Part shown: one piece after another, positions 1-64,000 of the stretch
Position numbering within the stretch: the first letter of the stretch is position 1
Layout: each line of letters opens with the position of its first letter
Assembly: GCF_003144195.1 (NCBI RefSeq)
Contig: NW_020290055.1
Span: 40,830-104,829 of the forward strand
Direction: 5' to 3'
DNA: 64,000 nt
DNA from: Ceraceosorus guamensis
Taxonomy: Eukaryota; Basidiomycota; Exobasidiomycetes; Ceraceosorales; Ceraceosoraceae
Position numbers and translations under genes: made by a program
Notes under the pieces: generated by a model
What the model saw: the letters and a program-made list of their open reading frames with translations, nothing else
What the model was told of the DNA's origin: nothing
Database searches by the model: none

Positions 1-1438
1 GACCAGTCAAGCCGTCCGACTTCTTCTCGGGCAGCAAATCGTTCAAGAGCAAGTCATACTGCTTCTTGTAACCTTTCTTGACCTCGCTGGGCAGCTTGGC
101 CGCATCGAGGTAGGCATCGCTGGCCGTCTTGGCGCGCTTGAGGACCTGTTCGGTATTGTTGCCATAGATTTGCTCGAGAGAAAGGTAGGCTACGGCCGAG
201 TCAACGTAAGAGTTGAGAGCCTTGTCGCCGGCGCTGTACGCAGGACCAACGAGGCCATCCTTTGTTTGCGCCTCGATTCGTCCGCTGAGGTGGTCCTGCA
301 GGTTGCGACCCACACCAGGCAGGTCTTTGACGACGTCGATCTTGTGCTTTTCGAGGAGCTCGGAGCGGCCGATACCAGAACGCTGCAAGATGGCCGGAGT
401 CTGGTAGGCGCCGGCAGACAGAATCACTTCGCGTCTGGCCGTTAGTAGGACCCTTGGCGCGTCAGCGGATGCGGCGAACTCCACGCCGAGCGCACGGCGC
501 AGACCGTCCTCATCCTCATCGTCTTCGATGACGACCTTGGTGACGACTTGGTTGGGAAGAATCTTGATGTTGTCGCGGGTGTTGCAAATGGGGTCGATGT
601 ACGCGTTGCGCGAGAAGGAACGGTGACTGTTCTCGTCGATGGTCGAGGCAGCGAGGTAAGCGCCCTGCGTCTCACCGTCGTATGGCGATTCTGCCTGCTT
701 GATGCCCAGAGAAGCGAATGCGGGCACCCACTGCGCGACGGCTTGGTACGATCTCTCCGGGAAACCGACGTGAAGAGGTCCGCTGTGACCGACGGTGTCG
801 TTGTACTTGCTCGTGTACTCTTTGAGCTCCTTGACAGAGTTGCCGACGTACGTTGTGCTCTTCTGATGAGCGTCGCGGAAAGAGTGCCAGCCCCAGAGCT
901 TGCGCGAGCCTGCGATGCGGCTCCACACTTGATGCTCACGGACAGAGGCTTGAACGTAGTACAGTCCGTTGATGGCTGAAGAGCCACCGAGCACCTTTCC
1001 GCGAGGAAGAGCTAGTTGACGGTCAGCTGCCTGCGCCTGAGCATCGGTCTGCAGCTTCCAGTCTAGGTCGGTGCCGACAGAAGAGTTGTAGTAAGCGCCA
1101 TTGGGCGTAAGTAGATCGTCTTCGTGGGCAAAGCCAGAGTGTCCAGCTTCGATGACGGCGACCGTTACGTCGTCATCCTCGCTGAGTCTGCCAGCTAAAG
1201 TCAGACCTGCATTTCCGCCACCGACGATGATGTAGTCAAAGGGCTCAACATCGTCGCCAGCGACTTCCTCCCACGACTTGGCGATGCACTTTCCAGCAGT
1301 GGCGCGACGGTAATGACGATATTGAAGAGCTGCACTGTGGTGACGCGAGCGGCGCGCGTGCTGGGGCGCGTGCTCTAGGGACGCAGCCACGAGCGGCAGT
1401 GCAGCGGCAAGGAGGAGAAAACGAGATGTGAGAAGCAT
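1..1438 (-). CDS. Secreted GMC (glucose-methanol-choline) family FAD oxidoreductase, C-terminus cut off by the window edge
   Basis: An intron-free reading frame begins with ATG at 1436-1438 and stays open to base 2, giving 479 visible residues of a family usually near 570-650. It starts with a hydrophobic signal-peptide-like stretch (residues 1-20, MLLTSRFLLLAAALPLVAAS). The ADP-binding Rossmann motif follows at about 67-100 (FDYIIVGGGNAG, then VAVIEAG). The first GMC signature lies near 140-165 (LPRGKVLGGSSAINGLYYV) and the second near 345-361 (SAGAYQTPAILQRSGIG). The missing part would carry the catalytic His/Asn of the substrate domain, so the substrate cannot be named. Aryl-alcohol, glucose or choline-type oxidases and dehydrogenases all fit. 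Family knowledge suggests an extracellular flavoenzyme oxidising alcohols or sugars. Family assignment is firm, specificity is open. Confidence 0.92.
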   Translation of the reverse strand, partial: MLLTSRFLLLAAALPLVAASLEHAPQHARRSRHHSAALQYRHYRRATAGKCIAKSWEEVAGDDVEPFDYIIVGGGNAGLTLAGRLSEDDDVTVAVIEAGHSGFAHEDDLLTPNGAYYNSSVGTDLDWKLQTDAQAQAADRQLALPRGKVLGGSSAINGLYYVQASVREHQVWSRIAGSRKLWGWHSFRDAHQKSTTYVGNSVKELKEYTSKYNDTVGHSGPLHVGFPERSYQAVAQWVPAFASLGIKQAESPYDGETQGAYLAASTIDENSHRSFSRNAYIDPICNTRDNIKILPNQVVTKVVIEDDEDEDGLRRALGVEFAASADAPRVLLTARREVILSAGAYQTPAILQRSGIGRSELLEKHKIDVVKDLPGVGRNLQDHLSGRIEAQTKDGLVGPAYSAGDKALNSYVDSAVAYLSLEQIYGNNTEQVLKRAKTASDAYLDAAKLPSEVKKGYKKQYDLLLNDLLPEKKSDGLTG

Positions 1439-2128
1439 GTTTGGATTGAATGGGCGTCCGATCGATTGTCGGCAGGTAGTAATCAAAGCGGTCTACGGCT
1501 CGCTCGCTACGGAAACGGGACGGTGAGATGAGTACGTGTCGAGGTGACTGTAGGACCGTCCGATAGCTGACTATTAAGTGGAGAAAGAGCGTGCTGGATG
1601 GAGTGAACGTGCGGCAGTGGTCGGGACGTAGCAGAATCACAAGCTGCTTGTGATGCCGGCTAAGAGCTGTTTGTCGAGGGACAGAGGGGGGTGGAGGGAA
1701 AGTGAGAGTGGGAGTGGGTGGGAAGTGGGAAGTGGGAGTGAATGGTAAGCAAGACTCGAGTGACGGATATGGAGATCGACGTATCAATACGGGTTGGGAG
1801 ATTTGGGGATGAGCTACGAGCCTTTCGAAGGCGAGTCTGAGAGATCGGCGAAGGTGGGGGCGGGATGCGGTGAAACGGAGGGGTGAATGGTGATCGAGTG
1901 GGAAATCGCAGCGATGCTCGAGGATGCAGGAGCATTTGCTTGGTATACGCACGACCGCGCATAGCCCAGTCGCACGCTTCGCCTCACGTCGTTCTGAAGC
2001 TCGTCAGCAGCCAGTAACCATCAAGTCACAGTGTGAGTGCCAGCCGGCCGCAGTAGTGCCAAGCAGAAAGCAATTCCACACGGCCACGATCGGTATGTCG
2101 GGCTGAGAGCAGCAGAAGACCCGGGCCG

Positions 2129-2130
<2 letters not shown>

Positions 2131-2160
<30 letters not shown>
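2131..2160. repeat. (CTG)10 trinucleotide microsatellite
   Basis: Ten uninterrupted CTG units directly visible, outside any supported coding region. Confidence 0.97.
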
Positions 2161-2161
<1 letters not shown>

Positions 2162-3678
2162 CCCTTCTCTGACCTATAATATATAGCTGCAGCGTCGCCG
2201 TAGCCAAGAAGCAGGAAATCCTCGGATGTGTTCTATGCTCCTCTCCAGCAACATGATGAACAGGAACCCGCGGCAAAGCTTGCAGATACGAGCCCACTCA
2301 GACTGCTTAATTGCTGATATGGCTTGAATCATCTGTGCATATATGTGCCTGACCACCCCGCTGCGATGCCATCAACGACGCGCGGTGCGCAGTTCAAGAG
2401 TGCTATCGGCACGATAAGTAGCCAGCCAGTCACGAGTGTGAGTCTGTGGCTCAGACTGCAGCATAGTCACGATCGAGTAGTCTTGCCCAGCATCAGCATG
2501 CGCTCGTATAGCCTCACTCAACGCAACATCTGGCCGCTCGGACAAGACAGGTCATCGTCGTCGTCGCATAGGCGCAACTCTGAATTTTGAGTGAGCGTCA
2601 CCGCTGCTGAGGGCCGCGCGCGCGCGCCTTGCACTTGCAGCCCCACAAGCCACCAATCAAATAGCTGGAAACGCGGGGGGCGGATGTGGTGAGGCGGGAA
2701 GAAAGGGAGTCGAGATCGAGTGCTTGCATGATGTGCGTCGCGAGTGTGCGCGATCCAATCGTGAAATCGGGCGCTAATCGAGAGTCGTGAAGCTCTTGTT
2801 GCAGGTCTGCTTTGTGCCTCCCTCTCAGGTCACGAGCCATGCATTGCAGAGGGCGCTCTGCTGCTCTAGCAATGAGCTGGTTGTAGGATCTTTGCCAATG
2901 ATTGTGAGTGAGCCTATAGCAAGGAAGCAGCAGGTGTAGGAGCCAAGGAAAGTCGACGACAATCAGAATTAATGGATGCTGCTGCTAAGACGCGCCGTCG
3001 AGCCGAAACACTGCAGAAGCGTGCTTGCGCTTCTTGGCAAAGCACGTCCTCGGCACCTGACCACATCCACACGCGCTCTAACGCATACACAGCACCCATG
3101 CCAGCTCTGGGGCATATGTGGCGGGAGGGCTCTTCATGCAGGTGTGCATATCTAGGCAACCATGCATGCAAGTCTTCGGCTTCACGCCTTGCTCACCTCG
3201 GGACATCCGCGCGAGATCAAGCTGACTGCAGAGAGGCCTCACAATAACTGATGCTGCTGTGACTATATGTGAGGACCGCGCACGCGGGGCTGGCCGCGCA
3301 CCTCGCTGATATATGATTGATTTCACTTGCCCCGGAAGGTTCAGCACAGACACAACAGCCATCAGCAGCTGACAAGGCTGCTTCAATCACCAATTAATGG
3401 CTAATCCCACTCGTGACGACTACATACTCGGGAGGTGCGCGAATTATCTCAAGGAAGGGGGCTAAGCCAAACAAAGCATCAGCAGCAGCAAGTATGTATG
3501 TAGAGGGGCCAGACAGTCACGCTTCGTCCAAGCGAGCGGTGCAGCAAGCCAAGGCTGGTCTGGCATGCCGAGGGGCGGCTCGAGTGCAGCAAGAATTTAG
3601 TCCTCTTCAGCAATCGCGAATGGGAATCTTTGAATCGTGTATGTCAGTCTAGAGTCGATGGTGCGCTACGCTGCTACT

Positions 3679-3702
3679 TTTGACTTTGACTTTGACTTTG
3701 AC
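3679..3702. repeat. Four tandem copies of the hexamer TTTGAC
   Basis: Four perfect TTTGAC units in a row in intergenic DNA. TTTGAC contains the W-box core of plants, but nothing suggests that role here; a simple repeat is the plain reading. Confidence 0.9.
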
Positions 3703-4456
3703 TCGAAGCACGCATCGTGTTCACGTGATTGACACGCGCCGAGTCGACTTCTTCAGAAGAAGCCTGCGTGCGAAGCCAAGACCTCTACAGAAGAAGAACT
3801 CATCAAAATGCAAGCAATCGCTTGACTGGCATCGATTGACATTTGGCTCAAGAGCACGAGGGCACGGTGTTGGGGAGCCTGCAATTTGCGACTGACTTTC
3901 GATGTAGGTCGCGAAAACCCCGTGGCCGTGCGCAAAGGTCCACACAAAGCCGCTGATCAACATGGAGATGTGCATTGCCTCGGAACATCAGCTTTGCAAC
4001 CAGCCATGTGGTTAGCTTGGGTATCGTGGGAGAAGGAATGCAGGGTCAAAGCACTGCTACACGTCGAGAGGCGAGCATTCCTCTTCGCGGCCTGTGGATA
4101 GGGCCAAACAGCTCTCCGCTCTTGCTCGCCTGCAACACCAGCGCGCTCGTAGGAAAAGCTCGCCGCGGCCGCTAGAATTGCAGCTTGGCTGATGTGACCT
4201 CCGCTGCCCTTCCCTTTCGTTTGCGTGCCATCACTGCGGTCATTGTGAATGTCCTTAGATAGGCAGCCGCTATAGACTAGCTGCCAGCATCGCAGCCAGA
4301 GTGAAGGAAAAAGAGAATGAAGGGCCCCGCGAAAATGAGACCCACAAGTTTGCAAAGTGAGCAACTGCATAGTCAAGTTTGCCTTGTGCAGAGCTCGACA
4401 AGGTGAAGGGGCTCGGCAGGGAGAGGTCTTGAGGAGCTCCGAAGGGTTTCTGCATA

Positions 4457-6145
4457 CTAGGTCCATTCCTTCGAGGCCGCTCGAAGATCAGCTAGATACT
4501 TTTTGAGGCGTTCAGTACGCTGATGTGGGCAGGTCGCAGGTCCAGTGAGCGAGCGAAGCAGACTAAGGCTCGACAGAGCTCAGTCACTCACCTGTGCTTC
4601 TTCCTTGACCTTTCTCTCTTCCTTGTCAAGTCGATCCACCTCGCGTCTCGTCTCGAGCAGCTCCGTTCGCTGGTCAAAGACCTCCTTTCGCAAGATTCTC
4701 TTGCGTCTCCGTGCCGTGCTCAGTTGTCTGAGAAGCGTACTTCTTTCCATCGCTCGCTCCGAGAGCGTCGCAAAGAGCGTTCTGGCCGATCTGCGTATCG
4801 TCTTCAGTGCTTTGGCAATCGGCGCTTGGGGCTGGGCATCTCTGCAAACGCCCACGCCACAAAGCTGGGCAACGTCAGGCTGGCGATGCATTTGACATGT
4901 CGTCCAAAGGGCTGTACTCACGTGGCATCACGCAAATGTCGTTCCACAATCGACCACAGCACATCTACGTCCGTGGGCGCGCTACCACCCTTACTCTTGC
5001 TGCTGCCAAGGGCCAATCTGACGACGCTTCGTAGCTTCTTCTTCATTGCTCTTCGCTCTGCAGCCGTCGGTTCTGATTGACTTGAGCTCACACCCGCCAG
5101 CTGCCCACGGGCCGAAGCCAATGTGAGGTCTGCAGCAGTCAAAGACGAGTCTAAATCCTCCGCTTCGAGCTCTTTGCGCGATGGCGCACGAGCCTTGCTA
5201 GACTTTGGAGGTCTTCCTCTTGCCCTGCCACCCTTTGTACCGACCTTTCCCGCTGAAGTTCCTTTTGCATGAGCAGCGGAACGCGTCGCAGCTTTCGAGA
5301 AGGACAGCTGAGACTGCACCTTTCTGACTGTGCCTGGACTGGCTTGTCTTTTGCGTTTGCGCGCCTCCATCACTCGAGCGGCAGCGCTGACTCCTGGCGA
5401 GTCTACATGCGCGTCCAGCTCCGGCGATGCGATATAGGGCATCTGGTCGTCCGCCGTAAAGCTAGCTGTCGCCGGTCCGCCAAGAAGGTCATCCTCGTCC
5501 GAGGGGACGCTTGCTTCGTCATCTTCTCTCGAGCGAGAGCTCGCCGTAGAGCTGGAGACGCGACCTCTGAATGGTGTGCTCGTTGTCGGTGCTCGGGCAT
5601 TCGGTTGCGAAGCAGAAGCTGCCAGGCCTTGACTTCTGCCCTTGAGCGCAGATTGAATGAAGTTGACGCTGCTTCGTCTCGGCGCGCCACCAGTACGATC
5701 TGCTCCTTCTATGGTGCGCCTAGTGCCGTGAACTTCTCCATCCTCCATGCTCTGCTCTGCGGCGCCAGCAAGCGCTACACTTGGCCTCGCCGTTGCGGCC
5801 TTCTCCCTGCCACCCCTCATCGCACTCCTGAGTGGAGCTTGCGGTGCACCTGCATCGGCTCGCCGAGGTGTTTGCACAGCGTCCCGGGCGCTCGGAGAAG
5901 AAGAGGCCTGCTGGGCTGTGCTGGATCTTGCTGCCGTAGCTGCCCTTGTGCTTGCGCGTGGTCCTTTCGAGAAAGTGAAGGGTCGTTGCTCGACGCGTTG
6001 TGTGCTGCCGAAGGTACCAAGGTAGTCAGAAGGGTTCGCGACCTGCCCAGAAAAGCCACACTCACCCTGCTCCTCTCATGCGCTCCTGTCGCCGTTCCTG
6101 GAAGCGATGGGCCGCGGAGCCGGAAGGCCCAGCTTGCTGCGACAT
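4457..6145 (-). CDS. CENP-U/Ame1-like inner kinetochore protein
   Basis: Four exons are reconstructed: 6066-6145, 4922-6004, 4592-4841 and 4457-4519, joining in phase to 491 residues. Introns are 61, 80 and 72 nt with GTGAGT donors and CTGAC-type branch sites. Residues 1-390 are low complexity, acidic/Ser-rich and basic patches. They include an AT-hook-like GRARGRPPKSS near 288-297. The C-terminus is a long charged helix (about 424-491) with RRRKRILRKEVFDQRTELL and ending KKYLADLRAASKEW. This pattern resembles the conserved C-terminal coiled coil of fungal Ame1/CENP-U, a subunit of the centromere-bound CCAN (COMA) complex. That assignment rests on a remembered motif and is moderate. Another nuclear coiled-coil protein is possible. 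It shares a divergent promoter with GAR1. Confidence 0.6.
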
Positions 6146-6983
6146 CTTGATAGCGATCACAGTGCCGATGAGATGATCGAGATGGTATTGTAGTCGGGCG
6201 ATCGAGATCAAGAGTGCCTTTGATAGTCCTGAAGGTCCCTACCTCCGTCACCACACGGAATGAGGGTTAGGTGGCTACGTAGCAGGCAAAGCAGGGCTGG
6301 CTGAAAGCGAACGATGGTGGCAGGGTACATTGCCATCGAGCTCGTCCGATTGAGCTGAGCTGTTGGGGTGAAGTCCTCGACGTTCACGTCATACGCGGCG
6401 ATGAGAATAGAAGCTCGATTGAGTCGAGAATTGCGATTTGTGATGCAGCAGTAGCAAACACCGTGTGCACAGTAGTACGACACCGCGCGAGCCAGACGCG
6501 TGCTTTGGCGCGACGCGTTCCCCGCTACCGCGCAGAAGGTGCGAAGAGCAGCTGCTGTAGCAAGTTCAAAGTCTGATCGCTCTTCCAAGACCCACGTGCG
6601 TCTGATCGGTCAAGAAGGGTCACGTGCTTTTTTCCGCCGGCAGATTTCTTGGAGGGCTCACCTCACCGCATCATGCAAAACCTGAATGCCTTACCATTAT
6701 CATTAACGCGAAGCGTTGCAGAGGTGATTCTGTTCACCGAACCGCGAGGACGTGAAGCCTATTCTGCTTGCTTCGACGACGCAACGAATCATCAGCAAGG
6801 TCACTGAAAAGCCGATTGGGGGAAAGTAAGGAAGCGTGCAAGTCAGTCTACCTGTCACCACTCAAAATAGGACAACGCTTGAGCACCGAGCGTCGATCTC
6901 TCAGCTTGCGCATCGAAGTTGGCCTCAAGTCAAGCTTCTTTCGTAAACTTCACCCTTCCTCAGCAGGAGCCAACAACGCACAC
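6146..6983. promoter_or_regulatory. Divergent promoter region between the CENP-U-like gene (-) and GAR1 (+)
   Basis: About 840 bp separate the two start codons, so both promoters must lie here. I see no coding content and no recognisable TATA element close to either ATG. The stretch before GAR1 contains AT-rich GTTCACCGAACC-type sequence, but I cannot assign a factor. Confidence 0.6.
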
Positions 6984-7893
6984 ATGTCGTTCCGTGGTGG
7001 GGGCAGAGGTTTTGGTGGAGGAGACCGAGGAGGACGAGGAGGCGGGTTCGGAGGTAGAGGGGGAGGAAGAGGAGGCTTTGGGGGAGGGAGAGGAGGCTTT
7101 GGGGGCGGAGGAGGCGGAAGGGGAGGCTACAATGCAGGCCCACCAGACACTGTGCAAGAAATGGGAAGCTTCGTGCATGCCGTCGAAGGCGAGATGCTGT
7201 GCACTTCGACAGATGCCAAGCACGTGCCTTACTTCAATGCGCCAATCTAGTGAGTCTGGCTTCAATCGTCTTCTGCGGCAGGTACGCAGGCGCACGCGCC
7301 CGGTCACACGCCGATACTGACTTGTTCCGTACGTCGCACTCCTCAAGCTTGGCGAACAAATCCCAAATCGGCAAAGTGGACGAGATTCTTGGACCGATCA
7401 ATGACGTTTTCTTCACAGTCAAGATGGACGCCGGCATGGTGGCGACCAGTTTCAAAGCAGATGATAAAGTCTTTATTGGTGGTGACAAGCTTCTGCCCAT
7501 CGAAAGATTCTTGCCCAAGCCAAAGGCGCCTAAGGGTGAGTATGGTGCTGGACACGCATGCTATCTGCATCCAGTCCATCTTTTTCGTCAACTCCCAGAT
7601 GGGAGGATAGAGAATGGAGAATCACCGCTGACACTATCTTTTCTCGCTGTTTCGCGCACACAGGAGCCAAAAGAGGAGGTGCCAGAGGCAAGCCAGCTTC
7701 TCGCGGAGCTCCGCGAGGTGGAAGAGGTTTTGGAGGTGGAAGAGGCGCACCTCGCGGACGGGGAGGATCTGGGGGTGATCGGGGAGGCAGAGGCGGAGGC
7801 GGCTTTGGCAGAGGTGCTCCGAGGGGAAGAGGTGGGTTTGGCGGAGGAGCAGGCGGTAGAGGAGGTTTTAGAGGCGGTAGAGGAGGTTATTGA
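6984..7893 (+). CDS. GAR1: GAR1, core protein of box H/ACA ribonucleoprotein
   Basis: Exons 6984-7249, 7348-7535 and 7664-7893 join in phase to 227 residues; introns are 98 and 128 nt. The N-terminus (1-50) is a glycine-arginine-phenylalanine (GAR) domain. The central Gar1 fold runs from about 51 to 151 with [37 protein letters not shown] and [21 protein letters not shown] second RGG-rich domain follows to the end ([11 protein letters not shown]). In the family, Gar1 binds the pseudouridine synthase Cbf5 in the nucleolus and promotes product release during rRNA and snRNA pseudouridylation. Splice sites are fixed by conserved residues on both sides: intron 1 splits the Tyr of PIYLANK, and intron 2 splits a Gly codon at KAPKGAKRGG. 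Length and layout match yeast and human Gar1. Confidence 0.97.
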
Positions 7894-8283
7894 GCGCGGC
7901 ATCTTGTGTAGGCTGCGCCCGGACGTGCCAATCTCTGCTCCGATCATTCATGCTACAGTAGCTTTCTCGTTCAGCAGTGTCGAGCGTCGCGTCCTGCGTG
8001 TCCGGACGTATGCTCACCAGGCTAACAATGACAGGCGAAGTCGGACTGCGCATTGAGTCTGAATCAGCGAGGCGCCCTCTTCGCTGGGTGCAGCCCAGTC
8101 TGGCCCAGTCTGAACCGTATCTGACGGCTCGCATTTCACATACTAAAAGTGCTCATACATTGCACGCATTCTTGCGCCTTCGATAAGCTACGTCGATCAT
8201 GTATAATTTCCCGATCCCTGCTCAAGACAGGACCCGCCGAAGGCAGCGAGGCGCAGCACTTTTCGTCGCGATGCAGAGGAGAT
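7894..8283. other. Convergent intergenic spacer between GAR1 and Fip1 3' ends
   Basis: A 390 bp tail-to-tail spacer expected to hold both 3' UTRs and poly(A) sites. The only open frames in it are short and unsupported. Confidence 0.6.
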
Positions 8284-11159
8284 TCATCGACGCTTCCTAG
8301 ATCCCGAGCTGCTCTCCACTTCCTTTGGGTCTGCAGGGGCAGAGCGCTTAGTTCTCGCGCTCGACGTCGATGACGTATTCGTTGTGGCAGTCTTCTCGTC
8401 GGTGGTCGCGCGGCCAGCTCGTCTAGCAGCTCTGGCCTCGCTCCTAGCACCTTCTCTTGACTCCTTGCTCTCCCTCTCCTTTCCCCTGTCCCTCTCTCGC
8501 TCGCGTTCGCGATCTACTTCAGAGCCGCGAGAGCTTCTCTCCCGCTCTCGGTGGTCGCTCTTATCCCGTCTGCTGCGAGCACCGCTTCCACTGCCGCTTC
8601 CCTCCTCGTCAATGCTGACAGCAACCGAAGAGTGTCTGGACCGCTCTCTCTCCCGCTCACGTTCACGCTCCCTCTCTCTATCTGTGTAGCCACCCCGCGC
8701 GTGCGAGTCTCGATCCCTAGAGGGAGAAGGCCCGTCAAGATCAGCATCGTGGTGCGAGCTTGAGTCGTGCCCACTCCTACGCGCCGATCGCCGCGAGTTC
8801 CTGCCCGATACGCTGTCCTGATCGTCGTCTCGTTCTCTAGAGTATCTTGACTCTTCCTCGCGGCCTCTGCCTCTCCGATCCGCGCGCGGTCTTTCCTCTC
8901 GAGGATTGTTACTGCCTCTAGCATCGCGACTTGTCGAGCTCCCTCGAGCCTCTGATGGGCTCAAGCTCCTTTCTGGGCGAGCCGAACCTCCACCACCGCC
9001 ACCTCCGTAGTCCAGATTCTCTGCATCTCCTGCTCCAGAATCTCGGTCATTGTACCTCCGTCCTGGGTTGCGCGGCCCAGTAGGTATGGGCACATTGGAC
9101 TTCATGCCAGGATTGGAGGGGCCGGTTGGTATGTGAGGCACGCCGCTTGGTGCTGAGCCTCTGGCGCTTCCACCTCTTGGTGCTCGGCCGCCCTGATTCG
9201 GAAAGCAAGCAGCAGCGAGCTGTATCAGCACGTGATGCAAGCGGCGCAATCCCACATGCGCGTCAGAGCATGAATACCAACTCACTCTCTTCGCATCGCC
9301 TCGGGGCCCATCAGATTCGGCTGTGACATCCGCAAAACCCGTTCCATTTGTCTTGCGTTCTGCCATATTTCAAGGCGCGAAGATGTGAGTTCGCGACCTA
9401 CGGTGAGAATATGGTGCTTTCGTATCACGACGCACGCGACTCACCCCCATTCTCGTTGCTACCGGACGGCGCGCCTTCCGCCCTGGAACCGGGAGTTGAA
9501 TTACTAGACCCATGCTGATCGTATTGCAAAGCCTGTGCCTGTGCAGCGCGGACCGCAGCGGGCGCGTTGGGAGCGCCAGGCGGGGGTGTAGCGGTGGCGC
9601 CCTCCCCAGGCACATTGGAAGGAATTCTGCCTCTCGCTCCCGCAGGGCCGGATGGCATCCCAGCTTGCTGGCCTGGCTCAGCTGGGCCGGTTGGAGTGAA
9701 CTGGTGGTGCGGTTGTTGGCCAGGGTGACCTGGATATTGGTGCATCTGTTGTTGCTGAGATTGCCCTCCTTGAGATTGATACCCCTGTTGCTGAGGGCCA
9801 GAAGGCGGCAACGTTGGAGGTGGTGGAGGTGGCGCAGGCGCTGCCAAGCCTATGCCCATGAAGAGCGCGATCTGCTCTAGGGTCATGCCTGGCATCATTG
9901 GTTGCATGCTTTGCAACTGTTGCACCTGCATGGGGCTCAGCTTCGCCAATGCACTGTCCGGATCGCGTTCCTTAGCTGGCTCGGGGGACTATGTTTCGCA
10001 ATGAGGCGAAATTTTAGAAGGCAGCAGAGCAGCGGGCAAGCCCTTCAACGATCGGTTACTCACCTCTCTCTCGAATCGCTCTCTCATCTCTGTCCTGCCA
10101 CGTTTGATATCCGTGTACCTATTCCACGTCTCCTCATCAAAGCCAAAATTGAACCAGTCGCTCAAATCAGCTCCCGCTTTCCTCCAAGGCTTCTCCGGGA
10201 AGGTGGTGGGATCTACATCGTAGATGCTAGTCCCGGCAACCGTTCCTGCAACAGCGCCACCGGGCCCATTCTCGTCATTTGCAGCGTCGCCATTCGTCAC
10301 TGAAAGGGGCACAGTGAGCGATGCTGGGTCGGGCGAAAGATGCAAAGGCGGCGCTGTAGGCGGCGCTGATACAGCAGGAAGCTCAGGAGCTGGTAGAGCC
10401 CCTGCGGTCGGACGGGTTTGCTGAACGGATCCCAGGGCATTGGGCTGGAGCGTCGCGCTCGCGCTGCTCTTTGGTGGCTGTTCTTGCGCCTGGCCTTGGG
10501 GTGCAGCTGAGAGGGCAGATGTCGGTGTAGCTCTAGCGCCTGAAGCTGTGTTGAGAGTCCCAATCGCTGTAGCCGCGCCGGCTCGGGAAGGTAGGGAGCC
10601 GCGCTGCACAGGTTCGTACTCCGTTGTCATGGTCGATGCTGCGGGTCCTGTATGCCAAAGCAGCAGCGAGCATAGGATGATTCGTCGTTAGATGTCATAT
10701 ATACACGTCTTTCCGAACAGTTGACTTCCACTCGAACGTACCTCTCGGAGCGTCTGGGCGAGGTTGAGCTGGAACGGCTGCAGGCTTGACGTAGGGCTGG
10801 GCGGGAGGTCGAGCAGGGGCTTGACTGGCGTCCAGCACGACTTCCAGATCCTGTGCAAATAGCATAGGTACACAAAGAAAGCGCACAGTCAGCGGGAACT
10901 TTACGGCTGCCCTGCATGCCCGTGAAGTACAACTCACGTCATCGCTATCCTCTTCCTCGTCGTCATCCTCCTCCTCCTCATCATCCCCCTCCTGTTCCTC
11001 GGTGCCGCCCCCCATGTTCACATCCTCGGGGCCCGCAGCGGTGTCGAAACTTTGTTGCACGGCAGTTTGCTTAGTGTCCTGGGCTGTGCTCGATGCGCCA
11101 GCGGCGGGGGGACCATCGCCATCTCCGTACAGGAAAGCGTCGTCGTCGTCTCCGTCCAT
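8284..11159 (-). CDS. FIP1: Pre-mRNA polyadenylation factor Fip1 with arginine-rich RE/RD/RS tail
   Basis: Six exons join in phase to 813 residues: 10938-11159, 10742-10850, 10064-10647, 9445-9988, 9286-9359 and 8284-9192. Residues 1-75 are strongly acidic (EEEEDDDEEEDSDD), as in yeast Fip1 where this part contacts poly(A) polymerase. The diagnostic Fip1 motif lies at about 260-305 (EKPWRKAGADLSDWFNFGFD, then EETWNRYTDIKRG). A proline- and glutamine-rich segment follows. The last 200 or so residues are rich in RE, RD, RS and DR pairs (for example RERERERERERERSRH). Fip1 is a nuclear subunit of the cleavage and polyadenylation factor that recruits poly(A) polymerase. The long charged tail resembles animal FIP1L1 more than the short S. 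cerevisiae protein. The third intron acceptor could be TAG at 9989 or a nearby GAG in the same phase. Confidence 0.95.
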
Positions 11160-12336
11160 GGCGGTCGGAGTCTTGCGTAGTTGGAGGTCTGCGGGTGGTT
11201 CCAGACACACAGTCGAACCCTGTATATCTTCTGCCCACAGTCCGGCTTGCGCTGCGTGCAAGATCGAATGGTAAGATGAAGAAGGTGAAGGCAGCTCGTC
11301 TCACGTCTTGTCCGAGAGCGGAGAGAGAGTCCGTGCCTCAAGGACTCGACACTTCGCGCTGCTCAATAGTCGTGCGTACTCAAGACTCGCTCGATCAAGA
11401 CGTTTGACCTCGACTTCGGTCGTGGGTGTCGTTCGTGTCTGAGCGCGCGCGCGCGCGAGGCAAGCGAGACACACGTGACTAGGCAACAGACGCGCGTGTT
11501 CGTTCTTGCATGGCTGCTTCCGCGCGGCAAGGCCAATCAAACGCCCGCGGCGCATGCGCGCGCGCAGATTGTCCTGATATATATATGATGTGACCGATCA
11601 TCGACGTGCAGGGCACACGCACAGCGCAGCTATTTGGCATCCTTGTCGTTTCGCAGTGGTGAAGTGGAATCCTGAATCGTGCACCTCTGCAATCAGACCA
11701 GACCGGATGATCGCATGCCATGGGCATCAGACCACAACCATCATCAATGCACTCGTGATTTTGCTTTCAGGCAAGCAAGCAATGACGACCGCCAACTTTG
11801 CCTGGCCGCTACGCTACCAACACGAGCGCGACCTTTGTGAGGAAAGCATGCACCAAAGCGCTCAACCGTCGCGGGTATGCGCGCGTCGAGCTCAACGGTC
11901 AGCCCGCAGGATCGAAACGTCACTTCGCAAATGTGAATCAAATGTCGGAAACAGCGCAGATGGTATGGAGAAGGCGCAACGGCTTCAGTCCAGCACTTGC
12001 TCGTGCGTGGTGTGTATCCAATGGATGGCGCTGACTACAGCAATGACGCTCGCCGCAGAGTAAAGCCTGGCCGCTCCAAGCTCCCCTATGCTCACAGCCA
12101 TTCGTGCGCACCATCACCCTCGCCCGACAGTAACAGCAAAAGCACCGTCAAGCTGAGAAAAGCTCGACTAAATAAGTTCGCCGTACTTCGACGCACCCAT
12201 TGAAGACGCGGTCCGCAGTACCTCAGCCCACCCTTGCCTCCTGCTAGATTTTCCAGTCTTCACTAACCCCTGCCAAGCTCACGACCTCCAGCCTTGCCTC
12301 TGATCCCTCCTACGCCTGCAACAATCCGGCCTCAGC
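11160..12336. promoter_or_regulatory. Divergent promoter region between Fip1 (-) and the cysteine-rich membrane protein gene (+)
   Basis: About 1.2 kb separate the two ATG codons. It includes an alternating GC run at 11442-11457 and short frames without family features. A pyrimidine-rich leader (CCTCAGCCCACCC, then CTTCACTAACCCC) precedes the + strand start at 12337, as is common just upstream of fungal start codons. I see no gene inside. Confidence 0.6.
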
Positions 12337-14471
12337 ATGAAGCTCATCCAGTATCGCCCATGCGTGTCGACATGCTGGCTGATGCTCATCGCTGGCCACG
12401 TAGTCCAGGGCCAGTCCGCACTGCTTCCACCTGTTCAAGTCATCAGCTCCTCCACGCCAGCGTTCGTCGCTTCCCCTTCAGCCCTACCCACTCTCCTCGC
12501 ACCCCCTGGCAGCAGCGGTATAAGCCTCTCACCGGTCGCTACCGACGCTTTATCCGTGCCTCAACCTTCTAGCCAGGCGCCCACGGTGTGCGACCCGCGC
12601 AAATCGGTCCTGGATCCCCTCACTCATCGTTTCCGCTCCGACTGCGGAGCTCAAATGTGGTGCGACCCGGGAAGATCATCTAATGCACCTGCGCCGCCAT
12701 TTCAAAGTGCAAGCGTAGCGAAGAGATTCGCTGATGAGCCTGAATCGATCGAGATTGCCAATGCAGATCGGGAACAAGTGGACATACCACCGCCTCTCTT
12801 GCTTGCTCGCGAAATGTTGCTGCCGAGCAACAAGACCGCGAAACAGACATCGACATTGGTGATTTTCGAAAATTCACGGTCGGTGCTACTGTATGATCGA
12901 GGCGAAGCGAATCCCAGCTCATCTTCGAGCACCGTCGCCTTGCCAAGCAAGAGCGCGAGCGGCACCACCTCTTTGTTGCCATCCGCTGTGGTTTCCACAG
13001 CTGGACGAGGCGGGAATCCAGCGACTGGCACGTGCAGACCAAAGGGATGCCGGAAAGATGAATTCCCGTTCGGCTACAAGGGCATTCCTACGGAACTCTT
13101 GCCTCCGCTTTGCGGACCCGGAAGCGTGAGTGAAGCACAGCGCGAATCTTCGCTGGTCCAGGTGTGGGTCTGGACTCACAATTCGATTACCTTTGGCTAC
13201 CTCCTTGGCCCAGTACTGTCCCGACGAAGAGTCAGCTTGTCAGAGTCTGATACCAATTGGCGGTGACTGCGAACTGAATCGGGACGGTGAGTAAGACGAG
13301 CCACGCGAGCGCTTTGAGGGCGACGAGCTGACTATTTCTGCTCCCACTCTCATTACAAGACTCATGTTCGCCGCCTTCCGGTGGGCTGAGCTCGGCTCCG
13401 GCCGTGAAAAGGCAGCATGGACTGTTCCTTCCAGGCGTCTCTTCATCCAGCACCGTCAAGGCAATTTGCCTGGCTGGCAGGTGCACCTTGGCCAGTGTGC
13501 AACTAGGCCAAGGCTGCGTGCTTGACCATACGCAGTATCTCGGGTATGACATGAATGGCAAAGAAGTAGGAGAGACGGTCTCGTGAGTGGGCGAAGGGAA
13601 ATTCTGGCCGTTTAATCGAGTTGGACCTCTGAGATACGTCTGGGCGCCACGCTTACCCTGGTCTTCTTGTGCTCACCGCGGCAGACGCGATGATTGCCAT
13701 GAAGGGCTGTATTGCGATTCTACAAGCAGCACATGCATGGCAGAAAAGCCTTATGGTGAGGGTTGCGGTTCTGACAGAGAGTGCACCGAAGTGAGTGAGC
13801 GGCGACTGGGCCGCAACGACACGAGAAGGTACGCGCTGATGCATGATCAATCTCTATGCCAAATTCAATGGTAAACGCCAGTACAACTGCAACTCGCGAC
13901 ATCTTTGCGACTTGCCGCCGGAGGCTCCACATCGACTTCCAAGCTGGGCTTTCGGCCTGGTGGGGCTGGGTATCTTTGCCTGTGAGTATGGTCGAGCGGC
14001 GTCACTGAACAGCCCTTTGGGCAGCTCTGATTGATGAAACTCCGCATCTCCTCAAAAGTCCTCGCCATGACCGTCACGCTGCTTTACCGCACGCACACTG
14101 CGCACAGAGTCGCAAGAGCAGACGAGATTGATCGTTATTTCAGCGAACAGTGGACATACAGGCAGTCGATCTTGGCCATGCACGCCGCGTTCGTAGCCAG
14201 CGGAGTTGCGGCATCGGAGCTGCTGACAGGCAGCAACCTGCTGTCCGCGGATCAAGGTGGTCATTCAGCCGCGGCAGGACATGACGGCACTCTGAACGAG
14301 TCGAAAGGAGAGCAAAAAGGGCGTGCTCAAGATCAGACGCGCGTCAATAATGTCGCTTCCGCCGCAATTCCTTCGAGACGCATGTTTGCCGAAGATGAAG
14401 ATGACGCTCGAGACGCGACTTCTCAAACACCGCAAGCCGTCATCAGGCGCAAGCCTGCTCCAGCAGTCTAA
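12337..14471 (+). CDS. Orphan cysteine-rich type I membrane protein
   Basis: Six exons join in phase to 567 residues: 12337-13125, 13214-13286, 13360-13582, 13685-13790, 13882-13981 and 14059-14471. A hydrophobic N-terminus (about 10-25) looks like a signal peptide. It is followed by a Ser/Pro/Thr-rich stretch with Cys85, Cys103 and Cys109. A dense cysteine module occupies 233-410 (CRPKGCRKDEFPFGYKG, YCPDEESACQSL, DCHEGLYCDSTSSTC, CGSDRECTEYNC). A single transmembrane helix spans about 419-440 (WAFGLVGLGIFAFLAMTVTL), then a cytosolic tail of about 125 residues beginning RVARADEIDRYFSEQWTYRQ. I recall similar uncharacterised proteins across basidiomycetes but cannot name a function. The architecture suggests a plasma-membrane or wall-facing protein with a disulfide-bonded ectodomain. 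Two introns lie within the cysteine module, and the last splits the membrane helix. Confidence 0.85.
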
Positions 14472-14994
14472 GGCTTCACAGCGTACATGACCCTCACAGA
14501 CCGTGTGGCCGCCTCACCCGTCTCGCGGCCGTCGTGCTTTGATTCCGACGAACTTTCTAAACCGCAGAAGAAAGAAGTGTTTGACTTACACTTGTGGCTC
14601 TTCAGCTCATGCTCCAATCTGCGTATCAGATTAAGACTTGCACTTGTGCGATTATGCGATATTGACAAAAGAGTGGGTGTGTGGTGCTTGGGTAATTGTG
14701 GGAAATGTACCTCTTGAGGGGGAGGATAGAAAGGAGAGGCGAGGACTGTGACGATGAAGAACGCCTTTCGACCCATGTCAAGAGACAAGGAAGAAATCGA
14801 AGGATGACTATGGGATGGGTTGAGAGACAGGAATCGATGGAAGTGAAATTGAAAGAAGAGAGGGCATCTCGGCAGTAGAGTAAGGGTATTGTTGAGGAAA
14901 ACTAATAGTAGGTGTACGGGTAGAAGCAGATGAATTGAAAATCAAGCGCTGGGCCAATAGCAGTCGCGATCGCGATCCAGCACGAGATTGGAGA
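14472..14994. other. Convergent spacer between the cysteine-rich membrane protein and the kinase gene
   Basis: A 523 bp tail-to-tail region expected to contain both 3' UTRs. No coding signal or RNA gene is visible. Confidence 0.6.
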
Positions 14995-17037
14995 TCACCT
15001 GGCGTACGCTCCGCTCTCTTTCTCGTTGAGTACTTCGAGTGGATATGCATCCTTGTCCTTGCTATGTGACCGCGACTGGGCTGGCTGCGAGTGATCATGT
15101 GGTTGCTGACCCTGAGCGCCATGACTTAAAGACGAGACGGAAGGTGCGGCCGATAATTGCCCAGTGCTTCCCTTGTACGCTCTCGCATACTCGGCAGCTC
15201 GGCTTGGACCTCGCGATGAGCCTCCTGCGCCGTTTGGCCCCGCATGTCCCTTCTCGGCCCAAACATGAGCGCCGCTATCCGTGGAGGCAGGCAATCTGCT
15301 ATCATGGGATTGTTGAGCGCCTGCATGGCCTGATCCGATGTCAGGCGAGCCGAGCGCAGGCGCCCCGGTGCCGCCCGCTCTCGAAGGGCCAGCGCTCTGT
15401 CCACCTGTCTCCGCCAAAGGTTGGTCTGCAAGCGTATATGCCATGCTAGATGTCTGAGACGAGCTGGCAGCGTCGGTATCCCGATCCCGGTTTCGCCTGA
15501 CTCGGAAGTAAGATTTGCGCGTTTGTTTGAGGTGGTCGAACGGCACAAAGCTGCATGACAGTGCGACGCCACGTGAGTCGCTAGCGAGGTTTTCACGCAA
15601 AATTGTCAGCACTTACTGCTCTTCCATTTGTCGCAACTCAGGCGTGAGTGAGCTCAGCTCTCGCTTTTCGTCTCGCTTCTTAGCCTTGAGCGGATTATCT
15701 TCCAGCAACAGTTCCTCGAGTTCGTGCGTAGCATCGAAATTGGCCCGTTTGCTCTGAAAACGAGGAGGAAGTCTGCGATTCAGCCAAGTCAATCGGCGAT
15801 CGGTGCAGCTCGACCATGACTTACATCTGGCTCAAAGGGTGGAGTAGCTTCCTTGGTCTCTAGAGCATCCCAATCCACGCTAGCAAACCAGGGGTGCTGC
15901 TTAAAGTCCTCTATGCCGTTCCGACAGCCCATGCGTTTCTTGACGTCCCGCTCCAGCAGACCACGTATGCATGTGATGCACTCCCTGCTCACGATGTTCT
16001 CGACATTTTCAGGAAAGGAACACCTGTCGTGCAATATTGAGTGCGTCAATGCGCTGTTGGTCTTGCCCCTAAATGGCCGCCTTCCAAACAGAAGCTCGTA
16101 TGCCATGACGCCCAAGCTCCACCAGTCCACAGTGCTTAAATAGCCGCGCTTGGCTAGCACTTCTGGTGCCATGTATGCCATACTACCGGCAACCGAGGTC
16201 AGCGGCCTTCTGTGAGAGAAGTGAACTGCGATGTTGAAATCCGTCAAGTGGGCATGACCTTTCTCATCTAGCAACACGTTGTCCGGCTTTAGATCTCGAT
16301 GCACAATCTGCAGCCGGTGAAGGTAATCTAGGCCTAACGCGAGTTCAGCAACATAGAACCGCACCACCTCTTCTTTCATATTGCCCGATCTATCCAAGTG
16401 AAAGCGCAGGTCACCGCCGAGCATCAGATCGAGAACCATGAACAGATTCTCGTCGTCTTGAAAGGCGTACTATGTCGGAGCCACAGATGGTGTCAGGCGC
16501 TCTGCTGCCGCCTAGGATAGCGTCGACGATGAGTACTCACCCGCAAGTTGCAGATGAAAGGGCTCTCTATCTCTTCTAGTAACCTCCTCTCCTGTATGAT
16601 GTTTGAGACCGCTCGCATCTTGACACATTTGGCCTTGTTGATGTACTTGAGCGCGTACAAGTTCTGGAGAAAGAGACGGGTCGTTCAGTCGAGAACAGAT
16701 GGGCGTAAGACGAAATAAAGATAAACTCGCTCTGCCCACAAAGATCCCACACACACGTCCGCATCGTCTACCACTACGCACCTTTGTCTGCTTGTGCTGA
16801 ACCACTCGCACCTTTCCGAACGCACCCTTGCCTACCGCCCTGAGCAGGTAGAAGTGGTACAAGTCTACCGGCCCGTCGAAGTCGATCACCTGTGATGAAG
16901 CAGTGGAGCAAGCTCTGGTCAGAGGCTGCAAGCACATCTTCCGACCGCGGGCCTTTCGCCATTGCTTGTCTGAGCAGACCCGCAGGCTTCGCTCGCCAAC
17001 TCACCTCCGCCTTACAGCATGAGCATATGGCGCCCAT
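14995..17037 (-). CDS. AGC-family serine/threonine kinase of the YANK (STK32) type
   Basis: Six exons join in phase to 533 residues: 17005-17037, 16782-16889, 16541-16663, 15825-16469, 15617-15753 and 14995-15550. The N-terminus MGAICSCCKAE has Gly2 plus clustered cysteines, a classic N-myristoylation and S-palmitoylation arrangement. The kinase domain has the Gly-loop at about 31-36 (GKGAFG), Lys53 in YALKYINK, HRDLKPDN at 145-152, and TDFN at 164-167 where most kinases have DFG. DFN is typical of YANK kinases. MAPE lies near 186-189. The C-terminal extension includes KRANFDATHELEELLLEDNP and FVPFDHLKQTRKSYF, matching the STK32 tail, then a Ser/Gly/Ala-rich disordered end. It is probably a membrane-associated signalling kinase with unknown substrates. 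The tiny first exon is dedicated to the acylation motif. Confidence 0.94.
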
Positions 17038-17869
17038 CTTGCAGCGCTGACGTGTCCTCAAGCCAAGCTCCAAGCGCCAATTGCAATCACTCGGTGAAGG
17101 TGATAGTCAGGATCAAGTCGAGCGTCAAATGCAGCAGTCTCGAGATCCTGCGCTCGGCGACCGATGGCGGACAGGCGTGAGCTCGGCGCACGATGAATCG
17201 GTAGCTCGTCGAAGGGTGTTCGACCTGAGTATTTGATATGATGAGAGTTCAAGTTGATTGAGCAGCCGTTGCTGACAATGTAGGGCCGTTGTAGGCGTTG
17301 AAAGGGCAGACCAGAGGCGCAGGGGTCCCAGTGCAACGAGGACTTGGAGGAGGCACGTGTACGCTTCTCTTTGCCGCTCGTTCGCGAGTTTCGAGGTGAA
17401 GACAGTTTGAAGACCGAAAGACCTCGCTGCTGACTCTGACCGGATGTCCGACCGTGTCGTGTCAGACACACCCAAAGTCGACGTGGGCAGCCCCTTGAGT
17501 GTGCTTGTAGAGGAGCAATGACGAGCGCGCGGTAGCTATCTGCGCGATGTCTGCGCTTGCGCGAGTTGAGCTTGGCGATGTGAGCAGCTGTGTAGGCAAT
17601 TAACACGATTCCGACAATCGCAACGGCGGTTCTTGCTCAAAGGCGCCGGTCGGCGTCTACAGGGGCGGACGGCGTTGGCTCTCAAATAGAGGGTGATGCA
17701 GGCGTTCGGAAGGTGCTCAAGTCCCGAGCTGTCTGCAGGTACAGAGAAAGCGATGTGTTCTTGGTCAGGAGGATAATTGTGCGCTCGAAGAAAGAAAGGC
17801 GGGCGCGGGAGGTAGTAGGAAGAAACGAACAGAGTTGGATGGCGATGCTGGTGCTGTGAGTTGGCAACA

Positions 17870-17873
<4 letters not shown>

Positions 17874-17906
<33 letters not shown>
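17874..17906. repeat. (CAG)11 microsatellite
   Basis: Eleven uninterrupted CAG units in noncoding DNA, preceded by interrupted CAACAG units. Confidence 0.96.
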
Positions 17907-17908
<2 letters not shown>

Positions 17909-18146
17909 GTCGCAGTTGCACGAATGACGGCTAAGTATTCGGTCACGAAAGGTGAAGGCTGATGAGAGGATGGGATGGGCTTCGCTCACTCGTGACGCCA
18001 GTCAGACTCGAGGTCCACTCTGACTGCACTCGCGACTATACAGTACTGCCAAGTCTAAAAAGGTGGTTCACACGCGCTGCTGCTGTGGGTATGTTTAGAG
18101 AGGATGCGGCGGTGATGCAGCATGCACACGCCAGCCAGGTAGACAG

Positions 18147-18147
<1 letters not shown>

Positions 18148-18177
<30 letters not shown>
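18148..18177. repeat. (CAG)10 microsatellite
   Basis: Ten uninterrupted CAG units, about 240 bp from the previous CAG array and in the same orientation. Confidence 0.96.
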
Positions 18178-18178
<1 letters not shown>

Positions 18179-18765
18179 TATGCATGCAGACAGCCAAGTG
18201 GTTGGACGGGACAACACAGAGACGGACCTCTCTGCGTGATGTACTCACACTCACGAGTGTGACTCGTGACTGTATGTGCTGCTGGCTGTACGAATGCTTC
18301 GATTGCCGCCGTTGCCGTCGCTGCTGCTTGTGCGCAGACTTGCTCTCTCAATTGCGCCGTCCAACTGCGCCGCACTCCGCCACGTTAGAAGACGCTGCCT
18401 CCTGTGCAGCATATGGCAGCAGTCAGAGAACCTAGACTGACTTGCTGCATGCGTGCATATATACATGCATGCCTGCTTGCCTCCGTGTCAACAATCTTGA
18501 ATGCATAGTCACTCACGCGAGTTTGAGTGCGCTTTGACGCCAGTCCAATTTGAGTAGAGTCTTGCGTTGAAGCCGCCCTTTAGATCTTGAGTCTTACCAA
18601 ATACGATATTTGTTGAGTGCATTCAAGCAAGTCAGCAAGCACATAATTGAACCAAGAACGCTGCTGCAAAACAAAATTGGAGTGATTATTTTAATGTCAA
18701 AAATTAAAAGACACCCACAGGTATTCACGAACTCCATTATCATTCTACGATTCTTGATTCAAATT

Positions 18766-18804
18766 AGCGCCAGCACGTCCTGGTTCAAAGCCAGGGGCGC
18801 TTTT
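18766..18804 (+). other. tRNA-like T-arm hairpin with B-box and T-run
   Basis: AGCGCC (18766-18771) pairs with GGCGCT (18796-18801). Inside is a 5-bp stem CCTGG/CCAGG (18779-18783 and 18791-18795) closing the 7-base loop TTCAAAG. GGTTCAAAGCC fits the RNA polymerase III B-box consensus GGTTCRANNCC, and TTTT follows at 18801-18804. No A-box, D-arm or anticodon arm is visible, so this is not called a tRNA. It may be a tRNA-derived relic or a chance hairpin. Confidence 0.4.
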
Positions 18805-19949
18805 GACTGAAGCGTTCACATTATTTCGCACGTCTGGAGCTCGAATCAAGATTCCGATCAGCAAAGTCAAATCATTGAAGATGGCCCTCGACTCCATGCA
18901 AAGCGGATGAAGCTGTGAGGGGGAAAGGTCTGAAAAACGGCCATGACAAAAGCTCGCGGAGCTGTGGACTGTTTCTTGTATTCGAGATTGATTGCCACCA
19001 GAGTTCCAACTCGAGACTCTTCATGCCTGCACCAATCAAGTCGCTCGCTCTCCTTCGCGAAATTGGAATCTGCCAGCCTTGAACGGGCTGGTCAATCCGC
19101 TATCCCACTCCCTCACTAATCACGAAGCCTTCTGCGCGCTACATCGTGGGATCGTCACCAATTCCTAGGAAGCCCATAGACACGGGTCGTGGATCAAGCG
19201 TCACCTCATCGTGGTTCTCACGCGCTCAGATGGGCACAGTCCCATGAGTGATGGGCACGGGGATACAGTAGCGTCGAACCCATTTCGCGCTAAGAAAAGC
19301 AGGTGCTTTCGCCGCAAGGTGGAGAAGCCAAGAGACAAGATGTCTTCCGTCTTTTATGCGTCTCTGCTGTACAGCGGCACACGCCCTTTTGAACATTTGG
19401 TGCAGTGAGCTAGGGCGAGGTGTGCTTTCGCTGCACAAGTCACACAGGCACGTTACCTTGAGATAGTCCGTCACTCTAATCGCTCACGAATCGAGCGCAA
19501 CGAGACCCAAGACTGAGGTGAACTGCTCACGCAAATCAAGAGGTCTCCGATGAATAACATTGCGTCAAGCCTCGGCCTCGCGGCCCGGCGCCGCCAGTAA
19601 AGGTATGTTGCACAAGTGAGTGTGAGTGTCAGCGCAGCACTCTGAATCCGCTGGCTAAAGAAAGTTTTGGACCGGCGAAAAGAAGACTTGGCAGGTTCAT
19701 CCACGTTGGAGGCTACTGTTACAGGTGCGCTTCGACAAGGGATCTTCTGGCGAGCTCTCGATGCGAATCGAAGCGAGATGTGCAAGTGGAGCTGAAAACG
19801 TTGAGCGAAGCGGAGAAATTTGGGAATGTCAAAGGTGCTAGATGATGCAGGAGGGTATCGTCCGTAGGTCGGGTGGTATCGTCATGGACGAGGGGCTCGA
19901 TACGTGTCACAAAGGAGCATTGACGCGGTCAGGAGAGTGACCCGGTAGT

Positions 19950-22900
19950 CTAGCCCCGATAAATGTGATCCGTGGGGAAAATCACCCCGTCATGTCTCAC
20001 GAGCGTGATAGGCGAAGGCCCGCGGAGAACTTCGCCGCCCACACTGACGTCGTGCGAGGGAGGAGGGGCGCAAAGCCAGGTAGTCGTGGACTGCCTTTCG
20101 ACTTGGTCACAGCGCCAGTCGCCAAAGTAGACGAAGAGGTTGTGACCAAAATTTTCACCAAAGAGCGTGATCCATTCGCTTCCACTAGTTGTGCGCGAGG
20201 CGGGGCTCGCGGTGTGTGCAAATTGTGTCCGTGTCCGCTGTGGGGCGGTGAAGTGGTGAAGCACGGGAATCGGTGTGATGGGCTCTCTCGGTGTTGGCAC
20301 TGTGATTAAATGAGCGACACTGCGATCCGCTTTCGGCGCCTTAGGTCTAATGCCGTCAACAATCCTAGGCGGGATGTAGAAAGTGTGTCGAGCGATGTCG
20401 GTGCCTACGATGGTCCAAATGTCAGTGTCCTTGACTTCGATGGACCACGTCGATCCGGCAGGAGGACCTCCGACAGAGGACTCTGTGGAACCAGCAGACG
20501 TCGCAAACGAGCTGGTTCGACGCAGATGTTCGCCTTTGCCAGGCGAGCTTGTGCCGGAGGCACTGCCAGTGCCCGACAGCTGCTGTATGTGATTGACTGT
20601 CGACATGGACTGGCCTCTGCGTCTGCTTTTGCTAGCGGCATTCTGCGCAGCGCGTTCCTTGTGTTGTATGACAGAGGAAGAGACTCGCCGCGGCCTACGA
20701 GCCTTTGAGGAGTCGGCGGCCGAGGATGTTGATGCCCCAGACTCCTGCGAGGCAGATCCCACGCCCTGAGACGCGACATTGGAGCTCATCGAAAGTCCAC
20801 TGCCAATCGATGGCTGGTGACGAGCTTGCGCTACGCTATGCCTGGTCTGTGCAGCTGCGTACGCCGCAGCCGTCGCAGCAGTGGGACTGGTTGGGGGCGT
20901 GCCGAGGAACTTCTTCGACTCGTCGAGCATCATGGCGTCGTGCTGAGGGAATGTCATTGGTGTGATTGGGGTCGTGGGAGCGGAAATACCGCCCACGTTC
21001 GGCACCCATCGACGAGGCTCATCAGGATTGCGCATGCCGACCTGATCATTGTTGCATGAGAGGAATGGACGGCTGTCTCCTGGCGGCCGAAGCTCTCCCG
21101 AGGGATGGCGAACGTTTGGGTCCGGAGCTGGGACTTTGAAGTTGTCAAGCACCTCCAACGCAATCTTGTGCAGCTGAGAGACAGGATCGCCGAGCGCTTC
21201 GCTGCAAGGATAGAAGCCCTCGGATCCGAACGTCCTGCTTCCACCCATCACTGTCGTACCCTTGTCCACCCTACGAATCACCATCACGGGGCTCACAACG
21301 CCAGTCTGCAGGCACTGCAGCACGACTGGCTGATTGTAATGGATCGGTCTAGGTGCTGCGCCGTACGCCGTGGCGGGATAAGCGCATTCGGGTGGCGTGG
21401 GAAAGCGGGCTGCCTCGGACTCTGGTGTGGCCTTGTGACTCAACGTCGATTTAGCTGGATCCACGAGATACACGATGAAGGCGTCCCAACTGGATATTTT
21501 TGCCATGAAGCAGGAAGGAGGCTCCGACGTGCTAGGCAAAGAAGTTTCTTGCGCAGCTGTAGTGAAGGTCTGGCCATCAGATCCCTTGAGCCACGTTGGA
21601 GCTCCAGACACGCAAAGATAACGCGTCGAGACCGTTTGACCTCGCAGGCGATGGAAAAGCGAGATTGTCGTGCCGTGATTGACACACACTGCGCAAAAGT
21701 TAAACTATTAGTTGACAGAATGGGACGGTGCTTGGCTACCGCATATCAGCGCCCGACTCACAGTCAGCATTTCTCGCGCTTTGGCGTTTCTTGCTTGGCT
21801 TGCTGATGACTTTGATCTGCTTGCTCGGAAAGTGTCCGAGGAGATGGTGCTCGTCTGGATTGCGACCGGGCATGCTAATCGTGACGTTTGCCTCGCAGTA
21901 TCGGCGTTTTTCATCGAGGTCGTTGATGAAGAGCTGCTTGGCGATGCATCTGCCAGAGATTGCTAACTCAGTGGAGCCATTCCCGCTGACGTCAATCAAG
22001 CGACCACTGTTTGCGGCCCATTCGAGTGATCCATCCTGAATCGAATGCTGTTCGCCACTAATGCTCACGACCACTCGTGGGGGAGCGACCCCCATGGCAT
22101 GTTCGGACATGGTTCCAGGACCGTCTACGAAAGTGGGAGTGGGTTTCTGCGCCGATGTCCACCAGCTGCTACCAATCAGCACGACCATGGGCGGAGGACA
22201 AAGAAAGCTGGAGGACGCAATCATTGCAGGGTTCAGCGGGAAAGCACGCCACCACGAGGCACCTTCACAGCACTAACCGCTTCTCGACGCCATAGCTTTT
22301 CTGTCCGACTTTGCTGGTCATCACCAGGACAGTGCGCTCGCCGAGACCGAGTCGACTTGAGCTTGACAGGTAATTGTCCATCGTGTCGCTGCAGACATGA
22401 TGCAAGATGGTAAGTGCACTGTGACTATTGTGGGCCCGAGGCATTGGCGCGGCTCAGAAGGCACTCACGAAATGAAGCTCAGGCAATCAGTCGGTTCGGC
22501 GTCGCCTGAAAGCGCGGGAGACATTGTCGGATTGCTCGCCATCCGCAGAAAGGACGCTTGCTGAAGCGTGCTTGGGTGAATGCCCGGACGGTACGCTCTC
22601 TTGAGCACCACTGCCGTTCTGGCTGGACCAATGCCCGAAAGACCACTATGACCGACAGGAAAGCCATCTGACCGCATGACTCCTAATCTGCCGCTGGCTG
22701 CCTGAACAGTCTGCGAAGGAACAAACGCAGAGCGCCTCGACCCACTGGGCGACGATGCAGCACCAGAAGCGCGCTGTGCGCGATTCGGCGACCCTTGATC
22801 GAAGCGCAATTGACCGCCACCGTGCCCGCCCTCACCAAAATAGAAGGACAGTGGCTGTTGGGACGCATGGTGAGCTACATTGGGATACGCCGCACTTTCA

Positions 22901-24902
22901 AGCGAGGGCTGATAGTGCTGAGCAGCCATTTGCTGGGCCTGCTGATGACCGATCAAGGAACCTGCTTGAGGGGCCATGGAGTGGGAAACAAGAGGAAGCT
23001 GGTGCTGACCTCTAGAATGGTGGGTGCCCGGGGGCCCCTCGTCTTCCTCCATGATGGTTGGTGTGCTGCCGCCATCTCGATTGGTTTGAGAACCTATATG
23101 AGCGTTGGCTGCCAAGGCGTGAGCAAGGTTGTGATCTGCATAAGCCATGTCATACTCCATAGGACGTTGGGCCAGCCCTGCCGTGGACGCCAGATAGAAT
23201 TGCTCGTGGTTGGGATGATGGCCCATGTTGTGCAGCGCCTCCTCCAAGTGCCTAGAATGCTCGCTACTCCCCATTTCGCTGTCGAAGGACTGCCATGCAG
23301 ATTGAGGATCAGCAAAGCTTTGATGTTGCCAGTCACCGCTCCTCCCCGAAGGCCGGCTGTTTGGCCGGGTTTGCCGCTCCGCAACGCTGCGCATGCTTGA
23401 TTGGGAGAGTTCTGAAAAGCTCGACCTGCTAGAAAGCCTCGATGGATTAGACGCTGCTGGGCTCGGACCAGGCCCCGAAGCAATCGCCGAATAGTCGAGT
23501 GGCGTCGAGGAGGGTCCACTGTGACTGCTTGAGCGGCTAGGAGTCTGTGAAAAGGCAGCCGAGAGCGTGGATGGACTTGAACCGATGGAAGTGTGAGATT
23601 CGGCACCTACAGGCAATTGGAAGGGCGGGGACCGTGGAGGCTGTCCTAAATGCGTTGCGTGCATCAGCTGCTCAGAGTCCTGAGGACCATCCGAGGAGGA
23701 TGGGTGAGATTCTCCGTGCATGCTGCCAAATAACGGCAAGAAGGCATGCGGCAATGTCGAAGTTCCCTCTGCGAAGCCACGGCTGTGCAGTTGCGTAGGA
23801 TCATTTACGCGAGTTGCGCTAGCTTGATCATTCACGCCGACCAAGCGCCCCGAGTACTCTGTGGTGTGTCCAAGATCATCGCCCTCGTGCGAGCTTTGGC
23901 CGTCGAACAGAGGAGGGTGAAGTCCGGGAACGTTGTAAAAGCGATTTGGTGCCTGAGGTGTCCGGAGCTCTGTCTCCAGCGTACTGTGAGACTGGACAAA
24001 GACATCCGCGCTCGGTTGAAGATGCTCAGCTCTGGAAGGCGTCCTGTCCTGTGACCGCGTGCCGCCTGAATGTGCATTATCAACGCCTAGCAGCTGTCCT
24101 TCTCGTGCAGCATCGCGGGAGAGGTCCAGCGCTGCCGGTCGATGTGGGCGCTGCAGAGGCCCCGCCACAGAAGCCGTCAGAGGGCTTTGAAGCCCCTGGC
24201 TTCCGTGGCTTCGTCCGACTGTATGAGCGCCCTGAGATGAGCGCCACGGTTCAGAGGAGCCTTCGTGGTGATCACTCGGAGCTAGACTCCAGCTCGATGG
24301 TCCAGCTTGCAGCGACCTAGCTTGTGAATACGCTCCCTCCCCATGACCACTGGGCGTATGCCGAGAGCTTGTGAGCGTTTGCAATCGGTGATGAGTACTA
24401 ATGAGGCCCTTACTCACAAGTTTTTCATGATGAAATCGGCAAGCTGATCCGACTGAGGGAAGGCATGCGATTCGGTCTGTGGGTTCAGAGCATGCAGGAA
24501 CTCCGCAGGCGCAACGTTTGATACTTGTCCGCCCAGATGGTCCATCATGAAATCGCTTGAGTCTTCGAGGCTTGGCTGAGAAAAAGCGTCAAAAGCGGAA
24601 GGTCCGGATACATCTCCTGACGCTGGGTCGCCCGATCGCCGACTGGTATCACCTTGGCGGGCATTGTGCTGAAGAGCAGATGCTGCAGTTGCGTTCTGGG
24701 ATGGTTGAGGTGGTGCACCGCCTGTGCGAAGCGGCGGAACAGATGCGCGATTTTCGAAGCCCTCGAATGCTCCCATCAGCGTGCTCGAAGCAGAGCTACT
24801 TGCGAACATCACATCGTCCGGCCGCCTTGAGGCGTCGCGGGCGGACTGCTGCGACGAGTGCGGTGAGATTGTTTTCCAGCCATCTGAGTCTCCCCCATAC
24901 AT
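19950..24902 (-). CDS. CSL family (CBF1/Su(H)/Lag-1) DNA-binding transcription factor, very large form
   Basis: Five exons join in phase to 1559 residues: 24418-24902, 22469-24367, 22278-22388, 21762-22207 and 19950-21688. Residues 1-790 are disordered, rich in Ser, Gln, His and Pro. The Rel-like N-terminal domain spans about 795-1000 with TMDNYLSSSSR, RFLCPPPMVVLIGSSW, KQIKVISKPSKKRQSARNAD and VNHGTTISLFHRLRGQTVST. The beta-trefoil domain follows (HYNQPVVLQCLQTGVVSPVM, VIRRVDKGT, GDPVSQLHKIALEV). A low-complexity insertion of roughly 200 residues (about 1163-1391) precedes IWTIVGTDIARHTFY. The C-terminal Rel-like domain (about 1445-1559) has WITLFGENFGHNLFVYFGDW and ends in PITLVRHDGVIFPTDHIYRG. 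CSL proteins bind GTGGGAA-type sites; fungi have them without Notch. This resembles the long fungal class such as S. pombe Cbf12. Targets are unknown. Confidence 0.93.
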
Positions 24903-26175
24903 GACGGCAGATCAAAGCATTCGAATGCGCAGAGCTCGACCTCTTGCAACCAATTCAGATGCTCCTTGGCGTTGTGCTCCAAGCGCAAAGCTGTCAGGCG
25001 AGGCGCCGCGATGCTAACAGCTTAAGCGGCCTATTTGCCGAGGGTCGTGCGATACGCGTGTGCAGATCCAAGGCGACTCATCGGCTTGCTCCCGGAGGAG
25101 GGGCCTCAACGACCGTCTAGGACCACAGCAATCAGACAATGGTCCGCTAGCAGCACGTTGGAGGGCAAAGATTTCGCCAAGAAGGCGAAGCTGAAGTCGC
25201 GAGTATGCAATCAGTCGGGAGAGAGATTCGATGAGGCTTTAGGTGCTGTGTTTCCCAGTCTTCGGAGCTTGAGGCAGTGATCAGGGAGAGTTTTTGGACG
25301 AGACGTTGATGATGTCGACACGAGTGCAGACCTGATGAGCAATCCTCTTTGTTGGAAAGAACGCAAACGGCGGGAGCAGATGGATGCTACGCAACGAACG
25401 CAGGGCACGAGGAGTGTCTGGCGAGATGGTAGAGCAGGCGATGTTGGATGAAAACGTGACTTGAGATGACACTGATTGGCATCAAGGTTGTGCGTGCAGT
25501 CGTTAGGAAGCGCCGGGTATACACATCATTGTCTTCCGCATTCAAGCTGGGTTGGAGGTGGACGTTAGGTCAGATATCGCTTCAATGTGTGGGATGGTCT
25601 CGCAGTCTGGAAAGGGTGCGTGCGCATGTACGTGTTGACCTGCAGTCTGAGTGGCTGTGGGTTCTGGAACCCTAACTCGGTGCTGAACGACACGTTGATT
25701 GTTGGTTGGTTCATCAACGGGGTGGAGCTACACTCACGACTTAGACTATGCTACTTACTGTGTGCAATGCGCTGACCGAAGCTTAGCTTCTTGCTGCAAA
25801 GCACATCTGGTCTAGCGCTAGGTTCGGATAGGACAACAGCGTGAGCGTGGGGTGGGAAAACTGTTCTGAGTTCGAGTGCCAACAGCTGCTGCTCGATGCC
25901 TCTGATGCCGCCCTTAGCTTGGGGGGGCGTGGGGAGAGGAGGCACGCAGCGGTGCGGTTGGAAGCGATGCGGCTTCAGAGCGCGCAAGCACAAGCACACA
26001 GTTGTGGTTCAAGAAGTCTTTCTTGCATGCATTTGCATGCAGCAAGAGCTAAAAGCTGCGAATTCAAGTGCGACGCAGCAGGTGCAGATCCACGCTAGAG
26101 GTTTCCTGCACATGAGCAGATGCGAGACATGGTCAGATACGTGCTCGGCCTGAATGACACGCTTGCAAACTCCAA

Positions 26176-26199
26176 CTCTCTTCTCTCTCTCTCTCTCTG
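26176..26199. repeat. CT-dinucleotide tract
   Basis: A run of mostly CT units with one TT interruption, in intergenic DNA. Confidence 0.85.
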
Positions 26200-26553
26200 T
26201 GTCTTCAGCTTGCGACTCGGCAAAGAGTGACGAAAGAGACACTCATCAGAGTCACGTCTCGATCGCGGCTGACTGCGGGTCCGGTCGATTCAAGTCACAG
26301 TGCCGAGAGGCCTGCTCGGCCTGTCTCAGGGGCGCCAATCAAGAGTCGTGAGGTGGTGATCAAGACCTGGATCCATCATCACCGCTAGGTGCTCAAGACT
26401 ACACCCGGAATACGATTTGAGCCTCATACGAGCTCAGGAGTGGGGGCAGCGTGTGGCAACGCCCCGAAACCCATGACCTGATCGCTGGGTTCACCATCCG
26501 GGAGACATGCAGATCGCGTCAACCGTCGCCCATCTGTCAGAGGTTTTCCGCTT

Positions 26554-26572
26554 GTCAGTCAGTCAGTCAGTC
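26554..26572. repeat. GTCA tetranucleotide repeat
   Basis: Nearly five GTCA units in tandem, followed by the near-palindromic GGTCTGAC. Confidence 0.85.
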
Positions 26573-27026
26573 GGTCTGACTGTAAGTAAATCACGGCATA
26601 TTTGAGTGTGTGTCTCGAGTCAAAGTCGAAACAATTTTGCTTCCGGTACCAGTCTCATCTTCTCCTCATGACTCTTGCGCTAGCCTTGATACCGATCAGT
26701 CGTAAAGGTCGTCTATTGCTCGGGTCCTGGGTGTCAATTGTTGCATGTCGTCGTATTCGAATTGCTCTCCAGACCCTTTTTGATTTGATCATCAACACGA
26801 TTCACATCATAAACAACTCTCGTCTTTGGCGCAGTGGTGAAAGCAGACCGCAACATGTAGACGAGCTTGCGATCGAGCAAGATGAACCAGCACTCTTGAC
26901 TGGTGAAAATTGGCTGTCCGCTTACTGTATAGTGCCTGGCGCGACATCAGAGAGTCTCATCACTTTGGTCCGCTTGACGTTAGTTGCGCGATTACCTGGT
27001 GAGCGATTTCGCGTCCAAGCGCAAGT

Positions 27027-27061
27027 CATTATTATTATTGTTATTGCTATTATTATTATTT
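27027..27061. repeat. Imperfect ATT trinucleotide repeat
   Basis: ATT units with GTT and GCT interruptions. Read in frame, this creates an isoleucine-rich false open reading frame ending at 27090. Confidence 0.88.
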
Positions 27062-30000
27062 ACTATGCATTCGAGTACCATGTCTGTTGAGGGAGGGAAT
27101 AGCGCGGTCATGTACATAGCCATCAAGCCGCACGGTGGAGCTTTAGGTAAGTTTCCGGTTGACCTGCAAGTCATCGCGTGGTAGGCAAAATTCCAAAGCC
27201 TGGTATCTCGCTGCCAAGCAAAGACACAGCAAATCGCTACGCCGCTAGCTTCGCAGCGGGGATGGGAGCGTCAGCTTTCTCGAACGCACCACATCGACAA
27301 CGAATCAAGCGCCCCCTCACCAGGACTTGCCTTTGTTCACCATTGCGACCAACGCTGGTAAAGGGGCTGGGAAAGAGACCGCATCGCGTGCTAGAATCAC
27401 GCTCGTAGTGCTCAATCCCAATCGTGTCCAAACATTTCATAGCATTCAGGGCTGGTCTAACGAACACGATTCCTGAGGCACCGTCCTTTGAGCGTGACGA
27501 GCTGGTCGTGGTTGGTGCTCTCGATCTCTGGCCCGAACCGCAGATTGGGGCAGACGGAAGTGAGACCCTTTTAAATGAAGAAGCAAGACCAAAGGGGGAC
27601 ACCGCGCATTGAAAGCAGCTAGCTACAGAGACAGTCTAGTCGTGGGTGTGTGTGCTGCACACAAATGCGGTCCCATGATAGCTTCCTGCAATGCACAACA
27701 AGCGGCCGCGTCGCAACGCATTCCTTCGGTTCCTCCGCAACCTCCGCCCGGAGATGTCAGGCGACCGCGCTGCCTGGTCGGCTGCTGCAGAGGCAGAGTC
27801 GCGATCACAACGCGATGGATTTACGACACGGGGAGATGGTCAAAGTCTAGGCTTCGGCTAAAGAAGTCCGGGCGGTTCCTTTCCGCTGGGCCGTTGACGA
27901 ATCATGCTGATTAGTCCGAGAACATGTCACGAAGATGACGGACACGCAGACGCCTCAAGCGCGTTCTCGTCGAAGCGTGATGAAGAATGAGCAAGCGAAT
28001 TGTGAACGAATGGGCGGTGTGGGTCATGCATCCGATACGCGCTGGAATGATCCAGGGAGTGTGAGCTGCAGCAGGATCGCTCCATCATCAGAAGCGCGAT
28101 TGTGATGCTTGATGGACAAACCAGGTCGAATCCTTTAGCGTGACAGAGTGACAGAAGACCTCTCAGCGGGTCTGTATGAACCCTGCCGCGACTGACGAAG
28201 CCGACCCATGGTGGAGACTTGGACATTGGCGGTGCAGCAACACAGCGACAAAGTACAGGAACGTGGATGGGCATGCAGCACCGATCGCCAAAGCGCCGCT
28301 CTCACGGATTGTACTAAGTTGGCGACGCTCGTTCTCGCATCGAAATATCACACGTGTGAGCCGGAAGCATTCCCTCTTAGCGGGAACGGCTCGCTGCTTG
28401 CCGAGTGTCCAGGCTTGACCGAGTCCCGCTGGGTCAAGACATGATACAGGACATGACATGCACGAAAGCTACGACGAAGCGCTACACTCGTGATTATAGG
28501 CTCCCATCAAATCTCTTGCCACTGTTCGCGCATTCACGATTGCTTGAAAAGTTCGCGTCAAAGCGCTGATATCCCTCGCAACCCTCTGAATTTGGTCTTG
28601 AAGGCAGTTGCGGTCGAACCACAGGAGAAGCCGTCGAAGCCTTGCGGCTGCTGGCCACCTCCCGACGACTCAATGTCAGCCGTTTCCTTCACACGATGCT
28701 TTCACATCGGGGGCCCAAGCGCGGCGCTATGCGCTAATGCATGCTCACTGGGCATGATGGCACGTCCAAGTGAGTAGCTGGACGGTCAGGTAAATCGCAT
28801 GTGGATTTGAGAGATATGCTCTGGTGGCGGAGCGCGATCCCCGCTTGCCTGACGCCGATGCTCAGACTGTGAGGGATAGGTCAGATCAGGAACGGGCAGG
28901 GTGCCAAGCTGAACCGCAAGGCACGGGCACACTCACGACTGTGGTTGGTGCGTGTCGACTGATGTGTAGCAATCCTCTCTGCGAGCGCCTTCCACAGCAC
29001 TACAGCAGCACATGTGAGCTTGGGAGCGCCCCGATTGAGATGCATAAGCTGCTCGCTAGCGTGATCGTAAGACGCCGGGGCGGGCGCGCACGGCCTCGCC
29101 ATCACCGCGCCCGAGGCGTGTTGTTTTTTTACATCTCTTCTACAGCCGGCGACAGAGTCGTGGCTTCCGACTGGTGGGCGGCCCGATGCACGTATATCAT
29201 GCATGCGCAGAAGGCCCAAATAATTTGGTCGTTTGAAGGCCGTGTCGTCGCAAGGCGGCAACGCGCACGAGGCCGTCTTGGTTTGACGTCGACTCGTCTT
29301 TCTTGAGGGAAGAGTGCTCGATCGCTTTTCATCAGTCACAATCACGGTCGTGACTGGGCAAGTCGTGCTCCTAGTTGAGCTACATTCGAGGCTCGCTGGA
29401 CGCTCGTCAGCATCGTGACATGGTGTCATCATGAAAGTCCAGACTACGAGGCGTAAAGCTCAGCTCGTGCCAGATGAGGAGGCCGTCGTTCTGCTGAAGT
29501 GCCCAGCCTCGTGCCTAGCTCGATGGAAAGCTAGGTGTGGTCCGCGAGCCGTGAGTGTAGCCAGCAAGATAAGGAATCACGAATTCAAGGCACCGGAAAT
29601 TGGATCGGCAGTGCGCGAGTGTCGGCATGCAGACAGCTCTCAAGATGTGGACTAATCAGCACTCGGAGCACTCAGCTTGACGCTGCGATAGTGCCATGGG
29701 ACGAGACGACGAACGCCCATGCACTTGCGGGAGTGGACGTACTTCGTTGATGCATTCGAGCGTTTGCCACACAAGGACGCTGGCACGGCCCCATGCCCAA
29801 AATGGTGCGCCTTTCCAGCTGACTGATGCGAGTGTGGTCCCCGAGGGAAGCGATACCCCTTTTTTAGCAACCTTGCCCTACATATAGTTGTAAGAGTGTG
29901 CTTGGCTAAACGGCAAGCCAGGTGAGACAGAGCAGCGTTGCACGCAAAGTCGGCCGCGCCCCGCGAAGATTGGGAGGGCCGCACATTACCAAAGGAACTG

Positions 30001-31553
30001 GCTGGACCCTTGCTTGCACCCTCCGGGCTCATTTAAGTGCGGGGCAGCAGGGCGCGGGGGTTCCTGGGCTTGCATCGGAGATGGTGCCTGTGGTCAGATG
30101 AGATGGCAAGAAGGGTGGTCTCCTAGCTTGGATCACGACTGACGGCGCGCTGGAGAGGCAGAACACAGCAGGTCTTGAGTCAGGCACCTGCCTAGTCACC
30201 CCGCTCGGCAAGAAGGTGCAGCACTAGCGGCTCGAGATCGAAGCTGCGTTTGTGGGGCAGCGGCAGAGGACTCGCTAGGAATTTATCCGTACTCTAAGGC
30301 GGTTGCGACACAACAGTCGTTTCCGCGGTCTTGGCCGTGGCGCCGCTTAAGCGAGCTCAAGCGAGCCTCCTGCCAAGAAGAACGCTTCTCTCTTGCGCTG
30401 CGCTGCCCTCTGCTGCGCGTAGCACATATGTACTGTAGAACACGAGTGCGACTTCCCGCCTGCATTCGAAGGGGCATCCCGTTCACCACAAAATGCGTCG
30501 GCAGCAGACCGATTACGTGTGCTCATCGCCGTTTGCTGCCAGAGCGAGAGAGAGATAGTGAGCGCTCGGTCGAGCCATGGGCTCATCAAAAGGGGGAATT
30601 CGCTGTCGAGTCAAGCGCGATCGCACGGCCTGATACTGACATCAGACTCAGACTGCACGTCACGTCGCGGATCTTATGCAAGTATGAGACCTGCTCCGGA
30701 ACCGCATAGGCGCCAGGAGAGCGCTGTGATTTATTGCTGCACGCGCCCGGCATGATCGAACGACTCGGCGCATCAGACGCTCGGTGCCGCATGACGGGGG
30801 TCTCAGAAGGGCCGACTGATGCTTCTCAAGGAAGCCAGCGCGCAACAGACTCCACACACTGATTGGCAGGTGGAAATGTCGCAAGCGCTTCGAAATTGAG
30901 GCAGACTCGCGCGCAGCAGGCATGTCACGACGCTTCTCACCCGGCTTTAGGAACGCCCGAGAGATTTTAGCGTGGGCAGATGGCTTCCATCAATTCGCGA
31001 GTGCGCGCCACTTGCTCGCAAAAGCTCACAGGGCTTCCCGCGCCAGCGTCAAGGGTTTCGAGAAAAGGTCGCTGCTCGGTGAGCGCCCTACCAGACGATC
31101 CTCGTCACGAATTTTAGCTCCCCAGAGTCGCACATGCTGCTTGTTTACGTCCCTCGGGCATAGACATACGTGCGACTACCATGGAGTGCCCGCAAAGACG
31201 TGCTTAGCAGAGTGGGGTGCATGCATGCTCGGGACGCTACTAGCGCTCCTACTCACAGCCACACCATCGTCGAGATCGTTGGCGGCAGGTCTTGCCAGTA
31301 ATGGTTTGCTACGGGAAGGTGCGTCTAGGGCCTAGGCGGCAAGGCTCTGCCGACCATCGACGCGCGATGCTAGGGTTCTGGCCATGAATCCGTATTGCAG
31401 CGGGAAGTGGTGTGCGGTGCAAATCACCGAGACTGCCTATAGGTGGGGCATGGGCATCGGAGCTGCTTCGGACTAGAGCTCCTCGTTGCCGAATCCTCGG
31501 TGATTTGTACTCCGGTGAGGAGAGCTCTCAGCATAGATGGGCTCTGAGTTCGT

Positions 31554-33431
31554 TCATTTCTCCATTCTCCATAAACGTAGGGCGGTGTCTTGCGTGAAGT
31601 AAGCAGCTTCACGCCCGTGCGCTTCCCGCTCCGACTCGGAAGAAACGGACGAATCAGAGGAGCTCCCTGAGTTGCTCGTGCTTAATCTCTCAGACGGACC
31701 GTGCTCCAGTGACTCCGGCTGAGACCAGTGTCTTGCACCTGAGGCTGTCACAATCAGGGGAAGCAAGGGGTGCGCGGAGACGGTAGCAACAGCATCTGGT
31801 GATTTTGTGATGGCGTGCATCAGCTAGGCTCGTCCTCGTCGTGGGCAAATTTGAATTCTCACCTGAACCAGTGCTCCAGCTCGCACTCGCCTGCCACGTG
31901 TATGAAAGGATTTTGGCAGAGTCACCAAAGCCTTCTGCCGCATCGCCATCAACAAGCTCGGTGTCGTGTCCCGGCTCCTTGGAGACCCTCCACGCGGAGA
32001 CCCGACCGTTGAGATCACCGGCCAGTAGCCAATGACCGCTCCAGTCCACATCGAAGAAGAGCCGCTGCATACTTTGCACTTGCGAGGATGAACCAGCAAG
32101 TCTGCGCGAGAACCCACCAAGGGAGGCAGCTCTGGGCGCGGTGGAGCTGAAATTAGGCCTGGAGCCCGTGTAGCGGAGGTCGTACGCTTGAATGCGATCT
32201 GTGCATCGGGAGCTGATGAAGAGAATGTAAGGAGCAGTGGGGTGAAATCGTAGCTTTAGAGTGGCAAGGCGGAGATTCGATATCCCGAAGAGTAAGCCAC
32301 AATGTCAGCCGTATCTGAGGTGCCGAAAATCCGCTTCAGCAGTACGCACCTGGGAGATGCCTCTGCTATCTGGCTCCCTCCAGCCCGCAAAGAGGCACTC
32401 CGAGGCCTCGGTGAGAGCACCGGGATGATATAGCCCAACGGTGCCAGCAAAGGTGCCCACGGCAAGAACTTGTTGGCCTTGACCGTCTGTCGTCCAATTC
32501 CAACCAATGGCGACGCAGCTCACGAGCCCTCTTTGACCCGGCTCTTGATGTTTGCGAAGGCGCCGTCCAGGAGTCAGGGGCATGGTGATAGGTGCCTGTC
32601 CCGATACGGAGACATCAAACACCGATAGACTGCTAGCATGACCTGCGTAAAGTCTTTCAGATTGGCAGCGAGAACAGAATGAGCTCTTCGGGGCGAGCAC
32701 ACTTCTAATTTTGCAAAGACTCACTGGGTGCCATCCAGACTAAAAGCCAGGCTTTGAGCGCCCACGAAGCGCTCGACGTGGTCCTGAATTGGGTATGCGG
32801 CTCGAGTCTGAAGGAAGAGCGTCGCCGCAGAGAATATGCAACCATTAGGCCAAGTAAATCCATGAGAACCTTTCCCCTACACCCGACTGGCAGACTCACG
32901 CGCCCGCTGTAAGCGTCAACGAGTCTGATCGGCACATCTCTGGCGCTGAATGCAAAGCACCAGGTAGCCGGATGGTCGAAGCTAGCAAAGGGGTACCATA
33001 CGACGTCGAGCAATGGCGAAGGTGCAGGCACTGTCAGCACGAAAATCAGACGATGCTCGTCGTCCTTCGTGTCAAGCTTATAAAGCTGAATCTCGTGGTT
33101 ATCGCATTGAGCCAGCACGTGAGTACCATCAGGAGCCCTAAGTGTCAATGGACGACATGTGAACGGACTTGAGCATGGCTCCGAAGCATTTGGCAGGCGT
33201 TTCGGGGCGGCAAAGCCTGTGGCCGGTACACCTTACATACCATCTCGTTTGCCGCCAGATCGCAGGTGCACCCGACACGTTTTCTCCAAGTGTCTTTGAC
33301 CTCCGTCTTGGAACGATTTCGCTTCTGATTTCTGCGCACAGGAACGGCTGTTTGAGATTCACAAAGATCCGCGAAGGCGAGGCGAAGGTCGCTGGATAGG
33401 TTTCCATGTCACCCTCCGCTTGCTCGTCCAT
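31554..33431 (-). CDS. WRAP53/TCAB1-like WD40 protein (telomerase and scaRNP Cajal-body factor family)
   Basis: Six exons join in phase to 482 residues: 33241-33431, 32900-33137, 32725-32807, 32350-32653, 31863-32253 and 31554-31795. Conserved blocks follow the family in order: TRWAPDGTHVLAQCDNHEI, WCFAFSARDVPIRLVDAYSG, QDHVERFVGAQSLAFSLDGT, QLYAGHASSLSVFDVSVSG, GLVSCVAIGWNW, ISQLRFHPTAPYILFISSR, IQAYDLRY, RLFFDVDWSGHWLLAGDLNG, and near the end TVSAHPLLPLIVTASGARHW. The human protein binds CAB boxes in H/ACA scaRNAs and telomerase RNA and directs them to Cajal bodies; yeast Swt21 is a distant relative. Here it is probably a nuclear RNP-binding WD40 propeller. A Ser/Glu-rich insertion sits just before the last blade. 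It shares a 615 bp divergent promoter with the dynein gene. Confidence 0.92.
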
Positions 33432-34046
33432 GTTGCCGTTTCCTGCTTTGCGCTCAATCCATGTTTAACGCGCCGATCTTTCCTTGAGATCCCACTTCCT
33501 CGGGCTCGCTCCATGGATCTTCGAGTGACACTCGGCTTTGCGTCGTTGACAGTCCTTCCAGAGGTGCAGAGATTGAAGGTGGCCTTCTCTGCTGCCACGA
33601 GCGTGGAATGAGTCAGAACGAGATGGCATCGCACTCTAGACTCAGACTCGATCTGGATGGTGACTGCAGCAGAGAGTCGTGAGTCATTCACGTGATCGGC
33701 TTTGCGCCTCGCTTTCCACGCAGCGTGACTGCCAGATTCAACAGCACACGCACTCACGAATTCACGACGCGCATGCACACCTAGCTGCAGCGCGCGCACA
33801 TGCGTCCGCTACTTCCTCGGATGAGCGTGCACGCTCCTCCGCGCATTTGCGTGTTGGTCTCACTCACCACCAGCACCCGGTGACTCTTGACTCGAAGGCG
33901 TTCTGCGGCCAGTCGAGCAACGTCCTCACTACGGCTGCGGACAACCTCAAAGAAGCGTCTTAGCAGCCGCCCGTGAGCTGCTGAACGGTTCGTCCAGCTA
34001 GAAATCCGAAAGACGCTGACGACAAGCTCCACTCAGCGCTTTCAAC
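33432..34046. promoter_or_regulatory. Divergent promoter between the WRAP53-like gene (-) and the dynein gene (+)
   Basis: 615 bp between start codons. An in-frame TGA at 34017-34019 lies upstream of the dynein ATG at 34047, which supports this ATG as the genuine start. No TATA box is evident. GACTC/GAGTC-type words recur (AGACTCAGACTCGATC near 33645; ACTCACGAATTCACGACG near 33755), as in other intergenic parts of this window. Confidence 0.6.
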
Positions 34047-37000
34047 ATGCCGGTCCCCGAAAAGATCGCTGGTGACTGGGCGCCTGCCGCCTATCGGACA
34101 GTCGCGGAGGAGCTCACATCCACCATCGATCTTGGCGGCTCAGCATCTGAGATTATCGACTCGCTCGTGCACATTCACTACTCTGTATATGCGGCCGCCG
34201 AGAGGCTGAAGAAGCGTCAGGGTCGGAGGCTGTGGATGGGACCAAGGAGCTTCTTAGACTTCATTCATCACTGTGAGTCCAGCCGCCGCATGCCTGAAGC
34301 CAGGTAGGTATTGCACAATGTAGCTGAGCATACCTGATGATCGTTGTCACAACCCTCAGATGTCTCGCTCACAAACGAGAAGCGTTCTGCGCTCGAAGAA
34401 GAGCAACGACACCTCAATGTTGGTCTTGACAAGCTCAAAGAGACTGTGAGTAAAGAAGACGAGGCCTGCTTCACATTCGTGAGCTCATATGATACTCTTC
34501 TTGGTGCTCGCTCGCAGGTCTGGGCTGTGGAGGAGCTAAGGAAGTCGCTCGCTGTCAAGGACACGCAGCTGAAGGCAAAGAATAAGGAGGCTAATGACAA
34601 GCTGCAGCGAATGGTAGCAGATCAGAAGCAAGCTGAGGACAGGAAAGTGGAGTCGGAGCGAATGCAAAAGGAGCTCGTCCGACAGCAGGAGGGTATCGTG
34701 GTGCGGCGTGAAGAAGTCGAGGCCGAGCTGGCCAATGCCGAACCCGCAGTGCAAGACGCAAAGGCCGCTGTCAGCAACATCAAGAAACAGCACCTGACAG
34801 AAGTTCGTTCGATGGGAAATCCGCCTGCACCGGTCAAGAATGCGATGGAGAGCGTCTGCATCGCTCTGGGTCACAAAGTAGACAGCTGGAAGACTGTGCA
34901 AGGTATCATTCGCCGAGACGACTTCATTGCGTCCATCGTCAACTTCGACACGGAGAGGCAGATGAACAAGGCTGTGCGCGACAAGATGCGTCGCGACTAC
35001 CTCTCAAAGCCAGACTACAATTTCGAGCAGATCAACCGCGCTTCCAAGGCTTGTGGCCCACTAGCGAAGTGGGTCATTGCGCAGGTGGAGTACTCGGACA
35101 TTTTGGACAAGGTCGGTCCGCTGAGAGAGGAAGTCAATGCGCTCAGTGAAGAGGCAGAAAGATCACAAGCAGCAGCTGCAGCGACATTGGACATTATTGC
35201 CCAAACGGAACGGGACATCGCGCGCTACAAAGAGGAGTACGCCGCATTGATCAGCGAGGTGCAGGCCATCAAGAGCGAGATGGAAAGAGTGCAGACGCGT
35301 GTCAACAGGAGTATTCAACTACTCGACAGTCTCGGATCCGAAAAGCAGAGGTGGGACAGCGCAAGCAAGACCTTTGACACCCAAATGAGCACCATCGTTG
35401 GCGACGCTCTTCTCTGTGCTGCATTTCTGACGTATGCTGGATACTTTGACCAACAATACCGCGAAGGTCTGTGGACAGGCTGGGTGGATCACCTCACTGG
35501 AGCAGAAGTCAAATTCAAGTCGGGATTGAGCTTCACGGAATACCTGTCTACAGCTGATGAGCGCTTGGATTGGCAATCGAAAGGCCTGCCATCCGACGCA
35601 CTTGCTACTGAAAACGCCATTATGCTACAACGCTTCAGGCGCTACCCTCTTCTTCTGGATCCTTCTGGTCAGGCGACCGCCTTCTTGCAAAAGTGGTACC
35701 AGGATCGAAAGCTCACAGTCTCCTCATTCCTGGACGAAGCATTCGTCAAGAACCTCGAATCTGCGCTGCGTTTCGGCCAGCCTATGCTCGTCCAAGACGT
35801 CGAGAATTTGGACCCCATCGTCAATCCAGTCCTGAACGGCGAGCTCAGACGCACTGGTGGCAGAGTGTTGATCCGGGTCGGCACCCAAGAAATCGACTTT
35901 AGCCCCTCTTTCACGATGTTTTTGTCTACGCGCGATCCATCAGTGGAGTTCACGCCGGATGTTTGCTCGCGGGTCACCTTTGTCAACTTCACAATGACTC
36001 GCGAGTCCCTCCAAAGTCAAAGTCAAGATCAAGTGCTCAAGGCCGAACGACCCGACACGGACAAGAAGCGCACGGACCTGATGAAGCTGCAAGGAGAATT
36101 CCAGCTTCGCCTGCGCCATTTGGAGAAGAGCCTTCTAAACGCGCTCAATGCTAGTGAAGGCAACATTTTAGATGATGACAAGGTGATCGATACCCTCGAA
36201 ACTTTGAAGAAAGAGGCTCGCGAGGTCACCACAAAGGTAGAAGAAACGGAAGCTATCATGCAAGATGTAGACGCCGTCACTCGACAGTACGAACCACTTG
36301 CCAAGGCATGCTCTTCCCTTTTCTTCGTGCTCGACCAGCTCAACCTCGTCAATCACTTTTACCAGTTCTCACTCCGATTTTTTCTGGATATCTTTGACTT
36401 TGTGCTGCGCCGCAACCCTCATCTTCAGGGTGTCTCAGAACCCTCGGAGAGGCTTCGGATTCTAACCCGCGACCTCTTCTTGGTGGTGTACAAGCGCACC
36501 AGTCGAGCTCTTGCACATCGAGACCACGTCATGCTTGGAGCTCTCTTGGCACAAATTTGGAGTCGCGAAGGGTCGGAGCCTGAGGCGCTCGACTCTGAGG
36601 AGTACGACTTCCTGCTCGAGGGCGGAGATGTAGTTGGTCAACCTCCTGCCTCGACAGGAGGCATCTTGGATCAAATCTTCTCTCCAGAGCAACGCCAGCG
36701 AGTCGAAGCTTACAAGCGGCTACCTGTATTTCGCGGCTTGACAAATCACGCGGAGCAGCATTCGGACGAGTGGCGAGAATTCCTAGCGTCTGCAACTCCA
36801 GAGACCGCTGTGCCACGCTTCTGGCCAGAGACAACAGGTGCGTGAGCTGTCGACTGGTATGATTTCACAGAGGCGAATGCATCGTTGACGCAAGTCTACC
36901 ACAGATCTCGCGGACCTCGTGAGGCGCATCTTGGTTGTCAAATGTCTGCGGTCGGACAGAATCGTGCAAGCGATGACGACACTTGTCAACACAGTGTTCG

Positions 37001-39129
37001 GTGCAGACATACTTGCCGACACGGCTTATGATCTGAAGAGCATCGTATCCGATGAAGTAGGTGCTCAAACTCCAATCGCGCTGTGCTCCGTGCCTGGCTT
37101 CGACGCCAGCTACCGAGTTGATCAGCTGGTGCGATCAACAGGTGTGAAGTGCATCAGCGTTGCTATGGGATCCGCCGAAGGTTTCGCACAAGCTGATCAA
37201 GCCATTTCAAACGGTGTGAGGACCGGCCAGTGGGTTCTTCTGAAGAACGTGCACTTGGCGCCAGAATGGCTCTCTCAGCTTGAGAAGAAGCTTTCGACCA
37301 CCACACCGAATCGCAATTTCCGACTATTTCTTACTTGCGAGACTGTACCATCAATCCCTGTCAACTTCTTGCGAGCCTCGCGGATCCTCATGAACGAGCC
37401 GCCTCCCGGTATCAAGGCGAGCATGCTGGACAGTCTTCGAGGCATCGCTCCAAGCCGTCTGCAAAAGGGACCTGCAGAATCGATGCGGCTGTTCTTCTTG
37501 CTATCCTTCCTGCATGCCACTCTGACCGAGCGTCTGCGCTACACGCCTCTCGGTTGGTCGAAGACGTTCGAGTTCAATGACTCTGATGCTGAGACAGCAC
37601 TGGACACCATAGATGCATGGGTTGGAAGGGTTGCCAAAGGTCGCGCCAACATTGATCCAGCAAGCATTCCTTGGGACGCACTGCGGTCACTGATCAAGAC
37701 CACCGTGTATGGCGGCAAGATCGACAACGAAACAGATCAGCTGCTTCTCGACACTTTTGTCAATGCTATTTTCACCCCTGCAGCGTACGAGTCCGCCTTT
37801 CCTCTAGTCGACAATGAGCAAATGCCGCTCATTGCTCCAGAGGGAACGCAAATGGACCAGTTCATTGCGTGGGTGCAAAAGCTGCCCGAACAGCAGCCTC
37901 CCCAGTGGCTCTCGCTTCCGCCAACTGCAGAGCGAGTCATCGCGACAGCGCAAGGTGCTGCCCTGCTCAACAAGCTCGTGCGTATGCGTGAGCTCGCGGA
38001 CGATGACGACGTGGCCCCAACTGCGGCGACTACTGCGCCGCATGAGGGCACGGCGTCCTCTAGCGCTCACGCCCAGCCAGTGTGGATGAAGACCCTACAA
38101 CAAAACGCCATCGAATGGCTGAAAGTTTTGCCTGGGGATATTTCGAAGCTGACGGGCACCTCTTCGAGCATTGCGGACCCTCTGTTCCGGTGAGGCTGCG
38201 CCAGATAGATAGTAGACGACTCGTTTGCGCCCAACGCTAATTTTGTTGATCTGCCCTCGCTCCTGGCTCCAGTTTTTGGGCCCGCGAGCACCGGACTGGT
38301 GCGTCGTTGCTAAAGACAGTACGTTCAGATCTCGAGGAAGTCGTGTCCGTTTGTGCCGGAGAGACGCGGCAGAACAATCACAACCGAAATTTGCTGAACG
38401 ACTTGCCCAAAGGTGCGTCACGTCAGCCAGCGCGTCGATTTGCTCTCCTACCACGCTCACACCGATCGCGGTGATTTTTCTCAGGTGTGATACCAGCATC
38501 GTGGAAGCAGTACGCGACACCCAAAGCAATGTCTTTGGGTCTTTGGATCGCCGACCTCACACAACGTCTTGCCCAGCTGGAAAGCGTCACCAAAGAGAAT
38601 CGGTACGACCGCTTTGCCGTCGTGCTGGGTCTACTCTTCTCGCCGGGCGCGTACTTGACCGCTACGAGACAAGCTGTCGCTCATACGACACGCGTCAGTC
38701 TGGAAAACCTCAAGCTTGATCTGCGCGTCAATGATGGGGGTCGCACAGAGAATGGCTTCGCGATTGAAGGTACGCAAATGACCACGTTCACGCCCCTTAT
38801 ATTCTGTCTCTGACACTGAAATCATGCTTTATGGGCGCGCCCAATCAGGTCTCAAACTGGAAGGAGCAGACTGGCTAGAAACCTTTCTCGACGTCAACGA
38901 TGGGCGCACAGTCAGCTTGTCGCGCAGCAGCATTCTCTGGCTCGACGGAGCTGCTGACGGCGCGGACCCGACGGATACGCCGTCATCTGCGCCTGCGCGG
39001 CACGTTCCAATCACCGTCTACCTGAACGGCGACCGCGACAACACGTTGTTTCATGTCAAGCTACCAGCAGCTCAAAGCTTGCCCGTGGCCACGGTCGCTC
39101 AGAGGGCTGTCGCAGTCCGAGCAGCTTGA
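34047..39129 (+). CDS. dyn2: Cytoplasmic dynein heavy chain, C-terminal polypeptide of a split motor (Dyn2-like)
   Basis: Seven exons join in phase to 1540 residues: 34047-34272, 34360-34445, 34518-36837, 36905-38189, 38273-38412, 38485-38769 and 38849-39129. The protein starts at the end of AAA4 (HIHYSVYAAAERLKKRQGRR). It continues through stalk coiled coil CC1 (EEEQRHLNVGLDKLKETVW), the microtubule-binding domain (LTEVRSMGNPPAPV, YLSKPDYNFEQINRASKACG), CC2, AAA5 (TENAIMLQRF, NLESALRFGQPMLVQDVENL), AAA6 (LKNVHLAPEWLSQLEKKL, ERLRYTPLGWSKTFEFND) and the C-terminal domain (ASWKQYATPKAMSLGLWIAD). Full dynein heavy chains exceed 4000 residues. This one lacks the tail and AAA1 to most of AAA4. An in-frame stop lies 30 bp upstream of the ATG. 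In U. maydis the heavy chain is encoded by dyn1 and dyn2, whose products assemble into one minus-end motor; this matches dyn2. Intron 2 (72 nt) is open in frame. Confidence 0.96.
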
Positions 39130-39313
39130 CCAAGCAGCATCTTTTGCTTGTCAAAGCCGATGTGATTGCAAGCAGACCAGACCTGTAGCGTCTGCGGTCG
39201 AATGTGTTGGCGTTTTGTAATTGTACAGATTGCGTAGAAACATGATGATGTGCGGGTATGAACCTGACGCGTAGTTCTGATGGGTCAGTTCGCGATTCGT
39301 GAATGGCAAACAT

Positions 39314-42300
39314 TTACTCCCTGCTGGGAGCAAGCGGAGAGCGCCTCGAAATCGAAGTTCGAGGCACTTCGACGGTGGGAGTCGATCTTGCGGGCTGGGA
39401 AAAAGGGCGTGCGGACGAGGCAGGGGGTTTGTATACGATTTCGTCATCGCTTTGCTCAGTGTCGACGGTAAGTTCGTCTTCATCCTCCGACTCTTCCTCA
39501 TCTTGCAGGACTATTTTGCGTCGAGCATGGGCGCTTCTGGACGTTCCTGCAAAGCTCGCCGGCACAGACCTAGTCGAACGGCGAATCGGCTCGGAAGTCT
39601 TGGAAGACGAAGAGGAATCGGACTGCTCCTCCGATCCTTGCGCCGTCGAAGGGGAATCGAAGCGATCGATGCGCAGCCTGGTGCGCGAAGAGGGTCTCGT
39701 CTTTCGTTGCAACTCTGTATTCGCCTCCGAAAGAGCGCTGCTCGACGATGGCGATCCACCCCTCTTTGGTCTTGCGACAATCCTACGCAGAGACATACGC
39801 GCGATTCTGCCATCTTGAGCTGACCTGCTCACACTCGGGCCCACCGACAATGCGCGAGGTGCTAGTGGTACAGGTGGCCTGGCTGGAGTAGGTACAGCCG
39901 ACTCGTCCTCGTTTCGAAGCGTGATTCTCTGCCTTTTGCGTATCCTTGGCGGCTCATCTTCGGAATCTCTGAAAGACGAGAGGCTGGTGCTAGCAGTCGT
40001 AGTATGGGAATCTTTGCGTTCAAGTTCAACGGCGCCCTCGGTATTGTCGGAGCGTGCCTGGGCCCCGTTCTCTTCGCGGCCCTTCAATGCCATCAATTGC
40101 GCTTCCAGGGCAGCGAGCCTGCTTGCCGCACTCGACATTGAAGCCTGGCCAACCGCTGCGTGCCTCTTTCCATCGTCTTGCACGCGACGTGCGCTCGCTT
40201 CGATCTTAGCGTCGAGCGCCGCCTGCGCCGCCTGAAGTTTCGCCTCGTACGATGTCATGCGTTCTTCGAGTGCCTGCTCTCGCACTGCCACCTTCTCCTC
40301 GCGCTGTGCCAGAGATTTTTCAGCCACTACGAGCTCCTCGTTCTTCTTGTCCACCATCGCTTGCCATTGTCTTTCCTTCTCCTCCAGCTTCGCGCGAGCC
40401 GCCTCGTCTCGAGCTTGCCCATCTTGCACAAGCTTTTGCAGCGCCGTTGCGATTGAACGCAAGTTCGCTTCCGCTGGGCCCGACGACCCGTTCTGTCCTC
40501 GATCGACAACATTGCCAAGCTTGGCATCTATCTGCACGTGCTGATGTTCCAAAGCCGTGATGCGTTGCTGCAAATGGACTGCAGAGGCCGCAGGCAGAAG
40601 TTGGGGAAGCTGCTTCTCCACCTTATCTAAGCGCTCTCGAAAGCCGCTGTCCATCTTTCGAATGTCCACGGACAGACCATCACGCACCGCCTCAAGGGTC
40701 TTGCGTTGCGCCTCTAGACGCATCTCGACATTTTCGCCTCTCGCGTGATTGTTCGGAGTGGTTGCCTGCTGCACACCGTGCGGGGAGCCGCCCGAGGACT
40801 GGGCTTTCATGGAGTTTGTAACGTATTCTCGTAAGCTGTGTAGCGCCGCGTTCTGCTGCTCCTGTGTAGTCCCGAGACGATGGATTTGGTGAGCGTGATT
40901 TTGCAGTCCAAATCTATGTTCCCCGCCCTCCACATCCAGCTGGTTCACCGCTCTTTGCAGGCCTACCAGCCTCCCAACCCCGGAGGTAGCCCGAATCAAC
41001 CTTTCACGCGTCTCTTCATCAGCATTCCTCCGTATCCTGCTCGAGGCTGTCTTGCTGGCTGCAGCGGCTGTCTCCGCAGTGAATTGCGCAGTATAGCGTG
41101 AAGTCCACCGTGCAGGCGCGGCCGGGGGACTAGCCCAGGATGGGTTCGCACTCTCACGTACAGCAGTGGTGCTTGACGCCGGTGGCGCTGGAGTCGCATT
41201 GGGCTGAATTGTAGCTGCAGGTCGCGTGAATTGGACCGGCGAGACAGCTTGAGCAGTCTGAGGTTGCGATGCGGCCTGAGACTGGTTCGCAGCCTGACTC
41301 TGCGTGCTGCTGGGCGGAGCAAAGGGTCCCTGCGGAGGACGCTGCTGCGCCCGTTGCTGTTCGTGCAGCTTTTGTTGATGCTGCTGATGCTGCTGTTGCT
41401 GGTATCTCTGTGGACTCGCCAGTTGTTGTTGGTGCTGCAGAAGTTGCTGATGCTGCTGCTGTTGAAGCGACTGCTGAGCAGGAGTGTGCAGCGCGCGCTG
41501 CCACTGTTCAAGCCCAGCAATCGACAGTGGATGCTGCAAATATGGATTGGTCGACACCAAAGCAGGTGCAGGGATCGCTTGAAGCAATTGAGCCGCGGAA
41601 GGGGAATGCTGACTCCTGGCATGATAATTCGTAGGTGATCGGCTTTGATGAGCCGGTCCATGCGGTTGCTGTGCGGGTGCTGATTGTTGCACGTGGGTCG
41701 AGCCCGAAGCAGCGCCATAAGGTGGCCTGGCTTGCACTGGCGACTGTGGATTCTGTGTCTGCACAAACGAAGAAATGACCGGCGCGGCAGAGGTGCGAAT
41801 GGGCCCGGAATTGGTCTGCAGTGGCTGAGAATGCGGAACCGACTGGGAGACGAGACTTTGCTGACGCTGTTGTAGAGGCGACACTCTGCCTCCCTGCTGA
41901 ATGCGTCGTTGACTCTCGCGATCCACCATCATATCAATGAGCGCGCGAACAATACGCTGGAGCGTTTGATGCAGCGAGCCAGGTGTTTTGGAAGAGAGCG
42001 TGTTGATGATGCTCAGCACGCGCAAGCACGACGCATATTTGAGCGACAAGACTGTGCTGAATGTGGGAGGTGCCAGGAGCGCGTCGGCAACACCTACACC
42101 TTTTTGCTGAGCGAGGATCAACGACTGCTTGATGACTTTTAGGTGCTGATCGATCTCCACTCCGCTCGAAGCAGTGTTGCTGAAGTGATTGGGTGCAAAG
42201 GATGCCTTCGCCTTGGCCGCTGCGAACAGCTCGTAGTTGGGATCGCGACGCGGGTCGGGTGGGGGAGTGTCGAGCTCTGTCAGATCGATGACTGTGAGGT

Positions 42301-42625
42301 CCGCAACTGTCTCGTCTGACGAGGATGGTGTCCGTGCTTTGGGTAGTGATGGGCCTGCTTCTGAGATTTCACCTGCACTTGCGTCACCCGAGGTGGCTTG
42401 TTGAGAGCTTACCTCAGCATTCTCCAGCTCCTGTCGAGACACCTCTCTTTGGGCGCTTTCCGGCCTGGCGCCCTCCGCGTCGCGTTCTAGATGACTGGTT
42501 TCCCGTTCCACAGTCTCTGAATTTGGTTGCTCAGCAATCAAAGAGACAAATGTACTCGTAGCGCTAGCTGTGTTCGCATTTCCATGTGCTGTTGAGTCTT
42601 GATGGAGCCGCGGCAGGGAGTTCAT
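39314..42625 (-). CDS. Orphan 1103-residue protein with SUMO-interacting-type motif, Q-rich region and coiled coil
   Basis: A single uninterrupted frame runs from ATG at 42623-42625 to the stop at 39314. The frame stays open upstream to about 42826, so an upstream exon is possible. I recognise no family. Visible parts in order: an acidic N-terminus with VADLTVIDLTELD at about 107-119, which fits SUMO-interacting motifs (hydrophobic core next to acidic residues); a possible helical domain at about 133-240 (VLSLKYASCLRVLSIINTL); a long Gln/Pro/Ser-rich region at about 245-475; a helical segment with RLDKVEKQLPQLL; a heptad-rich charged coiled coil at about 675-865 (EKERQWQAMVDKKNEELVVA); then a Ser/Arg-rich acidic-basic tail. 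Composition suggests a nuclear scaffold or regulator. Its stop lies 184 bp from the dynein stop (convergent). Confidence 0.8.
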   Translation of the reverse strand: MNSLPRLHQDSTAHGNANTASATSTFVSLIAEQPNSETVERETSHLERDAEGARPESAQREVSRQELENAEVSSQQATSGDASAGEISEAGPSLPKARTPSSSDETVADLTVIDLTELDTPPPDPRRDPNYELFAAAKAKASFAPNHFSNTASSGVEIDQHLKVIKQSLILAQQKGVGVADALLAPPTFSTVLSLKYASCLRVLSIINTLSSKTPGSLHQTLQRIVRALIDMMVDRESQRRIQQGGRVSPLQQRQQSLVSQSVPHSQPLQTNSGPIRTSAAPVISSFVQTQNPQSPVQARPPYGAASGSTHVQQSAPAQQPHGPAHQSRSPTNYHARSQHSPSAAQLLQAIPAPALVSTNPYLQHPLSIAGLEQWQRALHTPAQQSLQQQQHQQLLQHQQQLASPQRYQQQQHQQHQQKLHEQQRAQQRPPQGPFAPPSSTQSQAANQSQAASQPQTAQAVSPVQFTRPAATIQPNATPAPPASSTTAVRESANPSWASPPAAPARWTSRYTAQFTAETAAAASKTASSRIRRNADEETRERLIRATSGVGRLVGLQRAVNQLDVEGGEHRFGLQNHAHQIHRLGTTQEQQNAALHSLREYVTNSMKAQSSGGSPHGVQQATTPNNHARGENVEMRLEAQRKTLEAVRDGLSVDIRKMDSGFRERLDKVEKQLPQLLPAASAVHLQQRITALEHQHVQIDAKLGNVVDRGQNGSSGPAEANLRSIATALQKLVQDGQARDEAARAKLEEKERQWQAMVDKKNEELVVAEKSLAQREEKVAVREQALEERMTSYEAKLQAAQAALDAKIEASARRVQDDGKRHAAVGQASMSSAASRLAALEAQLMALKGREENGAQARSDNTEGAVELERKDSHTTTASTSLSSFRDSEDEPPRIRKRQRITLRNEDESAVPTPARPPVPLAPRALSVGPSVSRSAQDGRIARMSLRRIVARPKRGGSPSSSSALSEANTELQRKTRPSSRTRLRIDRFDSPSTAQGSEEQSDSSSSSKTSEPIRRSTRSVPASFAGTSRSAHARRKIVLQDEEESEDEDELTVDTEQSDDEIVYKPPASSARPFSQPARSTPTVEVPRTSISRRSPLAPSRE

Positions 42626-44169
42626 GTCAGAATGGTGTGATCGATCTCGATTCAACTCGACCGAGTGAACAAGAGCCCACCTTCGCTTTCTTGGCCTGCA
42701 ATCATGCCACTCGTGCGACGTAGAAAGGGCAGTGCGCGGCTTTCTGAAATTAATGGGAGGCGTTTGTTCGGCGGGGGCGCCGCCCCAGCGAGGCAAACCT
42801 TTTTGACAGTCCTGGTCTAGAGCCACATTGGTGTGCTTTTCCGTGAGATCGCGTCAGGATGAGATGATCGTGGAGGACGCATTCACGCGATTCCACTGAA
42901 GCGTGGCGTCGAAGGGGAGAGGTCGACAGAACGTGCAGGAAGGTCAGGCGAGTTGTGGGACGGCAAAGGTCCTGATCCGAAGGATGCGAATGGGAGCGAT
43001 GGTCACGCCAGTCTTGGATTTCTGTGGTTGATCAATCAATCGTCTGTCATCAGGAACGGCCATCAGCAGCTGATCGTCGCTGTAAAGGCCTACCTACACA
43101 CATACATTCACTCGTGACTCACAACTTTGCCAGACTCAGCACGCCCCGCCATGCATAAATCAAGAATCTGGCGCAACCGCGAATTAAGGGCGCGCGCGCG
43201 GTCGAGTCGCGACGCGTTTGAGTGCCGCATTTCAAAATTCTGATTAGTGAACAGGCTCGGTGGTATCTAAACTTCTCTCTCTATCTAGCATTCAATTTCT
43301 TGATCAAAAATCCAAGTTTTGTCCCTCAAACCGACTTATTGCTGGCCTTCTTCGATTTGTATCATCAGAAATCCTCGATCAGACCCAACACTTTTGAAAT
43401 CAAGAATAGGAGCTTGCGCTCCAGGACTGAATCTTCGTGTAGTACACTACAATTTTCAACATTCAAATCCACGAATTCTTGATTTCAACAAGGTGTATAC
43501 CTAGACTCTTGACTTGACTTGATTCGACGTTCGGTCACGTGTCACAGCCGCCATGTGCGTCACTCTGCAGAGTTCTCTCTATCATAAAGGCAGCAGCAGG
43601 CGCAGAGAGGCGAGTCACCGAGCTTGTTCCAGGCCGCGTGTGCTTAATCGTGAATCTGTGTCAAAAAAACATACACTCGACTCATCAGCACGAGTCGCGT
43701 GCGCGCGTACGTGAAGCGAAATTTGGCCGAAATCGATGCGCACGACAGACATATTATAGCGCTGCCGCATCACGAGGTGAGCTTGGTGTGGGGCCGGCCG
43801 CTTTGTGCTTTTTTTGGCCTTCTGGGTCTACGCAGTCACGAGTCATCTCGAGAACTCTGATGAGCTCGACAACCATCAGCACCGTACGCTTGTGACTCAT
43901 CCAATTCTTGATTCCGACATTCCCTTGGCGACCTCACACACAGCACGATCACCATCTTGTCAGGACAGCAGCAGTTGTTGACCTTCATCACCATCTCGAC
44001 AGACCCTTCAGCTTGCACAGCACAATCACTCTCCCCGAGTATCTTCGCCTCGCTCCTCGTCCCACCTTGCCTGTTTGCGACTAGACAGCAAAGCTCTCGC
44101 ATCGCCCATCAAAGCACCTCTCACGCTCGAGGGAGATTGCAGCTGCATAGAGATAGAGTCGCGGCAACA
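42626..44169. other. 1.5 kb divergent intergenic region with an AT-rich island
   Basis: This separates the start of the orphan coiled-coil gene (-) from the PQ-loop gene (+) and should contain both promoters. A clearly AT-richer patch lies at about 43225-43500, with repeated TTGATTT/AAATCAAG-like words (TTTCTTGATC, TTGAAATCAAG, AATTCTTGATTTC). No gene is visible. Confidence 0.55.
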
Positions 44170-46028
44170 ATGCGGGAAGCAGCAGCACCTCTTTTAGAGC
44201 TCTTGAAGCATGGATCATCGCACTCGACCCCGCAAACACCTCCGGGCGACGGGCTTACAGCCGAACAGTGGTCGAGCGTTATAGGCTGGATATCTGTTGC
44301 GTGTTGGGTGCGTGATACGCTTCAGTGGTCGTCTGCAAGACGAAGTCGATGGGGACGAGGCAAAGGCGTTGTGTCGATCGCATTGGTAGAGGCGCCAAGC
44401 GAAAGTCTCTTCATGATCATCACCTTCGATCACGAGTCGCGTCACCTCGCACTTTTTGCCCCCTTGCTTGCTTCTCCGCTTTTCTCGCACATCAGCTGAC
44501 CATACGCTCTTTCCCCTCTTCCTTTTTTCTTTTGTTTGGTGCTGGGCGCGCTCGCATCTCTGCCGTCCAAACCTCCACGCACACGCGCGCATACAAAAAG
44601 GTGATCGTCTACAGTCCGTGAGCATCGCAAGCCTCGTGCACCCAAAAAGGCTCATTTAGTTCTTCTTTCCATGCATATTGGCTGAAATGTTGCCTAGATC
44701 CTTCCCTCTTGGAGTCAATTGTGGGAAAATTACGTGTTGAAGTCGGGAGAAGGACTCTCAGTCGCTTTTCTCGCCATTTGGCTGCTGGGCGATGCGCTCA
44801 ATTTTGTGGGAGCTTGGAGGCAGGGATTGCTGGTCACCATGGTGAGCGGGTAGTGGGTGCGCACGTATGCTGGTTGGTACGCTTGGCTCACTCTTGTCAA
44901 CGACCATCTCGGATGCGCTCTCACAGGTCGTGCTGGCGGGATACTACTGTCTATGCGACATCGCTTTGATAGGACAAGTGAGCACCTTGGAGTAGCACCT
45001 CTGAACTCAAGATTGCGCATGCTCATCCTTTGCACATCGCTTGTCTTGCAGTATTACTGGTACAAAAAGTATCACGACTTTTACCATCCACCCGTCGGCT
45101 CTCTTGCGCACGAGACTACGCCGCTCGTGTCGAACCTCGCATCTCCCGCACGAGCCAGCGCCTCGTCCATCTCGGTAGCGACGATCGGCCCAGTGCCGTG
45201 TAAACAGCCAAAGCAGACGAGTTGGCAAAGAGAGGCTCTGAAGTACTTTTTCGCAGTAGCTGTGGTTATCGCTACGGGAGTCATTGCTTGGCTCGTGGCC
45301 GATAGATATCCTCAGGATGACGGAGGACATCATGGTGGAGATCACAAGAGCCCAGACGATAAGCCAGGTTTGGTATGGGACGCGCAGGTGTCGGGCTGGG
45401 CGAGCGCTGCGCTGTATCGTAAGTGCCGCGCGACCAAAGCTTGTATGCATCTTTGCGCTGCGTGCTGATGCTGGACTCAACCGTCTCTTCACGCGTCAAA
45501 AGTCTTTTCACGAGTTCCGCAACTCAAGAAGAATTTGACCACAAAGTGCGAAGGTCTCAGCCTCGAGCTTTTCGTCTTTGCAGTGGCAGGGTGAGTCGTG
45601 CGATGCACACTGCGTTTTGTGAATTGGGCGCTCATGCCCTTCGTATGACCTGGCGCAGAAATTCTACATATGTCCTGTCCGTGCTGGTCAAGTCCCTCGA
45701 TCGAGAATACCTGCTCGAAAATTCGAGCTGGATCGTGGGCAGTCTAGGTGCGTTTCGACCGCTAATGTTTCCCCCACTTGTCTGTATCCCATCGCTTGTC
45801 AGCCTGTGTGACTTACTTTGTGAGCCGCGCCTGGACTTCCACGCGCATGCAGGCACAATTCTCCTAGACTTTTGCGTGTTGGGTCAGTTCATCTACTATA
45901 GAAAGGATAGAGAAGAAGCGAGGTTATTGGCTGCTGCTGCTACTTCGGGTTATTCTCAACATAGACCTTCCGCCGGCGCTGGGCTGAGCGATTCGGAGCG
46001 ACGTCAGGATGTATCTAGCGAAGCATGA
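44170..46028 (+). CDS. PQ-loop (Ypq/PQLC2/Stm1-type) vacuolar amino-acid transporter
   Basis: Eight exons join in phase to 350 residues: 44170-44307, 44601-44617, 44715-44841, 44927-44977, 45052-45418, 45503-45590, 45659-45747 and 45853-46028. The first PQ-loop repeat has SPQLWENYVLKSGEGLSVAF followed by IWLLGDALNFVGAW. The second has SRVPQLKKNLTTKCEGLSLE followed by AGNSTYVLSVLV. Seven hydrophobic helices are plausible. A hydrophilic loop with GGHHGGDHKSPDDKPG and an SLAHETTPLVSN segment lies between them. Family members export cationic amino acids (Lys, Arg, His) from the vacuole or lysosome. Start choice: 44170 gives 46 residues before the first conserved helix (SSVIGWISVACW). Exon 2 is only 17 nt and intron 1, at 293 nt, is far longer than any other here. 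Confidence 0.93.
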
Positions 46029-46584
46029 GACAAGAGGAGGCCGCTTCATCTGGATCAGTATGGAGCGCTTACGGGTATTCATCTAAGTTGACTTTGCCAG
46101 GGAGGTACGCGTGTCCTATGCATTGTATCAGCAAATTTTGTTTTCCCTACAATAGCAAGCTCTGCCCCAATCGCATCATTCTACCGCCAGCACGTGCTTT
46201 GTCTCTTGATTGCGCGTCAAGGGAGATCTGATTTGCACCAGCAATGCCGCCGAAGTCACTTGTGACTTCTCCCATCAGAGCAAGGCAGACTTGAACCTTT
46301 GTGTTCAGCTTCAGAAGCATCAAGATGCAGGTCACGATGCCTCCTATCGCAATGTGGTGTTTGCGAAGCAGCAGCCCAATGAAGCCAAAAGCAACGACTT
46401 TCGAGTACGAGTGCACGATTCGTTAATTGTAGTTGGACGCCGATGTTGATTGATTCCCTGTGCTGAATATGACTATAGCTCGGCGCAATACCAAGTGTGC
46501 TCAGAAGAGGACTCGAGGCAATAAGATTAATGGCGAAGCGAATGTCCCTCTCGCAATCTAGGTTGGGGGACGAGCAAGAGATGA
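46029..46584. other. Convergent spacer between the PQ-loop gene and the FAD oxidoreductase gene
   Basis: A 556 bp tail-to-tail region. No coding signal is seen; it should contain both 3' UTRs. Confidence 0.55.
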
Positions 46585-48801
46585 CTAGACGTTCTTTCGC
46601 GACTCGGGCTTCGACTTTGATTCGGATCGCAAGAGCGCTTCGACCACGAGTTCCGAGCTGTGTACGCATCCTGCACGCGCCAGCAATACCACGACGGACA
46701 GAAAAGGTGAGCAGAGGGTGGAATAAAGAGATCAGCCGAGGCTGTCGAACGACTTTGTGAGAGGAAATTACCTACCACGACGCCTCACTCACCTTCCAAC
46801 AAGGGGATGCCCGTGCTCCAAGATCCGCATGTCCAGATGCCTGGAAAGGGAGCAGCTTCAATGCTCGACGGTCCGCCTTGCGCGTGCCCTACATGCATCT
46901 CCCACGTTGGACCCAATGCTCTATCTCTGACGCGCAAGACGAGCCTTTGCAGACCGACTTTCGCACGCTGAAATATGGACACACGGTCAGCTCGATCGAG
47001 CGCAAGGGTCGCCGAGATGTTGCGAGGCCGCCATTCGAAAAGCGCTCCAGAGCTCTGCTTGGCATGAATGGACAGGATCGCTCTGTCGAACGAGCTCTGC
47101 GAGATGATGCACGATTTGTCGGGATACAACGAATCGAGTGGGTTAGTCGTTTGCAACAGGACGTTATTGCGAGAGCTGGAAGATGAAGCTTTGCAGATGA
47201 TGTGCGTGGCCATTGTAGCTTCCGAAGCTTGCGAACTAGATGCAGAAGAATGTGGCAGCGTGACGAGGTTCAGGTCGCGCCAGTCCTTCTTGTTGGGAGG
47301 CAAGAGGGACGCGTCGGTGTGGTTGATGACCACGCTGCGCTCGTATCCGAACCTAGCCAGCGCCTCGGCAGTCACGCGGATCCGCTCGGATTCGAGCGAG
47401 CAGGCCAGCCTCTCGCCCTTGGAGGTGACGGGGTAGGATAAGAGAGTGTCGCTGTAGGCAGCCAAGAAACGAGCACTTTGATCTGCTTGCGTTGCCAAGA
47501 TGACGTGAGCAAAATTAGTGTGCAGATGTTCCGTGTCGTCTTCTCGCACGAGCAAATTTGCTGCACCACTTCGAGATGAAGCGGGCAGCACGGCGAGCAC
47601 ACTCGTGCCGGTGTGTATATTAGAAGGCTGCAGCTCGCTCAGTAGGCGCTCTTGCACGGCACGGACCCCCGCAGCTACGGTAAAGTGACTGCGCGAAAAG
47701 GTGGCAGCAATATATGCGCTGTGGGAGACCAGGCAGCGCCGGTGAGCGCACATTCGCTCGTTCGAGGGCGCGAAATCACTCACAGAATCTCTGCTGCTGG
47801 TGCTTCTCTCACTGTCTGACCTCTGGCAGTCATAACGGCGCTGAACATGGGTATCAAGATGGTGTCTACGAAGCTGCGCCTGAGCTTGTGATGCTCGCAC
47901 CAATCATGAAGGGGAGTGGTGGCGAGTGGATGAGTTGGATCGGTAGTATTGCCGAGATGATGATGCCATAGCGCGACGATTAGCAAGTACAAGTAGGAGA
48001 TGATGAGGGTGATGAGCGTGGAGAGGTACGCTTTGAGGTTGTCCACGTGGCGAGATACTAGCGCTGCTCCACCAGTACTGCCTTCGCTCTGAAGCGACTC
48101 TTGACCCAGCGCGTTCGTTGTCATAAATAGCCTGGAAGGAAGTGAGACGCCTCGACCACCTGAAGAGCCTTCGTAAAGCAAGTGCGGCGAGGGATCTGGA
48201 CGGCCAGACGCAGCGATGGAGAGGGTGCTGAAGCTGAATGTGAAATTGGAAGGTCTGGTCTTGATGCCTATGCGCCTATACAGCCGAAGCAGGCGCGGGT
48301 AATAGCCTGATGGGAGGCATTTGATGAGATGCAGCGTTGTTGCAGCTGTAAGCATATATGCTTCCTAAAGGGAAGATGTCGCACGCTCTCGCTCGCTGAA
48401 AGCGAGGTCCACTCACCAGCATTGAAGCTCCTCATTGGCGTGTCCACCCTTGACTTGCCCTCCAATTCCGCATTCTGCACACCCGCATCTCTGAATTGCT
48501 CGGGCACATCGATGCTCTGCGAGTCCATGCCGAGTTTTTCTGATCTCTCAAAGATGTGCACCTCCACATCAACAGCATCGCCGTCAGAGCTGGTTTTGGT
48601 GAGCAAGAGATGTGCAGCTACCAGGCCAGAAAGACCACTACCAACAATGGCCACCTTGATGCGTCGCTTGCGGGGGCCATTGCATCGTCCTTCAAGCCAT
48701 CTGGCATCCTCGCTTGGGCTTGTAGCAGGTGAAGAGCTGGATGTAGAAGCCGATTGATGCGAGTCCGAGATGGCGTCTGAGAGCAGAATGGAAGGTGCCA
48801 T
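46585..48801 (-). CDS. FAD/NAD(P)-binding amine-oxidase-like protein (COG2907 type)
   Basis: Four exons join in phase to 652 residues: 48417-48801, 47784-48345, 46793-47718 and 46585-46670. The N-terminal Rossmann motif is at 47-67 (RIKVAIVGSGLSGLVAAHLL) and HIFERSEKLGMD follows. Further family blocks are VDTPMRSFNA, SNFTFSFSTLSI, a hydrophobic segment at about 234-255 (LITLIISYLYLLIVALW), TILIPMFSAVMTA, HFTVAAGVRAVQERLL, FAHVILATQADQSARFL, VVINHTDASLLPPNKKDWRD and the C-terminal FAD loop FPGIWTCGSWSTGIPLLEGC. This order resembles the predicted NAD/FAD-binding proteins of COG2907, which in bacteria often sit beside cyclopropane-fatty-acid synthase-like genes. The reaction is unknown. The hydrophobic helix suggests membrane association, perhaps with a lipid substrate (inference). 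Flavin-binding fold is confident, function is open. Confidence 0.85.
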
Positions 48802-49412
48802 GCTGTGCTTGTGCCTTTGCTCACGCAGACTGCAAGCCGTCGCAATTTGGTGGTGGAGTTTCAAGGCGCCATGGCGAGGATCGGGTGTGGCATTAAAAGG
48901 TCGTAGTAGGATTGTTGTCTGCTTCTGGTCGGAGATTCGTGTAGGTCGGTCGGTAGGAGTTGTAGGACCGCCGCTTCGTGCGTACACGTTCGTGATTTGT
49001 GATTGCACGCACAAGACTCGCTTAGCTGCCTACTTTTTATACCGCGCTTCCTACTCATATCTATTCACGATTATAGCTGCTGCATGCGCGTGCAGCAGCG
49101 GCAGCGAGCATGCTGCATCAGGCAAACGCGCGTCTTCCTTAATTTGCTCGCTTCCGCCGTACCACCAAGTCACGTGAGTGGGACAAGATGGTGGGTCTCG
49201 CTTCGACATCTTACTTCTTCTGCACCACCGCCAACTGGGAACTCCATGTTGTGCGTTCATTCCAACCTCGATCATTCATCCCTCTTCGCAAGATTTTCGT
49301 CGCTTCCACCGATAGGAAGCCTTGCGCAGGCACTTGCAGTCGCGATCATGAATGACGCGGCGCTGAACGTCTGTCGCAGCTGAGCGATCTCTTGGGCCAC
49401 ACCTCTGACAAC
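48802..49412. promoter_or_regulatory. Divergent promoter between the FAD enzyme (-) and the cyclin-L-like gene (+)
   Basis: 611 bp between start codons; both 5' UTRs and promoters must lie here. TTTTTATACC at about 49033-49042 is TATA-like and lies about 235 bp upstream of the FAD-enzyme ATG on the reverse strand. No coding content is visible. Confidence 0.5.
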
Positions 49413-50601
49413 ATGTCAGCACCGCCAGCGCCTCTCCCACCGCTGCTGCACCCTCAGCAAGCTGCGTCACCCACACCTTCTCGTGGAGATGGCATTCCCG
49501 TCGAGGTGGAAGATGCGTTGAGGGCGTGGGGCGCGCAGACGATCCAAGATGCTACCATGCTGTTGGATCTGCCGCAAGTGGCCGCTGCTACTGCCTGCAC
49601 CCTCTTTCAGAGATTCTGGTTCGTTAGCAGCATGCGTGACTTTTCCGTCATTGTGAGTGCATGCGCAGTACTCGAGAGGCACTTCGCGCGATTCATAAGC
49701 TCAGCGGAAGTGTTGTGAATTGCGCATCGTGCTCTGACACGTGCGTCGCTCTCTACACGCAGGATTTTGCTCCTGCTGCTTTGTTTTTGGCTTCGAAACT
49801 CGTTGAAGCGCCTTTGCGGCTGCGCGACCTGCTCAACGTGTTCGAGTACCTCATCAAGCGCGCAGAGCACTACTCGGAGCATTGCGGCGAGCGAGGTATA
49901 TGGTTCTACAAGGACCCAACCACCGCGATAGAACCAGCAAGCACCACTGGTCATTCCACTAAGAATGGTAGTGACGAGGCCGGCCCGCCGTCGTATCAAC
50001 ACAAGGTGTCGGGGTACTTTGCTCAGAGCTTTTACGACGCCAAAGACGCACTGGTGGTGGGAGAGATGCAGATCTTGAAACGACTTGGGTTCAATACGAA
50101 CGTCGTGCCGCCTCATGCCACCATGGTCAATTATGCTCAGATGCTGGGCATCACACAGCAGAACGAGCTAATGCAGAGAGCCTGGGGCACGCTCAATGAC
50201 ATGTGAGGGAGACTGTGTTCGGTAACAGTAGAGCTCATCCTGACTGGACTCTTCTTTGGGCCGACTGTGCCCTCCTTAGGTTCCAGACATCGCTTCCGTG
50301 CCTCTTTCCGCCACACGTGCTCGCCGCTGCAAGCATTTATCAGCTGACGCTCACGCCGAGTGGGTCGGAAGCTGCAGAAAGCACATCAGAGAGACAATCG
50401 CTACTTAGCCTACCGCTTGATCCAGCTCCTTGGTGGGAGCTTTTGGATGTGAGGGAGTGGGAGCTCAGGGCTGTATGCGCTCATCTTGCGCGACTTTATA
50501 GGAGAATCGCCCCGCTCATTGCGTGGAGAGATGGAGGAGCTGTGAGATTGGCAAGTCGTAAGGGTATCAGACGTTGGCTGGATGCTCGTAATCAGACATA
50601 G
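49413..50601 (+). CDS. Cyclin-L-like transcription/splicing cyclin
   Basis: Three exons join in phase to 333 residues: 49413-49652, 49763-50202 and 50280-50601. The first cyclin fold has VAAATACTLFQRFWFVSSM, then FAPAALFLASKLVEAPLRLR and DLLNVFEYLIKR, followed by AKDALVVGEMQILKRLGFN and LMQRAWGTLNDMFQTSLPCL. The second fold has PPHVLAAASIYQLTL, PAPWWELLDVREWELRAVCA and LARLYRR. The signature ASKLVEAPLRLRDLLNVF, placed before the YDAKDALVVGEMQILKRLGF helix, is characteristic of cyclin L (and close to cyclin K/T/C). Cyclin L partners CDK10/11-type kinases in transcription-coupled splicing. Unlike animal cyclin L there is no C-terminal RS domain; the protein stops after RKGIRRWLDARNQT. A Ser/Thr/Gly-rich insertion lies within the first fold (about 124-148). 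Confidence 0.85.
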
Positions 50602-51429
50602 ATTGTTCCTGCGCGATGGTGAGAATGCGTCCAGGCGAAGCTATGCATCAGCATCCATCGATGCACTGTACCTCTTTGGCTACCGCTCTTAGGGTCGAAA
50701 GGGAGGCGCATATGACGGTTGCTCGAACACATTTGCCCTGTACGCGATCCATACACACTGTTGGGCTCACTAAGCTCTGCTGTTGCGCTTCTGACTGAGC
50801 TCGGCCTGGGAACACCTCGGCTTGTCGGCTTGAAGAGACTGTCAATCCTCTTCTGCGCTTGAGATGTGATGTCGTCAAGTGGAGAAGGGTCTCATGAGTT
50901 TGCTGGGCTCGAGTGCGCCCCTCCTTCGATCAACGGAGCACCCTTGCGTGCCCGCAGCAGCGGACATATGGGACGCGCAAGAACGCGTCGCGCGTTGCAC
51001 TTTACGCGTGCACGGCGGGGTGCGGTGTGCCGACACACGCGTACCGTAAACCACGGACGCGTTGCTCAACAAGAACACTCACGACAATGATGCGAATGAC
51101 TTCTCAGACCGCGCGTACATACATGTTTGTGCACTTTCGTGCGCTGCTCCCCATTCTTTTCAAGCCCCCACATCAGCTAGCCCCGCCAGTGTTCATTATC
51201 AACTCCGCACCGCCTGACACACATCGAGTCGCTCCTCCCAACCGCACCTCAGCAATCTTGCTCGTCAGTCAAATTCACCGCGTCTTCCTTCCTTCGCTCT
51301 CGCTCGCGCCTTGCATTACTCTGCTTTCCCCCGCTCTCGGTCTCAAGACCAGCACTACTTCGCTCAGTATCGTCGAGCATCTGACCCTCACATCAATCGC
51401 ATCTCAGCTCACAATTCAGACAGCTCGCC
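50602..51429. promoter_or_regulatory. Intergenic region upstream of the Pol2 gene
   Basis: 828 bp between the cyclin stop and the Pol2 ATG on the same strand. It includes ACGCG-containing words (AACGCGTCGCGCGTTGCACT at 50981-51000, TTTACGCGTGC at 51001-51011, GGACGCGTTGC at 51055-51065). ACGCGT is the MCB element that drives G1/S replication genes in yeasts, which would suit a polymerase epsilon gene. This is a motif observation, not evidence of use. Confidence 0.5.
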
Positions 51430-54400
51430 ATGGCTCGAGGCGGTGGAGGTGGCGGCGGAACTTTTGGGCTTGTCTCCAACACTCGCCTCTCCGGACGAGG
51501 TCGGGGCACATTCAGAAAGCGAGGTGGCAGGGCGGGCGGCGGACCTCGCGACGAAGCACAGGCAGCAGCATCCGCATCCCTAACCAAGGGAGCCTTCGAC
51601 GATGCTACGGCATCCGAAGATAGATTCGAAGAAGCAGCAGCGCACGATGATCTGGATGCCAAGCTGGGATTCGAACGGGTAGAAGCTGGGCCTTCGAGGC
51701 AAGCTTGGCTCGTCAATATGCACCCCACGATCATGAGGGACACGGATGATGGTGGACACGCTAGCGGAAAGTCTGCCGTCGATTTCTATTTTATCGATGA
51801 TGATGCCAGCAGCTTCAAGGTCACTGTGCAGTACCAACCTTACCTTCTCGTGGGCTGTAGACCAGGCACAGAGGCGCACGTCGAGGAGTGGATGCTTCGC
51901 AAGTTCGAGGGACTCGTCGTTGCTTGTGCGCGAGAGCGCAAAGAAGACCTCAAGCTGCCCAACCATCTCGTCGGACACAAGAGGACGTACGTCAAGCTGA
52001 CCTTTCACAACGTCCACGATCTCCTCACAGTTCGGAGAGATCTGCTACCAATGGCTCAGCGCGCACAAAAGCGTCGAGACGCTGTCGACACGTACGCAGA
52101 CGTCTTGGCAGATAGCGCTGTGGCGCAAATGGAGGTGGAAGTGGAGGACGTCGAGGCTGCTTACTTGAACGACGACGATACTTGGAAGGGAAACAAGCTC
52201 AAAGGCACCTTCGGCAAGCAGAATCAGGACCCGGAAGAGTGCATCGTGGATCTGCGGGAGTACGATGTGCCTTATTACCTTCGCGTAGCCATCGATAATG
52301 GTAAGTCAAGCTTTGCGTCGTTTTGCCTCGAGAATGGTGAGCTGAGCATGCCGACTCTCACCTTCAAATGCAGACATTCGCGTCGGTATGTGGTACGACG
52401 TCAGCTTTCACGAAGGCGCAGTGACGATCAACTCGGTGCCAGCTCGGGTGAAGCGTGCCGAGCCCGTAGTGCTTGCGTTCGATATCGAGACTACGAAGCA
52501 GCCGCTCAAGTTCCCAGTAGCAGAGACGGACTGCGTCATGATGATCTCGTACATGATAGACGGCCAGGGTTTTCTCATTACCAATCGAGAGATTGTCAGC
52601 GAAGATATCAGCAATTTTGAGTACTCGCCGAAGAAGGAGTATGAAGGTCCATTCGTAATCTACAACGAACCCAACGAACTCGCCCTGCTCCAACGCTTCT
52701 TTGCGCACTTTCAAGAAGCGAAGCCGCGCGTCGTCGCGACGTACAATGGTGATTCTTTCGACTTTCCATTCTTGGACGCCAGAGCCAAGTATCACGGGTT
52801 GAGCTTGTTGCACGAGATAGGCTTTGCCCTTGACAGCGAAAACGAATACAAGAGCAGGTCTTGTGCGCACATGGACTGCTTTCGATGGGTCAAGAGAGAC
52901 TCATACCTTCCACAAGGAAGTCAAGGCCTCAAGGCCGTCACTGTAGCAAAGCTAGGTTACGACCCCATGGAGCTTGATCCAGAACTGATGACACCTTACG
53001 CCATCGAGCAACCGCAAACCTTGGCGCAGTACTCGGTCTCGGATGCTGTAGCGACCTACTACCTCTATATGAAGTATGTGCACCCTTTCGTCTTCAGTCT
53101 TTGCAACATCATTCCACTCAATCCCGACGAAGTCCTGAGAAAGGGCAGTGGCACGCTTTGCGAGACTTTGCTGATGGTCGAAGCTTTCAGGGGAAATATC
53201 GTCATGCCAAACCGACATACGGACCCCGTCGGCAACACATATGAAGGTCACCTGTTGGAATCAGAGACGTACGTGGGTGGCCATGTAGAAGCACTGGAAG
53301 CAGGTGTCTTCAGAAGCGACATTGCGACCGACTTCAAGCTCGATCCTTCTGCTTTGCAGCAAGTGAGTTGCTCTGAAGCAAACATTAGCGATGCCGTGCG
53401 CTTACTTTATCCTTCATGCAGCTCATCGACGATCTCGACGCGGCGCTGCAGTTCAGCATTCGCGTCGAGGGCAAGATGGACGTCGAGGATGTCACCAATT
53501 ATGACGAAGTCAAGGCCGAGATTCAGCAAAAGCTAGAGGTCATGCGAGACACGCCGGTAGTCTGTGTGGAGCCCCTGATCTACCACTTGGATGTCGCAGC
53601 CATGTATCCCAACATCATGCTGTCCAATCGGCTGCAGCCTGACTCGGTCGTAGACGAAGCTACTTGCGCTACCTGTGACTACAACAGACCCGGCATGACC
53701 TGCGACAAGAAGATGGAGTGGGCTTGGCGTGGAGAATACTTTCCACCAAAGCGCGACGAGGTCAACATGATTCGGTCTGCCTTGACCAGCGAAATGTTTC
53801 CTGGCAGACACAAGACTAGTCCCAAGCGGACGTACTACGACTTGTCACCCTCTGAGCAATCTGCACTGTTGCACAAACGTCTGGGTGACTACAGCAGAAA
53901 AGTCTACAGGAAGACGCACGAGACCAAAACCATCGTGCGGACATCGACTATTTGCCAGCGAGAAAATCCCTTTTACATCGACACCGTCAGAGCCTTCCGG
54001 GATCGGCGTTATGAGTACAAAGGTCTGCACAAGACTTGGAAGAAGAACCTGGACACGCGGCAGACAGGAACTGGAGACGACGCAAACCCGGCGGGCGTTG
54101 CAGAAGCACGAAAGATGATCGTGCTTTACGACTCGATGCAATTGGCTCACAAGTGTATCCTCAATTCCTTCTACGGCTACGTCATGCGAAAGGGAGCACG
54201 GTGGTACTCGATGGAGATGGCAGGCATCACGTGCCTCACAGGTGCCAAGATTATTCAGATGGCCAAAGAGCTCGTGGACCGGATCGGACGACCTCTCGAG
54301 CTGGACACGGATGGTATCTGGTGCATGCTGCCCGGCCTTTTCCCCGAGAATTTCGCCTTCAAGACGCGGAGCGGCAAAAAGCTAGGCATCTCGTACCCGT

Positions 54401-57400
54401 GCACTATGCTGAACTGCCTCACGCACGAACGCTTCACGAATCATCAATATCACACGCTGACCGATCCTGCCTCGGGACGGTACGAAGTGCACAGCGAGAA
54501 CTCGATCTTTTTCGAACTGGACGGACCCTATCGCGCAATGATATTGCCGAGTAGTAAGGAGGAAGATAAGCTGCTAAAGAAGCGGTATGCTGTGTTCGAG
54601 CATGATGGTAGTCTAGCGGAGCTCAAAGGCTTCGAGGTCAAACGAAGAGGAGAGCTCCAACTCATCAAGGATTTTCAAACGCAGATCTTCAAACAATTTC
54701 TCCTCGGCAGCACGTTGCAGGAATGCTATGCTGCGGTCGCGTCAGTTGCGGATCAGTGGCTCGACATTCTATTCTCGAAGGGTGCAACACTCTACGACGA
54801 GGAGCTAATTGACCTCATTGCCGAGAATAAGAGCATGTCTCGAACCCTTGCTGAGTATGGAGATCAAAAGTCTACCGCAATCACAACGGCCAAGCGCCTG
54901 GCGGAGTTCTTGGGCGCCCAGATGGTCAAGGACAAAGGCTTGGCCTGTAAATTTATCGTCTCTGCGAAACCTTTTGGCGCGCCTGTCACGGAGCGCGCGG
55001 TACCAGTGGCAATCTTCAATGCGGAGCCCGCCATCAAGCAGTATTACCTGCGCAGATTTCTGAGGGACCCGTCCCTGACTGACTTCGACCTTCGAAGCGT
55101 ACTGGATTGGGACTACTACATCGAGCGTTTCGGAGGAGTGATACAGAAGCTGATCACCATTCCGGCAGCTATGCAAAAGGTGCCGAATCCCGTCCCTCGG
55201 ATCCGCCATCCCGACTGGCTGTTCAAGCGAGTCACCGCAAGTGAGGACAAGTTCAAGCAGCGCAAGCTCACGGATGCCTTCCAAGTGCAACACGACAGGA
55301 GTTTGTCAATGAAACCATCTACGAGCGCTCTGCCATTGGCGAAGCCTGCCCTCAAGAATCAGAAAGTGGCTTCAGTGGTCGAGGTGGACGAGCTTGTCCC
55401 TGACCTTACGGTCGACTATCGTGGCTGGGTCCGCGTCATGAAGAAGAAATGGGCAAAGGAACGCAAAGCACGAGCTCAGCAGCAGGGCGCGCTCGGCGGT
55501 GCTGCACGAGGCAGAGGACTGGGGACGATGGACGCGATGCTCGCACGGAGATCTCAGACTCTGGCCACTGCTACATGGGATGTGGTGCAGATCAGTGGCG
55601 CATCAAATCCCGGCGAGTTCCGGCTATGGATTTCTGTGGCAGGTCAGCTGCAGAGCCTCAAGCTCCATGTGCCCCGCCAATTCTACATCAACTTCAAGAA
55701 ACCACCAAGACCTGAAACCTTTGGCACCGGCTACCTGTACGAGCGCGTGTCTCGCACGCTGCCTCGTGGTAGGCAGTGCTTGGAGCTGTACCGCATCACC
55801 GTCTCAGAGACAATGTACCTCGAGGAAGAGACGCACTTCTCATCGCTGCTCAATCACCCGAACGTGGATGGCGTCTTCGAAATGCAGGTGCCGCTTTCAG
55901 TCAGAGCTCACATCAATCTTGGCGGCTCTTGCGCGATCGATTCGAGGACTCCTGTGCCCATCGATCGCGTGCTCGATGCGGGTATATCTCTCCACGAATT
56001 GTCCAAGGCTGAGCGCCCTTCCGGCGCTCTGAGACGGCGAAAGTATCTCGACGGCGGAAGAGGACTCCGCTACTTTTGGCTCTACCATGCGCAGAAAGAC
56101 ACAAGACATTTCATCGGCCTTGTCTCGCCCGAAGGGCAGGCTCGCGTCCACGTTGTCGACACAGCCGGGCTGCAGCAGCTTCCGCGCCTCGAGCCAATGT
56201 ACGCCCAGCGAATCGCCAAATTCCGCGAAACTGACAAGGTAGTCGATGGAGAAGGCGTCTTTGACTATGCAGACGCATTGAGCATCGAGACTCGGGTCCA
56301 CACGACGCCGGAACGCGCCTTCCGTGCCGTTGCGAGGGAGCTCAGCACGATGCGAACGGCAAAGCAGGGTGGCGCTGTGCTGGTGATCAATTCGTCACGA
56401 CCCCAGGCTTACTACGAGCAAGCTCTGGGCGGGGCCGCGTCAGACTTTCCCATTATGGCCGCTCCGTCCTCACGAGCCGAAGACGACTTCCCGGCTCTCA
56501 ATTGGCAAATCGCGAGCGCGAGGAGGATGTTTGGCTGCTACCTGCGCCTATCATTGTGGCTGCAGCGGTGGCTGCAGCAGGCTGAACACTTCGACCTGCC
56601 ATTCTGCAACATCGAGCGCGACTTTGTGCTTGCCGGAGCAGACATCGACTTTGCACGCCGGTTGTTGGCGCAGGACATGGTGCTCTGGTGGTCGAGCACG
56701 CCGTCACCAGACCTTGGAGGGCGCGAAGAAGATGCTCACGCCGCTCAACGCTCTATCAAAGGAGACGAGGAGGGTTTGCTGGAGATTTCTCGCCCAGGGC
56801 TGTACTCTCGAGTCGTTCTGGAAATCGCCATGCGCGACTTGGCGATGGACGCTGTGCTGCAATCGGGCTCCGTCAATGACATGGAAGGGACTGCCGCAGG
56901 GTCAATGGCCTTCGACACGTCTTCGCACAATCTTGACGAGTATGCAAAAGGCACTGTGCACTCGGAGACTTCACTCGGTGATGCCGTATTGACATCGCAA
57001 GTCTTTACTACCGTCAAAGCAATGGTCAAGGCGTGGTTCATCGACAAGGTGCACGGAAAAGCTGCTTACTCGGGACGACTCGCTGACAATTTCTGGAGAT
57101 GGGTGTCCACCCCGGAGAGCGCACTCTTCGAGCCTGCACTCAAGGCCTTCCTGCAGGGACTAATGCGCAAAACACTCCTCCAGCTGCTGGCAGAATTCAA
57201 GCGACTCGGAGCATCAATTGTCTTCGCTTCACCCAGTCGGTTGTTCCTCTTGACGTCTAAGCCCACGGGTGGAAGCGCCGCGGCGTACGGCCGCTACTTG
57301 CTGTCTGCGGTGGCAAGCAGAGACCTCTTCAAACATTTGCAATTGGCCATCACCAATCACTGGGAGCTACTTTTGTGGATGGATGAAGCCAATTTTGGCG

Positions 57401-58473
57401 GTGTAGTCTCACCGGATCCAAATGCAATTGAGCCCAGTCAGACTTGGGAGACTGACATGAACTGGAACGTCCAGGAATTCTTGCCTCGCGCCCTTCGTCA
57501 GCGCTTCGCTGCAGTCATCGGCGCCTTCCTGTTCCACTTGTACGAGAACAAGCGCCGCAACATGATTGCGTTCGAGCGGACGCCACTGCGGGTGATTCAG
57601 CAAGCGACGACGCCGCTTGCCGGCACGCAGAGAGACCACCAAGTGGATGAATCCGCTGTGCAGAATGAAAGTGCGGACATGGCAGACCCGAACAAGGCCC
57701 TCGTCGATCCTCTCAAAACGGCGGAGATCAAAGCGGCCAAGGACTACGTCAATCACAAGCTTACTCGCCAATTGTTACGGGTGGTCGCTGAGGTTCGCCA
57801 CGAATATCAAGCTGCCCAAGCAGCGGGAGCAGAGGACGAAGAGGCATACTTTGAGGCAACCGAGCATTGGTCCTTTCCTGACCTTCCTGGCCGGCTCGTG
57901 CAAGCGACGGGCGACCTTTCGCCTGCGTTGGAGTTCGTCAAGACCACGATGGCAGTCTTGGGCCTTGCGAAAGACTTGAACGTCGAAGTCGGCATTTGCC
58001 GTCGCAACCTGCTCGAGTTGCTCGGCGTCCGAGAATTCGCAGCGGTGGCAGAGTGGCGAAACCCGTGCGAATCGTTCAAGTTACCGATGGTCATCTGCTC
58101 TTTCTGCAACGATGAGCGGACGCTGGATTTGACGCGGGATGCGGATCTGATGCCGGCACGACCTGGAGAAGCTCGAGAGTGGCAATGCGCCTGCTGCAAA
58201 TTTGCCTACGACCGATCAGCGATCGAAGCGCGCCTCGTATCCATTGCGCAGTCGCTGTTGTTGACGTTTGCGCTGCAAGATTTGCGCTGCAACAAGTGTG
58301 GAGGAGTCAGAGCCAACAACATGGCGCCACACTGCTCTTGCTCTGGATCCTGGGGACTGACTGTGTCCAGGAAAGATACCATGAGACGCTTGACGCTTAT
58401 ACGCAGTCTTGCTCGCTATCATGCCTTGCATGTCCTTGAGAGCGCCGTGGAGCCCCTCCTAGCCAACACCTAG
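51430..58473 (+). CDS. POL2: DNA polymerase epsilon catalytic subunit A
   Basis: Three exons join in phase to 2303 residues: 51430-52300, 52374-53362 and 53422-58473, close to the yeast (2222) and human (2286) lengths. The proofreading exonuclease is intact: Exo I FDIETTK at about 326-332, Exo [13 protein letters not shown] near 413-423, Exo [16 protein letters not shown] near 510-522. Polymerase motif A is [10 protein letters not shown] (about 677-686), motif [11 protein letters not shown], and motif C ELDTDG (about 913-918), the DTD form characteristic of Pol epsilon. Cysteines at about 702, 705 and 714 ([13 protein letters not shown]) plus STICQREN fit the Fe-S cluster of the catalytic domain. 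The inactive second polymerase-exonuclease half follows. The C-terminus ends with CysA and CysB zinc modules ([32 protein letters not shown]). The enzyme is the leading-strand replicase. A glycine- and arginine-rich N-terminus ([18 protein letters not shown]) is typical. Confidence 0.98.
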
Positions 58474-58742
58474 AGCCCCTGATCCATATTTGCAGCATCA
58501 TTCGTACCTTTCCAGACAGTCACGAGCATTCAACCTCGCATTCTTGCATACCATAAGACCAATGACATTGCTAGCATCCAGAGGAGACAATCATTAGGGA
58601 GTTGCGCATCAATGTGAGCGGCAGGGCCCTCCCGTGCGCAGCACAGTTTGACGCGCATCAAATTGTGTTGCTGGAGATGGACAATCAGGATCAAGCTCAG
58701 CACAGGGGCACCGGTGTTAGCTGAGTTTGCCAAAATCACCTC

Positions 58743-60893
58743 TCACCTTCTGGCAAGCATTCTATCATGTTGTTTCTTGGCTTGCAAAGCGCACAAAGCA
58801 GCTGGGGAGGAGGATGAGCAGAGTCAATTGGCTTGGCAAACACTTCGCAGTGATCCATAAAGCATGGCTTCTCACCTCCCACTCCACTGCCATCCTTTGC
58901 AAGTGCCATTCGCACGCGCTTCTCGGCGCCTTCTCCGACAAGATCTCGCAATGCCTCCCTTACCCTGAAGTTGACGCGGCGCAGGAAATGTAGTCAGATC
59001 TGCGAGGTCCGCTCTAGGAGCAGTCTTCGACGTGCTCACCATTCTTCAAAGTAAGGCAGGAATTCGTACACGCTTCCGTCGCAGCCAATATCGATGTAGT
59101 CGGATTCCTGCAACTCGGCACCTCCTCGATGCTGGTCGTGCCCGGTATGCTGCAAGGTTGCCGCAATAGCGACGCTGCTCAACCTAGCTGCCCGCCTTCC
59201 CACAATTTTGCACACTGCCTTGACAGTCTCGACATCTCCCTCGGCAACGTGCTCAGCTTTGATACCTAACGTGTCCACCAGAACCAATCGAGTGGGCGAG
59301 TCGGCAGAATTCGAGGGCTTCTTGTCTGCGAGGACTGCTGACACGTACGCGGTGTCGAAGCCGTACTGCTTGTTTAGTAGCTCTGAGGAAAAGCCTTGGA
59401 AGAGATGCAGAGAGTCCACAAGATGGATCAAGACTGTCCGCACAACCTCGCCAAGATCTGCGACGGAGAAGCGGCCATGCACGTGAGCGATCTCCGAATT
59501 GAGCGCAGTAAATGTCAAACGTACACATTCCGCTAATCATTTTCTCAAAAGCGTGGTGTCGAGGTCTGATCGCAGTCCGATCAACTGTATTGTCAAACAA
59601 GGTGATGAGTAGCGCAGCGCGCTGGAAGCGGCCCCAAAAGTGTCAGCAGACGACGCAAGCTCCAAACGCGTCCGGATGTCTTCATCGGAACGCACCTCGT
59701 CATCGAAGCCTCCCCATTCGGTGTTGATGATCATCGTCTCTTCACCGTGAGCGTGAGCCGCATTCATCTTGCCAATTCTTTCTACCGCCTCCACATAAGC
59801 TCCATTGGTGCCTGTGCCAAAGATGGCTCCAAGCAACGCTCCCTTGGCATGGTAAGCGTGTGCCAACAGCGCCCCGACAGTGTCGTTGACCAGCGCATTC
59901 ACCCGGACAGGGACATGTTGCCGGTCCAGACACCCTTGCAGCAGCTGTACGACTTCTAGACCCACGGCCCCAGGACAGCTGAAACCTTTCGTCCAGCTGA
60001 TAAGAGTGCCTCGATCTATAGCTGTTTGTTCCACGGGCTGCAAGCAGTCGTGCGCCGCGTTGAAATGAGGTTAGCATTCTGGCTACTATGCCGCAAATTC
60101 CGACGTCCTTGGTGTTATCACGCACGAAGCTGAAGGTGAAGCCCATGAGCAAAGGCCCATCCTGCGGGTTCTGAGGAGCCGCGCTGCTAAAATCCTTCAA
60201 GAACTTGGCCACTGAAGCAGCAATGTAGTCGAACAGGTTCTCGACTGGGCCAGTCTTGAGCTGATCGGAACTGTATCAGTGAGATGAAAGCTCGTCAAAG
60301 AATGCACACGAGCGCCCTAGAATGTGTGAGTCGGACCTACTCACACCTTGTACTTTTCCTGCTTCATGCTCACCTTCCCTTCACCACCGAGCGTCACTTC
60401 GCATACGCGCCTGTAAGGATCGACAACGAGTCTGTGAGCGGGAGAATCCCTTCTGCTGTCATACGAGGCCGATCATGCCTCGCTCGTCTGCTCGGAGCGG
60501 CACAAAGCGCTTGATGATCCTCTACGCACAAATTCGTTCCGCCCAGGTCCAGAGCCAAGTAGACGCCTTTTTCCGATCCATCCGGCGTGCCCGTGACTGT
60601 CGGTAGATGGTTCTGGCATCAGTACGAGCTCGCTCGACAGGGCTGCATTCTTCTGCACTTTTCGACAGAGGAAGCACGCAGCAAGTGTCGAGACGATTGC
60701 TTGAAGGCAAACCCATTCCGCACGCACCATAGCTGGGTATCATGGCCATCGCAGCTCCATGATTTTGTAAGCCGTACACCATCCTTTCTCTGAACCTGTC
60801 CAAGATGCCTTGCAGCTTGATCTTCGAGAGATCGAACTGCTCCTCGATGGAAGCAAGGGCCGAGGAAAGCGAAGGGTGCGATGCGGACGGCAT
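58743..60893 (-). CDS. Hexokinase/glucokinase
   Basis: Nine exons join in phase to 482 residues: 60728-60893, 60530-60596, 60345-60410, 60126-60270, 59696-60037, 59525-59621, 59040-59457, 58876-58964 and 58743-58801. The glucose/ATP fold is clear: YLALDLGGTNLRV (phosphate-1 motif, about 68-80), KVSDQLKTGPVENLFDYIA, LLMGFTFSFPVEQTAIDRGT, LISWTKGF (sugar contact), VNDTVGALLAHAY with the catalytic Asp, FGTGTNGAYVE, INTEWGGFDDE, FEKMISGMYLGEVVRTVLIH, and the C-terminal YIDIGCDGSVYEFLPYFEEW. It phosphorylates glucose or other hexoses at C6 in the cytosol, the entry step of glycolysis. The DDERAALLITLFDN junction fixes the fifth intron. With eight introns it is the most fragmented gene in the window. 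Whether it is hexokinase proper or glucokinase cannot be decided from sequence alone. Confidence 0.96.
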
Positions 60894-61812
60894 CTTTGCG
60901 CGAGGGGCAGGATGAGTCCCGCACTGGTGAAAGCGTCCTTGCTTAGCCGCTGCCGCGATTGTGCAAGTGTCGGTGAGGAACTCTCGTGGTTCTTTTTGAA
61001 TGCGAATCGCGGGCGAAGCTATCTTCCGAGCTTGGGGCTGAGCCTCCTCTCTGGAGGTCTCTTGTTCGCGCGTCCAGAAATCTGGACTCAAAAGTTGCGA
61101 AGATGCTCGCTAGCTTGAGGTGACTAGAATGACAGGCTAACGAGCTGAGCAAGGCAAGCGACCAAGAGAGGGATGAGGAAGTGCAAATGAGAAGTGCACC
61201 TTACTCCATCTTCAATCAAAATCTTGAATCTTGAAGCTGTATGCAGGCACAGCTGCTTGCCGCACGTAGGCGACTCGTGACGCACGGCTGTGAACTACGT
61301 GGTCGCCCCCTCACCAGCCATATAGCATGCAGCAGCTGTTGTGACTTTTCGGGTGGAGCTCGGAGTCTTGGGCCGTGCGGGTCTCTACGTGCTTGGCGTG
61401 ACTTCCCCGCGTGCAGTCAAGTTTCCTCCCGAAAGATGAGGTGCGCGCGGCGCGCATGGGGGTGTGGCTTGAGAGCTTGAAGTCAAGACTCATCACAAGT
61501 CTCAAGTCAAGAGTGATGGGTCAGGCTGGTCGCTCGACCTGATCGCGGTGAGGCATAGGGAGTCGTGGGTACACCACGCGAGAGGCCGTGTGTGTGTTCA
61601 TTTGCCTGCAAATCGTCTCCAGACTTCACGTTCTCAGCTCACGGGACGAAATCCTCGAAGCACTTGGTGCACCCATGACTCCGAAGTGCCCTCTCGAACA
61701 GACAAGTCTCGATAACGCGCAATGCTCAGAAATGCCCAATCCCACGTCGAAATGCGTTATGATTACAGTTGCGTTCAAAGGTCATGTGGGGAGCGCGCAA
61801 TACAATATCTCA
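60894..61812. other. Intergenic region between hexokinase start and Rrp7 stop (both -)
   Basis: About 920 bp holding the hexokinase promoter and leader and the Rrp7 3' UTR. The frame upstream of the hexokinase ATG stays open for about 66 codons without an ATG, so a non-ATG extension cannot be excluded. ATCTTGAATCTTGAAG and TTGAAGTCAAGACTCATC/AAGTCTCAAGTCAAG words near 61210 and 61480 are short inverted or repeated motifs. No gene is visible. Confidence 0.55.
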
Positions 61813-63042
61813 TCAGTAAGGATTAAATCGTCTGGAATTCTTGAGCTTCTCAACCTTTTGTTTGTCCTTCTCAAATTGTTCTCTGAGCGAAGCTAGCTGT
61901 TCGCGCTTCTTCTCCCTAATCTGAAAGCGGTAGAAATCCTCCAATTCTTTCGACTTCTTCTTCCCCGATCCACTTGCTCCGTTTTCCTGCTGCGTCATGA
62001 ACTTACTAGCGACGCGCACAGTCGAGCCTCTGGCAGCTGGTCCACTCTTGAATCCTGAAGCGTCCGCACCTCCTTCCGCAGTCCGGCCGAAGCGTCCGCC
62101 TCTCTGAACAATGGTGAAGCCATCCTCATCAAGCATCTCTCCATCCGGTCCGTAGCTAGCTACAGGCACGCCTCCCTTGTCTTTTGCCTGCGGGTGCTCC
62201 TTGACCCAAGTATAGTGGGCGATGACACTATCGACGTGCTTTGTGATTGCATCGGGAGTGGGTCTCTGGGCCCTATATCGCGAGACGAAGTACTCTAGAC
62301 CCAAAGGAGGCACGCTCTGTCCCGCTTCAAGCGCTGCCTGACCAGCACTTCCTGGCCGCTTCTTCTGGCCATGTGGGCGCGAATCTTCCATCGCAGCCAA
62401 TGCTGCTGCGCTTTGCGCATTGCGAATATCTGCCCAAGCATCTGGCCATGAAGTGCTGTCTGGCAAGCTGAGAGCGCGCTGCGCGCAAGAAGCGTCGAGA
62501 AAAGTGACATGTGCTGATACAGATGTGCCATGCAAGCGGTGCGGATGTCGAGGATCTGAGGGCGGCAGGGGTACGATTGCTGGAGGCCCAGATGATTTCT
62601 TGCCACCTCTATGCTTGCCAACATTCGATGACGTCGCTGCGCTTGTCGAACTGCCAGCTTGCTCCTGAAACCCTTCATCTGGACCTCCAGCATCCATCCC
62701 GTCTTCATCCTCGCTGACGGAGCCGGGAGACTGATTCCAGAATTGCACAACTTCGATGGGCCCGGCTTTTGCAAAGATAGCGCGGACGTGTCGGTCAGTT
62801 GTATCCGTAGGTAGATTCACCACGAACAAAGTTCGTGTCTGACTTGTCGTCGCTTCGACACGACCCTTCTCTTGATGGATCCTGATATACAGCACTTGAG
62901 ATCCTAGGCGCAAGACACGAAACCCAGACACCGTAGCGAAGCCAGCAGCGCCCTTGTTCTTCTTGGACACTGTATGCGATGCACTGGAGTTTCGAGCTTC
63001 ATCTTCCGCGCGAGAGGCGGTCTTCGACTTTGAGCGAGCCAT
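61813..63042 (-). CDS. RRP7: Ribosomal RNA-processing protein 7 (Rrp7)
   Basis: A single exon encodes 409 residues, beginning at ATG 63040-63042 (MARSKSKTASRAED). The frame continues upstream to 63147 without an ATG. The N-terminal RRM-like domain spans about 29-190 (FRVLRLGSQVLYIRI, TRTLFVVNLPTDTTDRHVRA, FAKAGPIEVVQFW, then GTSVSAHVTFLDASCAQRAL) with an acidic low-complexity insertion. The C-terminal Rrp7 signature is clear: DEDGFTIVQRGGRFG and DFYRFQIREKKREQLASLRE followed by FEKDKQKVEKLKNSRRFNPY at the very end. Rrp7 acts in the nucleolus with the UTP-C/SSU processome during 18S rRNA maturation and 40S assembly. Length is somewhat above yeast Rrp7 (297) because of the insertions. It probably shares a divergent promoter with the gene starting at 63877. 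Confidence 0.95.
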   Translation of the reverse strand: MARSKSKTASRAEDEARNSSASHTVSKKNKGAAGFATVSGFRVLRLGSQVLYIRIHQEKGRVEATTSQTRTLFVVNLPTDTTDRHVRAIFAKAGPIEVVQFWNQSPGSVSEDEDGMDAGGPDEGFQEQAGSSTSAATSSNVGKHRGGKKSSGPPAIVPLPPSDPRHPHRLHGTSVSAHVTFLDASCAQRALSLPDSTSWPDAWADIRNAQSAAALAAMEDSRPHGQKKRPGSAGQAALEAGQSVPPLGLEYFVSRYRAQRPTPDAITKHVDSVIAHYTWVKEHPQAKDKGGVPVASYGPDGEMLDEDGFTIVQRGGRFGRTAEGGADASGFKSGPAARGSTVRVASKFMTQQENGASGSGKKKSKELEDFYRFQIREKKREQLASLREQFEKDKQKVEKLKNSRRFNPY

Positions 63043-63876
63043 TGCAGTGACTTGAAGCGACGAGAAGGCAGGTAAGTAAAGAGTCAGCTGTAAATCTTCC
63101 TTGCCACCACTGCCGTATGGCGCCCCATCGCTCCACCGATATGACAACGTTCAGGATTGCAGAATGTATGCTCGTCAACGGTATGCCTAGCGTGACAACC
63201 TTGGACTGTTGAGCTTGATAATGTGATTTGAATTCGATCATCTTTACGTTGACTTGACCTGCCCTCCCCTGATCCCGACTCCGCACGCTTTGCGTCCCAA
63301 CGATGATCAACACTCACCTCTTCACTGGGCCGCCTAACAAAACTGCTGTGCGCTCGAGATTTCCAAATGCTGGTTGGATGAGGTGCAAATGCGGTGGAAG
63401 AGATCGACGCCGATGTTGACATAAACATAGAAGCGGTCAGTTGGAGCCCAGGCACCCTGTGGCCTGCGCTGTCTGTGCTGTGGTGTTGAAAGCGCAAGAT
63501 CTTGCAATTGAAGCAGCCAAAATATTTCGACGGCTTATTCGGCCGGGAACAGCCGATGTGATCTATGCATACCGCTTTGGCTGCATGCATGCACAGCAGG
63601 CTCAGCATCAGACGCGGCGACGACCACGCTGCGGCAGTCAATTTTCCAAGGCGACGCGCAACAGGCCTACAGCTGCAACGGCGAGGCTGCGCGCGCTGTG
63701 GCAGGGCGGAAAGGTGAAGACCACGTGGCCTGGCGATCTCTGCAGTCCCATCTTCGCGCGCTGCGCTCGAATTCGAGCTCCATGCGGCGTTGACCTGCCT
63801 CCAAGATTGACATGCTCGCACTCATTCACCACAATCGCCATCGCACCTCCTCGATTCGACCCACATACACCTCAAG
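63043..63876. promoter_or_regulatory. Divergent region between Rrp7 (-) and the right-edge gene (+)
   Basis: 834 bp without a supportable gene. The + strand frame at 63441-63971 crosses the proposed start and donor at 63877-63893 and is not favoured. Confidence 0.5.
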
Positions 63877-63893
63877 ATGTCGGCTGCCAAGAC
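63877..63893 (+). CDS. Probable first exon of a gene running off the right edge
   Basis: ATG at 63877 in the context CTCAAGATGTCGG starts MSAAK plus two bases, followed at 63894 by a GTGAGC donor like those of the other genes here. A TACTGAC branch-type sequence lies at 63966-63972, followed by a pyrimidine-rich tract, so the first intron would end just outside the window. Very short first exons also occur in the kinase gene (33 nt) in this window. The product cannot be identified from five residues. A chance ATG-donor pair remains possible. Confidence 0.45.
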
Positions 63894-64000
63894 GTGAGCA
63901 TCGACAGGCTCGTACTGTACTGGTGCCTGGAAGGCCAGACAGCCATGAGAGAGGTGGAAACTCAATACTGACGCATGATCCCTCCTTTTTATACCCCCCC

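Follow-up and report, generated by a model that had tools for sequence, protein, structure and literature searches.

We found that the gene at positions 34047-39129 on the forward strand of the window (the whole 64,000-nucleotide stretch of Ceraceosorus guamensis DNA analysed here) is very probably the dyn2 half of a two-gene cytoplasmic dynein-1 heavy chain, the two chains forming one motor ring. It is a complete seven-exon gene encoding a protein of 1540 amino acids, the C-terminal third of the heavy chain. The N-terminal part, Dyn1, is encoded on a separate contig (C81:28872-18492, minus strand) by a gene modelled with 12 exons, which specify 3198 amino acids and a stop inside AAA4. Tail, linker, six AAA modules, stalk and C-terminal domain are all present across Dyn1 and Dyn2, as judged from Pfam and PDB matches. 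It has been previously reported that in Ustilago maydis the heavy chain is encoded by two genes, dyn1 and dyn2, split within the fourth AAA module, and that this AAA4 split is conserved across Ustilaginomycotina (PMC4540427), in agreement with the initial annotation, which had mentioned a U. maydis cut near the same point. The C. guamensis pair is an additional case of a two-gene split already described for Ustilaginomycotina, located here to the residue.

The exon borders of both genes were set by splice consensus and homology. The Dyn2 model has six introns, all GT-AG and 67-87 bp long, and a single open frame of 1540 codons closed by a TGA at 39127-39129, which bears out the earlier proposal of a complete gene beginning at the ATG at 34047; the in-frame stop noted upstream of this ATG was likewise confirmed (Table 1). 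Five unspliced open-frame pieces of Dyn2 were scanned against Pfam, and significant matches were obtained for the microtubule-binding stalk (PF12777, 7.1e-41), AAA_9 (PF12781, 3.3e-76), Dynein_heavy (PF03028, 5.2e-28), AAA_lid_11 (PF18198, 2.4e-34) and Dynein_C (PF18199, 6.6e-18), while two of the five pieces (34047-34304 and 38824-39126) matched no family. The spliced protein aligned with residues 3141-4642 of the cytoplasmic dynein 1 heavy chain 5nug_A (4646 amino acids, which we take to be human) with 1560 bits. This confirms the stalk, microtubule-binding domain, AAA5, AAA6 and C-terminal domain that had been read from the sequence. A divergently transcribed WRAP53-like gene had also been placed upstream. 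We found a divergent minus-strand gene there, and its likeness to WRAP53/TCAB1 is weak: the top PDB match was Telomerase Cajal body protein 1 (E = 0.001), and none of three minus-strand pieces matched Pfam.

Table 1. Features of the dyn2 locus and its upstream neighbour, in window coordinates.
Feature	Position	Strand	Basis
Divergent neighbour, tentatively WRAP53/TCAB1-like; outside the motor	31690..33431	-	limits approximate, by eye
In-frame stop TGA before the Dyn2 ATG (34047)	34017..34019	+	
Dyn2 exon 1: MPVPEKIA (8 extra residues), then early AAA4 small subdomain from GDW	34047..34272	+	gene model, alignment
Dyn2 exon 2: into stalk (presumably CC1)	34360..34445	+	gene model, alignment
Dyn2 exon 3: stalk, microtubule-binding domain (PF12777), AAA5 (PF12781)	34518..36837	+	Pfam, model, alignment
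Dyn2 exon 4: AAA6 / D6 (PF03028), AAA lid 11 (PF18198)	36905..38189	+	Pfam, model
Dyn2 exon 5: C-terminal region begins	38273..38412	+	gene model
Dyn2 exon 6: Dynein_C (PF18199)	38485..38769	+	Pfam, model
Dyn2 exon 7: end of C-terminal domain and stop codon	38849..39129	+	model; match to residue 4642 of 4646

The Dyn1 gene bears out the initial annotation, which had held that the N-terminal part is not adjacent and had proposed a search of the other contigs for a Dyn1-like gene that stops in AAA4. It was modelled with 11 GT-AG introns of 62-84 bp and one terminal stop, and it runs from DHC_N1 through AAA1-AAA3 and reaches its stop in AAA4 within an open exon of 2353 bp. Its AAA2-AAA4 exon matched cytoplasmic dynein-1 PDB chains with about 1080 bits, and cytoplasmic dynein 1 was the best match of Dyn1 as it was of Dyn2. 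The first two pieces of Dyn1 had no Pfam match, and residues 1 to about 195 gave no significant PDB match. A 21-bp intron considered in the Dyn1 model was dropped in favour of one of 84 bp, which agrees with the conserved sequence.

Profiles of five dynein families were searched against the assembly of 199 contigs, scoring the best candidates only. PF03028, PF12780, PF12777 and PF12781 each gave one match, PF12774 gave three lying side by side within the Dyn1 gene, and no third heavy-chain locus was found with these families. Among 14 named genomes taken as controls, none gave a match for the other four families and three did for PF12774, none of them above its cut-off. The claim that the heavy chain is divided between two genes is upheld by this search, in which no full-length copy appeared. 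An assembly of 199 contigs may be incomplete, and the window gene might accordingly be a decayed partial copy of a full-length heavy chain hidden in a gap, but we consider this extremely improbable: the frame is open across all seven exons, the five families gave no locus beyond Dyn1 and Dyn2, and Dyn1 too comes to its end within AAA4, at the corresponding residue.

The two proteins meet at a precise point. Dyn1 terminates directly past ALFNRAVLIFL; its last residue corresponds to human residue 3094 and the ninth residue of Dyn2 to human 3095, with no residue lost or duplicated in any of the 28 PDB chains for which both ends could be compared, although in the five cytoplasmic chains among them the Dyn2 match at the cut is non-significant alone. 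In three further chains (9fqr_D0, 8j07_k9 and 8j07_k8) the Dyn1 match ends 22 residues early, and extending it by hand without gaps would imply the loss of a single residue. In yeast the last Dyn1 residue falls at 2917 (9mfv_A, by extrapolation over three residues), and the boundary between the large and small subdomains of AAA4 has been published at 2916/2917 in yeast (PMC4047620); by alignment, the cut lies within one residue of this boundary. The gene had been described as starting at the end of AAA4. The module was correctly named, and the position is instead the boundary between its two subdomains. Similarly, 20 N-terminal residues had been taken as extra, whereas only eight (MPVPEKIA) have no counterpart: GDWAPAAYRTVAEELTSTIDL of Dyn2 aligns with a 21-residue stretch of dynein 1. 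By itself this stretch scores between -2.9 and 0.7 bits, under significance, and its register is that of axonemal dyneins, which align from about residue 10-11.

We searched for dynein remnants past both ends in four local alignments, each compared with 500 mononucleotide shuffles. The score of the Dyn1 tail against the Dyn2 leader was reached in 129 of 500 shuffles, and in 162 of 500 when 30 coding bases were added; that of 300 bases past the Dyn1 stop against Dyn2 exon 1 was reached in 459 of 500. The fourth comparison, of 1000 bases past the Dyn1 stop with 600 bases ahead of the Dyn2 ATG, gave a score reached in 25 of 500 shuffles, from a match of 28 columns lying about 490 bases beyond the stop and about 500 ahead of the ATG; because it is one among four comparisons, it was not counted as a remnant. 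In frame ahead of the Dyn2 ATG, the leader encodes APLSAFN, which by eye is like SPALFN of the Dyn1 end, a resemblance we take as chance.

These results bear on the possibility that an intact heavy-chain gene was broken during assembly. The halves do sit on separate contigs, Dyn2 on C60 and Dyn1 on C81, but both breaks are internal to their contigs, with about 18 kb past the Dyn1 stop and about 75 kb ahead of the Dyn2 start; Dyn1 ends in a stop, the Dyn2 ATG is preceded by a stop and a divergent neighbour, the four comparisons revealed no convincing AAA4 remnant beyond either end, and a split in this very module has been published for Ustilaginomycotina (PMC4540427). An artefact is therefore very unlikely. 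We regard it as just as improbable that trans-splicing joins both transcripts into one heavy-chain mRNA. Such joining would suit two exactly complementary proteins, but Dyn1 reads through to its stop in the open 2353 bp exon, no good donor before the Dyn1 stop and acceptor before GDW that keep both frame and residues could be seen by eye, and Dyn1 and Dyn2 of U. maydis are treated as separate proteins in one complex (PMC4540427).

As in U. maydis, the C. guamensis heavy chain is encoded by two separate genes with the split point in the fourth AAA module (PMC4540427), and we infer that the split was inherited from the known Ustilaginomycotina event. Other basidiomycete splits differ. In Agaricomycetes and Dacrymycetes (Schizophyllum commune dhc1/dhc2) there are likewise two genes, cut before the AAA ring near residue 1180 (PMC4540427), whereas here the RYDLEQHSIESSSTAQTVTFITFV stretch is unbroken in one Dyn1 open frame, and Dyn1 has no break between tail and AAA ring. 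In Wallemiomycetes the cut is also within the ring, between AAA1 and AAA2 after 1979 amino acids (PMC4540427); here the end of AAA1 and the AAA2 P-loop share an open frame, with the AAA_6 end and an AAA_5 (AAA2) match in one frame of 306 amino acids. The available excerpts of PMC3583065 and PMC7779554 contain nothing on a dynein split, the Dyn2 of the latter being dynamin. Two collections, both viral or prokaryotic, yielded no dynein: none of the three pattern matches in viral_contigs or the 17 in genome_contigs was a relative. The domains and their order are identical to those of unsplit cytoplasmic dynein-1 in the PDB chains compared, presumably from human, Dictyostelium and yeast. Unsplit dynein-1 differs in being one chain, with a lysine in the human AAA4 Walker A and a longer AAA4 small-subdomain loop.

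The Walker A motif of AAA4 in Dyn1 is GSSGSGRT, with arginine replacing lysine, while those of AAA1-AAA3 are GPAGTGKT, GPSGTGKS and GPPGSGKT, and the AAA4 Walker B stretch IIDES is retained. Judging from the motif, the Lys-to-Arg change could leave AAA4 less than fully functional. In Dyn2, one loop of the AAA4 small subdomain lacks about 21 residues relative to human dynein; the short loop occurs in axonemal dyneins too. One refinement of the two-chain reading, not exclusive of it, is that AAA4 no longer has an ATP-gating role and serves only as the joint between the chains. The replaced lysine, the cut between its two subdomains and the shortened loop would fit such a role, which we nevertheless consider rather unlikely, given that IIDES is kept, that arginine may still bind nucleotide, that axonemal dyneins share the short loop and that this is one genome only. 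Blocking ATP binding at AAA4 has been reported to stop the motor in yeast, and gliding at about 40% of wild type has been reported in Dictyostelium (PMC7683685), so losing AAA4 gating may be costly. Slightly more doubtful still is the idea, drawn from the same three features, that AAA4 was once a regulatory module gated by ATP and is now a two-chain mechanical joint that works independently of nucleotide, the split having been tolerated because gating was lost or having itself led to that loss.

In the two-chain motor that we favour, Dyn1 would contribute the tail, linker, AAA1-AAA3 and the entire AAA4 large subdomain, and Dyn2 the AAA4 small subdomain, stalk and microtubule-binding domain, AAA5, AAA6 and C-terminal domain. 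Made separately, they would have to join into one AAA ring without a covalent bond, and we infer that they co-assemble and function as a motor. In U. maydis the loss of either dyn1 or dyn2 is lethal and the two products are said to share one complex, and a possible separate (moonlighting) role has been suggested for one product (PMC4540427). The break would be located at a natural hinge of the ring: it has been proposed that interfaces between a small subdomain and the neighbouring large one are rigid, with motion mostly between a small subdomain and its own large one (PMC4047620), and the ADP-state ring has been suggested to divide into AAA2-AAA4 and AAA5-AAA6 plus AAA1 blocks (PMC4879348). 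With the cut at the AAA4 large/small joint, tightly packed units would stay whole in each polypeptide, namely AAA3 small plus AAA4 large in Dyn1 and AAA4 small plus AAA5 large in Dyn2. An exact cut at this hinge fits structural models of a ring whose moving blocks each combine one small subdomain with the large subdomain that follows it, and the P-loop change ties the split to AAA4 function in a way that can be tested. A motor ring built from two chains would be a natural experiment on which dynein joints need a covalent bond.

The heavy chain of cytoplasmic dynein 1 in C. guamensis is encoded by two genes, as the initial annotation had claimed. The gene in the window (Dyn2), which carries the C-terminal third, is complete and reads as one open frame of 1540 codons once its six introns (67-87 bp, all GT-AG) are removed; an in-frame TGA precedes its ATG, also as claimed. 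Five open pieces were scanned against Pfam; three matched, to the models for the dynein stalk, AAA5, D6 (AAA6), the D6 lid and the C-terminal domain, and neither end piece did. The spliced product matched the cytoplasmic dynein 1 heavy chain 5nug_A, which we take to be a human chain, over residues 3141-4642 (1560 bits).

Five dynein families were searched as profiles against the same assembly (199 contigs, 23.8 Mb), the best candidates alone being scored: stalk (PF12777), AAA5 (PF12781) and D6 (PF03028) came up only in the window gene, and AAA1 (PF12774) and AAA4 (PF12780) on the minus strand of contig C81. Among 14 control genomes, four families matched in none and PF12774 matched in three, never exceeding the cut-off. 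The Dyn1-like gene sought elsewhere in the assembly was thus found, and it ends in AAA4. Its model contains 11 GT-AG introns (62-84 bp). Nine of its open pieces were scanned: the first two matched no family, and the other seven matched dynein families, namely DHC_N1, DHC_N2, AAA1, AAA2 and AAA3 modules together with their lids, and AAA4 (PF12780, positions 3-179 of 259). In dynein 1, the match to the N-terminal 553 residues begins at residue 142-143. Even if the two contigs were neighbours, their lengths and the gene positions would put at least about 43 kb between Dyn1 and Dyn2. No full-length heavy chain was found with the five families in the 199 contigs; the case for its absence from the genome is strong but not absolute, given that only best candidates are scored and that part of the genome may be missing from the assembly.

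Features of the Dyn1 and Dyn2 genes and neighbouring window genes (nine of the 15 listed window open frames were scanned for domains)
Feature	Sequence	Positions	Strand	Description
Dyn2	window	34047-39129	+	1540 aa; ATG at 34047
In-frame stop	window	34017-34019	+	TGA
Exon with AAA4 small-subdomain loop	window	34047-34272	+	loop at Dyn2 residues 31-33
Glutamine-rich open frame	window	39314-42826	-	1170 aa; convergent, closely 3' of Dyn2; no Pfam/NCBIfam match
Large open frame	window	53416-58473	+	DUF1744, POL2 thumb and DPOE zinc-finger domains; apparently much of the catalytic subunit of DNA polymerase epsilon
Open frame	window	19950-21689	-	beta-trefoil DNA-binding and TIG_SUH domains; apparent CSL/Suppressor-of-Hairless type factor
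RRP7-like gene	window	61813-63147	-	ribosomal RNA processing protein
Dyn1 model	C81	28872-18492	-	12 exons, 3198 aa; sole stop terminal
Dyn1 micro-exon	C81	22278-22265	-	14 bp; part of AAA1 P-loop in the model; adjoining introns 70 and 67 bp
Dyn1 residue 3048	C81	18947-18945	-	CGA, Arg in place of Lys

Dyn1 ends in ...SPALFNRAVLIFL-stop; its match to 5nug_A reaches residue 3091 and three residues remain, which puts the last at 3094. Dyn2 residues 9-30 (GDWAPAAYRTVAEELTSTIDL plus one) align with chain 8dyu_A starting at its residue 1777, or human 3095 using the offset of the main match. Alone this match scores below significance (-2.9 to 0.7 bits); axonemal dyneins share its register and align without interruption starting near Dyn2 residue 9-13. 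Dyn1 and Dyn2 abut, with no residue lost or doubled, in all 28 comparable chains among the matches listed (at most 60 each of 89, 95, 96 and 70), a set that includes close homologues and in which the final three to seven Dyn1 residues are extrapolated ungapped. These chains have the Dyn1 end at residue 788-792 and the Dyn2 start at 9-13 in tables or alignments; left out were those in which Dyn2 is not matched until residue 34-65 (the full-length human dynein 1, yeast and dynein-2 chains, with some axonemal ones), 9y6s_6k and 9e5c_6a, which had no Dyn2 match among those listed, and chains whose best listed stretch lay elsewhere. Outside the set, 9fqr_D0, 8j07_k9 and 8j07_k8, where the Dyn1 match ends at 773, would each miss one residue when extended by hand. 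The last Dyn1 residue is 2917 in yeast numbering (9mfv_A, three residues extrapolated), against a reported boundary between AAA4 large (2735-2916) and small (2917-3355) subdomains (PMC4047620 Table 1), which by alignment places the cut at the joint between them. The break in AAA4 thus stands, although "end of AAA4" was imprecise; likewise, only MPVPEKIA of the 20 N-terminal residues described as extra lacks a counterpart, the remainder aligning with dynein 1.

The halves are complementary and do not overlap, and no convincing remnant of AAA4 lay past either end in four flank comparisons (one reached 25 of 500 shuffles). A duplication leaving overlapping remains fits these observations less well than a single clean break or rearrangement, old enough for the flanks to have turned over, although this is not proof.

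According to PMC4540427, the heavy chain has split three times independently in Basidiomycota: Ustilaginomycotina carry the break inside AAA4, Wallemiomycetes between AAA1 and AAA2, and Agaricomycetes and Dacrymycetes ahead of the ring. The position here is like the first and unlike the others, and the pair is a further, well-resolved case of a published kind of split, upholding the likeness drawn to U. maydis. In the accessible literature we found no residue-level account of the AAA4 cut; Straube 2001 may well describe that of U. maydis. In that fungus Dyn1 and Dyn2 belong to one complex in vivo and loss of either gene is lethal, and it has been suggested that one of the products might have a role of its own (PMC4540427). 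A C-terminally GFP-tagged Dyn2 of U. maydis was termed functional, with minus-end-directed movement (PMC5415202), so motors split in this way do move. Each large subdomain is reported to pack tightly with its neighbour's small subdomain, and opening at the AAA1 and AAA4 sites was suggested to divide the ring into one block of AAA2-AAA4 and another of AAA5-AAA6+AAA1 (PMC4879348). A cut between AAA4 large and small would keep these small/next-large units whole in each polypeptide; Dyn1 and Dyn2 would then fold, we infer, into complementary blocks that close into one ring with no covalent bond.

The Dyn1 P-loops of AAA1-AAA3 are canonical (GPAGTGKT, GPSGTGKS, GPPGSGKT), and AAA4 Walker A reads GSSGSGRT, compared with GVSGAGKT in the human chain and GVSGSGKT in S. 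commune (PMC4540427). Blocking ATP binding at AAA4 abolished motion in yeast; for Dictyostelium, the reported gliding was ~40% of wild type (PMC7683685). A Lys-to-Arg change in AAA4 was not described in the literature searched, mostly outside subscription journals. Furthermore, the AAA4 small-subdomain loop of Dyn2 has three residues where human dynein 1 has 24, a difference of ~21, and it is ~26 residues shorter than the Dictyostelium loop; a short loop is also seen in axonemal dyneins (91 Dyn2 residues versus 93 in 8glv_Fm). In this one genome, the Arg and the shortened loop may accompany the split, and the AAA4 P-loop is one lead that merits a comparative check.
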